Position numbers and translations under genes: made by a program
Notes under the pieces: model-generated
The model's input: only the letters and a program-made list of their open reading frames with translations
Told to the model about the DNA's origin: nothing
Databases searched by the model: none
Assembly (NCBI GenBank): GCA_022828595.1
Contig: JAKGHH010000002.1
Location: forward strand, 110,109,254-110,173,253
From: Nelumbo lutea
Taxonomy: Eukaryota > Streptophyta > Magnoliopsida > Proteales > Nelumbonaceae
Reading direction: 5' to 3'
Length of the DNA: 64,000 nucleotides
In this document: positions 1-64,000 of the stretch, one piece after another
Position numbering within the stretch: the first letter of the stretch is position 1
Layout: every line of letters begins with the position of its first letter

Positions 1-114
1 CTTATATGGCATTGATCTGGATGAATGCATTAGAGAAAGGGCATCGATGCCACACATGAAAAAAGGGAAAGAGAGACCTGGAGAGCGTCGGTGCCAAATT
101 CAACGGTGCCACTT

Positions 115-206
115 CAATGATTCAAATGGTTGAGATCACATGATTCAACCGTTGGAATTGCAATGATTCAAATGGTTGAGATCACATGATTCACCGACGC
201 TATCCG
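115..206. repeat. Two tandem copies of a 46-bp unit
   Basis: The unit begins CAATGATTCAAATGGTTGAG at 115 and again at 161 and reads on through GATTCA in both copies. Confidence 0.8.
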
Positions 207-1574
207 ACTTCAGATATCGAATCCGAAGTCGATTTCATGAACAGATATTGCCCAAGAACCCATAAAGAAACAAAGGAATGAGAAATCTTCTTGGCGTCGA
301 CAATGGCTCCTAGTTCTGGTTTCTCCCTTGGGATGCCTAGCGGAAAAGATCTCAGAAACAGATTTCAAAATCATTAGGAGTTCAACTTGTTTAGTCGCTG
401 ACGATGTAAAGCATCTAAAATTAAAACCTTCCTGACACCCAGTTGCCTGTGCTAATTCCATCTTTACATGAAATTGCAAAAATGAACTCAACAACTAGTC
501 CCAGAAGCAGGCGGTAGTTGATGAATCGGGATTCGCTCCTCACAGTGCACCTCACAGCGCATCTGACCATGTATTGGGAACATCTCTCCATGAATAACAA
601 CACACAAGTTTGGGAGATGTTCACAGTGTGCAGCTGAGACGTATTGTGATGTATGAAGAGCACTCTTGAGGAGCAGATCCAGACTGTAACTGATGCCTTT
701 AGGCAGCCAGTGATACCCATCTAGTGTTATAGTGACTGCATACCAAAGTAACACAAGCTTAATCAGTTAAGTGCCACTTCATAGGTAAATCTTCGAAAAG
801 AGAGTCCAGTTTCCAGTTTTCCACTTTTGGTTGAATGTTTCAGCACACATTCTCCATCTGGCTAGTTGCAGATTCAAGTTTGTGAGGTGAGAAGGTGAGC
901 TGCACCAGCTTCAACAGTGTGGCACTTGTTTAAGTGCATCATCCCATCTATAACAGCATGCGGAAGGCATAGTGCAATGGTCTGGGAACCGGGACTAAAT
1001 CACTTGAACCATCAGAAACCATGAAAATTTTCAGTCAGTAAATGCAGCTCCTCGTTCCTGACCACATGAAAGAAACTTTGATCCATTTTGGGACCATCCA
1101 AAAGAGAAAGTTAGAATCAAAGGAAAAAAAGATGGACACCCAGCACTAAACTGTAATAGACCCATGACTGCACCCCAACTGATCTGAACTTGATAGAGAG
1201 GAGGAACACTAGATGCTACCACAGAAGAATTTGAAGTTTGAAGTTTGAAGTTTGACCAGACATAGGAGCAGCACATTCCAGTAAAAAATGAAGTTCTTAC
1301 TCCTTTTTTTATCAGATTTTGAAGTCAACTCTTTCGAATTTACAAGATTGGATAAAATATTAGCTATAACAGAAAAATCCATCTCAGAAGACCTAGCATA
1401 GCAAAAATAAAATATTTTCGGGGCTCTAGCAGAAATTTTCAGATGAGTCATGTCCCCAAAATTATCAATTGGCTTGTTTAACCATCCAAACAAGAGCAAA
1501 CAATTGACATGGCTTCAACAATCTAGAAATCAACTGCTGAAAGGGATTACAGAGTCTTAGAAGTCAACATGGAT

Positions 1575-1666
1575 TGAATGACCCGGAGATCATTGGCAGA
1601 TTACAACCATAATATTGTACTGAATGACTCGGAGATCATTGGCAGGCTACATCCATAATATTGTAC
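1575..1666. repeat. Two tandem copies of another 46-bp unit
   Basis: TGAATGAC.CGGAGATCATT starts at 1575 and at 1621; both copies end with CATAATATTGTAC. There are a few substitutions between the copies. Confidence 0.85.
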
Positions 1667-1807
1667 TGAACACCTTTGCTGTGTCAAACTGTCAGTAATG
1701 GAAATGGCATTTCCCCATGTTTAAGCAAGTACCTTGCTAATGTATGTCAAGCAATAGAAGCTGGATAGACGCTTCATTGAGTGTGATAGTCATGTTGGTG
1801 CAAAATG

Positions 1808-1813
1808 TTTATT
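1808..1813 (-). promoter_or_regulatory. Possible polyadenylation signal of the F-box gene
   Basis: AATAAA on the minus strand, about 25 bases past the TAA stop. It is a perfect hexamer but unusually close to the stop, so a longer 3' UTR with another signal is possible. Confidence 0.35.
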
Positions 1814-1837
1814 GAAGTGCTTCCACGGACCAAATAA

Positions 1838-1903
1838 TTAGCTATGCACTTTGAAGCACCTCAGATGTGGGAACAATTGTAGCAATTCATCATGGCTCCG
1901 TCT
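1838..1903 (-). CDS. F-box/LRR gene exon 12 with stop
   Basis: Twenty-one codons plus TAA ([20 protein letters not shown], then S and stop), the conserved C-terminus of the family. The acceptor is TCTTCAG after a 105-bp intron. Confidence 0.94.
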   Translation of the reverse strand, partial: RRSHDELLQLFPHLRCFKVHS

Positions 1904-4900
1904 CTGAAGAGTAAGACAAATATTTTGGAGTTAGATTGCTAAAAAAAATAAAACACTATACGAACCAAAGAAATTCATATATGCTTTATACAGAACATAG
2001 CAACAAACCTTAATGCCAATACATCCATTAACATCAAGGGTTGCTAGTGTATTCGAGCAGAACCTTGACAGGACCTCCAGGCACCTATCTGTCACTCCAA
2101 CGATTCCAAACAAGCTGTGTTGAATCATTCCAATAGATCAGTTATGCAAATGATCAAGAAAAGAATGTGGTATCCAATAAACTAAACTTTTAGTAGTATC
2201 CTGGGCGTTTCTTTGCAGTGGTGCAGTATGAGGCACAATGTTAACTGCTCAATTAAACATCAACCTGAACTGTACCACATGCTTGCCAATCTGAAGGGCT
2301 ACCATTTGCACATCCTAAAAATCTAAAAATTACATCATCCTAACTATACAATCCACCACTGTTAGCTGGGCACCTGAAACTTATGGATCAAGTGTGCCAA
2401 TATTTGGTAAGGAAGTTCTTGTAACATGCTGATGATTTTTCCAAACAAAAGGGGGAAATGAAAAGAAAAGAAAAAAAAAAAAAACAGAACATTAGCATGT
2501 AAAAATCTTAGATAAGGTGCTGTAGGATGAGAAAATCAAATAAGGCGCCAAAACTTTGGCTTTCCAGGTTTTCTTTAAATTTAGTATTTTTAACCATATA
2601 TTTAAATTATTTGTTTAGTTTAATATTTACCTGTAGCTGAATCTCTTTTCCATTACAACAAAGTAGGTTGCTGCACATGAAGTATTTACTAACATGGCCT
2701 TGTTTTTGTTCATTTGTTTTCTATTTTATCCTTTATCTTGTTTTATCTCTTTATCCTTTTTTATCAATAATGGAAAATTTTATTAAAACAGTGAAGCTTT
2801 AATTACAACAGAGGGGGAGATAAACTGTCTTAGCTCCCCCAACAGCATAAAAAAGAAACAGATTTAGAAATGAGCCCGAAAAAAGGAACCCCTATTCACC
2901 CCTTGCTTGGCTAGCCCATCAGCAAGTGAATTAGCAGTTCTCTTTACCCAACTGTATTTAACCTCAATGTCCCTAGTCAGCCACTTAAGTTTTTCTCTTC
3001 ATTGCTGTAATTCCATATACCCAAGCTGCCCTTCCAAAGACATCTCACCACCACCTCCAAGACACCCTCTGTAGAGAACACTGATGTGGGCCCCACAGCT
3101 ACGGTCCCACTGTGTTCATAGGGTAGAAGGTGTTCTAGTCTTCCTAGGGTTAGCTATTGGTCATTTAGTTGTTTCAGTTGTTATTTATTTCAGTCTTATT
3201 TTGCTCTATTTGTTATGTAAAGACTAAGGGCAGATCTGCCCTTTCCATGTAATGAGCATAACCTATAAATATTAATTAAAGTGGCGGCGGCAGAACATTA
3301 AGCTACTGCTCCTCCTTTTCAACTCTTGTGTTCTACTGCTTCTCCTCCCTCTTCCTCCTCTTTTCTCTTTACCTTTCTTCTTATTTTCGAACCTGAAATC
3401 CATTAGGGTTCAAGACTGATAACAGTCCTGAACTTCTACTTGGTATCAGAGCAAGGGTTTCTCATGTGAGTCTAGTCCAGCCGACCACATGAGAACCATT
3501 TAAGGCTGGAAGCTGAGACAGTAGAGTTCGTTGACTGGTTCTTGGAGATCTCCAGAGGATTAGCAGCTGTTTGAAGAATTGCCACAGTTGCAGCGAGTTG
3601 GTGATCGGGAAGAATCAGAGAAGGCTAGGGTTCGGGTAACCTTGGAAGGCAGCGAACAACATCCTATTGTAAGTTTTTTATTTTCTGAGAGAAGTACTAT
3701 CAGAGAAGATAGGTTGGACCTATCTAGCATGGGCGGCCAAACCACTCTAGGGTTTTATCTTTCTATTCTCTAGGGTTTTGCTTTAATCCTGCGGCAAACC
3801 CTAGTACTGGACTGAACCTTGTGATCTAATACTGCGGCAAACCCTAATAGTTCTCTCCTCAACATTAATCAGTTTTAGGGTTTCATATTAACCCTACTAC
3901 AAACCTTATCCGTACGGTACTGTCTAGAGTGTACGGCTGAGAATTTGCTTTTAGGACTGATTAAAACCCCAATTCAGCTTCAACATATCAGATTGTTCTT
4001 CAAACTGTTTTTCAGTTTTCTTTTGGGGTTTCGAGCTCTTCTAAGGGGGTGAAAACAGTTCGGACTATTGTTGTTGTGTGTGGTTATTGATTTCAGATCA
4101 GTTTTATACCTGTTTCATGCACATCTACTGTGAGTACAGATTGGTTCTATACTGATTTTGTGATTGTGGTTGATAGTCCAAGTGCTGTTTTGACTGTAGC
4201 AACCCTAATTTTGAGACTTCTGGTTCTTGACCGAAATGGAGTTTAAGAATCAGGCAGAAGTCAGTTTTGGGAACAGCAGTTATGGTGGTGGTTCTGAGAC
4301 AGGTTTTCAGATTACAACCGTAAGGTTTGATGGATCAAACTATTTGGAATGGGCCCAATCAGCCATGATGGCTATTGGGGGAAGGGGCAAAGTAGGGTAT
4401 CTCTTGGGAAATGTGGCAGAACCTTCCAAGGGAGACCCTATGTATACCAAGTGAGTCCAAGAAAACTACTTGATTATGACATGGCTGTGTAACTCTATGC
4501 AGCCTCATATCAGCCGAAATTACTTTTGGGCAAAGACAGCCAAGAAGATATGGGATGTGATGAAAGAAACTTACTCCCAACCCCTTAATGTTGCCAGAGC
4601 ATATGAATTGAAATGTGAGGTGAATACCCTTAAATAAGGAGAGAAACCGGTGTTGGTCTACTTCTCTACCTTGAAGTCCCTGTGGCATGAGATTGATCAC
4701 TTAGAGACTCTTGAGTGGGAGAGTCCCAAAGATGCTCAGACCTATAGAAAGCACATCGAGACAAACAGAGTGTTTAAGTTTCTGGCAGGACTGAATTCAG
4801 AATATGATATTGTGAGGCAGCAGATTTTGACCAGAGAAAGTGTGACCCTCTCTCAGGCATACTCCTTAGTGCACAGTGAAGAGACCAGGAGGAAAGTCAT

Positions 4901-7900
4901 GATGCAATCTCAGCCGCTTACACCTGCCTTGGTAGTTGTCAAAGCCAAAACAGGGGGTGATTCAGAGAGGAACAGAAAGAAGGAAGATAATTGGGATGTG
5001 GTGTGTGAGCATTGCAAGAAACCTAAACACACAAAAGAAACATGTTGGAAGTTGCATCCACATTTGGTCCCGACAAAGTTGAGAAATAAAAAGGGTAATG
5101 CTCATGTGGCTATGACTACTGATTCAGCATCCTCATCTGGCACAAGAGGCACACCATTAGAGACCTTAGCTGCAGTTTGGGCTGCTCTAATACAGTTGGA
5201 AAAGGAAGTTGGCAGTTCGGCTCAGTCACCGCAGTCATCATCAGCCCCTGCCACATCGGCCTTTGTACACTCAGGTACTCGAGCCTCAGCCTACCATGCC
5301 TCCGCTCCAGGTACTATTGAACCCTGTTGGGTAATAGATTCAGGTGCATTTGACCATATGACTAGCTTGCCCTCTTTGTTTACTACTTATCACTTATCTT
5401 CTGGTAGGGATAAAGTATCTATAGCTGATGGCTCTCTTATCCCTATTTCTGGCAAGGGTGACATCAAACTATCGGATACTATCTCCTTGTCTTATGTCTT
5501 GCATGTTCCTAAACTTGATACTAACCTCCTTTCGGTTAGTAGTATTACCAAACATATGAACTGCTCAGTAACTTCCTTCCCTGATCGATGTGTTTTTCAG
5601 GACCTAGAGACGAAGAAGGTGATTGGGACTGGCTGTGAGACGAATGGGATCTATCTACTCGGGGAGAGTTCTCGTCGAGAAGAGTCAGTGGATAAGAAGT
5701 TACTTGTTTCTCAGGTTGTGAGTCCGGTTATGCTTTGGCATAACCGATTGGGTCATTTGTCTTTTCGGTCCTTAAAGAGTCTATTTCCTACTTTGTTTGA
5801 GTCTGTTGAGTCATCTCCGTTGAAATGTGAAAGTTGTGAGTTTGCTAAACATTGTAGAAACTCCTATTCATTGAGTAATAAAAGGAGTAATAGTTCTTTT
5901 GATATTGTGCACACTGATTTTTGGGGGCCATATCACATTCCTTCTATGGGTGGGTACAGATATTTTTTGTTATTTGTTGATGACCACACCCCGTTTTCTT
6001 GGGTTTATCTTATGCGTTCACGAGATGAGGTGCCTGCCCTGACCTAAAACTTCCACCAAATGATCCTAACCCAGTTTGATGTCAGGATCAAAGTTCTTAG
6101 ATCTAATAAAGCAAATGAATACTTTGCTAAGCCATTGGCATCGTACCTCCTTAATCATGGGGTTATCCACCAGAGTACTTGCCCTCATACACCTTAGCAG
6201 AATGGGGTTGCAGAAAGGAAGAATAGGCACATCTTGGAGGTGGTTAGAAGTATTATGTTTACCTCCAATGTCCCTATTCGCTTCTGGGGTGATGCTATCC
6301 TTACGGCGGTATATCTTATTAATCGGGTTCCTTCCCGGGTTCTTGATATGAAACCTCCTTTTTCCCTTCTATACCCCAATGAGGAGTTGTTTACTATTCC
6401 CCTCAGAACATTTGGTAGTACTTGTTTTGTTCAGCTTCTCGGTCTGAAGGGATGAGAGATCCATCCCATGGACGCCCAAAGATTGCGGAATAAGGGGCGA
6501 ATTTCAAAAATTTTTCTCTCCCTTCAACTGGGAATCACATTCCCTATTTAGAAAATCATATTTTCAAGGATCAATCTTGAACCTTAAACTGAACCAGATC
6601 TGAACCAAAAGGAATGGGAGAGAATAATACCTGATACGGAGAAGTAATATCTCCCAACGAAGGTGTTCACGCCCAAGGAAGGATCCAAAGATTGCTCTCA
6701 CTGAAGATGGCGCAGTGCAGGATGGAGCAGAATCAGCAGTGTTCTTCCCCAAGAACTCTGTCCTTCGCAAGAATCAGTAGAATGGTACGTGAGCACAGCT
6801 TCCTTCTCAATCCTTTCTCAAAGAACTGATGTCAAGATCCAATCTTGACTTCTCCCACAACTAGAGATCGAACTGGCAAACAGGGCGGCAAGAACAGGGA
6901 GGCGGCAAGAGAGTATTCGCAGGGTGCAGAATTCTCTCTTCTTGATTTCAGCACTAAAGAGGATCTGATATTTTTCTTCCCAAGGCTGCCGCCCCCTCCT
7001 TCTTTTTGTTAAATTAAAAGATCAGCTCCTAATCCCATTAGGAGGTGCTTATCCAAATCATATTTGGATCAGCCTTCTCTTCTAGTGATAAGGATAAATC
7101 CTTATCTTATCTGCAGATTAGATTAGCTTTATCTTAATCCCATTAGGAGGTTTCTAGATCTGAATCACATTCAGATCTGGACTCTCTGAGTGGATAGGAT
7201 TAAGACCCTATCCTATCTGCTAATCCATCTCAGAATTCGCCCCTTTAATTAACTAAACAAATAGCCCAGTTCGAAATGGGCTTTAGGCCCATCAAGCTTA
7301 TGTGCTCACTTAACCTTCCTAACTACTGCCCAGTTGGGCTTCCTTGTATGGCGTGGGACCCAAGCATTGATCTACACATCAGCCACATGGGTTCGGCCCA
7401 GCCTTTGTTACAAGGCCTGGTCGAATACACTATTAAAGACAGTGCACCCCCTGAAACCCATCAAATGGGCTCTATGGGCCCAACACTTACCCTAAGTGGT
7501 CCCTGGGCCAAACCACCTTGTAACACCCAGGGACTGGGCAGATGCAAGATTAACCCATCAGGTATTATCCTCAATGGTCTTACACTTAACCTCTCAGCCC
7601 TTAATGATCATACACTGCCCGACAAGAGAGGACCTCTCCCTCGACTGCAAGGAACAGTGTTGCACTCTCCACTTATATGGATCTCGGGAATTAAAACCTT
7701 TTTGCAAACATTTTAGAAACCATAATGTATATACTTTTATATCTCATATAAAATATACTTTGCAATTTCAACGGTTGAAATCGGCTGCCGGCAGTCTTGG
7801 TTTCCAACAGTGAGAGTGCATCCCCGATCATTACCTTTGTCCGACAAAGGGGCTAATCCTGTCACTATGATCACCCACTCAGATGAATTCTCGGATTGTC

Positions 7901-10900
7901 CCAACATACCCAGGTTTTGACCCCCGCTAAGGATCTCACTGATTAGTACATCAAAGACAGCCCGATCCGACACCTAGTGTAATATCATAATCGAGTCTAG
8001 GGGTCGGGTGTAACTTTCCAGTTTTGCCCATCAATCTCCAAGGTCCAAGGCAATACTGGAAATCTGGTCCAGTTCAAAGATTCAATTAATACCACACTGT
8101 ATGTGCCTAGGGTCTCACCCCGGTAGCTGAGACAAGCCACCCCAACCGACTTGGTGGCACCACAGTGTCAACCTTGTCAGGATAGGTCTCCCCAGACCGA
8201 CCCACTGGCTGTGAACATTCTAAACTAACATGAGTCTCAATAAGTGTCCAGTTTAAGGGTATTACACAGAAACATACCAAGGGAACATGAATCAAATATG
8301 CACTTTTATTCATTTACAATAAACTCATAAAGTACATCAATTTGATTGAAGCTAAGGGCATACAAAACTGTCTAACACGGTCCCCATCACTCCAAGTTCG
8401 AACCCAAGGCCTCCAAATGCATCTTTCTTGGTTATGCACAAACTCAAAAGGGTTATTGCTGCTATGATCCTGTCTCAGGGAAGAAGTTTGTATCCATGGA
8501 TGTCAACTTTCTTTGAGGAGACACCCTACTATTCTCGGGTCTCTCCTCAGGGGGAGAGTGGTGAGCGTGGACATTTGGGTCCTTTTCTTCAGGGGGAGTG
8601 CAGTGAGGGCAGGGTTAATACTTTTGGGGCTGTTCCCTTACCTATTCCAGTGGGTGATGAGGGCTGCAGTAGCGAGGGTGGTCAGAGGGATCGGGAGTTG
8701 AGAGTCTATCACAAGCGATGCAGGCAGGTTGATCCCGATCATTAGCAGTCCCGGCTAGCTCCAACCTCTTCTGCAGCTCCAAGTCCAGATATTACAGTCC
8801 CAGGGCCCACAGAGACTCCTTCCATTGTTGCTATCTCACCCCCTGCAGATGCAGGCAGGTTGATCCCGATCATTAGCAGTCCTGGCCAGCTCCAACCTCT
8901 TCTGCAGCTCCAAGTCCAGATATTATAGTCCCAGGGTCCACAGAGACTCCTTCCATTGTTGCTATCTCACCCCCTGCAGATGACCTTGACCTTCCCATTG
9001 CCATCCGTAAAGGAAAACGACATTGCACCACATCTACATCCCACTGCATCTCCCAGTTTTTGTCCTATGATCGCCTATCTCCCTCTTACAGGTCCTATCT
9101 CACTTCCGTTGTTAATGTCCCTATTCCAAGAACAGTGCAAGAAGCCTTATCAGTCCTAGAGTGGAGAGGTGCAATGCAAGTTGAAATGGATGTCCTGTTG
9201 AAAAATAATACTTGGGAGCTAGTTGACTTGCCCAAAGGAAAGAAACCAGTTGGATGCAAATGGGTATTTACTGTGAAGCACAATGCGGATGGTTCCATTG
9301 AGAGGTACAAAGCTCAGCTAGTTGCAAAAGGGTTCACTCAGACTTATGGTATAGATTACTTGGAGACATTTGCCCCGGTAGCCAAGATGGCCACCATTCG
9401 GGTTCTATTATCTCTTGCAGCAAGCCACACTTGGCCTTTGTACCAAATGGATGTTAAAAATGCCTTCTTGAATGGGGCTTGCAGGAAGAGGTTTACATGC
9501 AGTTGCCTCTTGGATTCTATGATACAGAGGCAGGTAAGAAGGTCTGCCGGTTCAATAAGGCATTGTATGGTTTGAAGCAGTCACCTAGAGCTTGGTTCGA
9601 CAAATTCAGACTAGCCCTTGGGAAGTTCGGTTATGTACAGGCCCAGTCAAATCATACACTGTTCATCAAGAGGGTGGAGTCCTCACTGACACTACTTGCA
9701 GTATATGTTGATGATATTGTGGTGACAAGAAATGACAGCCATGAGATTGAGTCCCTCAAACAGCTCCTTCATCAAGAGTTTGAGGTGAAAGATCTGGGTA
9801 CACTACGGTATTTTTTTGGGTATTGAGGTTGCTAGATCTAAACAGGGGATCTTTATCTCTCAGAGGAAATATGTTTTAGATCTGTTGGCTGAAACTGGAA
9901 AGCTAGGTGTCAAACCTGTAGATACACCCATTGAACAGAACCATAGGATTAGTGCAGAGAGTGGGAAGCTGCTTGAAGACAAAGTTATGTTCCAGCGGTT
10001 AGTGGGAAAGCTCCTATATCCATGCCTCACTCGGCCAGATATCAGTTATGCAGCTAGTGTTGTTACATGCATTCTACTAGAACCACGCACCTTCTAACAG
10101 CAGAAAGAATACTAGCATACTTGAAGAGATGCCCAGGTAGAGATATACTGTTCAAGAACAATGACCACATGAAGGTGGAAGTCTATACAGATGCCGATTG
10201 GGTTGGGAGTGTTGATGACAGAAGGTCCACCTCTGGATATTGTACTCTTGTGGGAGGTAACCTAGTCTCTTGGAGGAGTAAGAAACAAATTGTTGTCTCC
10301 CGATCTAGTGCTGAAGCTGAGTACAGGTCAATGGCTAACGGAGTGGCTGAAATTCTTTGGCTGAGATCACTACTTGAGGAGTTGGGTATTGAGTATGAGA
10401 AGCCCCTGGTGTTGTATTGTGATAATCAAGCGGCTATTAATATAGCACACAACCCGGTGCAACATGACAGAACTAAACATATTGAAGTTGATCGACACTT
10501 TGTACGAGAGAGGGTCTCATCACAAGAAGTGTGTCTCCCATACATCACCTCCAACATGCAGCTAGCAGATATCCTCACCAAAGTTGTACCATGGAAGAAG
10601 CTAGAAGCGGATCTATCCAAGTTGGGAATGATAAACATTTATTCCCAACTTGAGGGGGAGTATAGAGAACACTGATGTGGGCCCCACAACTACAGCCCCA
10701 TTGTGTTTGTAGGGTAGGTGTTCTAGTCTTCCTAGGGTTAGCTATTGGTCATTTAGTTGTTTCAGTTGTTATTTATTTCAGTCTTATCTTGCTCTATTTG
10801 TTATGTAAAGACTAAGGGCAGATCTGTCCTTTCCATGCAATGAGCATAACCTATAAATATTAATTAAAGTGGTGGTGGCAGAACATTAAGCTATTGCTCC

Positions 10901-13642
10901 TCCTTTTCAACTCTTGTGTTCTACTGCTTCTCCCTCTTCCTCCTCTTTTCTCTTTACCTTTCTTCTTATTTCGAACCTGAAATCCATTAGGGTTCAAGAC
11001 TGATAACAGTCCTGAACTTCTACTCCCTCAATAACTAGTCTTCTAATGTTCAACTCCCTTGCTCTTTGGGCACCTTCCAGGGTTGCAAGGATCTCAGCCC
11101 TAAGAGAGTCTCCTTCCCCAATAGGACCTGAGAATAGGTCTGTAAACGGTATCCGGAAATTCGAATTCGAATTCGAATTTTGACTTAAACGAATCGAATT
11201 TGAATGATTCAAATGGAATAAATGTTCAAATTTGAATATAATTTTTGTACCGACTATTTAATCGGACCGAATTCGAATATATATTGATTTGATTCGATAA
11301 TATTCGAATTCGATAATAGATATTATAATATATAAATATATTATATTCTAATTTGACTAACTTGTAGTGCACCTTTTACACACGACCCAAAGCGTCACCT
11401 GTATCTACTTATTACAAAAGACATATAAAAGTTGCTCTTGATTCGTTTACCGAGATACCAAAAGCCTTTCAACTTTTTCATTTACCAAGACACCAAAAGC
11501 CTTCTTTTCTATATCTCTTCTCCCCTCTTTCTCCTCCCTCTCTGTCTCTTTCGTTCTCACACTCAGGATGAAAAAAGTTTAGAGAGAAAGTAAGGAGAAC
11601 CAACTTCTATCAAAGACGAAAGGGCTTCTGAAGACTAAACTTCAACTTCTGTCGATTGGGGCCATTATCCAAGATTTCTTGCTCTTACTTTGTTCTCTCT
11701 CTCCTTCTCTATCTCCCGCTTCTTCTTTCTTTTGGATTATGTTTTTTTTTGTCTATTTTCTTTCTTGTTTTAGATTTTTTTAGGCTTTTTTTTTGCACTG
11801 TTAACAAGTGATGATTTTATTTTTTGAGTTTTTTTTTTGGTGTTGTTCACATGCAATGGTTGTTTCTCCTCTTTAGTTTGGTTTTTAGATTTATAGTTTT
11901 CTCTGCAAAATTGGTTATAATCGAATATTCAACATTTTAATCAAAATCGAATCTGGTTGGGATTTCTGAATACCCGACGGATTTCGAGTCGAATTCGAAT
12001 CACTTATTATGTAATTGGAATCGAATTCGAACATGGCCTGATTCGATTTGAATTCGCTCCATTTACAGGCCTACCTAAGAACATGGCTAAGAAAAAGCCC
12101 CTCCTTATTCCTAAGAACTCCCCCAATACCAGACAGCCCTGGGTTCCTAAAGCTGCTGCCATCAAAGTTTAGTTTTATAAACCCAATGGGAGGAGGGGTC
12201 CAAGAGGGATTAGAAACCCTTTTGACCTTGGCAGAGTTAGCTATCTCCTTCCAATTCCTCAACAAGTCATCTAAGGAGAAGTCTGAAAATAAGTCCAAGG
12301 ATTTCAGCCAGTGTACCTGATGCAGGAGCTGAAGAGTCAAAATTGGAATTTTATGATATTTTATGTATTTCTGTATTTTTTGACAGTAGGGGCATGTTTA
12401 AAATTTCAGTCATTGCATAAGTAGGATCAGAGCTATTGAGTTTTCTTTGAATTGAAATAGGATATGACAGGTTAGTTTGACTCCTAAGACTATTATGAGT
12501 CTAACAATTTGACTCCTAGGATTATTATGAGTTTAGAGTCCATAAATATGAATGGACGTTTTACACAAAGGTAATGAATTATATTGAGTTTTCTTCAGCT
12601 TATGCTAGCTATGGTGAGTGATTCCCATGCCCTAGAGTGATTCTAGGCACCCTGTGAGTGATTCTCGGTATTTTCTCTCTTCTTTCTCTCCCTATTTTCT
12701 CTTTTGTTCTTTCAAGAAGCCATTACAGCCATCAATAGCCATAAAACTCTGATCAAGAAGACCATTCAACATTCTCTAAGGACTAGAACTGAGCTGGTCC
12801 TACATCAGTTGGTATCAGAGCTAATGGTTTATTCACTATGTTCTCACAAAGTGACTGATTCTATAGGCCTAGGGTATCTTCTAGACAATCTTAAGGTCTA
12901 GAATCAATGGTGATTGGGTTTCTAAACCATATGAAGTGTCTTTGGTTGACTTATTTGAGAAGATGGTGGAAGAAAACAGATCTAATAATGTTGGCTACGG
13001 GAGTAAGGTTTTCAAACATGTCAGAAGACAAAGGGAAATACCATATTTCAAAGGAGATGTTGATCCGCAAGCATTCTTTGATTGGGTTGCTGAACTAGAA
13101 GAATATTTTGATTGGCATGATATGCTTGACAAACAAAGGATTAGATTTGCACGCATGAAGCTGATGAGTCATGCTAAAGTATGGTGGAGAACTCTTGAGC
13201 AACGACTAGAAAATAGAGGCAATGATCCAATTAGTACATGGGCAGAGATGAAGAGGTGTTTGCAAGAAAAGTACATCCCACTAGACTTCCATGATGATCT
13301 ATATATAGAGTTGACTAATTTCGAGCAAAAGAAGCAGCAACAGGTTATGACAAAGAACTTGAAGACTGAGGAAATAGTTGGTTAGCCATGAGTGTGGGGT
13401 TCCATACCCACACTCAGGCTCTAGTGTGTGTGGTTTCATACCCACACCTAGTTGTTTCTAATTTCTTTTTAGTAGTTTCTAATATTCGTTATTAGAAGTT
13501 TCTAATTTCTGTTAAGTTGGGCAGGTTGGCCTTATTGTTTCTAATTTTTGTTTATTTCCTATTCTTGTAAGGATCCTAAAAGCTATAAATAAAGAAGTGT
13601 ATGGGGCGGCAGATCATTCACCACCGAACCCCTTCTTTCTTT

Positions 13643-13691
<49 letters not shown>

Positions 13692-16600
13692 TCTCTTCAA
13701 ACCTGTAATACAGTAAACAGTTCTTCTTCTTCTTTCAAGTTGGTACCAGAGCCTTAGATCTAGGGTTTCTCATGTGGATTTAATTCAGCTGACCACATGA
13801 GAATTGTTTAGGGCTGAAAGTTCAGAAAGATCCTTATTTTGGCTGATTCTTGGAGGTTGCAAGAAGGCTTTAGCAGCTGTCCTAAGATTGGAGAGAGCTT
13901 ATTGTAATCAGGAAGAATCAGGCAGGAATTGAGTGATCAAGATTGGAGGTGCCAATCAACTTTTTCTTGGTTCTTTGATCAATGGTGCTGATAGTAATCG
14001 ATTGAAGTTTGAAGACTGAAGGTAGCAATCAGTTTTCTGGCCTTTTTTCTTCATAAAGTTGGCTGTTATCAGCCTTGAAATACAGCTTTTTCTTGTCACA
14101 GTAGTTTAAAGCCTCTTCTTAACTTAGAATGGAGTACAAGAATCAAGGGGAATGTGCTTTTGGGATTGGTGGTTCAGGTAACATGACAGAAAACACCTTT
14201 CAGATTACAACTGTTAAATTTGATGAATCAAACTACTTGGAATGGGCCCAATCAGCCATGATGGCTATTGGGGGTAGAGGAAAATTGAACTTCTTGCTAG
14301 GGGATGTGAAGGAACCCTCCAAGGAGGACCCTACTTATGCTAGGTGGGTCCAAGAGAATTTTTTGGTGATGACATGGCTGTGCAACTCTATGCAGCCAAA
14401 CATCAGCCAAAACTACTTGTGGGCCAAAACAGCTAAGGAAATATGGAACGTTATGAAGGAAACCTACTCTCAACCTCTTAATGTTGCTAGGGCTTATGAG
14501 CTAAAATGTGAGGTTAAAACTCTGAGACAAGGAGAAAAGCAGGTCTCTGTTTACTTTTCAACCTTAAAATCCCTGTGACATGAAATTGGCCATCTTGAAA
14601 CAATCGAGTGGGAGAGTTAGAAAGATGCACAAACATATAGAAAGCAGGTTGAAACTAACAGAGGTTTTGAGTTCCTAGCTGGTCTGAACTCTGAATATGA
14701 CATTGTGAGACAACAGTTGTTGACAAGAGATGATCTGACTTTATCACAAGTCTAATCCCTAGTGCATAGTGAATAAACTAGGAGAACGGTTATGTTGCAG
14801 CAACAGCCCTCCGAATCAGCCTTGTAGTAGTTAGACCTAAATCTGGGGGGATAAGGAGAAGAAGGAAGCTAAGAAGGACTTAGTATGTGAACACTGCAAG
14901 AAACCTAAACATATTAAGGACACCTGTTGGAAGTTGCACCATCATCTAGTTCCAACAAAGCTCTAAAATAAGAAAGGGAATGCTAACATGGCTGTCAACA
15001 CTGGTAGTACAACTTCATCAGGCACAAGATGCACTCCTCTAGATACCCTAGCTGCAGTCCGCGTTGCTTTAACTCAACTAGAAAATGAATTTAATAATTC
15101 AGCTCAGCCTACATCAGCTCAACAGCCTACTTCAGCCCTTGCTCATACAGGTACAAGAGCTACTGCTTGTCATGCTTCTGTTCCAGGTAATACTAGACCT
15201 TCCTGGGTAATAGATTCAGGTGGGAGAGACAGTTTCTATTGTTGATGGCTCTCTTATACCAATTTCTGGCAAGGAAGACATCAGATTATCAGATACCATC
15301 ACCCTATCCTCAGTTTTGCATGTTCCCAAGCTTATTGCTAACTTACTTTCAGTTAGTAGTACTACTAAAAATCAAAACTGTTCGGTAACTTTTTTCCCTG
15401 ATCGGTGTATTTTTCAGGATCTGAAAACGAAGAAGGTGATTGGGATTGTCCATGAGATGAATGGAGTCTACCTCCTGGAACATTCACAGGGGGAGCAGAG
15501 TGAAGCAGGGAAATTGTTTGTTTCTCAGTCTTGTAGTAAGATTATGCTTTGGCACAACCACTTAGGTCATTTATCTTTTGGGTCTTTAAAGAGTCTTTTT
15601 CCAAACTTGTTTGAGTCAGTAGAAGTGTCTAGGTTAAAATGTGAAAGTTGTGAACTTGCAAAACATAGTAGATCATCTTATCCTTTAAGTAATAAAAGAA
15701 GCAACCTTCCTTTTGAGATCGTGCATACCGATGTTTGGGGGCCCTACCATACTCCCACCATGGGGGGGTACAGAAATTTATTATTATGTGTTGATGACTA
15801 TACCCGTTTTTCATGGGCCCACCTTATGCACTCTCGAGATGAGGTCCCCTCTCTGACCCAAGCTTTCCATCAAATGATCCTAACTAATTTGAAACCAAGA
15901 TCAAGATTCTTAGATCTGATAATGCCAAGGAATACTTTGCAAAACCCTTGGCATCCTATCTCCTTGATCATGGGATCATTCATCAGAGCACTTGTCCTCA
16001 CACACCTCAACAAAACAGGGTTGTTGGGAGAAAAAACAGACATATTTTAGAAGTAGCTAGAAGCATCATGCTCAACTCCAATGTTCCCATACACTTTTGG
16101 GGAGATGCAACCCTTACAGCCATATACCTCATTAACAAGGTTCCTTCATGGATCCTAAACATGCAAACCCCATTCAGTCTTCTATATCCAAATAAGGACC
16201 TATTCACTATTCCCCTCAAAACTTTTGGGTGTACTTGTTTTGTTCAAATCCTTAGACCTCATCGCTCCAAGTTTGATCCCAAAGCCACTAAGTGTATTTT
16301 CCTTGGGTATGCACAAAATCAAAAGGGATATTGTTGTTATGAGCCAGTTTCAGGGAAGCGCTTTGTATCCATGGATGTCACCTTCTTTGAGGATATGCCC
16401 TACTATCATAAGGCTTCTCCTTTAAGGGGGAGAATAGTGAGGAAGGGATTTCAGTTTCAGCTCCAATAGTTCCTTTACTTGTCCCAATTACTGGGGTGGG
16501 GGTGTGTGTTGCGAAGAAGGTTGTCAAAAATGCAGGGAGTTGAGAGTGTATCATAGAAAGTGGTGGAGGCAGGTTGATTCTCGTACTCAACAACAATCCA

Positions 16601-18704
16601 AGCCAGTTCCAACATCTTCTATAGCTCTAGATTCAGACACTATTGCTCCCACTGTTGATCCCACTGTTACAGAGGTTCAACGTTCACCGACAGATGACCT
16701 TGATCTTCCAATTGCTATTCGTAAAGGGAAGCGCCATTGCACCCCATCCACTGCACATTGCATCTCCAAGTTCCTTTCCTATAATTGTCTCTCAGAATCC
16801 CACATATCTTACTTGGCATCTATTTTTGCTATTCCTATACCAAGAAAAGTGCAAGAAGCTCTTTTGATACCTGAATGGAAAGAAGCAATGCAAGTAGAGA
16901 TGGATGCTCTTGTCAAGAACAACACATGGGAACTAATTAACCAGCCTGAAGGGTAGAAACCTGTTGGATGCAGATGGGTGTCTACTGTGAAATATAATGC
17001 TAATGGTACTGTAGAGAGGTATAAGACCAGATTGGCCACTATTTCAGTTGGATGGTACTATCAGAGTTCTTCTATCCATTGCTGCAAACTTCTCATGGCC
17101 ACTATTTCAGCTGGATGTTAAGAATGCCTTCCTCAACAGAGACTTGCAAGAGGAAGTATACATGGAGTTACCCCCTGGTTTTTATAGTACAAAAGCAGGA
17201 AAGAAAGTTTGCCTTTTGAAGAAGGCCTTGTACGGGCTGAAACAATCCCCGAGAATTTGGTTTAATAGTTTTTTTTTTTATCAATAACCACAGAATTCAT
17301 TAATATTGGAAAAAAGTTACAGGGAAGAGGAGCTAAAGATTCTCAACTCCTCATAACAGAAATAATCTTGGTTTGATAGGTTTAGACTGGCTTTGGATAA
17401 ATTCAGATACATACAGGATCGGTTAGATCACACTCTCTTCTTTAAGAAGACAGATCATTCCCTGACTCTACTTGCAGTCTATGTAGATGACATTGTGATA
17501 ACAGGAAGTGACACTAGTGAAATTGAAACCCTTAAACAACACATTCACAAGGAATTTGAAGTGAAATACCTAGGAAGGTTACACTACTTCCTAGGAATTG
17601 AGGTAGCTCAATCTAAGCATGGCATTTTCATCTCCCAAAGGAAGTATGTTCTAGACTTATTGGAAGAAGCTGGCAAGTTAGGAGTGAAACCTGCTGATAC
17701 TCCCATTGAGCCTAACCATAAGATAAGTGCAAAAAGTGGAGAACTCCTTGAGGAAAGGACTATGTACCAAAGGCTGGTTGGGAAACTTCTTTATCTCTGT
17801 CTAACCCAACCAGATATTTCTTATGCCGCCAGTGTTGTCAGTCAATACATGCATTCTCCTAGGACCACCCATCTCCTTGCAGTAGAAAGGATTCTTGACT
17901 ACTTAAAGAGATGTCTAGGGAGAAGTATATTCATCAAGAATAATGAATAATGGTCATATGGAAATAGAAGTGTATACAGATGCGGATTGGGCTGGATGTG
18001 TTGATGATAGGAGGTCCACCTCTAGATATTGTGTATTTGTAGGGGGAAATCTTGTTTCCTGGAGAAGCAAGAAACAAAACGTTGTTGCTTGCTCCAGTGT
18101 AGAAGTGGAATACAGATCCATTGCCAATGGTGTTGCAGAAGTGTTATGGCTGAGATCCTTACTTAATGAGTTGGAGGTTGATTATGAGAAGCCTCTGATG
18201 TTGTATTATGATAATCAATCTGCAATTAATATTGCCCATGACCCAATACAGCATGACAAGACTAACCATATCGAGTTTGACAGACATTTTATCTGAGAGC
18301 AAGTTGCATCTCAAGAAGTATGCCTTCCTTACATTACCCCAGACATGCAGTTAGCTGATCTCTTTCGAAGCAGTCACAAAGGCAAATTGGAGACAGATCT
18401 ATACAAGTTGGGCATGACAAATATTTACTCCCAACTTGAGGGGGAGTGAGGAAATAGTTGGTTAGCCACGAGTGTAGGGTTCCATACCCACACTCAGGCT
18501 CTAGAGTGTGTGGTTTCATACCCACACCTAGTTGTTTCTAATTTCTTTTATTAGTAGTTTTTAATTTCTGTTATTAGAAGTTTCTAATTTCTGTTCAGTT
18601 GGGCAGGCTGGCCTTATTGTTTCTAATTTTTGTTTATTTCCTATTCTTTTAAGGATCCTAAAATCTATAAATAAAGAAGTGTATGGGGTGGCAGATCATT
18701 CACC

Positions 18705-18783
<79 letters not shown>

Positions 18784-21700
18784 TCAAACCTGTAATACAG
18801 TAAACAGTTCTTCTTTCAAGTAAGACAATGGGAAGAAAGTACAAAGTTAAAAAGAAAGTAGATGATTCCTTGCATGTTGATACCTATCCTATAGCTGAAG
18901 TTGAGGATGAAGCTAAAGAATAATTTCAAGCTATAGAAATTGTAGATATTAAAAATCAAGAGGGTGCATGCCAAGAAAAAAAACAATAATTGTTGGAGTT
19001 TCCAACACCCATGATCAGCCTGAGGTTAATGATCAAGAAGAAATAGAAGAGGAGCAAGTTAAAGAAATTTAGGTGCAAAATACAAATGTGTTGACTGTAG
19101 TAGATCCTAATAAGAAAGTAAGTGACTTTACCTTTCAAGTTCAACTAGAACCAATTCAAGAATTGCAACCTAACATAGAACAAGTCCCACCAATATCAAC
19201 AATGAGAGTCCTACAGTTTGTTGAAGAACCAAGGATAGCAGAACACATAGAGATGGTGATTCCTAAGTTAGAGATTGAAGGAAAGGTTCCCAATGTTGCA
19301 GTTAAGAGTTTGGATAAGCAAAGAGAAGATTCATCATAATGGTTGGTTGATGAATTAAGTGTTCAAAAAGTAATGTTATCGATGATTTCACAAAGATGGT
19401 TAGGGAAGTCAGTGTTTTAGAAATACATTTCTTTCAAGATCCTTTTCTAGTTCTGTGTGTGGCCTCTACTCTACAATCCAAGCACATAGCTGTGGGAGTC
19501 CTACTCCCTTTGTAATTAAGGCATATCAACTTTTCATCTTCAAGTTGTTCAAAACTCGAGGACGAGTTTTTCTCAACCGGGGGAGAATGATGCAAGAGCT
19601 GAAGAGTCAAAATTGAAATTTTATGAATTTCTGTATTTTTGGACAGTAGGGGTATTTTTGTCATTTTTGCAATTTCCTATTAGGGTCCAATGATAGGGTT
19701 TGAATTGTCTAGTTATAGCTTGTTTATGTTTAAAATTTCAGTCATTGCATAAGTAGGATCAGAGTTATTGAGTTTTCTTTGAATTGAAATAGGATATGGC
19801 AGGTTAGTTTGAGTCCTATGGTGAGTGATTCCCATGCCCTAGAGTGATTCTAGGCACCCTGTGAGTGATTCCCGGTATTTTCTCTCTTCTTTCTCTCCCT
19901 ATTTTCTCTTTTGTTCCTTTCAAGAAGCCATTACAGCCATCAACAGCCATAAAACTCTGATCAAGAAGACCATTCAACATTCTCTAAGGACTAGAACTGA
20001 CCTGGTCCTACATCGGTATCATTCTTAAGTTTATCAATTCCAATAAGTTTCCAATGGTTCTCTCCTTTTCTGAGAAAATTCATAAATCTCTTTCTTCCCA
20101 TAAAGACCAGCAAACTGTTGCCCTAATACATCTCCATATAATCCTCCCTCTTTTCAAAGGCCTTCTAAAGTAAGGAGAGAAAAGGCTTTCCGAATTCGGG
20201 GGGGGGGGGGGGGGGGGGGGGGGTCCAACTACACCCAAAGAGGGAGAATACCCATTCTCAAATAGTTCTAGCAACCAGGCAAGAAACCAATAAGTGATAA
20301 CCAGTTTCCCCTTCAACTTTGCAGAGAATACACCTATGCGGGGATAAACAAGAATTGGGTCGCTTTCTTTGAAGCAGGTCACCAATGTTAATTCTTTCCA
20401 AGAATATCTCCCAACAAAAATTGCCAACCTGAGGAGGAAAGGGCTTGCTCCAAACGCCTTTAACAGGGAAAGACTGACCACTAGAGGTACCGGAAGAGGA
20501 TGGGGTCCAAATTCTGACATCTTAGTGGGATCCAAGAAAATGTTTTCAAGAATGGTTAACAAATTCAAAGTACAACTAAGTTCTATGTCCCTAACAGCCC
20601 TTCTCAAGCCCAAGTTCCACCCAAACCCAGAAGAGGAGTCTGAAGACGCAATGAAAGAATTGAAAAGTTCATTCTTCAGATCAGATAGAGCATACAAAGA
20701 TGGGAACTGGTCCATCAAGGGAGAATTGCCAACCCAAGTTTGCTCCCAAAACTTTATAAGGTTACCAGAATTCAAATCACACCTGATCCAAGGAGAGAAA
20801 GCTAGAAGAAGATTATGGATGGCTCTCCAAGGTGAAGCACATGTAGTCCTTGCCAGAATTCCAAGATCCTAGCCATTGTTCCCCAACCCATGAATGCTAG
20901 CCACTATCTTTGTCCACAACTTTTCCTTTTCCACCGGAAACCTCCAAAGCCACTTCCCCAATAAAGCCATGTTTCTTTTCCTGATGTTCCTAATCCCAAG
21001 ACTACCTAGCTTCTTGCACCTAGTCACCACCTCCCATGCTACCCTATGGTCCCTCTTCTCCTCTCTTGGCTCCCACAAGAAATCTCTTATTAATTTTTCC
21101 AATTTATTGGAGACTTGTGGGTATCTTAAAGACTGACAAGAAATACACAGGCAGGTTAGTTAAGGTAGACCTGATCAAAGTGATCATACCCCCTAAAGAA
21201 AGATAAGTTTTCCTCCAAGAACAAGTCTTTTCTCAAGACTTCTTTTTTTATAGTTTTTAGCACTTAATCCATTATCAATACTCTATAATATCACGACAAA
21301 TGTAGGAAAGTTCCCATTCAAATAAGTGGCTTGCAACATATACATTATAACCAAAAACTTTCTTTGAATACTCAATGATGTAAACATTGAATCCACAGAA
21401 TCCAGGAGAAAGCTTGCTTGATTAAGACTGAAGATTGTGAAGCATACATACTATTTGCAGGGCTATGAATTTAGTTCTCCTAGATCAGGTAAAATTTATA
21501 CCTTAGAAATTCAAGAGAGCAGCAACCTTCTGCAATGGCTATCACTCCCACATCAGTGATTTGAATACACCTATCAAGTCATAGACAAGCCCTCATCAAG
21601 CTGCATACCTTTGTCTTTGTTTCCATCACTAGCTATAACAGCTCATAAGATTTAACTTACCATGTCAAGTTCAGAGACACCAGATTCTTGCACTTGGCTA

Positions 21701-24700
21701 TACAGGAAAGGCCTTGATCGGAAAGATTCTGACATGCAGATTCAGTGATTCACATGATTAGTTTTTCCTCGTAACTACAAAAACTAGGTCTGAATATTTC
21801 AAGCAGGATGAAATTTACCTGTGCACCACAGAGATCTAAGAACCTCAGATGAGCTAAAACTGCAATCTTCTTGTAAACTTCATCAGTGAAGCTGAATGCA
21901 ATGAAGGCAGAGAATTCTACAGTTCAGATCTTACAAAGAAACCCAACAAAGAGTAAATGCATCTATACATACATCTTAATGCATAAAGAACATATTACAT
22001 ACCTTGAGAGTGCATAAAGGTTGAGACTTCGTAACAAGCAACACTTAAGCAATACTTGTTGCAATCCACCATCTGTTACCTTGACACACCTAAGAACAAC
22101 AAAATGATGAATATCTGTAACACATGCATTATCTTGACTAACTGGTGACAGTAGTTCTTGATTTGAGATGGCTTAGGCAAGATGTCCAACATGGAATTTA
22201 CATTAAAAACTGAAGCATCTATGATGGGTATGGCATAATGTCCATGCGTATTGATTTGAGATGACAAGCTAGAGATGTTCCAAAAGGAAGAATCAAGGGG
22301 GATTCATATAATGGTTGAGCACTCTGTGAGATGAAAAGAATCAGCTTGTTTATATTAATCCTAGCCATATTTGTCAAAATCTTACAATTTTGGATACTAT
22401 ACATGATTCAAATCATGAATCCCAAGGTCCTATATCTGAATCCTTTTCTTAAAAATCTTATGATGTATAAGATTCATGTGATTTGAATCAATTAAATTCA
22501 GACTTAATTCTCTACCTAGCCTCCATATATTCTTAATTTTTGGCAAATTTCTAAAACAACAGAAATTATCTTATAATTCAGGATTCGATTTGATTCAATC
22601 TTCTCTATCATTTAAAATATGGTTATAATTTTCAAAACACCTATCTTATAATTCAGCATCTAATTTAATTCAAGTCTCCCCCTCCCTCACGTGCCACTTT
22701 AGTAATAGTAAACATAATCAGAATGGTGATCATTCTGTTGGATCATTGATAACAGCTATACTTGCCTTTGGAAAACAATTAATAGATTGGATGGTGAGGG
22801 TTATCTCAAATTAATGAACTCCAGTCTATGGTTCATGCAAGACATGTCCTGTCCATTGGACAGCTGGAGTCAGAGACCATCTACTAGTTGTCTACTTGCT
22901 GAGCAGCTAGTGTCACAATATGGTTTATTAGAAGGTCGGAACATATTCCGTATTTTATAAGTGCAACTATTGAGATCTGGAGACCATGAGTGAGAAAAAC
23001 CTAATAGTGATATCTTGATTCCCAACTCCCAATGATCAGATACCATAAATGGTTGATTTTTTCAAATTAGTGCCTTTATCCTACTAAGTGGATAAATTCG
23101 AATGATATTATGCTACAAACAGAAGATTCAAGGATCAAGATCTATGAACACAATTCCCAAACTGATGGGGGAGAAGACTAGATAGAACCTGCCCACTTGG
23201 GCTCTCTCTTACCTTTAAAAGAATTTATTTATTCAAGATGTGAATCTGTCCTTCAAATCTGATATAAAACTGATAAAAAATAAGAAAAGTGAGAGAGAAA
23301 AGAAGGTTACAGAAGAATAGAAGAAGAAGAAGATGGAGAAGAAGAGAAAGGAGAAGAGAGTTCGATGGGTTTCTCTCTCTCCCTTCGCTAATGTTTTATT
23401 AATCTTAATAAATTATGCTAATTACAAGTCTGCCCTTTAAGTGGGCGGCCAGCAAAGCAAGAACTTAATAGAAATTAAAAAGAGATTAACAGGCCCATTA
23501 ACTCATAAAACAGATAGAACACTACTTAAACATAAACCAAATATTAGGGCCCATTCTGCCCAGTCTCTCTACACTCCCCCTCAAGCTAAGCATAGATGTC
23601 AATCATGCCCAGCTTGCTTATATAGTGTGTCAGCTTTCCTTTTGGAACACCTTTGGTCAAAACATCAGCCAACTACTCTTCTGAAGCAATAACTAGCAAG
23701 CAAACTTCCCCTAAAGCAACTTTCTCCCTTATGAAATGTCTATCAACCTCTATGTGCTTTGTTCTGTCATGCTGAACAAGATTATGTGCAATGTTGATAG
23801 CTGCCTGGTTGTCACAGTAGAGCATCATTGGCTTTTCATAGTCAATACCCAACTCTCCCAAAAGTGATCTCGACCACAATAATTCTGACATTCCATGTGA
23901 CATCGCTTTGTACTCTGCTTTAGCTGAGGATCTAGCAACTATAGACTATTTCTTACTTCTCCATGAGACAATGTTCCCTGCCACCAAAGCTCAATATCCT
24001 GAGGTGGATCTCTTATCATCAATACATCCGGCCCAGTCAGCATCAGTATATGTCTCTAGCTTCATGTGTCCATGCTTGGAAAACATAATACCTTTCCCTG
24101 GACTGCCTTTCAAGTAGCACAAAACTCTTTTTGCAGTTGCTAAATGTGTTTCTCTGGGAGAATGCATAAATTGACTAATAACACTTACTGCATAGGAAAT
24201 ATCTGGCCGAGTCATGCAGAGATATAGCAACTTCCCGAGTAGTCTCTAGATTACTCCCCTATCAATCAACAGTTCACCATCAATAGCAAAAAGCTTATAG
24301 TTTAGGTCTATAGGGGTGGAAGCCGGTTTAGCACCAAGCTTAACAGTCTCTACAAGGAGATAAAAAACATACTTGCATTTAGAAATGAAGATACCATCCT
24401 TAGACCTAGCAACTTCAATTCCCAAGAAGTATTTGAGATCCCCCCCAAATCTTTTATCTCAAATTCAGTGTTAAGAAATCTTTTGAGCTTAATCACTTCC
24501 TGAGTGTCATTACTCATAATCACAATGTCATCAACATAAACAATAAGAAAAGTCACCAAAGAGTTACTTCTCTTCACAAACAAAGTATGGTCAACTTGAG
24601 TCTATGTATAACCAAAAGAAACAAGGGCAGCTCCGGATCTCTCAAACCAGGCTCTAGGGTACTTACTGTTTGAGACCATAAAGAGACTTCTTCAATTTGC

Positions 24701-27700
24701 ACACCTTCCCTTGCATTTCCTTTCCATACACCCCTGGAGGTAAAGACATATAGACCTCTTCATGTAGGCCGGCTTTGTTCCAGCATGTGCAAAGTGTTAT
24801 GTATGTGGTCCCTATAATTGTACTTGCCACCTACCCTCTTCACTACTTACCATGGCATATGCTTGGGCAAGAGTGACCTCATCTTTGGCCAAGATGTTCT
24901 GCCTAGTAATGTCGAACTCAGGGTTGAGTCCTGTGAGAAACTCAAACACCCTGTTTCGTTCCACTAGTTTTCTAAATGTCTCTGCATCTTTACTACTCTC
25001 CCATACAACCGTCTCCATAACATCAATTTCCTGCTATAGTGACTTCAACATGGAGTAATAAATTGCTACACTATTCCCCCCTATCTCAGATTGTTCACAT
25101 CACTCTTCAACTTATAGGCTCTTTCAACATTTAACTTCTGTGAATATGTTTCTATAACACTGTCCCATATCTCCTTGACTGAGGTCATCTAGAGGTAATG
25201 CTGACTTATATGGGGCTGCTACTGCATAGAGTTGACCAACCACCCAATCACCGTGTAGTTTTTGATAAATCAATCACTGTGTAGTTCTCCTACATCTATT
25301 TCTCATATGCAAGGTTTGTCTTTGCAAGTTTTACCTTAGGCTGAGTTTGGGAGGAGTACAAATGCAAATATGTAGAGTACAAAACCTTATAATTTATATT
25401 ATTTTGTATGTATTTATGCTTTACATATTTGCATTTGTACTCCTTCCAAACTGAGCCTTACTACCTATGACATACCCTAGTTTACCTCTACTGCAAACAC
25501 AAATCCATATGGACTATGCCCAGGCTATATAATTGGTTCCATCTAGTTTAATTGCGGTCACACCAGTCAAAAAGGAATCTACCGGACCAACCTTGGATAT
25601 CGGCATCTACTTCATTTCACTTCCAAATTGCTCCATTGATCAAGCGGGGAAAAAATAGTTTTTTAGTCTTTATAGACCTAACTGAGGTCAGTACAGTACC
25701 TGGAGATTCAAAAACTAGGATTTCACTGCACCCAGCTATTAGGGAGAAAGAGAGTAGTCACTCCTACTAGAGCTTCCCAACCCTCTTCAAATCTCAACCG
25801 CACATTTCTAGGGATCCAACTACACCTCCCAAGCCCTGAGTGCCACATCCAATCCTTCTCCTTAACTTGTAACTTGAAATCTCTCTAGTCAGCTAGGGTT
25901 TTGGGCAGAAAAATTATGGCTCCAATTCCTAGCAATTTTTGTCCAGATTCTAACTCTCCAAACCCTCTACCAACTAGGCAAATAGTCCTCTGATTGATCA
26001 GCAACTTATCTCTCCATACACTCTTCCAATCGAAGGGTGTATGGGAAAAAAAGAGAAAAAGAAAAGAGGAGGAAGAATTGCTTTGATACCAAGATGTGAA
26101 CCTGTCCTTCAAATCTGATATAAAACTGATAAAAAATAAGAAAAGTGAGAGAGAAAAGAAGGTTATAGCAGAATAGAAAAAGAAGAGAAAGGAGAAGAGA
26201 GTTCGATGGGTTTCTTTCTCCCTTCACTAATCTTTTATTAATCTTAATAAATTATGCTAATTACAAGTCTGCCCTTTAAGTGGGTGGCCAGCAAAGCATG
26301 AACTTAAAAGAAATTAAAAAGAAATTAACAGGCCCATTAAGAAAATGCCCATTAACTCATAAAACAGATAGAACACTACTTAAACACAAACCAAATATTA
26401 GGGCCCATTCGGCCCAGTCTCTCTACAATTCATAAATATCCGTATGGTGATTGAACTGCATCTTCACCTTTTCTTTTTAAAGATAATCAAATTCCAATAT
26501 AAGCGAGGGTTCAGATAGATACCCTACCCAAATCTTTTCCTTCTATGTGTCTTTTTTTATGAATAGTGAAGTATTTTATTAAGATTAATAAAGGTGAACC
26601 AGTTTCTACTTTCCTTGTACCTTCTGAGTTCTCTTCGGAGTTTGGTTGGAATTTGGGACTAAGAAGAGAAATCAGAGACACAGAATTGTATATAACCTTA
26701 TCACTCCTTTCCATCCTTGAAGGAGTGTTCCTAGAACCAACAAAGGTAGACAGCAGAATTTGAACCCGCTCTCCTTCTGGTACATTCTCTTGTGCCTCTT
26801 TTTTTTTCAAGCCTTAACACAATCAACTGCTCCCTTTGGTTTGTCCTTTCCTGTTAAGGAGGTGTGGTCTCAACCTATTCCTTCAAAGGTGGGAAGTTTC
26901 TGTTGGGAATCCTTCCTAGAAAGAGTTAACACAGGAGATCTTCTTCAAAGAAAAAGGCTCAATAGATGTTTGTCTCCTCATTGGTGTGTCCTCTGCAAAG
27001 CCACTGGTGAGTCTGGGTTTCACTTACTAATTTCTTGTCAATTTGTAAACTTTATTTGGGAATAAACACTTCTTTATTTGGGTATAGGTGGAACTCTCCA
27101 ACGGATGTGCAAGGCTTGTTTACTTCCTCTCCTAGCTGGCCAGTTAAAAGAGCAAAGATTATGTGGAGATGTTTTAGGGCCGGAAGTGTGTTGGTCTATT
27201 TGGGAAGAAAGAAACTTGAGAATCTTCTCAGAAAAGGAAAGAAGTGTGGAAGCAGTGATAGAAGTGATTCATGCAAGGGTAGTTCATTGGCTGAAAACAT
27301 TTGACTTATTTATGGACTTCTCAATTGATGTTTTGTCAGGGAATTGGAAGGAAATTGCAGATTCAGCCCTAGCCAAGAGGGTCTCCAGTTCTGTCTAGAT
27401 CCCTCCACCTATTGGCTTTACTAAGCTGAACTTTGATGGCAGCAGCATGAGCAATCCTGGGCCCTCCGGAATAGGGGGAGTCTTGAGGGACGAAAGAGGG
27501 ATTGTGATGGCTATGTTTTCTGGCCCAATTGGAATAGGGGACTCAGAAGGAGACTCTAAAACAGTGGTGAATTGGTTAAAAGGAGAAAACTCAAGACTAT
27601 GGAGCTACAGCAATGAAAAGAGGAAATACAACTGGCTGACAAAAGATATGGAAGTTCAATACACTTGGATAAAGAGAAGCGCAGACTCTTTTGCAAATGG

Positions 27701-30700
27701 ATTAGCTAGACAAGGGGTGAATAAGAACTCTGTTTCTTGGGCTCAACTGTAAATTTTTCTGTTTTTTGGCTTTAGTGGCATTTGTAGGGAGTTAAGTTAC
27801 TTTAGCTCCCGTTGAATTTTTTTAGCATTTAATTAATTAATGAAATCTCTGTTATTCATAAAAAAAAAAAAAAAAGATTAATAAAGGTGAACTGCCAAGT
27901 GAAAGATTTTGGGTAAGTGGGATTAGGTAATCACCTATAGTGAAGTAGGGAGGAAGGAGGTTTGGGATTAAGTAATATTCAGAAAAGGAATGAAGCTTTG
28001 TTGGGAAAGTGGTTGTAGAGGTTGGCAAGGGATAGGGATAAGTTGTGGGCTAAGGTAATACTGAGTATTCATGGGCAAGCAGATGATGGCTAGGACTCTG
28101 GGCTTTTGGCAAGGACTACTAGAGCTTCTCCATGGAGACCATACATGCCATTCTTCCTTCATTTCTGCAGTACAACAGGTATGATCTTTGTTCTGGGAAC
28201 CAGGTGAATTTCTAGGAGCATCTTTGGGTGGGAGATGTGCCATTGAAAAATCCAATTTCCCTCTTTATTTTCTCTCTCCCGGTATAAAGGGGAACCCATG
28301 TCTACTTTTTAGGTCCCTTTTGAATCAACTTTGGGTTCGATTGGGATTGGGTCTTAGAACAGGTCTTAGGAATTCAGAATTTGGAAATGTCTTGGATCTA
28401 ATCCAGATTTTGGATGGGGTGGTATTGGACCCTTCAAAAAGGGATAGTAGAATTTGGACCTTATCCCCCTTCGGTGTCTTTTCCTGTGCCTCTTTCTTTA
28501 AGACTCTGGTGCAACCTGCCAACAACAATGTCCAAACTTTTCCAGTAAAGGAAGTATGGGGTACATCGATCCCTCCGAGGATTGGAGCTTTTTGTTGGGA
28601 AGCCTTTTTGGAAAGATGCAATACTTGTGATTTACTCCAAAGAAAAAGGCCTAATTGTTGCTTGTCTCCAAACCTGTGCATTCTGTGCAAGGCTAATGGT
28701 GAAAGCCCCTACCACTTATTAATTTCTTGCTCATTTGGTTCTGATATTTGGGAATGGTTTATGGCTTTATTTGGATATAGATGGATCCCTCCTCCAAGTA
28801 TACAAGGCTTGTTTGCTGCTACTTTCTTTAGGTGGCTGAAGAAAAGGGGTAAAATCATGTGGAGATGTGTGAGAGATCCCATATGTTGGACTCTATGGGA
28901 GGAAAGGAATTCAAGGACCTTTTCTGAAAAAAGAAAGGAAGAAGAGATCATTGGAGTTATTACAGTCAGGGTGGTGCAATGGCTAAAATCTTTGGATCTG
29001 TTTGCTGATGTCTCCACGGGTATGTTGCTTCACAATTGGAAGGAGGTGGCAACCTCTACACCAGCTCATTCAACCGCATGTCCTCTGTGGTCACCACCAA
29101 CCCTTGGATTAACAAAATTAAACTTTGATGGGAGTAGTGAGGGCAATCTAGGACCTTCAGGTGTAGGAGGGGTTTTCAGAGATGAAAATGGGAAGGTGGT
29201 TGCATTGTACTCAGGTCCCATTGGGGTGGGTGACTTTCTTAGAGCTGAGATGTACGCTTTAGTGGAAGGATTAAGGAAGGCAAAAGAGCTGAATATTCAA
29301 AAGCTGATTGTTGAAGGAGATCATAGTTAGTCTTAAACTGGTTAAGGAAAGACAGTGGACTTTGGAATTATGCTAATTAGAGGACAGAGGTTAAGTGATT
29401 ATCCAGGGGAGTAGAAATTCAGTATCATTGGGTGAAGAGAACTGCAAATGCCTTTGCAGATAATTTGGCAAAGCAAGGGGTGGGAAGAGACCAAATGTTT
29501 TGGGCTACTTTGTAATCTCTTTTCTTGTTCTCTTGGGGAGAGTTAAGTCGTTTTATCTCTCCACGGAGTGCTGTATGTAATCATGCTTTTTATATTTAAT
29601 ATAAATCTCTGTTATTGATAAAAAAATAAAAAAAAAAGGTGAATACAAAACAGCTTCTCCCAAAATGCAGAAGTTGTTGCCTTAAAAAACAAAGTAAAAT
29701 TACAATTGAGCTCAGAATAAGTGATCCTTGTTCACCCCTTGCTTAGCTAGTAGGTCAGCCAGCCCATTTGCCAATCTCCTCTCCCACTGAACTCTAACTA
29801 GTTTTATTTTTTTGGAGGAAAACTCTAACAGTTAGAGTTCTAATTTAACTCTAACTGTTAAATTAAAAGCAAGTGGACTTGAATCTTCTCATCTCCACCT
29901 AAAAGACCAAGCTATTGTCTCCGGTTCTTTAAGCCAATCAGTTACCACTTCAGAGCCACCTTCAATGATCAAAATCCAAAATTCAACTCTTTAGCAATTT
30001 GTGCTCCCTGTAAAACAGCTTGCACCTCTGCACTAAAGTCACTAACCGCATCCCCCACTCCAATTGGACCAGAGTATGGCAACAATCTGTCCCTCTTCAT
30101 TCCTGAATACACCCCCAATACCAGAAGGTCCAGGATTGCCAAGGCTGCTGCCATAGAAGTTTAGCTTTATGAATCCTTCTTCTGGGGGCTTCCACTCTAC
30201 AACAGGTTTGTCCTTAACCAAAGAAGAATTTGCAACAGATTCCCAGTTTCTCCATATGTCATCAAAGGAGAAGAGTGAGAATAAATCCAAAGCTTTATCC
30301 CAGTTAATAGCCCTTATTAGCAAACAGTAGCCTCATCCCTTTCTTTATCATTAAAAATCCTGTTATTTCTTTCCTCCCAAACTGTTCATACTAAACCAAC
30401 GCTAATACATCTCCATAAAACTCTACCTCTTCTCTTAGGCCACCTGAGAGTTGTAGGGTCAAAAAGCCCCCCGATTTGTAAAGGCATCAACCACCTGCAC
30501 CCAGAAGACCAAAAATTTTTTTCTCCAAGTTCCACAAAAAAGGGACAAGAAATTACAAGATGGTAACAACTTTGTCCATTTTCTTTGCAAAGGAAACACC
30601 AGCTTGGGGAAATGCAAAGGTTGGGTCTTTTCTTTTGGAGGGTATCCAACATGTTTAATTTCCCAAGAGAGGCTTCCCAACACAGGGATCCAGCCTTGGG

Positions 30701-33700
30701 GGGGATGGGCTTAGACCAAACTTCCCTCCAAAGATACGGCTGAGGGTTAGGGACGGAACACAACTGAGAGAAAAAAAAGAGGCACAAGAAAAAAAGCCCA
30801 GAGAATTGGGTATCTAGATTCTAGCATCAGGTTTAGAAAAGTCCAAACAAATAGTGACTAGGGTTTTGAGTAACAAAGAAGCTTGATCAAGTTCAATGTC
30901 TCTTAGATCTCTTTTGAACCCCAAATTCCAACTGAAACCAAAGGACTGAGAGAAATAAACAAATCCTTGAATGGGATCACTTTTAAAAAGGGAAAGGGAA
31001 TACAAAGATGGATAAAGGTGTCTCCCAAAACAGAATTCTATCTCCAGTACACGCATCATACCCGATAAGGCTGAGAAATTGGGGAAGGATACCGTGAATA
31101 GCCTTCCACGGAAAGTTTAGAATAGTCCGCTGAGACACTCCAGCATCCCAACCATTTTGAACACATCCAGGAATACTTCCCACAAACTTATGACAAAGCC
31201 TCTTTCTAATGGCCATCTCCATTTACCCAACAAAGCTACATTCTTCTTCCCTATATTGCCTAACCCCAAACCCCCTTGCTCCTTACTTCTACAAACTAGA
31301 TCCCACCTCACCATGTGATCTTACCTTCCTTCACCAGGATCCCATAAGAACTCCCTCATGATCTTCTCTACTTTCAGTACCTCCCTTTGTGGCTCTCAAA
31401 GACTAAGAGGAAGAAAACCGGAAGGTTTGCTAAAGTAGACTTAATTAGAGTTATACAACCCCCTAGAAACACACAATTCCTCTTCCAAGCTAATAATTTC
31501 TTAGCACATCTTTCAAGAATTGAGCTCCAAAAGCTTCCTTCCCATGGGTTGGATCCTAGAGGCATACCTAGATATTTCAAAGGCCACCTAGTGGTAGGAC
31601 AACCTAAGGCTTTTGCAACCCCAACCATCTCCTCCTCTCCCAAGCTCAGTCCCACTACGCAACTCTTTTCAAAATGGTTCTTCAACTTAGAGACAAATTC
31701 AAACAGTTTGATCACCTGCTTCAAAGTACTTGTCTTTTGAGGATCAGCACTCTCATAAAAAATAATCGTATCATCAACAAACTGCAAATGTGTAACAACT
31801 AGGGGTGCTCACAATTCGATTAACCAAACCAGTAGTACTGGTTTTTGGAAAACCAATAACCAAAACCAAACCAAAGTTGATCGGTTCCATTCATCATTTT
31901 TTTTGGTTTTCTTATTTTTAAAACATTTATTATAAATAAATATATAATAAAAATTAGAAATACATATAAAATATTATATTATAAATAATAAATAATATAT
32001 TATATATAAAAAATATATAATATACATAAATATATAATATGTAAATATATATATATTGGTCGGTTTGGTTAATTGCCAGGTTTTTATATTGGTTAACTAA
32101 AATGGAACTGGTACCTTCGGTTTTTCAAAAATACTGAAATAAAACTGAACCAACTAGTTCGGTTAACCAGAATTTTCAATTCGATCTCGTCGATTCAGTT
32201 TTTTGGTTTTTCTTGCTCACCCCTAGTAACAATTGTGCTCTCTCTCTCTCTCTCCCAACCCTCCAACCTTTAAATAGTTCCAAGCTATCAACTATTGCGA
32301 TAAGACTACTAAACACCTCAACTACCAAGGTAAATAAGAAAGGAGAAAAAGGGCCCCCTTGCCTCAAACCTCCAACAAATCGTGCCCTCTCTCTCTCCCC
32401 TAGTAGCAATCATGCTCTCTCTCTCCCCTAGTAGCAATCATGCTCTCTCTCTCCCAACCCTCCAACCTTTAAATAGTCCTAAGCTATCAGCTCTTGCGAT
32501 AAGACTACTAAACACCTCAGCTACCAAGGTTGTTGAAGATTAATTAGTTTTATGATGTTTTTCTAAGTAGATGTTTTATGTTAGTTATTAGATAGGAGGT
32601 GGGGATCATAGTAGTTATGTGAGTCCAAATTTTATTATGTTTTTTGAGTGTTATATATGCTGTTTTATGTTTTGCCACCCTATAAGGGCATAGTTGTCTT
32701 TGTATTGTTCTATTATTTTAGTATAAATAATAAGTGAAGGGGGTGCCCAAATTATTGCTCTCTTTTCTTTCAACTTCTCTTCTTCTCTTCTTCTCCTTCT
32801 CTCTTCCTTCTCTCTTCAAGAAACTACTTTCTTTCATATTTTTTAATTCAGCAGATTTCTACTTGGTATCAGAGCGAGGCTAGGGTTTCTTGAAGCATTC
32901 TTATGCAGCCCTAGATCAGTCGACTGCATGAAGTAGTAAAGGGCTGATCGATTTGCTATAGATTGCCCAGTTCTTGGAGTTTTTGGTGGGATCTAGACAT
33001 CAAGAAGGTGATCTACTGTTCGGCATCAAAATTAGGAAGAACTGGAGTACGGGGAAGAGTCCTAGAAAAGTTGGACTCTTTGTTTTTTATTTGATCTTGG
33101 GCACCCAGGTATTGTTAGTTTTCTTTTGATTTTCTAAAGAGGGCAGTTTCGTTTCTGAAATTTTCTAGGCCTCCCGGAGTGATCGATTCACTTTTCTCTC
33201 TGTTGGGAGGCGTGGGGAGGAGAGAGATTTCCCTCCAGCTAGGGTTTTCTTCTTCCGAAAGGGTTGGTTTCTGTGTGTGTGGTATTAAATTATTTTTTGA
33301 AGGTCTCCAATCTTTTTTTTTTCTATTGTTGAATTGTTTGAAGTAAAATGGAGAGTTAGAATACCGAGATGAAATCTACCGGTACTGTGGGACTGGATGT
33401 TGGAGGTAGTAGTGATATTTTTGGGTCTGGGATCATTACTACAGTAAACTTTGATGGTACAAATTATTTGGAGTGGGCACAATCAGCTAAGATGGCTATC
33501 GGTGCCCATGGAAAATTAGGGTATCTCACTGGGGAGGAGAAGAAACCTGACACAGACTCTTCCCGATGGGTGCAAGAGAACTGTCTTGGCTGTGTAATTC
33601 TATGTTACCTCATATTGCAAAAAATTTCCTATGGGCTAATACTGCTAAGGAGATTTGGGATGGAGTGACTGAAACCTACTCTCAAAAGCAAAATGAAGCC

Positions 33701-36700
33701 AAAGCCTATCAGTTAAGAAATCAGGTGATAAGTATGAAACAGGGAGAAAAACCTCTTGTTGTGTATTTCTCCATGTTGAAAACCCTATGGCAGAAAATAG
33801 ATCACTTAGAAATTGTGGTTTGGGAAAGTGTAAATTGATGCAGCAACTTATCACAAACTAGTAGAGAGGAATAGGGTTTTTGAGTTCTTGGCAAGGCTGA
33901 ACCCTGAATTTGACATTGCTAGGCAGCATATTCTTTCTAGGGAGGGTGTGACACTCTCTCAGGCCTATGCTTTTGTCTCTGGAGAGGAGAGTAGGAGGAA
34001 TGTAATGCTAAGACAGCCTGGGATTGACCAATTGGCTATGGTTGGTACAACAAAACCTAAGTCGAATGGAGACAGGGGGAGTAGTGAGACTAGAAGGGAA
34101 GATAAGAAGGACTTGGTGTGTGATTATTGCAAGAAGCCTAAGCATACCAGGGACACTTGTTGGGATATTTATCCAAATCTTATGCCTGCTCGGATAAGAA
34201 ACAAGAAGGGAAATGCAAATGTAGCCACTACAGGAGATTCTTCAGCCCCTCTCTCCCAAAGATTGGGAATCCATTGCGGTAGCAGCAGTGAGAACAGAAT
34301 TAGAGAGGTTTGAACAGCTTATGAGTAAGAAAGATTCACCCAGCTCTAGCCTTCCAGATGGACAGCAGAATGCAGGAGCCAACTACACCACTTCCTTTGC
34401 ACATACAGGTAGTTCATATGCAACTACAAATCTTGCATCCACTTCAGTTAAGGAGGGACCTCCCTGGATTAGAGACTCAGGAGCATCTGAGCATATGACT
34501 AATGCCCCTACCATTTTCAGTTCCTATCAGTTGTGCTCTGGTAGAGACAAAATCTCTACAGTAGATGGTTCACATATGCCCATTGCTAGGAAGGGGACAA
34601 TTAGAGTGACCAATGATATAACTCTGTCCTCTGTTTTACATGTTCCTAGACTTCATACCAACCTATTGTCTGCTAGTTCTTTGACAAAAATTTTGAATTG
34701 TTTTGTGACCTTTCTTCCTGGTAATTTGTTTTGCAGGATCTGGAGTCAAAGAATATGATTGGGAGTGGTCATGAGGTGAATGGAGTCTACCTTCTGGATG
34801 AGATTCTGAGACATCAGGGCCATCATGTTAGCAGTAGCAGTAGTAGTGGGTCAAAGTCAGTAAACCAGATTATGCTTTGGCACAATCGCTTGGGACATCT
34901 TTCTTTTAGTTCTTTGAAATGTCTTTTCCCAAAGTTGTTAGAGTCTGTTCAATTATCTACTTTGGAGTGTGAGAGTTGTCAGTTAGGAAAGCATTGTAGA
35001 CAGTCTTTTAAACCAAGTAATAAAAGTACTTCTGCTTTTAATATTGTTCACATTGATGTATGGGGACCATATCAAATCCCTTCCATGGGAGGATTCCGTT
35101 ACTTTCTCTTGTTTGTGGATATACACGATATTCTTGGATATATTTGATGAGATCACGTGATGAGGTTCCTAACTTAGTACGACAATTCCACCAGATGGTT
35201 CTCACGCAATTTGGAGTGAGAACTAAGGCTTTTAGATCAGATAATGCCAGATAGTACTTTGAGAAGGACCTAACCACGTATCTCCTAGAACATGGTGTAG
35301 TTCATCAAAGAAGCTTTGCATATACACCGCAACAGAATGGAGTTGCTGAGAGGAAAAACAAACACATTGTGGAGGTGGCAAGGAGTCTTATGGTGTGTGC
35401 TTCGATTCCTGTGCAGTTCTGGGGAGATGCAGTTCTTACAGCCGTACATGTGATTAACCGTGTTCCTTCACGGACTTTGGGGTTTAAGGTGCCATTTAGC
35501 CTCCTTTTTCTAGATGGAGAGATATTTCATATACCTCTGAGGGTTTTTTATTGTGTTTCTTTAGTTCACATTCTTGGTCCTCATCACAAGAAATTGGATT
35601 CTAAGGCCAAGAAATGTGTTTTTCTTGGGTATGCTCTGAACCAAAAGGGGTATTGTTGTTATGACCCTGTTATGGACCCGGGCGTAGGATCTCGTCACGG
35701 GTCGGTCCATGGGGAGAACCTCTAGTTTCCCCTTGCCTCTCCCTTTTCGTGCAGACCCTATCATAGCGACCTGAGGGGTGATTTGTCCAAGAGATCACCC
35801 TAACTCTCATTTACTCTTCTCTTTGACTGAAATTTTGGATGCCTTTATTCAATAATAGTGGCTCCTTAAATAGGAGATTACAAGAGTCCTGCTCTTGGGA
35901 AGACTCCTTGCTGAATAGGGAGACCTCCAACTCTATCTTGATAAGATAAGATAAGTCTCTCTTAATCCTAATCTAATAAGATAAGATAATCTAATCTACT
36001 AACTTAATAAGATAAGAATAACAAGATAGTCTAATCTAATCTGCTGAATGGATAAGATTGTTGTTGTCGAATTGGATAGGATGAGAACACCGGATCATTG
36101 TTGTTGCTGCTCCCAATACGCGTCCACATCATTACTCCCCTCTTGGACTACGAGCTTGTCCTCAAGCTCGAATTCAGGGTGGGTGTCTGGAAACACAGTC
36201 AAAGGAATACCGAATAGGTGGAATGACTTTGCCCTCCTGGATCGGGTTCCAATGAAGAGGGTTCATCCTCATCTTCCTCTTGTTTCACCAGGAGGCAGAA
36301 AAGTCTCTTGCACTTGTGCCCTGCTGAGTAGAGTTCATCGCAATTAAAGCATTGTCCCCTCGCCCTGCGTTCCGCCATCTCAGCCCTGGACAAGTGCTTA
36401 ATAGGGGGTGCAACAACACTGCTCCCCACACTGGATGCTGATCTGGAATTGTTGCTCGTCGGTGGCTTTCGTTCTTGACTGGCTACTGAATATGGAGCCA
36501 TTCCGAGTGGTTCCGGGGATGCCCATGCTGATGGAGGCCGCCCCATACTGAAAGTTCCACGGCTAAGTTGTATTTTGCGTTCGAAGGCGCGAGCTATATT
36601 CATGGTTGTAACCAGGTTGGGGGGATTATGCATTTCCACGTCCACCCGCAGGGGTTCAGCTAACCCAGCGGTGAACATGTCTACCTGCTGGTCCGATCGC

Positions 36701-39700
36701 ACTAAAGATGCCCTCGCAAGGAGGGTCTGGAACTGGCGCTGGTATTCTACCACTGTGTCAGTTTGTTTAAGGTTAATCAGCTCGCCTAAGGGGATGCTTG
36801 TCAGTGGGGGCCCAAATCTAAGAAGGCAGTAGGACTTGAACAAGGTCCAACTGAGCCCAGGTTCTTCCTGTTCTAATCGATAGAACCAGAGTTGTGCTTC
36901 CTCTGTTAAGTGAAAGGCGGCTAGGCTTACCTTATCCCAGTCGTCTGTCCGTTGATTTCAAAAAAACTGCTCGCACCGGTACAGCCAGCCCAAGGGATCT
37001 CCTTTGTCGTTGTACGACGGGAATTCTAACCTGCTGTACTTGGGGATGACTGTGGCCCCCTGGTTGCCGAACTGCTGTTCACCGGAAGACTCTGGCAGAT
37101 CTGGTCGGCGGCTACTAGTGGTTGTCACCCCTTCTGTGTTCCTCTCTTTGCTAGAAAGGAATAACTCCATCAGATGCTGTAGCTCCCTGACTTCGTCCTT
37201 GATTTCCCGTACTTCCGAGCTGGTCTCCATGAGCCGGTGCTCGAGTTCGTGGACCCTGGACGGCAGCTGCTCCAGATCACCCATGACGCCTTGCTCTGAT
37301 ACCAAAATGTTATGGGCCCAGGCATAGGATCTCGTCACAGGTCGGTCCACGGGGAGAAACCTCTAGTTTCCCCTTGCCCCTCCCTTTTCGTGCAGACCTT
37401 ATCGTGGCGACCTAAGGGGTGATTTGTCCAAGAGATCACCCTAACTCTCCTTTACTCTTTTCTTTGACTGAAATTCTAGATGCCTTTATTCAATAATAGT
37501 GGCTCCTTAAATAGGAGATTACAAGAGTCCTACTCTTAGGGAGACTCCTTGCTGAATAGGGAGACCTCCAACTCTATCTTGATAAGATAAGACTGATAAG
37601 ATAAGATAAGTCTCTCTTAATCCTAATCTAATAAGATAAGTCTCTCTTAATCCTAATCTAATAAGATAAGATAATCTAATATACTAACTTAATAAGATAA
37701 GATAAGAATAACAAGATAGTCTAATCTAATCTGCTGAATGGATAAGACTGTTGCTACCAAATTGGATAGGATGAGAACACCGGATCATTGTTGTTGCTGC
37801 TCCCAATACGCGTCCACATCAGACCCAATGTCGATGAGTAGATTTGTCACTATGGATGTTACCTTTTTTGAATCCACATTCTTCTTCTCGAGTGGTTCTC
37901 CTCAGGGGGAGAGTTTTGGGGAGGAGAACTCACAATCTGTTTCTCTTCCTGTTTCTATGGTGCCTCCATCAGTTCAACCAGCATCCACATCAGTTCAGCC
38001 ACCACCTGCACCATCAGTTCAGCCAGCACCTACACCTCCAGTTTCATTACCTAAGTCACTATGGGTAGCCTCAAAGCAATATCAATGCCGACAAATGATG
38101 GTTGACTCCACACATTCTCGACCCACACCACTCTCTGTCAGTCCTTCTAAAACTCCAGATTCGACAGATATAGTTCCAGGTATTCCTCTTGAGCCTGAGC
38201 CTGTTATGTTTTCTAATGATAATGTTTCTATCCCTAACATCATTGTTGCAGCTGATCCCACTGACCTTGATCTTCCCATTGCACTTTGTAAGGGGAAGAG
38301 AAAGTGTACAGCCCACTGCATTTCACACCATCTTTCCTACAATGCCTTATCACCCTCCTACCGTGCTTTTCTTTCTTCCTTGGATTCCGTGTTTATACCT
38401 AGGAATGTTACTGAGGCTCTCTCCAAACCTAAGTGGAAAACAGCCATGCAAGATGAGATGGATGCTTTGGTCAAAAACCAAACTTGGGAAATAGTTGATC
38501 TCCCCCCAGACAAGGAGATAGCCGGATGTTGATGGGTATTCACAATGAAGTATAAAGTCGATGGCAAGATAGAGAGGTACAAGGCAAGGTTGGTAGCAAA
38601 AGGGTATACTCAGATCTATGGTGTTGATTATCTGGAAACCTTTGCACCAGTAGCTAAGATGAGTTCAGTTCGTAACCTTTTATCTCTAGCAGCCACCAAT
38701 TCATGGCCCTTGTTCCAGCTTGATATCAAAAATGCTTTCCTCAATGGTGACTTACAGGATGAAGAATATATGGACATTCCAACAGGCTTTTATGAAAATG
38801 TTGGTAAATGAATGGTGTGCAGACTCAGAAAATCTCTGTATGGACTGAAACAATCACCTAGGGCTTGGTTTGACAGGTTTAGAGGGGCACTCACCCGTTT
38901 TGGATACACATAGACACAGTCTTATCACACCCTCTTTGTGAAGATGAGAGATGCTTTGGTGTCAATTCTGATTGTGTATGTGGATGATATAGTGGTGATA
39001 GGAAATGATCTGGAGGAGATTGATGATTTCAAAAAATCATTGCAGCAAGAATTTAATATCAAAGATCTTGGTGAGCTCAAATACTTCTTAGGGATTGAAG
39101 TTGCAAGATCCAAGCATGGGATCTTCATTTCACAGAGAAAATATGTACTTGACCTACTGCGAGAGACTGGGAAGCTAGGGACCAAACCAGCAAACACTCC
39201 TATTGATCCAAATCATAGAATTAATGGTGTGGATGGTGAATTGGTAAAGAATGTGCGGAGATATCAAAGAATGGTGGGCCGGCTGTTGTATTTGTGTATG
39301 ACACAACCAGATATTTCTTATGCTGTCAATGTTGTGAGTCAGTACATGCATGCACCTCGGGTTCAACACTGGGAAGTTATTGAGAGAATACTTGCATATC
39401 TGAAAAAGCACCCTGGCAGAGGCATTCTTTTATCAAATCATGAGAAGCTGAAGCTAGAATCCTATACAGATGCAGACTTGGCAGGATGCTTAGATGACAG
39501 GAGGTCTACATTAGGAGTGTGTACCTTTATAGGTGGAAAACTGATCTCTTGGAAGAGTAAGAAGCAAGCGGTTGTGGCAAGGTCAAGTGCAAAGGCTGAG
39601 TACAGATCCATGGCTCATGGTGTCTCAGAACTTCTTTGGGTTAGATTTCTTTTGAGTGAGATTGGGGTAAAAGCAGAGGAACCTATGATGTTATACTGTG

Positions 39701-42700
39701 ACAATCAGGCTGCAATCAATATTGCCCACAATCCAATTCAGCATGATAGGACAAAACACATTGAAGTTGATAGACACTTTATAAGAGAAAGGGTAACAAC
39801 CGGAGAATTTTGTTTGCCTTATGTCTCTTCAGAGTTGCAGCTACTGATGTTCTCACTAAAGGGGTGGCAAGGAACAAGCTTGAACATGATCTACGCAAGT
39901 TGGGAATGTGTGACATTTACTCCCAACTTGAGGGGGAGTGTTGAAGATTAATTAGTTTTATGATGTTTTTCTGAGTAGATGTTTTATGTTAGTTGTTAGA
40001 TAGGAGGTGGGGACCACAGTAGTTATGTGAGTCCAAATTTTATTATGTTTTTTGAGTGTTATATATGTTGTCTTATGTTTTGCTGCCCTATAAGGGCATA
40101 GTTGTCTTTGTATTGTTCTATTATTTTAGTATAAATAATAAGTGAAGGGGGCGGCCAAATTATTGCTCTCTTTTCTTTCAACTTCTCTTCTTCTCTTCTT
40201 CTCTTCTTCTCTTCTTCTCCTTCTCTCTTCCTTCTCTCTTCAAGAAACTACTTTCTTTCATATTTTTTAATTCAGCAGATTTCTACTAAAGTAAATAAAA
40301 AAGGAGAAAGAGGATCCCCTTGCCTCAAACCTCTAGTTGCTGGGAAAAAAAAGTCTCTAACCACTCCATTAACTAGGACTGAGTAATGACATGTTTTCAA
40401 ACAGCCTTCAATCCATCCACACCATTCCTCTTCAAACCCAAAAATTTTCGAAGTGTCCAAGAGGAAGGACCAATCCTTTCCTTCTATGTGTCATTCTCTT
40501 CATTATTCTCTCTTCTTCATTTTGTCTGCAACATTAAAGCTTTTCAATACTAGTATAAAGTCCAGTTATTTCCTTGCTTTTCTAGAAAGCCCTACATCAC
40601 AAGGCTTCTTTATTATGAAAAGAATTTGGATTTTCAATGAACAGAAGGTTGAGAAGGTTAGGTGATGAGCAAGGACTAAAAGAAGACATATTTATTACTG
40701 TTGTGAGGATTATTTAATTGTTATTTTATAGTTGTTGTTAGTGGGTTGTCAGCTTAAGATGCTGTCATTTAGTTATTTTCTTTCTTTCTTATTAGTTTGT
40801 TTCTAGGGAGTGCCGCCAGGGGCATACTTGCAATCTCCATTCTTTTTATATTAAGTTAATATAAATAATGAACTAGCGGCAACCAGAAGATGTTTTTTTC
40901 TTTTTCTCTCAATCATATCTTCCTCTTCTTCTCTCTCTCTCTTGTCTCTCTCTCTCCATGAATGATTACATGGTACCAGAGCCAGGTTCTGGGCTATAAA
41001 AGAATTTCGGTCTCTCCTATTTGAACCTACTTCGTCCTCTTTTTCCTTCTTTGATTTCTTGGACGTGGAAGACAGAGAAACCCTAGCATACTACTTGCGG
41101 CTCTTCCTTTGGGTTCTTCCTTGGTCGTAATATCAAGGAAACCCTAGTCGAAGAAGGGCGATGCAGAAAGAGACTCCTTTTCTTCTCTGTTCGATGCTAT
41201 GAAGTCAGTTTCTGGTTGGCACCCTCGTACAGGTGCTGGACAGGGTATGTGTTCTTGTTTTTTTGTTTTATGGCCAATGGTGTGAAGGCCTTATCCCTTG
41301 GTTCTATACAATCGTTTGGATTCTGGATTGTTAGACTGTATGAGCTATAGTCTGACTGATAGTATACTATTCTAACGTCTGCCTTGGTTGGGCCTTATCT
41401 CTTGGACTGATTACTGGGTTGTTTTAATGACTGAACCATCACTGAGTTGATTTCATCAGTTTTTTGTTTTCTCTTCCACACCCCAGAAGTAAATTTCTTG
41501 AGGGTTGGTGTTCTGTTTGTGGTTGTTGTGTAGTTGTGTGGGATTTGGTCTGATTTCAACAGTACTCTATGGCAACCTATGATTCAACTTCATCCGGGAT
41601 TACACCGACCCGCAGCACAGCTGGTATGGGAGGTGAAAACATGATGTTTCCCATGCCCATTACCCCTTTAAATGGTCTAAACTACCTGGAGTGGGTTAAA
41701 GGTGTAAAACTTTATGTAACGGCGAGGGGAAAAGCTGGTTACATAAATGGAATGGTGAAAGAACCCAAGAGTGAGACAGCTGAACAAGATAGGTGGGACC
41801 AAGAAAACAGTATGGTGATGTCTTGGCTCCTTGCAGCCATGGAACTTGATGTGAAGAACTTTATGTGGGCAGACACCGCTAGTGAGATCTGGGAACAGGC
41901 CCAAACTACCTATTCTAAGCAAAGGCATTATGCCAAAGTTTACCAATTGCAAGCTGAATCCTCAACCTGTAAACAGGGAAATCGTACTTTGTCTTTCTAT
42001 TATTCAGCCCTTACTCCTACATGGAAAGAATTGGGTCATTATCAGGCTATAGAGTGGAAACATGATGACGATGCTAAGGCCTATAGGAAGTTGGTTTCTC
42101 AGCAGCATGTGTTTGCCTTCTTGTTGGGAGTGAACCTGATGTGGACGCGTTTATTGGGAAGAAGTATAGCCGCCGGCAGTAGCAGTAATTGGGTGTTCTC
42201 AGTTCTCATCTTATCTAATTCCAGCTAGATACAGTTCTACCTTATCTATTCAGCATTCTTATCTTATCTGTTTTCAGTAGTAGGATTAGTAGGAAGTCCT
42301 ATCTATTCAGTGTTCTAATCTTATCTGTTCAATAGTATAGATTAGTAGGGAGTCTTCCTAAAAGCAAGACTCTTATCTCTTGTAATCTCCTATTTAAGGA
42401 GCTGATAATATTCAATAAAGGCATCGAAATTCTCAATCAAGACAGAGTAGAGGAGAGCCGGTGATCTCTTGAACAAATCACCACTAAGGCGCCAAGATAG
42501 GTTCCTCAAGAAAAGGGAGGAACAAGGGAAAACATGAGGTTTTCCTGTGGGCCGACCCGTGACGAGATCCTATTCTCGGGCCTGTAACAAATTGGTATCA
42601 GAGCAAGGCGTCATGGGTGACCTTAACAGTTGACGACTAAGGTTCATGAACTGGAGCACAAGCTCATGGAAAACAGCACGAAGGTGCGCGAGATCAAGGA

Positions 42701-45700
42701 CGACGTCCAAGAATTAAGGCGCTTGATGGAGTTGTACTTTTCCAGCAAGGAAAGGAACCCGGAAGGGGCTGCAACCACAATCGGCCGCCGACCAGACATG
42801 GCAGAATCGTCCGACGAGCAGCAGGTCGTTGCCCTAGCGCAGGTTAGCAACACCCAAAATGTCCCGATTAAGCAGGAATCCGGTGTCGTTGAGGATTCCA
42901 TCGACGAGAGTTCAAAGAAGAATAAGAGCAACTACTCCAAGGTCGTCATCGTTGGCCTCAACGGCGACCCTCACAAAAGCGACGGCGATGACTGTGCCTC
43001 CACCGCTCCTCCTGATTCCACCAGGAGCATTAAGGAAGAAAATTGTGAAAGTACCTCAGTATGTAAAGACGATGTGGTTGATGCCACTGAAGGGGAAGCT
43101 AAATGGTTAAATAAACTGGGGAAGTGTCATTCAAGAATTAACAAGGGCAAATGTTCTCTCAAACGTGGGCCTAATAGGGATGCTGATCAACACTGTCAAG
43201 GGGCTCCAGCATCTCGTGAGGAAAAAGTCAGCAGCCTTAAAACTGGTTTGGTTCATGTTGCAAGGAAGATGCCTAAAAATGCCCATGCACATTTTATACT
43301 TGGCCTAATGTATCAGAGGTTGGGTCAACCACAGAAGGCAGTACCAGCATATGAAAAGGCAGCAGAAATATTACTTCAGAGTGAGGAAGAGATTGACAAG
43401 CCTGAGTACTTTCTTTGGTTCAAATTCATCATGCACAGTGCCTCCTGCTAGGAAGTACAATTGATCATTGTGCCGATAAAGAACTCACGCATGAAGAACT
43501 TGGAGAAATTATTTCTAAGTTGAAGAAGTCAGTGCAGTCAGATATTAGACAAGCATCTGTCTGGAATACACTTGGTTTATTACTTATTAGAACCGGCCAT
43601 CTACAAAGTGCTATATCGGTTTTATCCTCTTTGTTGTCTATTGCTCCTGACCACTTGGACTCCCTTGCAAATCTTGGGATTGCTTATCTTCAAAGTGGTG
43701 GCTTGGAGCTGTCAATGAAATGTTCTCAAGATTTGATTCTAAAAGATCAAAACCATCCTGCGGCCCTAATCAATTACGCATCTCTTCTTTTGTGTAAATA
43801 TGGTTCGGTTGTCGCAGGTGCTGGGGCAAGTGCTGATGAAGGAGCTTGTATGCCTCATGTTGCGGCTGTAAATGTTGCAAAAGAGTGTTTGTTAGCTGCA
43901 GTCAGATCAGATCCTAGGGCTGCACACATCTGGGTGAATCTTGTTAATGCATACTATTTGGCTGGTGATCATAAAAGTACTGGAAAAGCCTGGAGAAGGC
44001 AACAAAACTGGAGCCTAATTGCATGTCATCTCGATATGCTGTTGCGCTTCATCGTATCAAGGATGCAGAAAGGTCTCAAGATCCCACTGAACAACTTTCA
44101 TGGGTTGCGAATGAAATGGCTTCAATACTCAGAGAAGGGGACTCTACAACAATTGAGCTTCGGATAGCATGGGCAGGACTTGCCATGGTTCACAAGGCTC
44201 AGCATGAAACTGCAGCAACGTTTGAAACTGAACATAATGATTTGACGAAAGTGGAAGAGCGAGCTCCATACACACTAAAGCAGGCAATAGAAGAGGATCC
44301 AGATGATGCAGTTCAGTGGCACCAGCTTGGCCTTCACAATCTTTGTACTCTACGGTTCAAGACATCTCAGAAGTACCTTAAGGCTGCAATTGCCCGCGGC
44401 AAAGAATGCAACTACGCATGGTCAAATCTTGATATCTCACTGCAGCTATCTGAGGATGAACCCTCTTCATTGGGACCCGATCCAGGAGAGCAAAATCATT
44501 CCACCTATCCGGGATTCCTTTGACTGAGTTTCAAGACACATATCCTGATTTCAAGCTTGAGGACAAGCTCTTACTCCAGGACGGGAGTAATCATGTGGAC
44601 GCGTTTATTGGGAAGAAGTATAGCCGCCAGCAGCTGTCAATGGGTTAGCTAAACAATGGGGTAAATAGGGATTCTGTTTTCTGGGCTCAATTGTAACTAA
44701 AAGCTCTTCTTTTGGATGGCTTTTGGCCTCCTTCAGGAGTTAAGAAAGTTTAGCTCCCCTCCCTTGTATCTTATTCTTTTTTATTAATGGAAAGTTCTGT
44801 TACTGATCAAAGAAAAAGGCTGGGGGTTTGGTACACAGGACCTATATACAGTTAAAGGGCCCACATAACTTGCCACCTGTCCTGTGTTTGGAGCATTAGA
44901 ACCCACCATCAAATGGGTCTTACCAACAAGATCAGCTGGATCAGAAATCATCTTGTACAGAATCATCTAACTGCTATACAATATTTAAATGGAAAGTGGA
45001 GAAAAGTTTTTCTTAAAGTTAACAAGTAGTTCTATAAAAATGTGCACATCAGACGGTTACAGTTGTTTGATTACAGTGCACAACCATAGTTTTAGCAGGG
45101 AGACACTCAATGGTTGGACCTAGTTCTTGAAAAAGGAACAAGTTGCAAGTTAATGGGGCCCTAGAGCTGTATCCCCAAACCCAAGATGCTCCATTTAGGA
45201 ACCAGTCTTTGGGGGGCCATTACTTAGTGTAATGGTAAAATCTTGGGCTCACAAGCATGACAAAATGGGTTCAATTACCCCATGGCTGGGACCAACATTG
45301 GGTAACATTTTACAGTTGGACCAAGTAATGGCCCCTATAATAGCAATAAAAGCATGCACTTAAAAACAGATACATTGGATTCCTTCATTTTTCTTTTGGT
45401 TTATCAACAACAAAAAGCATCACTTATTTGAATTAATTGGAAACTGACTCGATTTGTTGGATGAGTAGGTTGTTCCCAAAGTAGAAAGAGTAGTAGATGA
45501 AGTCCTGTTGGTAGTAAAGCATTTTCTAAAAATAGACACCACTAAGAATAAGAATAACCTGGAAAGGAGCCCTTTTTCATGATAAAGAGAAATCAAAATC
45601 ACCTGTTTACATACCTGGTGAGATTCAAAAACTCCAGCTCTTGATAATTATCGGCAATTAGGTTCAAGCTTTTGTCTGTGATATTCTGTGCATGACATCG

Positions 45701-48700
45701 AATATAATGTTATCAGCAAAAGATCTTTGCAAGATAACAAATCTTAAAATTAAATAGTTGGAGATGAATTCAGAACATGATTATACATGCATAAGAAAAA
45801 AGAAGACAAAATATATCTTGTGATGAAAGTACCATGTATTATCCATTGTACAGGGATATTTCAGATTCCAGACTAAATAGAACCATTCTAGAGACAATAT
45901 AATACTTTGCTTTTTCAAAAAATAAGAAAAGAACCATTCTAGATACCCCAACAGCATTTGTTTACTTTACTTTTTAAGTTTCACACATTCAAGTCTGTTC
46001 TTTATAAATCATATTAATTTTCCTTTTGGACAAAATAGATAAAATACAATCAAAGAGCACAATTACACTTAAATAGCTTTTTTTTTTTTTTTAAAGCATA
46101 GTTTCCATTAAAGAAACAATAAAAAACTGTCTTATTACAGCACTGCTTTCTAAATTGCAACCAGACAACCAATCAAAAAAATGGCAATCAAACATGATAG
46201 AGAATTTCCTAATTTTTGTTAATTGATCACAACATTGGCAATCACTAAAGTTTCTGAACCCTGCACTACCATTAGTCAACTGTTCTATCACTCCCACTGG
46301 TTCTAACAACCCAAGCTACTTCAGGATATTTATGTGCAAAAATTTATTTACCCCAAAAAGATGGGAAACTATTCTAGTTATGTTTATTTCTCACCAAGTA
46401 CTATGACTAGAAGGATAGATCATAATAATGACCACAATCCTTAAGCCAAATTGAAATGGATGGTTAAGGACCAATTAGCAGGGCAGGGAATTATTTCAAC
46501 ACGTGGTTAACAAAGATACAGTTTTAATGCTGCAGCAAGATGCAAAATCTAATTCAAATGAAGAGACAGACAGACAGGCAGAGAGAGAGAGAGGGAGTAC
46601 ATAAACATACACAAACATATAATCATTATCAAACACAATTTTATTAATTAAAGATGTAGAAATGATAAATACAAGAGCTAGACATAATTTATCTAGCTGC
46701 AACCCCCATCCCATGATCTACCACACACCCATATAAGATTTCACAATTTTCTGCCCCAAGGCAGAAACCCAGTTTAGATCTTCTTCATCGACTCCTTACC
46801 AAAGAACCTGCTGCAGAGTTGGCTGATCTTGGAACCCATCTGAATAAGATATTTGCACTGGATACCAAGGATCTAGCCTCTCTTATTGCATGCACATGCG
46901 TCCAAAGACTAGTTTCAATGCTCTCCATCCATCTCCAATTATAACTTGTGGATATGGCTTTAAATAGAACAGATTGACGAAACAGGATTCATGTAGCCAA
47001 CTCCATATGGTTGGTATAACAATTCCATATTGAATCTCCTTCAATAACTAATCTTCCATAACCCAACGATTTGACTAACTTCAACTTGTAAAAGGATAAC
47101 AATTCTGCACAGGTTTAAGTCCCCTCTTCACTTTATCTCCCCTGGCTTCTTCCATTTCTGTAAAAGCTCATCAAGGTGCCGCACAAACCTCCTTCCTCTA
47201 AAGCATGTTGTACCTCTTAGTTTATCTTTAGACTCAACAAAGGCTCCATTTATATCCTTAGGTTGATTGCTATGTGTTCTAATAACAGCTAAAATTTAAG
47301 TTCAATCAATTCGTTTCTAGGGAGCCAGGCATCCATTATTAGGTCTAACATCAGGACCACAAATACACTCAAGGTCTAATAGCAAGACCCTGCCATTAGG
47401 AAGGTAGAAAAAAGTAGCTTAAACAACAAAAAAAAAGGTAAATATGAAATGATACCAGTCTACTACTAATGTCCCAAGGACAACTGAGATATTGACTGAG
47501 ACCTTAACAAAATGGAGAGAAAGAAGGAGGAGGGTGAAAATCTTATCTCTCATTTGAAACTATATCTTAGAAAAGAAATCAATTTAATCAGATTTTTCCA
47601 CATAAGGCACCAATAAGATAGATATAATCTATGGTTTAAAATGTTATTATACAATTTCTTCTGGAAATGGTGAAACATGTGATTAAGAGAGCAACATGCT
47701 CTAGACAAAACAAAAAAAAAGCTTCATATCAATAATGCATACAGACATTTACAATACCCAATTTTAATGTGGATGTGACAAAATGACAACAATGATATTT
47801 TCAAATCCAAGTGTGAAAGAGCATTAAAGATGCAGATATAAGCATATACAATGTAGAAATCAAGTACCTTACAACCACTCAAGTTTAAATCAACTATATA
47901 TTTGCAGTGATCCACCATATGCTTTATGCCTAAATCTGACACCCTGAGAAAAACAATATCTCACAGCTCATTAGTAGCAATAAATAACCTCAATCCAACA
48001 ACTACATTGACAAACAGGTGAGCATCAAGTACCTCACATTCCAATAGATGGATAACACCTTGAGTTTAAGGCAAGCACTAGTTACAGCTTCAAATCCCTT
48101 ATTAGAGATCTTCTGGCAGCCATTAAGATTTAGAGACTCCAAATCTTGAAGTGCCTCCATGCACTGTCAAGCCCACAACTATCACTATAATAGCAATTTT
48201 TTTATGGTAAAGATAACGAATTGTATCAATAATTATAACAAAAGTCAATGCCCATTTGCAAAAAAGTTACATCAATGAAAGCAAACTGTCAAAGGCACCA
48301 TCTAGGCGACTAAGAACCTATGGAGGGTTGCCTTCACTAAATGCCTAGTTCTTTTTGTACAAGGCGCTTATAATATTTTTTCTTTTTTTTTTTTGTGAGT
48401 ATATAATATTAGAAAAGATGTTGTTGCACTTATAATATTTTCATAATTTTTTTATCAGTCATAATATTTTCATAATTCATATACTAGTTTCTTTTTGTGA
48501 GGGCACAAGTCAGTGGACAGTGTCCTGAACTCTTTAACACTTGAAAACCTCAACTGCTAAGCAAGGAAGATTTTATCCGTTAAACACTCAAGGCGCATAA
48601 GAGTAACTGAGGTATGTCTTCTTCTTCTTCTGACCCTTTCTTTTCTTCTTTCTCTAGGAAAAAAACAAAGGTGCCACCCTTTCATCTCTTCTTTATTTTA

Positions 48701-51539
48701 TTTTCTTCCTTTTCTAGGACAATCTTCTAACAGATATATTGATATTCTAGTTTAGAAATGAAGTTCAAACTTATTTGATGAGGATTATTGCTAATTACTA
48801 GTAAATGATGATTGCCGGTTGCTATAAAACCTAGGAAATTAGCCTAGGATTTAGGTTTAAAAAACTATCACCTAGGTGATGCCTAGGCAGTTAGGTACTC
48901 GGTACTCCCTTGTCCCCCAGTTTCATCTTGATAACTATGATTGAAGGTTTAATCATAGATGATTCCATGATAATCACTTCAAAAACTCCTACATTTAGAA
49001 CTGCAAAATTCCTTCCGGAATGGAGGAAGTAAGAGAAAATAGCATTTTTTATAGGTAAGAGAAAATAAGCATTCTTCCCCTCAACATGACATTTAATCTT
49101 CTTTTACACTCAATATCCTCATGGTTCTTTCCTTCCAAATACAATACACATCAGTGGAAGCTAACAAACAAATATGTCCTCTTCTGCTAACATCCTTCAC
49201 AGGTTATGCTTAAGAAAGAGCCATGTTAAACCCTAGAATTACCAACAGTCACTCAAGAAGCTTAATGAAGTATATCAAAATCTTCATGCATTATGTTTTT
49301 GATAAGTAACAGTACTTCAATAATTTTATTAATACTTTAGTAGTACAAAACCAACTTTAAAATGGTGTACACTCTAACTGCAAAAACAACATAAGCTGAC
49401 AAATGAAATCTGCATCTACATAGTAATTTTGGTTCCTGCTTCACCCCAACATAAACTACAAATTGGAACACCTGACCTCCCTAGTAGGTCACCAATGCAA
49501 TTTGCAGATCTTGGCACCCACTTGAATGAACAATTCAAGTTGGCTCCCAAACCTGACCTTGCTAGTAGGTCAGCCATACAATTTGCAGACCTTGGCAATT
49601 CATGTTGGCTCCCAAACCTGACCTTGCTAGTAGGTCAGCCATATACAATTTGCAGACCTTGGCACCCACTCGAATGAGCAATTCAAGTTGGTTCCCAATG
49701 TCCTTGCATGTCTTGCCAGAAATATATCCCTCTTACCTTCCTTCAAGCATTGAGATTCAATCAAAAGAATGAGATGTACAAATATAATGTCTATCCTTCT
49801 CATGAAAGAATCAATTTATATTCAATTTGAACTGATCCAAACTTATCATTGAGAACAAACCAGTGAATTAATAAGGCAACTAACATGAAAGGACAGAAAA
49901 GTAAAATAAGTTTTAATCATATTTCTTGTCCAACTCTTCCATGCAGTATTGTAAAAGTTTAAATAAATAAATACTTACTATCTGACCTTAAGCTACACTT
50001 ATCTGCATTCTTAAGTGAAAACGCCAATAAATATCTTCCTATTCTTCAAGAAGACAAAGTAACATATAAACCTGAATCAAAATTAGAACCTTACCTTGCC
50101 CTTAAGTTGAATGAGATGTTTGTCTTCAATATCTTGTGCAAACTCAAGGTTTATCTGCTTAATATGTTGGTATCTGGGCTAAAAAAGCGAATGTCTATGT
50201 CACCAATTTGGGATCATCGTTGGGAGCAAGGAGAAACTCATTCCAATCAGTTCTAATGTAAACTTCCATAAAATTTGACACAAAGATAAATAATACAAAC
50301 CAGTGAAAGAGCAGCAATCAGCCGTTCACCAGCATTGTTCATCTCATGCAAATCAAGAACCTACAATACAACATTATCAAAGTCAAATCATAAAACTATT
50401 TACTCTCTCATCCACACACATTGTACAGTGTGGGTTCCAGCCAGATGCTAAATCAATTAACCCAGATAAATTCTTAGAGCCATATAACAAAAGACCATGT
50501 CGAATAAACAAATGCAAGCTTTAGAAAGCTGTCTACATTCATAGATAGACTTTTAATCCACTGTCATAGAAAGCATCAAAAAATGTGATTAGTTACTGAA
50601 GAAAACATAATTCCACCTGCTAAGTAAAACTGATTCAACGGATTTGAAAAGCGTGGGTAAGGTCCAACTAAGTTCTTTGAGCCATATAACAAAATGCCAT
50701 GTTGGATCAACAAAAGTAAGCTGGTCTATATTCATAAATATGCTTTTAACCCATTGTTATAAAAGGCATTGAAAATATGCGATTAACTATTGAAGAAAAC
50801 GTAATTCTACTCACTAGGTTAAACTGATTCAATGGATTGGAACAAGTTGGGTTCTAACCAGAACCAAAAACAGTTCATTTGATGAAATTTCAAGACCCAA
50901 GTATCGCAGGCTATGTTGTACCAGCCGTTGAACACTACTTACATTCGTAGATATGTTTTTGATCCACTTTCATGGGACCCATCCAAGATATACTATTAAA
51001 AATTCAAACAAGAAAAGAAATTTATTCATTCAATGTAAATCAACAAATTGAATGAATATAAAAAAATAATAATAAAAAAAAAAATTGGCTTCCTCCCCAA
51101 AATTAATTATTCTGATGAAACTTTTATAACAAGCAATAGAGTCAATGCTGAACCACAAATGCAAGGTGTGGAGAACTGATTATAGTCAATGACACGCTTT
51201 TATTCCATTTTCTCGAAAACCCATCAACGATATGCTACGAATTACATGAAATTTGTCTTCCGTTACTTACCAAAAAAAAATTACATGAAAATTGTTCATT
51301 AAATGAAAACTAATTCAGAGAGTGAAGCTGAACCATGAAAAGAGAGATATATATAGTACCTGCCAGAGAGAATGGTAGGAGGAAAGTGTACGGTACAACC
51401 ACGGGCTGACCAGTAAGAGAGAGATAAGGTCTCTCTGAGGTAGTCTCGTGCTCACTATCTGCAGCACACGAGGGACCGTATCTCTGCTCCAACCCATCTC
51501 TTCCTCGTCCTCTTCTTCTATTTTTTCTGTTACTTCCAT
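1838..51539 (-). CDS. F-box/leucine-rich-repeat protein, 12 exons (At3g58530-like)
   Basis: Intact split gene of 356 codons. Exons in gene order: 51539-51360, 50360-50301, 50178-50095, 48163-48033, 47943-47868, 45685-45615, 22089-22003, 21891-21819, 21728-21661, 21570-21502, 2114-2009, 1903-1838. Every intron is GT-AG and codon phase is kept across all eleven junctions, with no internal stop. Residues ~20-60 are an F-box-like segment ([17 protein letters not shown]); the rest is a run of AMN1-type LRRs, for example [29 protein letters not shown], ending in CFKVHS. Length and sequence match the Arabidopsis At3g58530 family (about 353 aa) as I recall it. F-box/LRR proteins are usually the substrate-binding subunits of SCF ubiquitin ligases; the substrate is unknown. 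The start is the ATG at 51539 because an acidic N-terminus leads directly into the F-box in that frame. The oddity is size: two introns of 23.5 and 19.4 kb full of retrotransposons. Confidence 0.95.
2009..2114 (-). CDS. F-box/LRR gene exon 11
   Basis: 106 bp encoding [19 protein letters not shown] and [11 protein letters not shown]. The acceptor AACACAG closes intron 10; the donor is GTTTGT. Confidence 0.94.
3070..3440 (+). repeat. 5' LTR of copia A
   Basis: 371 bp, begins TGTAGAGAACACTG and ends CTTCTACT immediately before the PBS. A TATA-like ACCTATAAATA lies at 3261. It is matched by 10661-11024. Confidence 0.92.
4236..6444 (+). pseudogene. Copia A gag, protease and integrase
   Basis: It starts at the ATG at 4236 (MEFKNQAEV), which matches the start of copia C. 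The gag core has [18 protein letters not shown]; the zinc knuckle is [14 protein letters not shown] (CCHC). The protease active site is [12 protein letters not shown], and the integrase zinc domain is HNRLGHLSF...CESCEFAKH followed by VHTDFWGP. Stops at about 4452 and 4635, in the integrase near 6045 and again near 6195 show it is dead. The frame runs into the solo LTR at 6445. Confidence 0.9.
6445..8377 (-). mobile_element. Solo LTR (1.93 kb) inside copia A
   Basis: It is flanked by the perfect 5-bp duplication CGGTC (6440-6444, 8378-8382) and splits the copia integrase exactly. Plus-strand ends are TGAAGG...TCTAACA. Read on the minus strand it begins TGTTAGACAGTTTTG and ends CATCCCTTCA, a normal TG...CA LTR. 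No repeated ends, PBS or pol motifs are found inside, so it is most simply a solo LTR of a long-LTR family. Orientation is inferred from the AATAAA-like GAATAAAAG on the minus strand near 8310. Confidence 0.8.
8383..10675 (+). pseudogene. Copia A end of integrase, reverse transcriptase and RNase H
   Basis: It resumes after the solo LTR with the integrase C-terminal motif [13 protein letters not shown] (KCIFLGY region). RT motifs are [15 protein letters not shown] (here [19 protein letters not shown]), GLKQSPRAW and YVDDIV near 9703. RNase H has YTDADW at 10183, [17 protein letters not shown] and [12 protein letters not shown]. Frame changes occur near 9480, 9820 and 10070, so the polyprotein cannot be made. 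A 131-bp tandem duplication (8720-8981) lies in the linker before RT. Confidence 0.9.
8720..8981 (+). repeat. 131-bp tandem duplication in copia A
   Basis: GCAGGCAGGTTGATCCCGAT starts at 8720 and again at 8851; the whole unit up to CCCCTGCAGATG is repeated with a few substitutions. Confidence 0.85.
10661..11024 (+). repeat. 3' LTR of copia A
   Basis: 364 bp, begins TATAGAGAACACTG (first dinucleotide mutated TG to TA) after the polypurine tract and ends CTTCTACT before target duplication CCCTC. Confidence 0.92.
11135..12073. mobile_element. hAT-like non-autonomous DNA element (939 bp)
   Basis: Terminal inverted repeats TAGGTCTGTAAACGG and TAGGCCTGTAAATGG (the second read on the minus strand). 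The 8-bp target duplication is CCTGAGAA (11127-11134) / CCTAAGAA (12074-12081), one mismatch. Removing it restores the LINE RNase H reading AMFSGPIG. There is no transposase. The outer parts are AT-rich with many GAATTCGAA repeats; the centre (about 11375-11900) looks different, with a TATAAAA-type box and pyrimidine-rich stretches. Confidence 0.85.
12318..12807 (+). repeat. 5' LTR of element B
   Basis: 490 bp, TGATGCAGGAGC...CCTACATCA. It pairs with 19588-20015, which lacks an internal segment. Confidence 0.88.
12936..13366 (+). pseudogene. Element B gag, 5' part
   Basis: ORF from the ATG at 12936 with the Ty3-type retrotransposon gag pattern: [35 protein letters not shown] and [18 protein letters not shown]. 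Copia C interrupts it at 13367. Across the insertion, using one copy of the AAGAC duplication, the frame continues at 18827 and ends at 18922. The ORF was therefore open before C landed. No zinc knuckle is visible. Confidence 0.85.
13367..13740 (+). repeat. 5' LTR of copia C
   Basis: 374 bp, TGAGGAAATAGTTGG...CTTTCAAGT. It contains a TATA-like GCTATAAATAAAG near 13580 and a (CT)n tract at 13647-13688. Confidence 0.92.
14129..18420 (+). pseudogene. Copia C gag-pol
   Basis: ATG at 14129 ([12 protein letters not shown]). Gag core [12 protein letters not shown]; zinc knuckle [14 protein letters not shown]; protease WVIDSG, with a deletion right after the active site; integrase [19 protein letters not shown] and [18 protein letters not shown] and VYVDDIV; RNase H YTDADWAG and [11 protein letters not shown]. 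Stops occur in gag (near 14577 and 14620), integrase, RT and RNase H, plus the LINE stub. It is non-functional. Confidence 0.9.
17269..17367 (-). mobile_element. 99-bp LINE 3'-end stub in copia C
   Basis: It starts with poly-T followed by TATCAATAACCACAGAATTC, the LINE 3' end seen elsewhere in this window on the opposite strand. It is flanked by TTGGTTTAATAG (17257-17268) and TTGGTTTGATAG (17368-17379), a 12-bp target duplication with one mismatch. Confidence 0.85.
18447..18821 (+). repeat. 3' LTR of copia C
   Basis: 375 bp, same ends as the 5' LTR, with the (CT)n tract expanded at about 18709-18778. Confidence 0.92.
18827..19587 (+). pseudogene. Element B gag 3' part and acidic internal region
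   Basis: 18827-18922 is the lysine-rich end of the interrupted gag frame ([11 protein letters not shown]). After its stop, a glutamate-rich frame (19073-19339) of unknown role follows, then the gypsy 3' segment with an ACTCGAGGACGAGTTTTTCT motif and the polypurine tract. No pol domain is present. Confidence 0.65.
19588..20015 (+). repeat. 3' LTR of element B
   Basis: 428 bp, TGATGCAAGAGC...CCTACATCG (final A mutated to G). It is shorter than the 5' LTR because a segment with two tandem TGACTCCTA/TTATGAG motifs is missing. Confidence 0.87.
20080..21230 (-). pseudogene. LINE L1 ORF2 fragment: RT tail and zf-RVT region
   Basis: The minus-strand frames read [20 protein letters not shown] (typical post-RT region), then [39 protein letters not shown] and WSLWEERDL. 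These align by eye with the same segments of the other LINE copies in the window. Frameshifts and a 26-base homopolymer (poly-G on the plus strand, read as prolines) break it. Confidence 0.75.
20198..20223. repeat. 26-base poly-G tract
   Basis: An uninterrupted run of 26 G inside LINE L1. On the minus strand it reads as poly-proline within the broken ORF2. It could be real homopolymer expansion or an assembly artefact. Confidence 0.85.
21502..21570 (-). CDS. F-box/LRR gene exon 10
   Basis: 69 bp encoding [20 protein letters not shown] and FL. The acceptor is TTGATAG and the donor GTATAA. Its donor opens the 19.4-kb intron 10. Confidence 0.93.
21661..21728 (-). CDS. F-box/LRR gene exon 9
   Basis: 68 bp encoding [19 protein letters not shown] and NLT. 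The acceptor is ATGTCAG and the donor GTAAGT; TG plus the first G of exon 10 makes the conserved Trp. Confidence 0.93.
21819..21891 (-). CDS. F-box/LRR gene exon 8
   Basis: 73 bp encoding [20 protein letters not shown] and CGAQ. The acceptor is CATTCAG and the donor GTAAAT. Confidence 0.93.
22003..22089 (-). CDS. F-box/LRR gene exon 7
   Basis: 87 bp encoding [16 protein letters not shown] and SLNLYALS. The acceptor TTCTTAG closes the 23.5-kb intron; the donor is GTATGT. Codon phase matches exon 6 exactly. Confidence 0.93.
23236..23573 (-). repeat. 3' LTR of copia E
   Basis: 338 bp. Plus-strand ends AGATGTGAATCTG...CTCTCTACA, next to the polypurine tract (read as CTCCCCCTCAAG on the plus strand). 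Confidence 0.91.
23590..24790 (-). pseudogene. Copia E RT C-terminus and RNase H
   Basis: The minus strand shows [11 protein letters not shown] and EFEIKDLGG (RT) and [19 protein letters not shown]. It then shows [19 protein letters not shown] and [13 protein letters not shown] plus [13 protein letters not shown] (RNase H). Several frameshifts and stops are present. Confidence 0.88.
24812..25250 (-). pseudogene. Copia E gag fragment
   Basis: Minus-strand frame with [20 protein letters not shown] and [16 protein letters not shown] plus [11 protein letters not shown], the same gag segment found in A and D. It joins almost directly to RT because the middle of the element is deleted. Confidence 0.85.
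25339..25457. mobile_element. Tourist-like (PIF/Harbinger) MITE
   Basis: 119 bp with long inverted ends GGCTGAGTTTGGGAGGAGTA and GGCTCAGTTTGGAAGGAGTA (second read on the minus strand), extending about 45 bp. The target duplication is TTA (25336-25338, 25458-25460). No coding capacity. Confidence 0.9.
26092..26427 (-). repeat. 5' LTR of copia E
   Basis: 336 bp. Plus-strand ends AGATGTGAACCTG...CTCTCTACA, adjacent to the PBS. Compared with the 3' LTR it has a short duplicated GCCCATTAA segment and a deletion in the GAAGAAGAAG run. Confidence 0.91.
26600..27873 (+). mobile_element. LINE L2 (5'-truncated)
   Basis: Flanked by a perfect 19-bp duplication AAGATTAATAAAGGTGAAC (26581-26599, 27874-27892) and ending in poly-A. 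It encodes zf-RVT ([38 protein letters not shown]) and RNase H ([20 protein letters not shown]). There is an internal deletion within RNase H near 27550 and stops near 26760, 27060 and 27400. Confidence 0.9.
26610..27752 (+). pseudogene. LINE L2 ORF2 C-terminal fragment
   Basis: Zf-RVT followed by a plant LINE RNase H domain ending in [11 protein letters not shown] and a stop at 27752. Interrupted by at least three stops or frameshifts. Confidence 0.82.
27893..29636 (+). mobile_element. LINE L3 (5'-truncated)
   Basis: It ends in an A-rich tail at about 29636 followed by AAAGGTGAA, which also precedes its 5' end, a short target duplication in L4. L2 later inserted right at its 5' junction. 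It contains a 380-codon open stretch (28188-29330) covering zf-RVT and RNase H. Confidence 0.82.
28188..29330 (+). pseudogene. LINE L3 ORF2 fragment: zf-RVT and RNase H
   Basis: Longest intact LINE frame here. The zf-RVT part has [20 protein letters not shown] and [18 protein letters not shown]; a [16 protein letters not shown] linker follows. RNase H starts [20 protein letters not shown] and reaches [19 protein letters not shown], then stops. The last part of RNase H (29340-29515) continues out of frame. RT is missing, so it has no activity. Confidence 0.85.
29644..31799 (-). pseudogene. LINE L4 ORF2: RT end, zf-RVT, RNase H start
   Basis: Minus-strand frames from 31787 down show [11 protein letters not shown] (the RT FADD-type box), [12 protein letters not shown], then [20 protein letters not shown], zf-RVT ([40 protein letters not shown]) and [20 protein letters not shown] (RNase H). 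Frameshifts separate the segments. Confidence 0.85.
31800..32225. mobile_element. hAT-type MITE (426 bp) in LINE L4
   Basis: Terminal inverted repeats TAGGGGTGCTCACAA / TAGGGGTGAGCAAGA; the target duplication GTAACAAC / GTAACAAT (31792-31799, 32226-32233) is 8 bp as for hAT. The interior is very AT-rich with TATAAATAATA repeats, and no coding capacity. Confidence 0.9.
32227..32530. repeat. ~199-bp tandem duplication next to the MITE
   Basis: CCCAACCCTCCAACCTTTAA occurs at 32254 and again at 32453. The surrounding CTAGTA.CAAT and (CT)n sequence is also duplicated. The second copy is cut by copia D. Confidence 0.75.
32531..32863 (+). repeat. 5' LTR of copia D
   Basis: 333 bp with a TATA-like AGTATAAATAATAAG near 32718 and a pyrimidine-rich R/U5. 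It ends CTACT directly before the PBS. Confidence 0.92.
33369..35667 (+). pseudogene. Copia D gag, protease and integrase
   Basis: ORF from 33369: gag core [18 protein letters not shown]; zinc knuckle [14 protein letters not shown]; protease [12 protein letters not shown] with the first residue of the DSG context altered (RDSGA); integrase [21 protein letters not shown] and VHIDVWGP, in which the usual VHTD reads VHID. Frameshifts near 33590, 34300, 34730 and 35120. It is cut by TR-GAG1 at the KGYCCYDP motif. Confidence 0.9.
35668..36131 (-). repeat. 3' LTR of TR-GAG1
   Basis: 464 bp. Plus-strand ends TGTTATGGACCCGG...CGTCCACATCA. GATAAG-rich between 35936 and 36058. Confidence 0.92.
36199..37284 (-). 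pseudogene. TR-GAG1 gag, one nonsense codon
   Basis: 362 codons from ATG 37284. Order: coiled-coil-like N-terminus ([20 protein letters not shown], heptad spacing); the gag core [20 protein letters not shown], then [38 protein letters not shown] and [11 protein letters not shown]; and a zinc knuckle [14 protein letters not shown]. The only break is a TGA at about 36955-36957 where CGA (Arg) is expected from the family, a C-to-T change. It gives a useful reference for the gag that TR-GAG2 has lost. The start was chosen because it lies 10 bases past the PBS; the frame is open further upstream into the LTR, but without reason to use it. Confidence 0.88.
37308..37821 (-). repeat. 5' LTR of TR-GAG1
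   Basis: 514 bp. It carries many GATAAG motifs and a local duplication of the AGTCTCTCTTAATCCTAATC segment, which makes it 50 bp longer than the other LTR. Confidence 0.92.
37827..39951 (+). pseudogene. Copia D RT and RNase H
   Basis: It resumes after TR-GAG1 with [35 protein letters not shown] and [12 protein letters not shown]; RNase [17 protein letters not shown] (usual W replaced by L), [10 protein letters not shown] and [12 protein letters not shown]. Stops near 38531 and 38811, and a frameshift before the end. Confidence 0.9.
39939..40287 (+). repeat. 3' LTR of copia D
   Basis: 349 bp, nearly the same as the 5' LTR; longer mainly because of extra TTCTCTTC repeats near 40190. Confidence 0.92.
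40288..40471 (-). pseudogene. LINE L4 RT fragment beyond copia D
   Basis: The minus strand reads [20 protein letters not shown] and [18 protein letters not shown], the RT palm motif [11 protein letters not shown] duplicated copy of the same motif lies at 32340-32409 on the other side of D. Confidence 0.85.
40699..40970 (+). repeat. 5' LTR of copia F
   Basis: 272 bp, TGTTGTGAGGATTATT...AATGATTACA immediately before the PBS. No second copy is present, so the start is inferred from TG after ATTAC and the end from the PBS. Confidence 0.7.
41569..42136 (+). pseudogene. Copia F gag, truncated by TR-GAG2
   Basis: Open from ATG 41569 to the insertion: [40 protein letters not shown] and [20 protein letters not shown]. 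It is the same gag superfamily as A, C and D but clearly more distant. The frame is intact up to VFAFLLGVN, where the next element begins. Confidence 0.87.
42137..42589 (+). repeat. 5' LTR of TR-GAG2
   Basis: 453 bp. It is similar to the minus strand of the TR-GAG1 LTRs at both ends and across the GACGAGATCCTA and AATAAAGGCATC segments. Its CTTATCT (GATAAG) repeats are fewer. Confidence 0.88.
42613..44523 (+). pseudogene. Chimeric gag-TPR-gag frame (captured host gene)
   Basis: The ATG at 42613 starts gag (MGDL, then [20 protein letters not shown]). After SSDEQQ at about 42824 the sequence becomes a plant TPR protein: [99 protein letters not shown] and [20 protein letters not shown]. It matches the At5g63200 type TPR family along about 545 residues with no introns, then returns to gag ([18 protein letters not shown]) in frame. 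Only three single-base losses break it: near 42627, 43420 and 43990. The last host C-terminal TPRs are absent and the gag core and zinc knuckle are replaced. The host protein's function is unclear; it has been likened to SPINDLY-like TPRs but has no transferase domain. Confidence 0.9.
44591..44634 (+). repeat. 3' LTR remnant of TR-GAG2
   Basis: TCATGTGGACGCGTTTATTG and the following bases repeat the start of the 5' LTR (GAAGAAGTATAGCCGCC.GCAG), then stop abruptly at LINE sequence. Confidence 0.85.
44635..44815 (+). mobile_element. LINE 3'-end fragment L5
   Basis: It begins in the last RNase H codons (NGLAKQW, then GSIVT), followed by the LINE 3' UTR (GTTAAGAAAGTTTAGCTCCC) and a short A-rich tail. 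It abuts the truncated LTR of TR-GAG2 with no remaining LTR on its far side. Confidence 0.75.
45213..45335 (+). repeat. tRNA-like fold-back element (123 bp)
   Basis: Perfect 13-bp inverted ends GGGGCCATTACTT / AAGTAATGGCCCC, with pairing extending imperfectly to about 32 bp. Inside are a sequence fitting an RNA polymerase III A box (TAGTGTAATGG) and one close to a B box (GGTTCAATTAC), with a small hairpin GGG...CCC around it. It could be a SINE-like element or a MITE derived from a tRNA. No clear target duplication. Confidence 0.6.
45615..45685 (-). CDS. F-box/LRR gene exon 6
   Basis: 71 bp encoding [20 protein letters not shown] plus LT and two bases of the next codon. The acceptor is GCACAG and the donor GTATGT. 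Its donor opens the 23.5-kb intron 6. Confidence 0.93.
45686..47867 (-). other. Intron 5 with degenerate LINE remnants
   Basis: A poly-T at 46079 followed by AAAGCATAGTTTCCATTAAAG resembles the 3' end of a minus-strand LINE. A second similar start lies near 46630, and 46740-47160 looks like old LINE 3' coding sequence. No frame is long enough to prove this. The rest is AT-rich with nothing seen. Confidence 0.4.
47868..47943 (-). CDS. F-box/LRR gene exon 5
   Basis: 76 bp encoding [13 protein letters not shown] and LNLSGCK. The acceptor is TTCTCAG and the donor GTACTT. Intron 4 between exons 4 and 5 is only 89 bp. Confidence 0.94.
48033..48163 (-). CDS. F-box/LRR gene exon 4
   Basis: 131 bp encoding an LRR ([13 protein letters not shown]) and the conserved SIYWNVR. 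The acceptor is TTGACAG and the donor GTACTT; two bases are left over and complete an Arg codon with exon 5. Confidence 0.94.
48164..50094 (-). other. Intron 3 (1.9 kb)
   Basis: AT-rich intron. Apart from the LINE fragment at 49299-49750, only simple A/T tracts and pyrimidine runs are seen. Confidence 0.6.
49299..49750 (-). mobile_element. LINE 3' fragment L6 with internal tandem repeats
   Basis: The left end GTTTTTGATAAGTAACAGTA is a LINE 3' terminus on the minus strand. The coding end reads [17 protein letters not shown], as in LINE RNase H tails. A unit starting CCTGACCT.CTAGTAGGTCA occurs at 49471, 49552 and 49617, so the end of the coding region is present three times. Confidence 0.65.
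50095..50178 (-). CDS. F-box/LRR gene exon 3
   Basis: Twenty-eight codons ([20 protein letters not shown]...). The acceptor is TTTTTTAG and the donor GTAAGG; phase 0 at both ends. The strong family motif INLEFAQ fixes the frame. Confidence 0.94.
50301..50360 (-). CDS. F-box/LRR gene exon 2
   Basis: Twenty codons ([17 protein letters not shown]), too short to appear as an ORF. The acceptor is TTGTAG and the donor GTTTGT; phase 0 at both ends. Confidence 0.93.
50361..51359 (-). other. Intron 1 (999 bp)
   Basis: Two diverged copies of a GCCATATAACAAAA.GCCATG segment (near 50480 and 50680) indicate an old internal duplication of about 200 bp. Nothing else is recognised. Confidence 0.5.
51360..51539 (-). 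CDS. F-box/LRR gene exon 1
   Basis: Sixty codons from the ATG at 51539: an acidic N-terminus, then the F-box-like helices. It ends ...SLWQ at CAG, followed by donor GTACTA. Confidence 0.94.
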
Positions 51540-51919
51540 GGGCGATCTGCGGAGAGATAGAGAGAGACGCCTTAGCTAATGTGTGTAAAGGGGAACATAG
51601 AGCTCGAGTAGCCTTCCGAAGAAGCAACCATCATCGCCGTGATTCCGTGAAGCCGTCTGAAGGGAATTACCTTACATCGGGGCCCACACTAGTGATGCAT
51701 CGGTCGTATGACCGTGTAGCCATAAGGCAAGAAAGGTCCGTGGATGAAATATAAGTTATGCAAGAAGAATACATGGCGGGCTTTCATGATGAGGTAGGTC
51801 GGGTATAGAATTTGTATTTCATTTCCTATTATGGAGAAGTAATAAAAGGCAAAATAACATAAATGAAGCATCAAAATGTTGGATCATTTGATTGATATAT
51901 ATAGAAAATATATACTATT
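51540..51919 (-). promoter_or_regulatory. Likely promoter and 5' UTR region of the F-box gene
   Basis: 380 bp between the start codon and the LTR of element G. No convincing TATA box at a normal distance is seen. The region is bounded upstream by retrotransposon sequence, so any compact core promoter must lie here or within the LTR. Confidence 0.4.
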
Positions 51920-52796
51920 TGATGAGTGTAAATCCGACCTCCGACCTCACATTTGGGTGAACTGACGGTTTTGCCTTCAGTTCGGAGAATAACATCTTGC
52001 TGTCATCTTAAAAGAGTTCTCTATTCCCCTTTGTTCCCCTTTGAGATTAACAGCTTTGTCTTCTTAGATCAACTTGTACTATAGGCTTCATCAATCTCCG
52101 ACCTCCGAGGAGATCTCGAGAACCTCCCACCTAGGAGAGGTCCTTCCTAGCATGATGAGCTCCCTTTTAGGAGAGCTCCATACTCTAACACTTGTCCATC
52201 AATTGACCACCTGGAAGCACATGCAACAATATTGTGTAACCTATCTCAGGCCCACTTCATGCATTGAAGACATGGAGGACAGATCACCACTACATATCAT
52301 AGCTATGCACTAGGTGCCTAATGCATGTCTCAAGTGGCTAAACAGGTAAAACTGATTAGGCTCTAGGTGCCTGAGTCGGATCCCCAAGTGTCTCGGTCGG
52401 ATGCCAGTTGGCCTGAATTTGGCCACAGGTGTCCAGACCGAGCACTATGTAGCTGAGCTCAAATAACTGGTGACCTGATAGAGCCCTAGGTGTCTTACCC
52501 GAGCTCCATTGAGGCAAAGCAAGCTCTAGGTGTCTCAAGCTACGATAGGTGTCCTTCATCTTCTCAACACATATACACTTTGACAGGTATCCCAAATCCT
52601 ATTTAAGGGGCAGGTTAGCATTCAATTCATACTTTATGACATACTGAATTCTCAACCACCCTCTAGATTACTCGGTACTGACTTGATCGTCGGAGCTACA
52701 AGCCTAGGATATCACCCCCGGCCCTCTGACCTTGTTTCCTTCTTACAGGATATCTCCAAGCTCGTTCAGAGACTTCACCACTTTTCAGTGACATCA
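51920..52796 (+). repeat. 5' LTR of element G
   Basis: 877 bp. It includes repeated CTAGGTGTCT / GGTGTCT segments near 52360-52560, also found in the 3' LTR. Confidence 0.87.
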
Positions 52797-53296
52797 ATTA
52801 GCACCATCTATGGGAATCAGTAACTAAAAGCCATCTCCTCTACTAAATTTTACTCTATCGACATGTCACAAACATCTAGACACACCTTGAGGACCTCTTT
52901 CCATTTTCCTAGCGAGACCTCATGAGGGCGCTCTCGGCGAACCCCATCTCTAGAGGCATTGGAGGGAGTTTCCCATGAGGAATTCAATAATCTAGTCCAA
53001 ATTGTAAAAGACATGAACCTATGAGTTCAAGCTACAGATGAAATTGTGCAGATGTGCATCACATAGCAAGGGATGTAGCAATAGAAGCCATGGTGCAGTA
53101 GAACCGACAACCACCACCACCGGTCGATAAGCCAGTTCCACTATTCTAGCAAAATTAGGTTGTGCAACCCATTCAAGAAGTGAACCAGCACCAACCGCCT
53201 CCACCACCGACTGATCCCCTAGCTTCACGTGATGAAAGACGCCCCAAGCGCAAAGAAAAGTTGCCTTTGCGACATGAATGACATCGAGGTGAATGA

Positions 53297-53926
53297 GTGA
53301 AGAGAAGAGAAGAGGAAGAATGGTACAGGCACAACCAACATCAGCAACCCGAACTCTCTGCTCGACATTCCCATGCTTCTTATGAGGTGAGCAGATCAAA
53401 CTCCTCGAGAATCCGCCAATCACAAATGGTCGAGTTGATTAGGAAGCGGAGGCCACACACACCAGAGTACCACCAAGGTGCATTATGGGGGCATTCAGAT
53501 AAGCTAGACTCCATTCACCAGGAGACAGTAAGCAAGTCAACTGCTATGGTACCCAACCTAGCTAGAGCATCCTCATTGGTTCCAGAGATCCTTTCGAAAC
53601 CACGACAAAAGGGGTTTAAGACCCCTACCTTTGAAACTTATGATGAAACCACTGATTCAATGGATCACGTGGAAATTTTTCAGGCCCGGATGTTGTTTCA
53701 TAGGGCCACAAAGGCCAGTATGTGTATGGCATTTCCTAATACATTCAGAAAGGCAAGCAGATTATGGTACTCTGAGCTGCCACCTCGGTCCATAAGTATT
53801 TGGACCCAATTCTCTTATTTATTTATCACTCACTTTGCTACAAGTCACAAATGCCAAAAAAAAACTGCAGTAATGTTAATGCACATCAAGCAAAAACCTA
53901 GAGAGAACAAGCTAACAAATACATGA
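53297..53926 (+). pseudogene. Element G gag
   Basis: The frame has a basic, glutamine/histidine-rich N-terminus and then the Ty3-type gag core: FKTPTFETYDETTDSMDHVE, MAFPNTFRKASRLWYSELPP and FSYLFITHFATSHK. A frame shift follows before the lysine-rich region at 53923-54141. It lacks an intact zinc knuckle. Confidence 0.82.
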
Positions 53927-54149
53927 ACACCAAGGAGGCATACTTGATGAAGAAAGAACAGAAAGAGAAAAAGCACAAGAGGAATGGTGATGAACAAGAA
54001 GGAAGAAAGAAGGCCAAGGGTTCTAAGGGTGAAGGGTCGTCAAATCGCTCTTGGACTCCACCTCGGAAGTTCAAGGCGTATACACCCTTGAATGCCCCCA
54101 AGGTCAGATTTCGATGCAGATCTAGAAAGAAGAATATCTGAAATGGCCC

Positions 54150-55625
54150 AAGAAGTTGAAGGAAAACCTAGCCAAGAGAAACTAGAAAAAATATTGTAAG
54201 TTCCACAAGACAGTGGTACATGATACTGAGGACTGCTTCAACCTGAAGAATGAAATAGAAGAGCTGATAGCATAGGGTTACCTGAAGCAGTTCTTGAAAG
54301 ACACCCGACCTTTTGAAAAGCAATTATTATCCATGTTATCACAGGTGGATCGATGGTAGCAGGATGCAGCCACACTACGAGAAAAGCTTCAGTGAGAGAA
54401 CTACAAATTGATCTGGAAGGTCGACCTGAGAAGAAGCCTAAAACCACCGAGTTGATCGTGTTTATAGACAATGACCTAAAGGATGTTCGATTCCCTCATG
54501 ACGATGCCTTTCTGTTGGTGGCAAACTACCTGGTAAAATGAGTGTTAGTTGATTATGGTAGTTTTACTAATGTGTTGTGTGTATCTGCTTTTGAACAAAT
54601 GAGATTAGACAGAAAATGACTCACCCCGACCGATCAACCTCTGGTCAGGTTCTCAAGAGAAACGATCATGCCACTTGGCAAGATCTACTTGCTAGTAACA
54701 GCGGGGACCGCGTCAAGATAGGCTACTATGATGACAAAATTCTTAGTAGTTGATTCACCTCCCTACAACATCATAGTAGGGAGACCACTACTTCACTCCC
54801 TTCACGCCATGGTTTCAACATTTCATTTGGCGATGAAGTTTCCAATAGAACACGGCATGGGGGACAGTTTGAGGAAGCCAGATCGAATCTTGGCAGTGCT
54901 ACATTGTGGTGCTAAAGGGAAAACAACCCATCAAAGAGGATAAGCCAAGGAAGACAAAGAAGAAGTCGTCTGAAGGCAACAGGAAGGCCACGATAGAAGT
55001 AGTCGATTTGGACCGACATATTGAAGAGAATGCCAACCGAGCTCATCCCATCGAGCCAACAGTGGCAATGCCCATCTCAGCAACTGAGCCTAAAAAAATA
55101 GTGCAAATCGACTCTCTCCTTCCTATAGAACAACGAGATCGGTTGGTAATTTTATATTTAAATTCTGATGTTTTTGCTTGGTCTGTGACTGACATTCCAG
55201 GGATCGATTCTTTAGTCATAACTCATAGGCTTAATGTTGACCTGAAAAGTATACCTATAGTGCAGAAAAAGTAGAAGTTCACCCCTGAATGACTAAAGGC
55301 AATCGAGGAAGAGTTTGAGAAGTTGTTGGATGCCAATTTTATCAAAGAGGTAGAGTATTCGGGCTGGGTTAGCAACGTGGTGCTCGTCAAGAAGGCGAAC
55401 AAAAAATGGTGAATCTGTATAGACTACATCGACTTGAATAAAGCCTACTCGAAGGACTTCTTCCTGTTACCTCGAATTGACCGCCTAGTTGATGTGACTT
55501 CATGCTATGAATTGTTGAGCTTTATGGATGCATTCTCGGGATGTAATCAAAATTTGATGGACCTAGCAGATATCAACTCTAAAAGGGCAGTGCACATGGA
55601 GGGTTTGAAGCGACCAATATTTTAG
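54150..55625 (+). pseudogene. Element G protease and first part of reverse transcriptase
   Basis: The protease region reads FLVVDSPPYNIIVGRPLLHS (54728-54943), as in plant gypsy pol. RT starts FAWSVTDIPGIDSLVITHRL, then EFEKLLDANFIKEVEYSGWV and YIDLNKAYSKDFFLLPRID with MDAFSGCNQ. The catalytic-side motif ends at 55625; the remainder of RT and RNase H is unrecognisable. Stops at about 55275, 55290 and 55410. Confidence 0.8.
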
Positions 55626-56002
55626 ATATATCTACTATCGAGGTTGTTCCAGTATTGGCATCTGAACTGAGCTGGATGGACTCGATTTTGAGTTATCTAC
55701 AGACAGGAGCTCTGACCTCATATCAACTATAGGCAAGACATATACAATGGAGGTCAGCTTAGTACATGATCATTTAGGACTAGTTATACAAGAAGTCATT
55801 CACCTGGCCCTACCTCAGATGTCTTAAACCCTCTGAGGCCGAATGTGTGCTCTAGGATATACATGGAGGAATGTGTGGGGCACACACAGGAGGCAGGTTG
55901 CTAGAACAAAAAGCTCTATAGCAAGGATACTACTAGCCTACCATGAAGGCAGATGCGCTTTGCCTTGTGAAGGAGTGTGATCATTTCCAGCGTCATGCTA
56001 AC

Positions 56003-56956
56003 TGATGTAACCGTTTTTTGTCATATACCAATTTTTTTGCGGTGTATCAATTTCTTTGGCTAAGTACCTCGTCATTTGACCTGCTCCCAGGAGAGGATGG
56101 TGGAGCTCCCTGGTGTAGCGCAACCCGGCTGCCCTCTACATGAGGTGATCTCCTCTCCTTTGTAGGCGGCGGGAGCTGAGGGGCCTATGAGAACTCCATC
56201 TTTTCCTCATCTTTGTAGGCGGCGGGAGCTGAGGAACCTGCGAGAACTGAATCAGAGGACCCGGGGGGATTTTCCCGACGGGGACTCTCTAATGCCTAAG
56301 TTAGCATTCTGATTGTAGGGAGCTTGGAGAGAAATGAGAGAGTTAGAGAGCAGGGATTACCTCTATTTTTTCATTCTCCCCCCTTGTCTTTGGGGGTCGG
56401 AGTCCTTATATAGTGGTGTCGTGTCAAATCAGGCGTAACCGCCTCTGTCTCTCTTCCGCAACTATAACTGCCAGAGCTAAGGTGGCGAGTGCAGGCAGCT
56501 GCTGCAGAGTACGGCTCTGCCAATCAAGGGACAACTCTCAGGACTGGCAAGCACGGCGCCGCCTAGCGAGAGACGTGGGCGCAGGTCTCCGGATCTGTCA
56601 GGTACAGTTGTCAGGTAGGAGATCTTCCTGCGATACGCCGAGCTGCCCCTAAGTGTCGAGCTGCCTGTAAGCGCCGAGTTGCCCCTATGTGGCGAGCTCT
56701 TCGTAAGATGACAGGCTATCTGCGGAGTGGCCAACTGCCTGTGGCGAGCTGCCCCTAGCTATATCGAGCTCCTCGAGCTATGCCGAGTGGCTTGTGGCGA
56801 GCTCTGCCGAGCTGCCTGTGGCGAGCCATGCTGAGCTTTGTAAGTGGCGAGCTCTGCCGAGCTTCCCGAGCTGCTCAATTGTCAAGAGGTTGCACTTGGT
56901 TTGCATGAGGCGCCAGGTGTCACAATTTCACTAGAGCGCCAAATCCGCCCTCATCA
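56003..56956 (-). mobile_element. Solo LTR (954 bp) inside element G
   Basis: The perfect duplication CTAAC flanks it (55998-56002, 56957-56961). Plus-strand ends TGATGTAACCG...CCCTCATCA. On the minus strand ACTATATAAGGACTCC near 56410 is a good TATA box, followed by CTTAGGCATTAGAGAGTCCC, typical of Tat-lineage LTRs. Upstream of it (56590-56880) are many short GC-rich GAGCTGCC / GGCGAGCT repeats. No internal retrotransposon sequence. Confidence 0.87.
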
Positions 56957-56989
56957 CTAACGTACCTCGCCAGCTTGTTGCTGACCTCT

Positions 56990-57850
56990 AGTATCTAGTT
57001 AGTCATTGGCCTTTTGCTCAGTGGGGGATTGACTTACTAGGACCCTTTCTAGCAACATTAGGACAATGGATGCAACTCATTGTTGCTATAGATTATTTCA
57101 CCAAAAGGGTAGAAGTTGAGCCATTGGTCGTAATTACTTTACTACGGAACATAAATAATTTCGTTTGGAAGAATATTATTTGTAGGTTCGGTTTACCATG
57201 GGTGCTCATCTAAGACAATGGCAAACAGGTTGATGACGTTGGATTTCAGAACTAGTGCAGAGAGATGGGCATCCACCAATAGTTCACCTTGATCAACCAC
57301 CCACAAACTAATGGGTTAGCCGAGGTGACAAACCGCACATTACTACAAGGACTGAAGACTCAGCTGGATCGAGCTAAAGGTTGGTGGGTTGAAAAACTAC
57401 CAAGTGTGTTGTGGGCATACAAAACAACAAGTCGAACAACTACAAGAGAGAGACCCTTCAACCTAGTGTATGGGATAGAAACAATAATCCCAATTGAGCT
57501 AAAGTGCCTACACTATGGATCGAGACTTATAAGGAAGACCTCAATGATGACGAGCTCAGGAATGACTTGGACTTAGTTGAAGAGACAAGGGACCAAACTC
57601 ATGGAAGGACAACTGCATATCAACAACGAGTACCTCGGTATTACAATGCCCGAATCCATAAGTAGAGCTTCAGAGTGGGTGACCTCATCCTCAGGAAGGT
57701 GATTGCACCTGAGCCGGGAGTAGGAAAACTCGGTCCGAATTAGGAGGGCCCCTACAAAGTTATCAAGGTATTGGGACCAACAATCTACAACCTACAAACT
57801 CTAGGTGGGCGAGCTATACCAAGAACCTAGCACACCATGAACCTAAGAAT
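56990..57850 (+). pseudogene. Element G integrase
   Basis: Frames show WPFAQWGIDLLGPFLATLGQ, VAIDYFTKRVEVEPL, then GLPWVLI, NHPQTNGLAEVTNRTLLQGL and LPSVLWAYKTTSRTTTRERP: the gypsy integrase core with DDE-region motifs. Several stops (near 57210, 57255 and 57280) disable it. Confidence 0.83.
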
Positions 57851-58269
57851 GTACTATGTATAAGAACTTGGAATTATAATAAAATTTTGAGTTTTCAATC
57901 ATTAGATTTGTTGTAATTCAGTTTGGAATAGAACCGAGATGGGAACTTCATTTTCGTAACTTAGCGTAGTGTTGAAATACTGAAAACATAAAAGTGTTGA
58001 GGCATTAACTCAGCTCCCTACTAGGATGGCTCGAGTAGACCAAGAAAGTCAGCTCGGGAAAAAGGGGTAACGAATAACTCAATCGAGCTGGTAAACGCAT
58101 GGGTGAGTGACTTCAGTAAAAAAACTTAGCTGAAACCACAGAAATAGCAGAAAACATGCACTTCCATTGCTAAGGAAAGTTTTGTACAATATATTAAATT
58201 TTGTCGAGCTCAATAGCTTGAGAGTACAATAGGAAGATGGACAAACAAATAATTGGGAGGCCTGATCAC

Positions 58270-60240
58270 CGGACACCTAGTTGTTGGGGGTGGTAAACTC
58301 AACATTGCTAGCCATTGGCTGAGATCCATTTTCCTCCTCGGGCTTGCTCTCCACATCGGCTTCCAAGATCAAATCTATAGGTGCCAGTTCTACTTTCAGC
58401 TTAGAGATTAAACGGTTAGGAATAATAGCTGAGAGAAGCTTGCAAAGTTTGAAACCCTTTTTAACAAAAGGGACGGTGTAGTCAAGCATCTCGGCATCAT
58501 GCTTCGTGAGCTTCACCTTCAAGGCCTCTTCCCTCTCCGCGTTGGCCTTGAGTTTGGAGGTTGACTTCTAGCACTCTGAGTTGGAAGACTCTAGCTTTTG
58601 TCTCAGCTCAGCAACGAAAGATCAGAGACCAGTGGCCTCATGCTCAAGCTTGGCCTTAACAGCAACAAAGTTAGTTTCAACCTGGGCCTTTTCCATTGCA
58701 AAACTATTGAACTGGCATAGGTAAACCTCCTCAATCCGAGCCAAATTATCAACTCAGTCTTGCTAGTTACGAGTTCGAGCACAAACCCCTTGGGCCATGG
58801 CATTGGTCTAAGAAAGCAAAAGCCTAAGTCAACAACTCGAATGAATCAACAATACAAAAAGAATAAGAGCATAACTTACCTTTATGATGTAGGAGAAGAG
58901 ATGAGTCTCTGAAACATCAAAGGGGAGGTTCTCTATCTCCCAAGACGTCGACAGCACCACGCCTCTGCTTAGCTCATGGGCAACCACATGATTTCTCATG
59001 AAGTATCCATTGCAAACTGTCCAATCGGGGTTCTAGATGGGCATGTGCAGGGGGTGAAAGGTGGAGGAGAACTCCTTGTCGGAGCCGTGGTAGGAGGTCG
59101 AGCGGTGATGCTTGGGATGATTTCAAAAGGATGCTACACTGAAGTTCCTTCTTGTTGAACCTGCACCTCAGTTGTAGAAGTTGGAAGAACTTCATCTTCC
59201 ACAGTAATGATCTCAATCGAGTTGGTGGCAAGTTGATTGACTACAGCTCAGGACGACTCACCTTCTGTCGTCTTCCTCTTCTTCAGCATCAACCTCCTTG
59301 GACCTGTCAGTTTGTCGATAAGTCGATCCATATCTACACTTGGATCTAAAAAAAAAAAAGAGAACAAGGTCAATACTAAAAACAACTTGGAAAGGAGAAA
59401 ACAACAAAAGCGATAGGAACTAAGTTTTAACTACCTCGATGTCCTTGGCTTAGGCCAGCACATAGGAGAGCGTCCTCGATCAAGTAATCATCAGTCTTCA
59501 ACCCGAGACGTGCAAGCTCTTGCAATTGATCATGTGCGTCTAAGGACAAGAACTGGCCCTAGGGTCGGGGATGGTTGCACCCTATTGATTAATGAAGTGC
59601 CAAGGGTCGTCGTGAACAATAAAAAGTACTTTGATTTCTAGTTTGAAACCTTGTTGGGGAGACCTTTAAGGAATTTCCTATCGAACTTGAAAGTAAAATA
59701 GAACTTTTCATCCCTTGGAGTGTGCTTAATAAGACATAGAGTGATGAAAGCTCGGATGTCGATGGCGATGCCATGTGCGTGACAAGCCGAGATGACACCG
59801 ATAATGATTCTAATGGCATTTGGGGTGAGCTGCCCCAAAGTGACGAGGAAGACACACAAAGCGTTAGTGATTATACGAGGTAAGGGGAACCTTACCCCCG
59901 CAATGAAGTGCTATTCAAATCCACAAACCTCATTGTCACTATGGTGCCAAGGGGCCTCATTAGGAGTAGGGAGTCTAAATTGAAACTCGTTGGGGACCCC
60001 GTAAAGAAGCTAGATCCTTTGCAGGTTGGCTAAAGTAGATTGAGAAGGGGAAAATGGCTCAGTGGGATTGATGATGAGCAGATTTGGGATGGAAGCGTGC
60101 TCACTGGGAACCGAGGTGAGTTGCCCCGAATCCCTACGAGCTTGAGAGGCCGACTCCACGACCTCCCTATACTCTCGCTCGGCTCTTTCCATCTCGGCAA
60201 AATTTTTTGCCATGGAACTCAACATTGGAACACTAAATGA
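58270..60240 (-). pseudogene. Element G antisense ORF (putative gypsy-type transposon protein)
   Basis: Minus-strand segments in order: EMERAEREYREVVESASQAR; a frame reading FQFRLPTPNEAPWHHSD and GVRFPLPRIITNALCVFLVT with LGQLTPNAIRIIIGVISACH; and at the end DLILEADVESKPEEENG before a stop at 58277. The middle resembles the Pfam 'putative gypsy type transposon' family that Tat-lineage elements carry between pol and the 3' LTR, in antisense in several known elements. The function of that family is unknown. Stops and frameshifts are numerous. Confidence 0.6.
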
Positions 60241-60727
60241 AAAGGAAAAAGAACTCGACAAACAAGAAAATGAACTCAGGAAGAGATAACTCACTCGGGA
60301 CTAGTTGAGAACAAAGATGAACGAACTGGAATGGGGGCAAACCAAGCTTCAGGGACGAGCTCTCTGACATCAACAGGACCACTCCAAAGAATGAATGTGC
60401 AAATGGTCCCCCTGGGGGCCTCTGTTTATAGCCGAAAGGGGTGGAGGATGAACGACTACAATCAAATGTTTCAACGATTTAGATTTGTGACCGTTGGGTT
60501 TCTTGAGGTCCCAAATCAGTTTAGCACGTTTTTGAAGTCCGAAAAATGGTTAACTGGCACTATTTCAAGTTCATGCATGACAGGTGGAACGCTTCACGAA
60601 ACTCCTCCAAACATATCACCAAACAAGGAGGCAGGGGTAACAAAAGAATCAACACCTAAACAAGCGACGTAGTCAGGTACTTACTTCACCCGAGCTTAGT
60701 TACATCGGATTTGGAAGTAGGGCAAGT

Positions 60728-61619
60728 GATGAGTGTAAATCTGACCTCCGACTTACTGAACACGTGGCACGTTTGGGTGAATTGATAGTCTTGCCTTTAG
60801 CTCAGAGAACATAGTCTTGTCGTTGTCTCAAAGGATAAGAATAACCTCGGTGACATATAAGTCCACATCAAACTTCTTAGATAAGCTCGTACATATGGGC
60901 TTCACCGACCTCCGGCCTTCGAGGAGATCTCCCTATCGAGACAAGATCCCACCCAAGAGAGCTCCTCCATAGCATGAAAAGCTCCCTTTCAAGAGAGCTC
61001 CATACTTTGACACTTGTCCATCAAGTGACCACCTGGCAACACATGTAACAAGATTGTCAATATGTAAGGTGAACTTGCCAAGTAACCAACCTTAAGACCA
61101 CTTCATGCATTGAAGACATGGAGGATATATCACCACTGCATGTCACAGCTATTCACCAAGTGGCTAATGCATGTCTTAAGTGGCTAAACAGGTAACACTG
61201 ATTAGGCTCCAAGTGCCTGAACCGAATCCCAAGTGTCTCGACCGGATACCAATTGGCTTGAACTAGGCCACAGGTGTCTGGACTAAGCACTATGTGGCTA
61301 AGCTTGAGTAACAAGTGACCTGGCAGGGCCCTAGGTGTCTTACCTGAGCTCCACCAAGGCAAATCAACCTCTAGGTGTCCATCTTTCCAACCTGTATACA
61401 CTTTGACAGGTATCCCAAATCCTATTTAAGGGGCGAGTTAGCATTCAATTCATACTTTATGACATAGTGAATTCTCAACCACCCCATAGATTACTCGGTA
61501 CTGAATTAATCATCAGATGTACAAGCCCAGGATATCACCCTGGGCCCTCTAACCTCGTTTCCTTCTTATAAGATATCTCCAAGCTCGTCCAGAGACTTCA
61601 TCACTTTTGGGGGGCATCA
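60728..61619 (+). repeat. 3' LTR of element G
   Basis: 892 bp, TGATGAGTGTAAATCTGACC...GGGCATCA. It has an ACACGTGGCACG segment missing from the 5' LTR. Divergence is clearly higher than between the copia LTR pairs, so this is an older insertion. Confidence 0.87.
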
Positions 61620-62408
61620 ATTTATTGACGATCAAAGTCTTCAAATAAGGAATGTTAGATTTAATGTGCTCCTCGAGTTGTACGAAGTAAATTCAGAACA
61701 GTAAATGCAATGTAACTATCAAGTTTTAGATTTTACCTTTATATAGGATGGGGTGTTCATGTTAACCAACACATAGTGACAATGGGTAAAACACCAGCTA
61801 AATTTAGGCACATTTAGGTCATTTGCATGTCACATTCAAGTGTTTGTGGAGAAAGCTTGAGATCCACTCTTTGATAGATTGGGCAAATGGGATGATTGCA
61901 TTGCAAGATGGTTGTCATTAAGTATATGCGGTGCAGCTCGGTTGTGTTTCTTCTTATGCCAAATCAGATTGTCAAGGTGTATTTCCTTTTACACTTAGTT
62001 CATCTTGGGTGTTAGATTGGTCATTGGCAAGCATTGTCAAGGGAGATCAAACTAAGTAGTTATTATTTGTTAAGGACACCCAAGGTGCTGCCAAGTCTTC
62101 CATGTCTCCACGGGTCACAATCTTGTTGGTGGCAAGTTAAACCCTCATCACTATCAATTATCTTTCACAAAAGATTCAAAACATTATTAAAATTCAACGT
62201 ATGAGCCATAAGTTCATATGCCTTACAACAATTTAATTATAAGCACTTGAGTATTTTAGTAAATTCAATATATAGGTCAAGGAGGGTTGGGTTTAGCCTA
62301 ATACCATATCTTACTTGCACTCATACATGTTCCAAAATATCAAAACCCATCATTGCCCCAAAATCCATTTTTCAAATAAAAAAACCGCCTCATTGAAGAA
62401 GGTATGGT
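61620..62408. other. AT-rich intergenic sequence
   Basis: No ORF, repeat or motif recognised between element G and the hAT MITE. Confidence 0.5.
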
Positions 62409-63073
62409 TAGGGGTGCAAGTCAAGTGGGTTGGGTCGGGTTTATAGTCAACATAGACCTAATCCTATGATTTGGGCCTAAGGCTCGAGCCTAAGATCAAG
62501 CCTAATCTTCCCAACCCGAGCCCAACCTACATTCTAATTTGATGCACTTGGGTTGGCTAGTGAACCCTCTCTAGAAGCAAGGTTCAAAATATCTATATGC
62601 TTGATACGCCGGTAGAGGCGTATCGGGTAGTATCGATAGCTTTTTTTTTTTTTATAAATTTGGTTTAGAGGGGCTGATTTAAGGTTCGTCCACCCCCTAA
62701 ACCGGTCGAGACCCCGAAACACCCCTGTAAGGGCGTATTGGGAAGCCTCTGATACGGTCCAATATGTATCGAAACTTTGAACATTGTCCAAAACTATTTG
62801 TATGTATGCATTTATGCAAATATGTATACATATATGTATGTATATATGTGAATATGTATACAAATATGTATGTATATATGTAAATACAATCTATATATGT
62901 ATATATGAATGTATATGGCTGGACTGGGCTTGGGTTGGGACAAGGTCGGGGCGGGTTTGGGCTACCTAAGGGCTAGGTTCAAGCCTATCCTTAAAAATAC
63001 AAAAAAGCCTGAATTCTTGGGCTTGAGTTGAGTCGATTTGGGCTCAGGTTGGGCCTACTAAGTTGCACCCCTA
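62409..63073. mobile_element. hAT-type MITE (665 bp)
   Basis: Terminal inverted repeats TAGGGGTGCAAGTCA / TAGGGGTGCAACTTA. The perfect 8-bp target duplication is GGTATGGT (62401-62408, 63074-63081). GGGTTGGGTCGGG-type subterminal repeats are typical of this MITE group. It contains a TATG/TATA microsatellite (about 62799-62910) and an inverted-repeat insert at 62579-62785. Confidence 0.92.
62579..62785. repeat. Inverted-repeat insert within the MITE
   Basis: Ends AAGGTTCAAAATAT and AATGTTCAAAGTTT (second on the minus strand) enclose mirrored GATACGCC / GGCGTAT motifs, suggesting a second, nested MITE. No target duplication is seen. Confidence 0.4.
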
Positions 63074-63710
63074 GGTATGGTGGCTACATGTCAAATAGGG
63101 TGGAAATTGCCATCTCAATCTTAAACCCCAAATCTTAAATTTTAAACCCTAAACCCTAAAACATAGAGTGTAACTCTAAACTCCTAACTCCTTAAATCCT
63201 AACCTAAACCATAATGCATTTGGTTGGATTATGTGCACTTGTGCAACTCTAGTAGGTTAGGTTAGGTTAAGTTCAACCCTAACCAAATCATTTACCAAAA
63301 ACAAAAAAAAAAAAAAAAACCCTGACCCAATCTAATGATTTTGGGTACTTTCATTCATGTTGATATCAAGTTGGGCTAATTCCATTACTTTTTGTTGAAA
63401 TGTTATCGTTTTACACACTCTAAGATTAGATTAATGTTAATTAATTCTAACAATATGGCACCAAAGAAGCAATTTATTGCAAATTGAATGGTCTAGGACT
63501 AAGGACAATTTGAGGACATGGATTGAAGTAGTATGAATGATTTACACTCAAAACATGATTCATGTATCCAACACTTACAGTTTGGACAAGGCTTAGATGA
63601 TGATGATTGTATATGCATAGACAAAGTTATGATGTTTTAAGACATAACATTATAAAATTTTTGTCTTAAAATTGTGAATACACCTATCCTATATATATAC
63701 TATATAAAGT
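63074..63710. other. Intergenic sequence with short telomere-like repeats
   Basis: 63130-63230 holds a few AAACCCTAAA-type repeats mixed with AACCTAAACC variants, then an A20 tract near 63303. Nothing else recognised. Confidence 0.55.
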
Positions 63711-63715
63711 AGATG

Positions 63716-64000
63716 CTTGCCTTGGTGTTGATGTAGTTCATAAATTTTAAGTTTGATTATATAATGTTAACTTATATTTTTACCATTTATCATGCACACG
63801 TGCTTAGTATATGCCATTATACTAATCTATAACATATAAGCCAGAAACTTGCCTTGATTTTGTTGCAAATCATAATAAGTTAAAATTTCATAACACAAGG
63901 GTAACTTATATCTTTACCATTCACTTGCACATGTGCATAGTACATGCTTCTACATTAGTAGTATATAAAGTGAATACTTGACTTAGTTTGATACAAATTA
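63716..64000. repeat. ~130-bp degenerate tandem repeat, runs off the window
   Basis: CTTGCCTT/CTTGACTT starts repeats at 63716, 63848 and 63977. The shared core is AACTTATAT.TTTACCATT followed by GCACA.GTGC and TAGTA.ATGC. Unit lengths are 132 and 129 bp. Confidence 0.75.

Follow-up and report, generated by a model that had tools for sequence, protein, structure and literature searches.

The stretch of Nelumbo lutea DNA analysed here (64,000 nucleotides, hereafter the window) carries on its forward strand an LTR retrotransposon whose gag reading frame encloses an intronless copy of a host TPR gene. A sister element lacking the host gene lies on the opposite strand. The features, in window coordinates, are the following:

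About 35717..37821, minus strand: sister TR-GAG without host gene, of the other LTR type, with an LTR pair and a 5-bp target duplication
41569..42136, plus strand: Copia-like gag, the host site of the element's insertion, named by resemblance to the window's other Copia-like copies
42137..42589, plus strand: 5′ LTR with a type 1 U3, starting TGATGTGG and ending TGTAACA, matching the LTRs of other copies
42592..42604, plus strand: primer binding site TTGGTATCAGAGC
42613..42834, plus strand: N-terminal remainder of gag, ending at the 5′ join and alignable with both the sister element and L064, an uncaptured relative
42832..42834, plus strand: 5′ join CCC, common to host mRNA and recipient gag
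42832..44456, plus strand: captured host TPR cDNA (20–1652 of 2001 in the parent CDS), with 10 introns absent
44451..44456, plus strand: 3′ join TGAGGA, common to host mRNA and gag
44457..44523, plus strand: gag tail to the stop codon, the ORF ending at 44523
44524..44590, plus strand: non-coding tail with polypurine tract
44591..44633, plus strand: 3′ LTR remnant of about 43 bp, the remainder missing

The LTR termini are TG...ACA, as read in copies with target duplications, and short repeats occur inside the 5′ LTR of the window copy. A 41-bp outer repeat corresponds to the start of this LTR and to the remnant at the other end; since the 3′ LTR is reduced to that remnant, the window copy is 3′-truncated. 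Its reading frame is broken by one frame shift in the gag N-terminal part and two in the TPR part, which has also lost 6 bp in frame, in agreement with the three single-base breaks reported in an initial annotation of this locus. The sister element and the window copy show 89% identity across 44451–44604. The tail at 44524–44590 has what we take to be a resemblance to the end of a pol polyprotein.

The parent of the insert is a TPR gene of the At5g63200 type with 11 exons, located on another contig (C4). The insert matches it exon by exon (95.62% identity across 1599 of the 1608 parent positions compared), and all 10 parent introns are missing exactly at the splice sites, with exon–exon junctions near window positions 43024, 43244, 43337, 43438, 43606, 43695, 43817, 43998, 44283 and 44431. 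The captured host cDNA amounts to about 1.63 kb, or about 544 codons, and the last 115 or so host codons are missing. The proposal of the initial annotation that an intronless host TPR copy had been acquired through RNA is borne out by these junctions, and the circumstance it had named as speaking against this proposal, an intronless and adjacent parent, is not what the genome holds. Chance similarity is ruled out by 1.6 kb of 95% identity and ten exact splice junctions, and capture of genomic DNA by the absence of introns. Nine amino-acid positions separate almost all copies from the C4 gene; at four of these, the copies carry the residue shared by 58 or 59 of the 60 orthologues compared, a set that includes many near-identical Vitis proteins. 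These residues imply either a change in the C4 gene after the capture or, as donor, a sister gene that has since been lost. The Nelumbo record P0002 is a predicted protein only.

Both joins are defined by comparison with L064, which has the same LTR type as the captured element and which, as the nearest uncaptured relative among those read, stands in for the exact recipient. Because gag-like sequence of L064 extends to 42832–42834, the 5′ join is placed there rather than at 42824/42825, as originally annotated. At the 3′ end, the expected short sequence fitting both host and gag is TGAGGA. Both joins, with their overlaps of 3 nt (CCC) and TGAGGA, keep the reading frame, as had been claimed. 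Relative to L064, about 0.79 kb of gag has been replaced and not just interrupted, and the replaced segment is the capsid and zinc-knuckle part. A domain search finds Retrotrans_gag and Ty3_capsid in the sister element, which together with its LTR pair and 5-bp duplication establishes it as the genuine TR-GAG first annotated.

The sister element and L064 fit the plan of TR-GAGs (Chaparro et al. 2015, cited in PMC10552921): LTRs, a primer site, a polypurine tract and a gag gene, with pol lacking. The captured family differs from this plan in that a host TPR gene takes the place of the gag capsid and zinc knuckle. It retains a primer binding site and a polypurine tract, and its lack of pol follows from the shortness of the internal region; the combination of a gag domain with no pol is not found in it, the open part of captured copy L009 yielding TPR-type domains only. 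Since the capsid and zinc-knuckle domain of gag has been lost, the captured element is a derivative of a TR-GAG, within Ty3/Gypsy, and not itself a TR-GAG. On this point the initial description is corrected.

In line with retroduplication, the insert has lost the introns of an intron-bearing parent, lies between LTRs and has moved with them. The poly(A) of a retrogene is absent, and the 3′ edge of the insert falls within host codons. Neither poly(A) nor a flanking duplication was seen at the insert edges in the window copy or in comparison with L064. Together with the replacement of gag, this rules out an independent retroposition into gag, the second objection considered in the initial annotation. 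In a related scenario, the TPR cDNA would first have inserted within or next to a gag-only element as a normal retrocopy, with later deletions removing the middle of gag, the poly(A) and the duplication. Intron loss is expected on this route as well as on that by template switching, but the missing poly(A), duplication and final host codons, the exact short in-frame overlaps with gag at both edges and the several additional steps required make it very improbable.

The window copy is one member of an amplified family. Places with the 3′ join number 68 and those with the 5′ join 57, giving at least 75 places altogether on eight contigs, with no hits for reversed-pattern controls of either join; the search for further copies with the same junctions, advised at the outset, was thus amply answered. 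Both joins are paired in 50 copies, 41 of which are internally deleted. LTR pairs, some partial, are present in 17 of 20 fetched copies. Clean and mutually different 5-bp target duplications flank at least five of these 20 (L009, L010, L015, L027 and L028), the copies whose edges allowed a judgement. The element alignment comprises 18 of 21 elements (L016, L017 and L019 dropped out). The cassette sits on two LTR (U3) types, whose identity across 16 copies is 0.72 between and 0.91 within types, as against 0.948–0.953 for the cassette (L014, whose type is ambiguous, and L013, where the sequence upstream does not represent an aligned LTR, were set aside, which sharpened the contrast). The family is in this sense an LTR mosaic.

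Taken together, these observations are best explained by two template switches between a co-packaged element RNA and a spliced host mRNA, followed by amplification in trans, to which we assign a probability of about 0.88. A gag-only, non-autonomous Ty3/Gypsy element of TR-GAG type and the spliced host TPR mRNA would have been packaged together. Reverse transcriptase would have begun at the 3′ end of the element RNA, changed template at TGAGGA, taken about 1.63 kb from the host mRNA and returned to the element RNA at CCC. The product would encode the gag N-terminus, TPR and the gag tail in a single frame, replacing the capsid and zinc knuckle. The hybrid kept its LTRs, primer site and polypurine tract and would therefore have been multiplied by capsid and enzymes supplied in trans. 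It reached no fewer than 75 places and two LTR types, and the internally deleted forms derived from it are now the majority. Both switch points lie in sequence common to the host mRNA and L064, which argues for template switching; against it, an overlap of 3 nt such as that at the 5′ join could arise by chance, and DNA end joining likewise uses short overlaps. A hybrid might accordingly have formed at the DNA level, by microhomology end joining between host and element cDNAs that had not integrated, a process of which short overlaps are also a mark. This is improbable, since two joins are needed that both keep the frame and preserve both LTR ends, and the later change of LTR type and a deletion with a short repeat at its borders suit the enzyme's own switching.

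Capture of spliced host mRNAs by plant LTR elements is a known process, well documented mostly for elements without gag or pol (PMC5664825, PMC2774510, PMC13317346, in the parts cited). The initial claim that no TR-GAG with an in-frame host gene had been described stands, within these sources, only in that narrow form. Retroduplicated NLR and other genes similarly consist of spliced host mRNA from an intron-bearing parent in non-autonomous LTR elements (PMC5664825, PMC2774510, PMC3726574), but these are mostly without gag or pol coding potential, whereas the present insert is joined to gag on both sides without a break in the frame. Maize Bs1, a chimeric case of host-gene capture, likewise combines the structure of an LTR element with segments of host genes and a chimeric reading frame; as outlined in PMC13317346, it contains three partial segments from three genes, in contrast to the single host cDNA of about 544 codons found here, in a family at 75 or more places with a known uncaptured relative. 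Veju and BARE-1/BARE-2 illustrate, in the same source (PMC13317346), how new LTR-element forms arise by switching between packaged RNAs, the partner there being another element or unknown sequence and here a defined host mRNA.

The copies are now decaying neutrally. Among 353 single-copy differences in 13 copies (L041 and L043 left out), 91 are synonymous compared with 95.5 expected, ruling out constraint on present-day copies. Differences common to two or three copies number 88, of which 74 are of C-to-T type at CG or CHG sites; such changes can recur and were therefore not taken as ancestry. Four deletion classes, each in at least three copies, have net lengths of 888, 888, 57 and 30 bp, all in frame; they were read in 14 deleted copies chosen non-randomly from the 41 paired ones, those of L021–L024 directly from sequence. 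Classes A and B share the same net length of 888 bp. A short repeat marks the edges of class B, for which splicing was set aside on inspection, given this repeat and the lack of GT-AG.

The deletion classes raise the possibility that the element needed an open frame in order to spread: its copying would have been favoured by the fusion protein or by the mere act of translating the RNA, so that in-frame forms multiplied. This proposal would add to template switching and not replace it, and we consider it possible but unlikely. The four classes and both joins are all in frame, whereas of the 22 LTR indels with three or more copies on each side, 3 have a length divisible by three (3 of 18 or 4 of 19 without ill-fitting rows; Fisher p 0.002 to 0.008), as do 4 of 11 private deletions of at least 25 bp. 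Apart from the 30-bp class, read only once the idea had arisen, the frame test on the 14 deleted copies was done post hoc. However, the contrast fades when indels common to two copies are counted (4 of 8 versus 4 of 26, p 0.066; 0.05 to 0.08 on repetition), L009 and L011 have a common 5-bp gag deletion, and the deleted copies read were not a random choice. Substitutions, among which no constraint is seen, likewise speak against it, the branches common to the deleted classes being too short to add to this comparison. The in-frame deletions, set against the LTR indels, hint at a role of the open frame during spread but do not prove it. Tentatively, the family might be a parasite of a parasite: a capsid-less element that spread only as an unbroken gag-TPR-gag frame, favoured in cis through translation of its RNA or through a fusion protein joining helper particles via the gag N-terminus, with capsid and enzymes from other elements.

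The present case is unusually complete to trace. A single genome preserves the donor gene and a near recipient, the two switch points, the spread, the later change of LTR type and the series of deletions, so that each step leading from the captured mRNA to a new family of elements can be followed. It also makes testable whether a non-autonomous LTR element needs an open frame in cis. Finally, the conserved host gene might become a target of small RNAs arising from these dozens of copies, which measure up to 1.6 kb and are about 95% identical to it, in keeping with the discussion of captured genes of maize in PMC13317346.

In the captured element, the primer site is followed by a short piece of gag, by the TPR stretch and by a tail that is again gag; a polypurine tract and a 3' LTR piece come last, the remainder of the 3' LTR being missing. 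The genome examined spans 843.7 Mb in 63 contigs, with the window at G000:C2:110109254-110173253.

Features of the captured element, its relatives and the host gene
42137-42589, 5' LTR of the window copy
42592-42604, primer site of the window copy
44521-44523, stop codon of the gag tail of the window copy
about 43 bp, 3' LTR remnant of the window copy
35717-37821, minus strand, sister element without host gene
G000:C8:19964380-19966220, L064, relative without host gene, closer than the sister
G000:C4:5911343-5918387, minus strand, host TPR gene (L056/L057)

With the central part of the insert as query (17 of 17 candidates scored), the matches are copies of the insert and a single locus, on contig C4, that matches it exon by exon. 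Spliced at GT-AG sites, this gene has 11 exons and 666 codons, and protein searches find its orthologues across angiosperms, one labelled 'like AT5G63200'. Consistent with the initial annotation, which took the insert for an intronless copy of an intron-containing host gene, positions 20-1652 of the 2001-nt parental coding sequence are present with all 10 introns gone; about 115 C-terminal host codons are absent. Identity with the parent is 95.62% for the window copy, with 1599 of 1608 positions compared, and 94.1%-96.3% for the 13 larger copies. The sole carrier of the chimeric tail among 131 proteins from two protein searches is the Nelumbo nucifera record P0002 (UniRef A0A822XTB1_NELNU), which is a gene model of the transposon chimera and not a host gene; the match makes sacred lotus, or a plant close to it, the very probable host.

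Both joins can be read against uncaptured relatives. L064, whose LTR is of the same type as that of the captured element (90% identity over the first 220 bp), aligns with it as far as 42834 and again from 44451. The sequence at the 5' join is GTCGTCGCCCCGG in L064 gag, GTCGTTGCCCTAGCG in the captured element and ACCCTAGCG in the parent, with a 3-nt overlap, CCC. The 3' join had been placed in sequence common to host and gag, as expected from template switching, and this is borne out: the sequence is CTGTCTGAGGACCC in the parent, GAAGATGAGGATGAACC in the relatives and CTATCTGAGGATGAACC in the captured element, with a 6-nt overlap, TGAGGA. The reading frame is kept across both joins, and the insert of about 1.62 kb stands in place of about 0.79 kb of gag. 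An independent retrocopy into gag, one of the outcomes named beforehand as contradicting capture, would carry its own duplication; neither poly(A) nor a direct repeat is present at the insert edges, and the lost C-terminus, the in-frame short-overlap joins and the replacement of gag also argue against it. Capture by two template switches fits these observations. The sister retains a capsid and a zinc knuckle (the latter read by eye), and matches the captured element at 89% identity in the tail (154 bp, 44451-44604) versus about 77% at the gag start and LTR end, so that the 3' end of the captured element may derive from another subfamily. The uncaptured family is large, a first search with the sister's gag giving 786 candidates, of which 40 were scored. 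Directly 5' of L064 lies an apparent polypurine tract of another element, as in tandem elements sharing an LTR.

Lotus has eight chromosome pairs. Other copies with the same junctions, proposed earlier as a check, are numerous: the 3' join pattern (41 nt, at most three mismatches) has 68 matches, on contigs C1 to C8, and the 5' join pattern (42 nt) 57, versus 0 for either reversed control. A 3' join accompanies 50 of the 57 5' joins, giving 75 distinct places in total, a count that leaves out copies with more diverged joins (for example L016 and L017) and in which two 3' joins 216 bp apart may be one locus. Join spacing is 686-755 bp in 41 pairs, 1633-1641 bp in five, and 1174, 1274, 1766 and 5949 bp in the remaining four. 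A separate similarity search for copies gave 81 candidates, of which 40 were scored. LTR pairs, several partial, occur in 17 of 20 fetched copies and diverge by K80 values of 0.032 to 0.112, corresponding to about 1.2 to 4.3 million years at 1.3e-8, a rate quoted in PMC5664825 that may not be this plant's. Five copies and the sister have clean and different 5-bp target duplications. The window copy, with most of its 3' LTR missing, is left out of both the dating and the duplications.

The family carries two LTR types. Across 16 copies (L013 and L014 left out), mean U3-side identity is 0.91 inside each of two groups and 0.72 across groups, whereas the TPR part that they have in common gives 0.953, 0.950 and 0.948; larger cassettes occur on both types (window copy and L009 versus L012). 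A uniform cassette on split U3 regions, with larger cassettes on both, indicates that the LTRs were exchanged after capture, a switching between elements of the same kind as that known for Veju and BARE-2 (PMC13317346).

Reading of 14 deleted copies (L021-L028, L058-L063) resolves a class A of eight, with a compound deletion, and a class B of six; the two deletions differ and are identical in net length, 888 bp. Three class B copies have lost a further 57 bp (class C) and three class A copies a further 30 bp (class D). The frame is intact after all four deletions. Of the 22 LTR indels for which each side is represented by three or more copies, by contrast, 3 have a length divisible by three (without ill-fitting rows, 4 of 19 and 3 of 18; p 0.002 to 0.008). 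With two-copy indels included, the comparison is 4 of 8 versus 4 of 26 (p 0.066; 0.05 to 0.08 in the LTR comparison without L013 and L014). A 5-bp gag deletion is common to L009 and L011, one base is missing at a single tail spot in each of L009, L010 and L020, and private deletions of at least 25 bp retain the frame in 4 of 11 cases. These data hint, without proving it, that an open frame mattered during spread.

At present, none of 21 copies examined has an uninterrupted frame from gag start to tail stop; L009 has an open TPR part but stops in gag. Alignment of copies with the parent, suggested in the initial annotation as a check on selection, was carried out, and the 353 single-copy differences match the neutral expectation (91 synonymous versus 95.5 expected). 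Of the 88 differences common to two or three copies, 74 fall at CG or CHG sites and are of C-to-T type, as would be expected for methylated copies. The parent differs from nearly all copies at 21 positions, enriched in synonymous changes (12 versus 6.3 expected, P 0.006). At four of the nine amino-acid changes the copies agree with 58 or 59 of 60 orthologues, many of them near-identical grape proteins, and the C4 gene differs, so either the C4 gene itself acquired part of the copy-parent difference once capture had taken place, or the insert came from a sister gene that no longer exists.

The available portions of a 2026 review (PMC13317346) cover Bs1, Rider, Veju and BARE-2, and the term TR-GAG is absent from them; among the matches listed, all openly licensed PubMed Central papers, none describes a TR-GAG carrying a host gene or a lotus case. 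The process is already known, and the present element is a new variant of it, resolved unusually well.

The window is packed with nested retrotransposons. LTR-like repeat pairs at 3128-10945, 12702-20017 and 32531-40214 mark Copia-like elements with related internal regions; a 131-bp unit is duplicated in tandem at 8717-8978 (97% identity), and an inverted repeat at 45213-45335 (32-nt arms, 81% complementary) is possibly a small DNA transposon.
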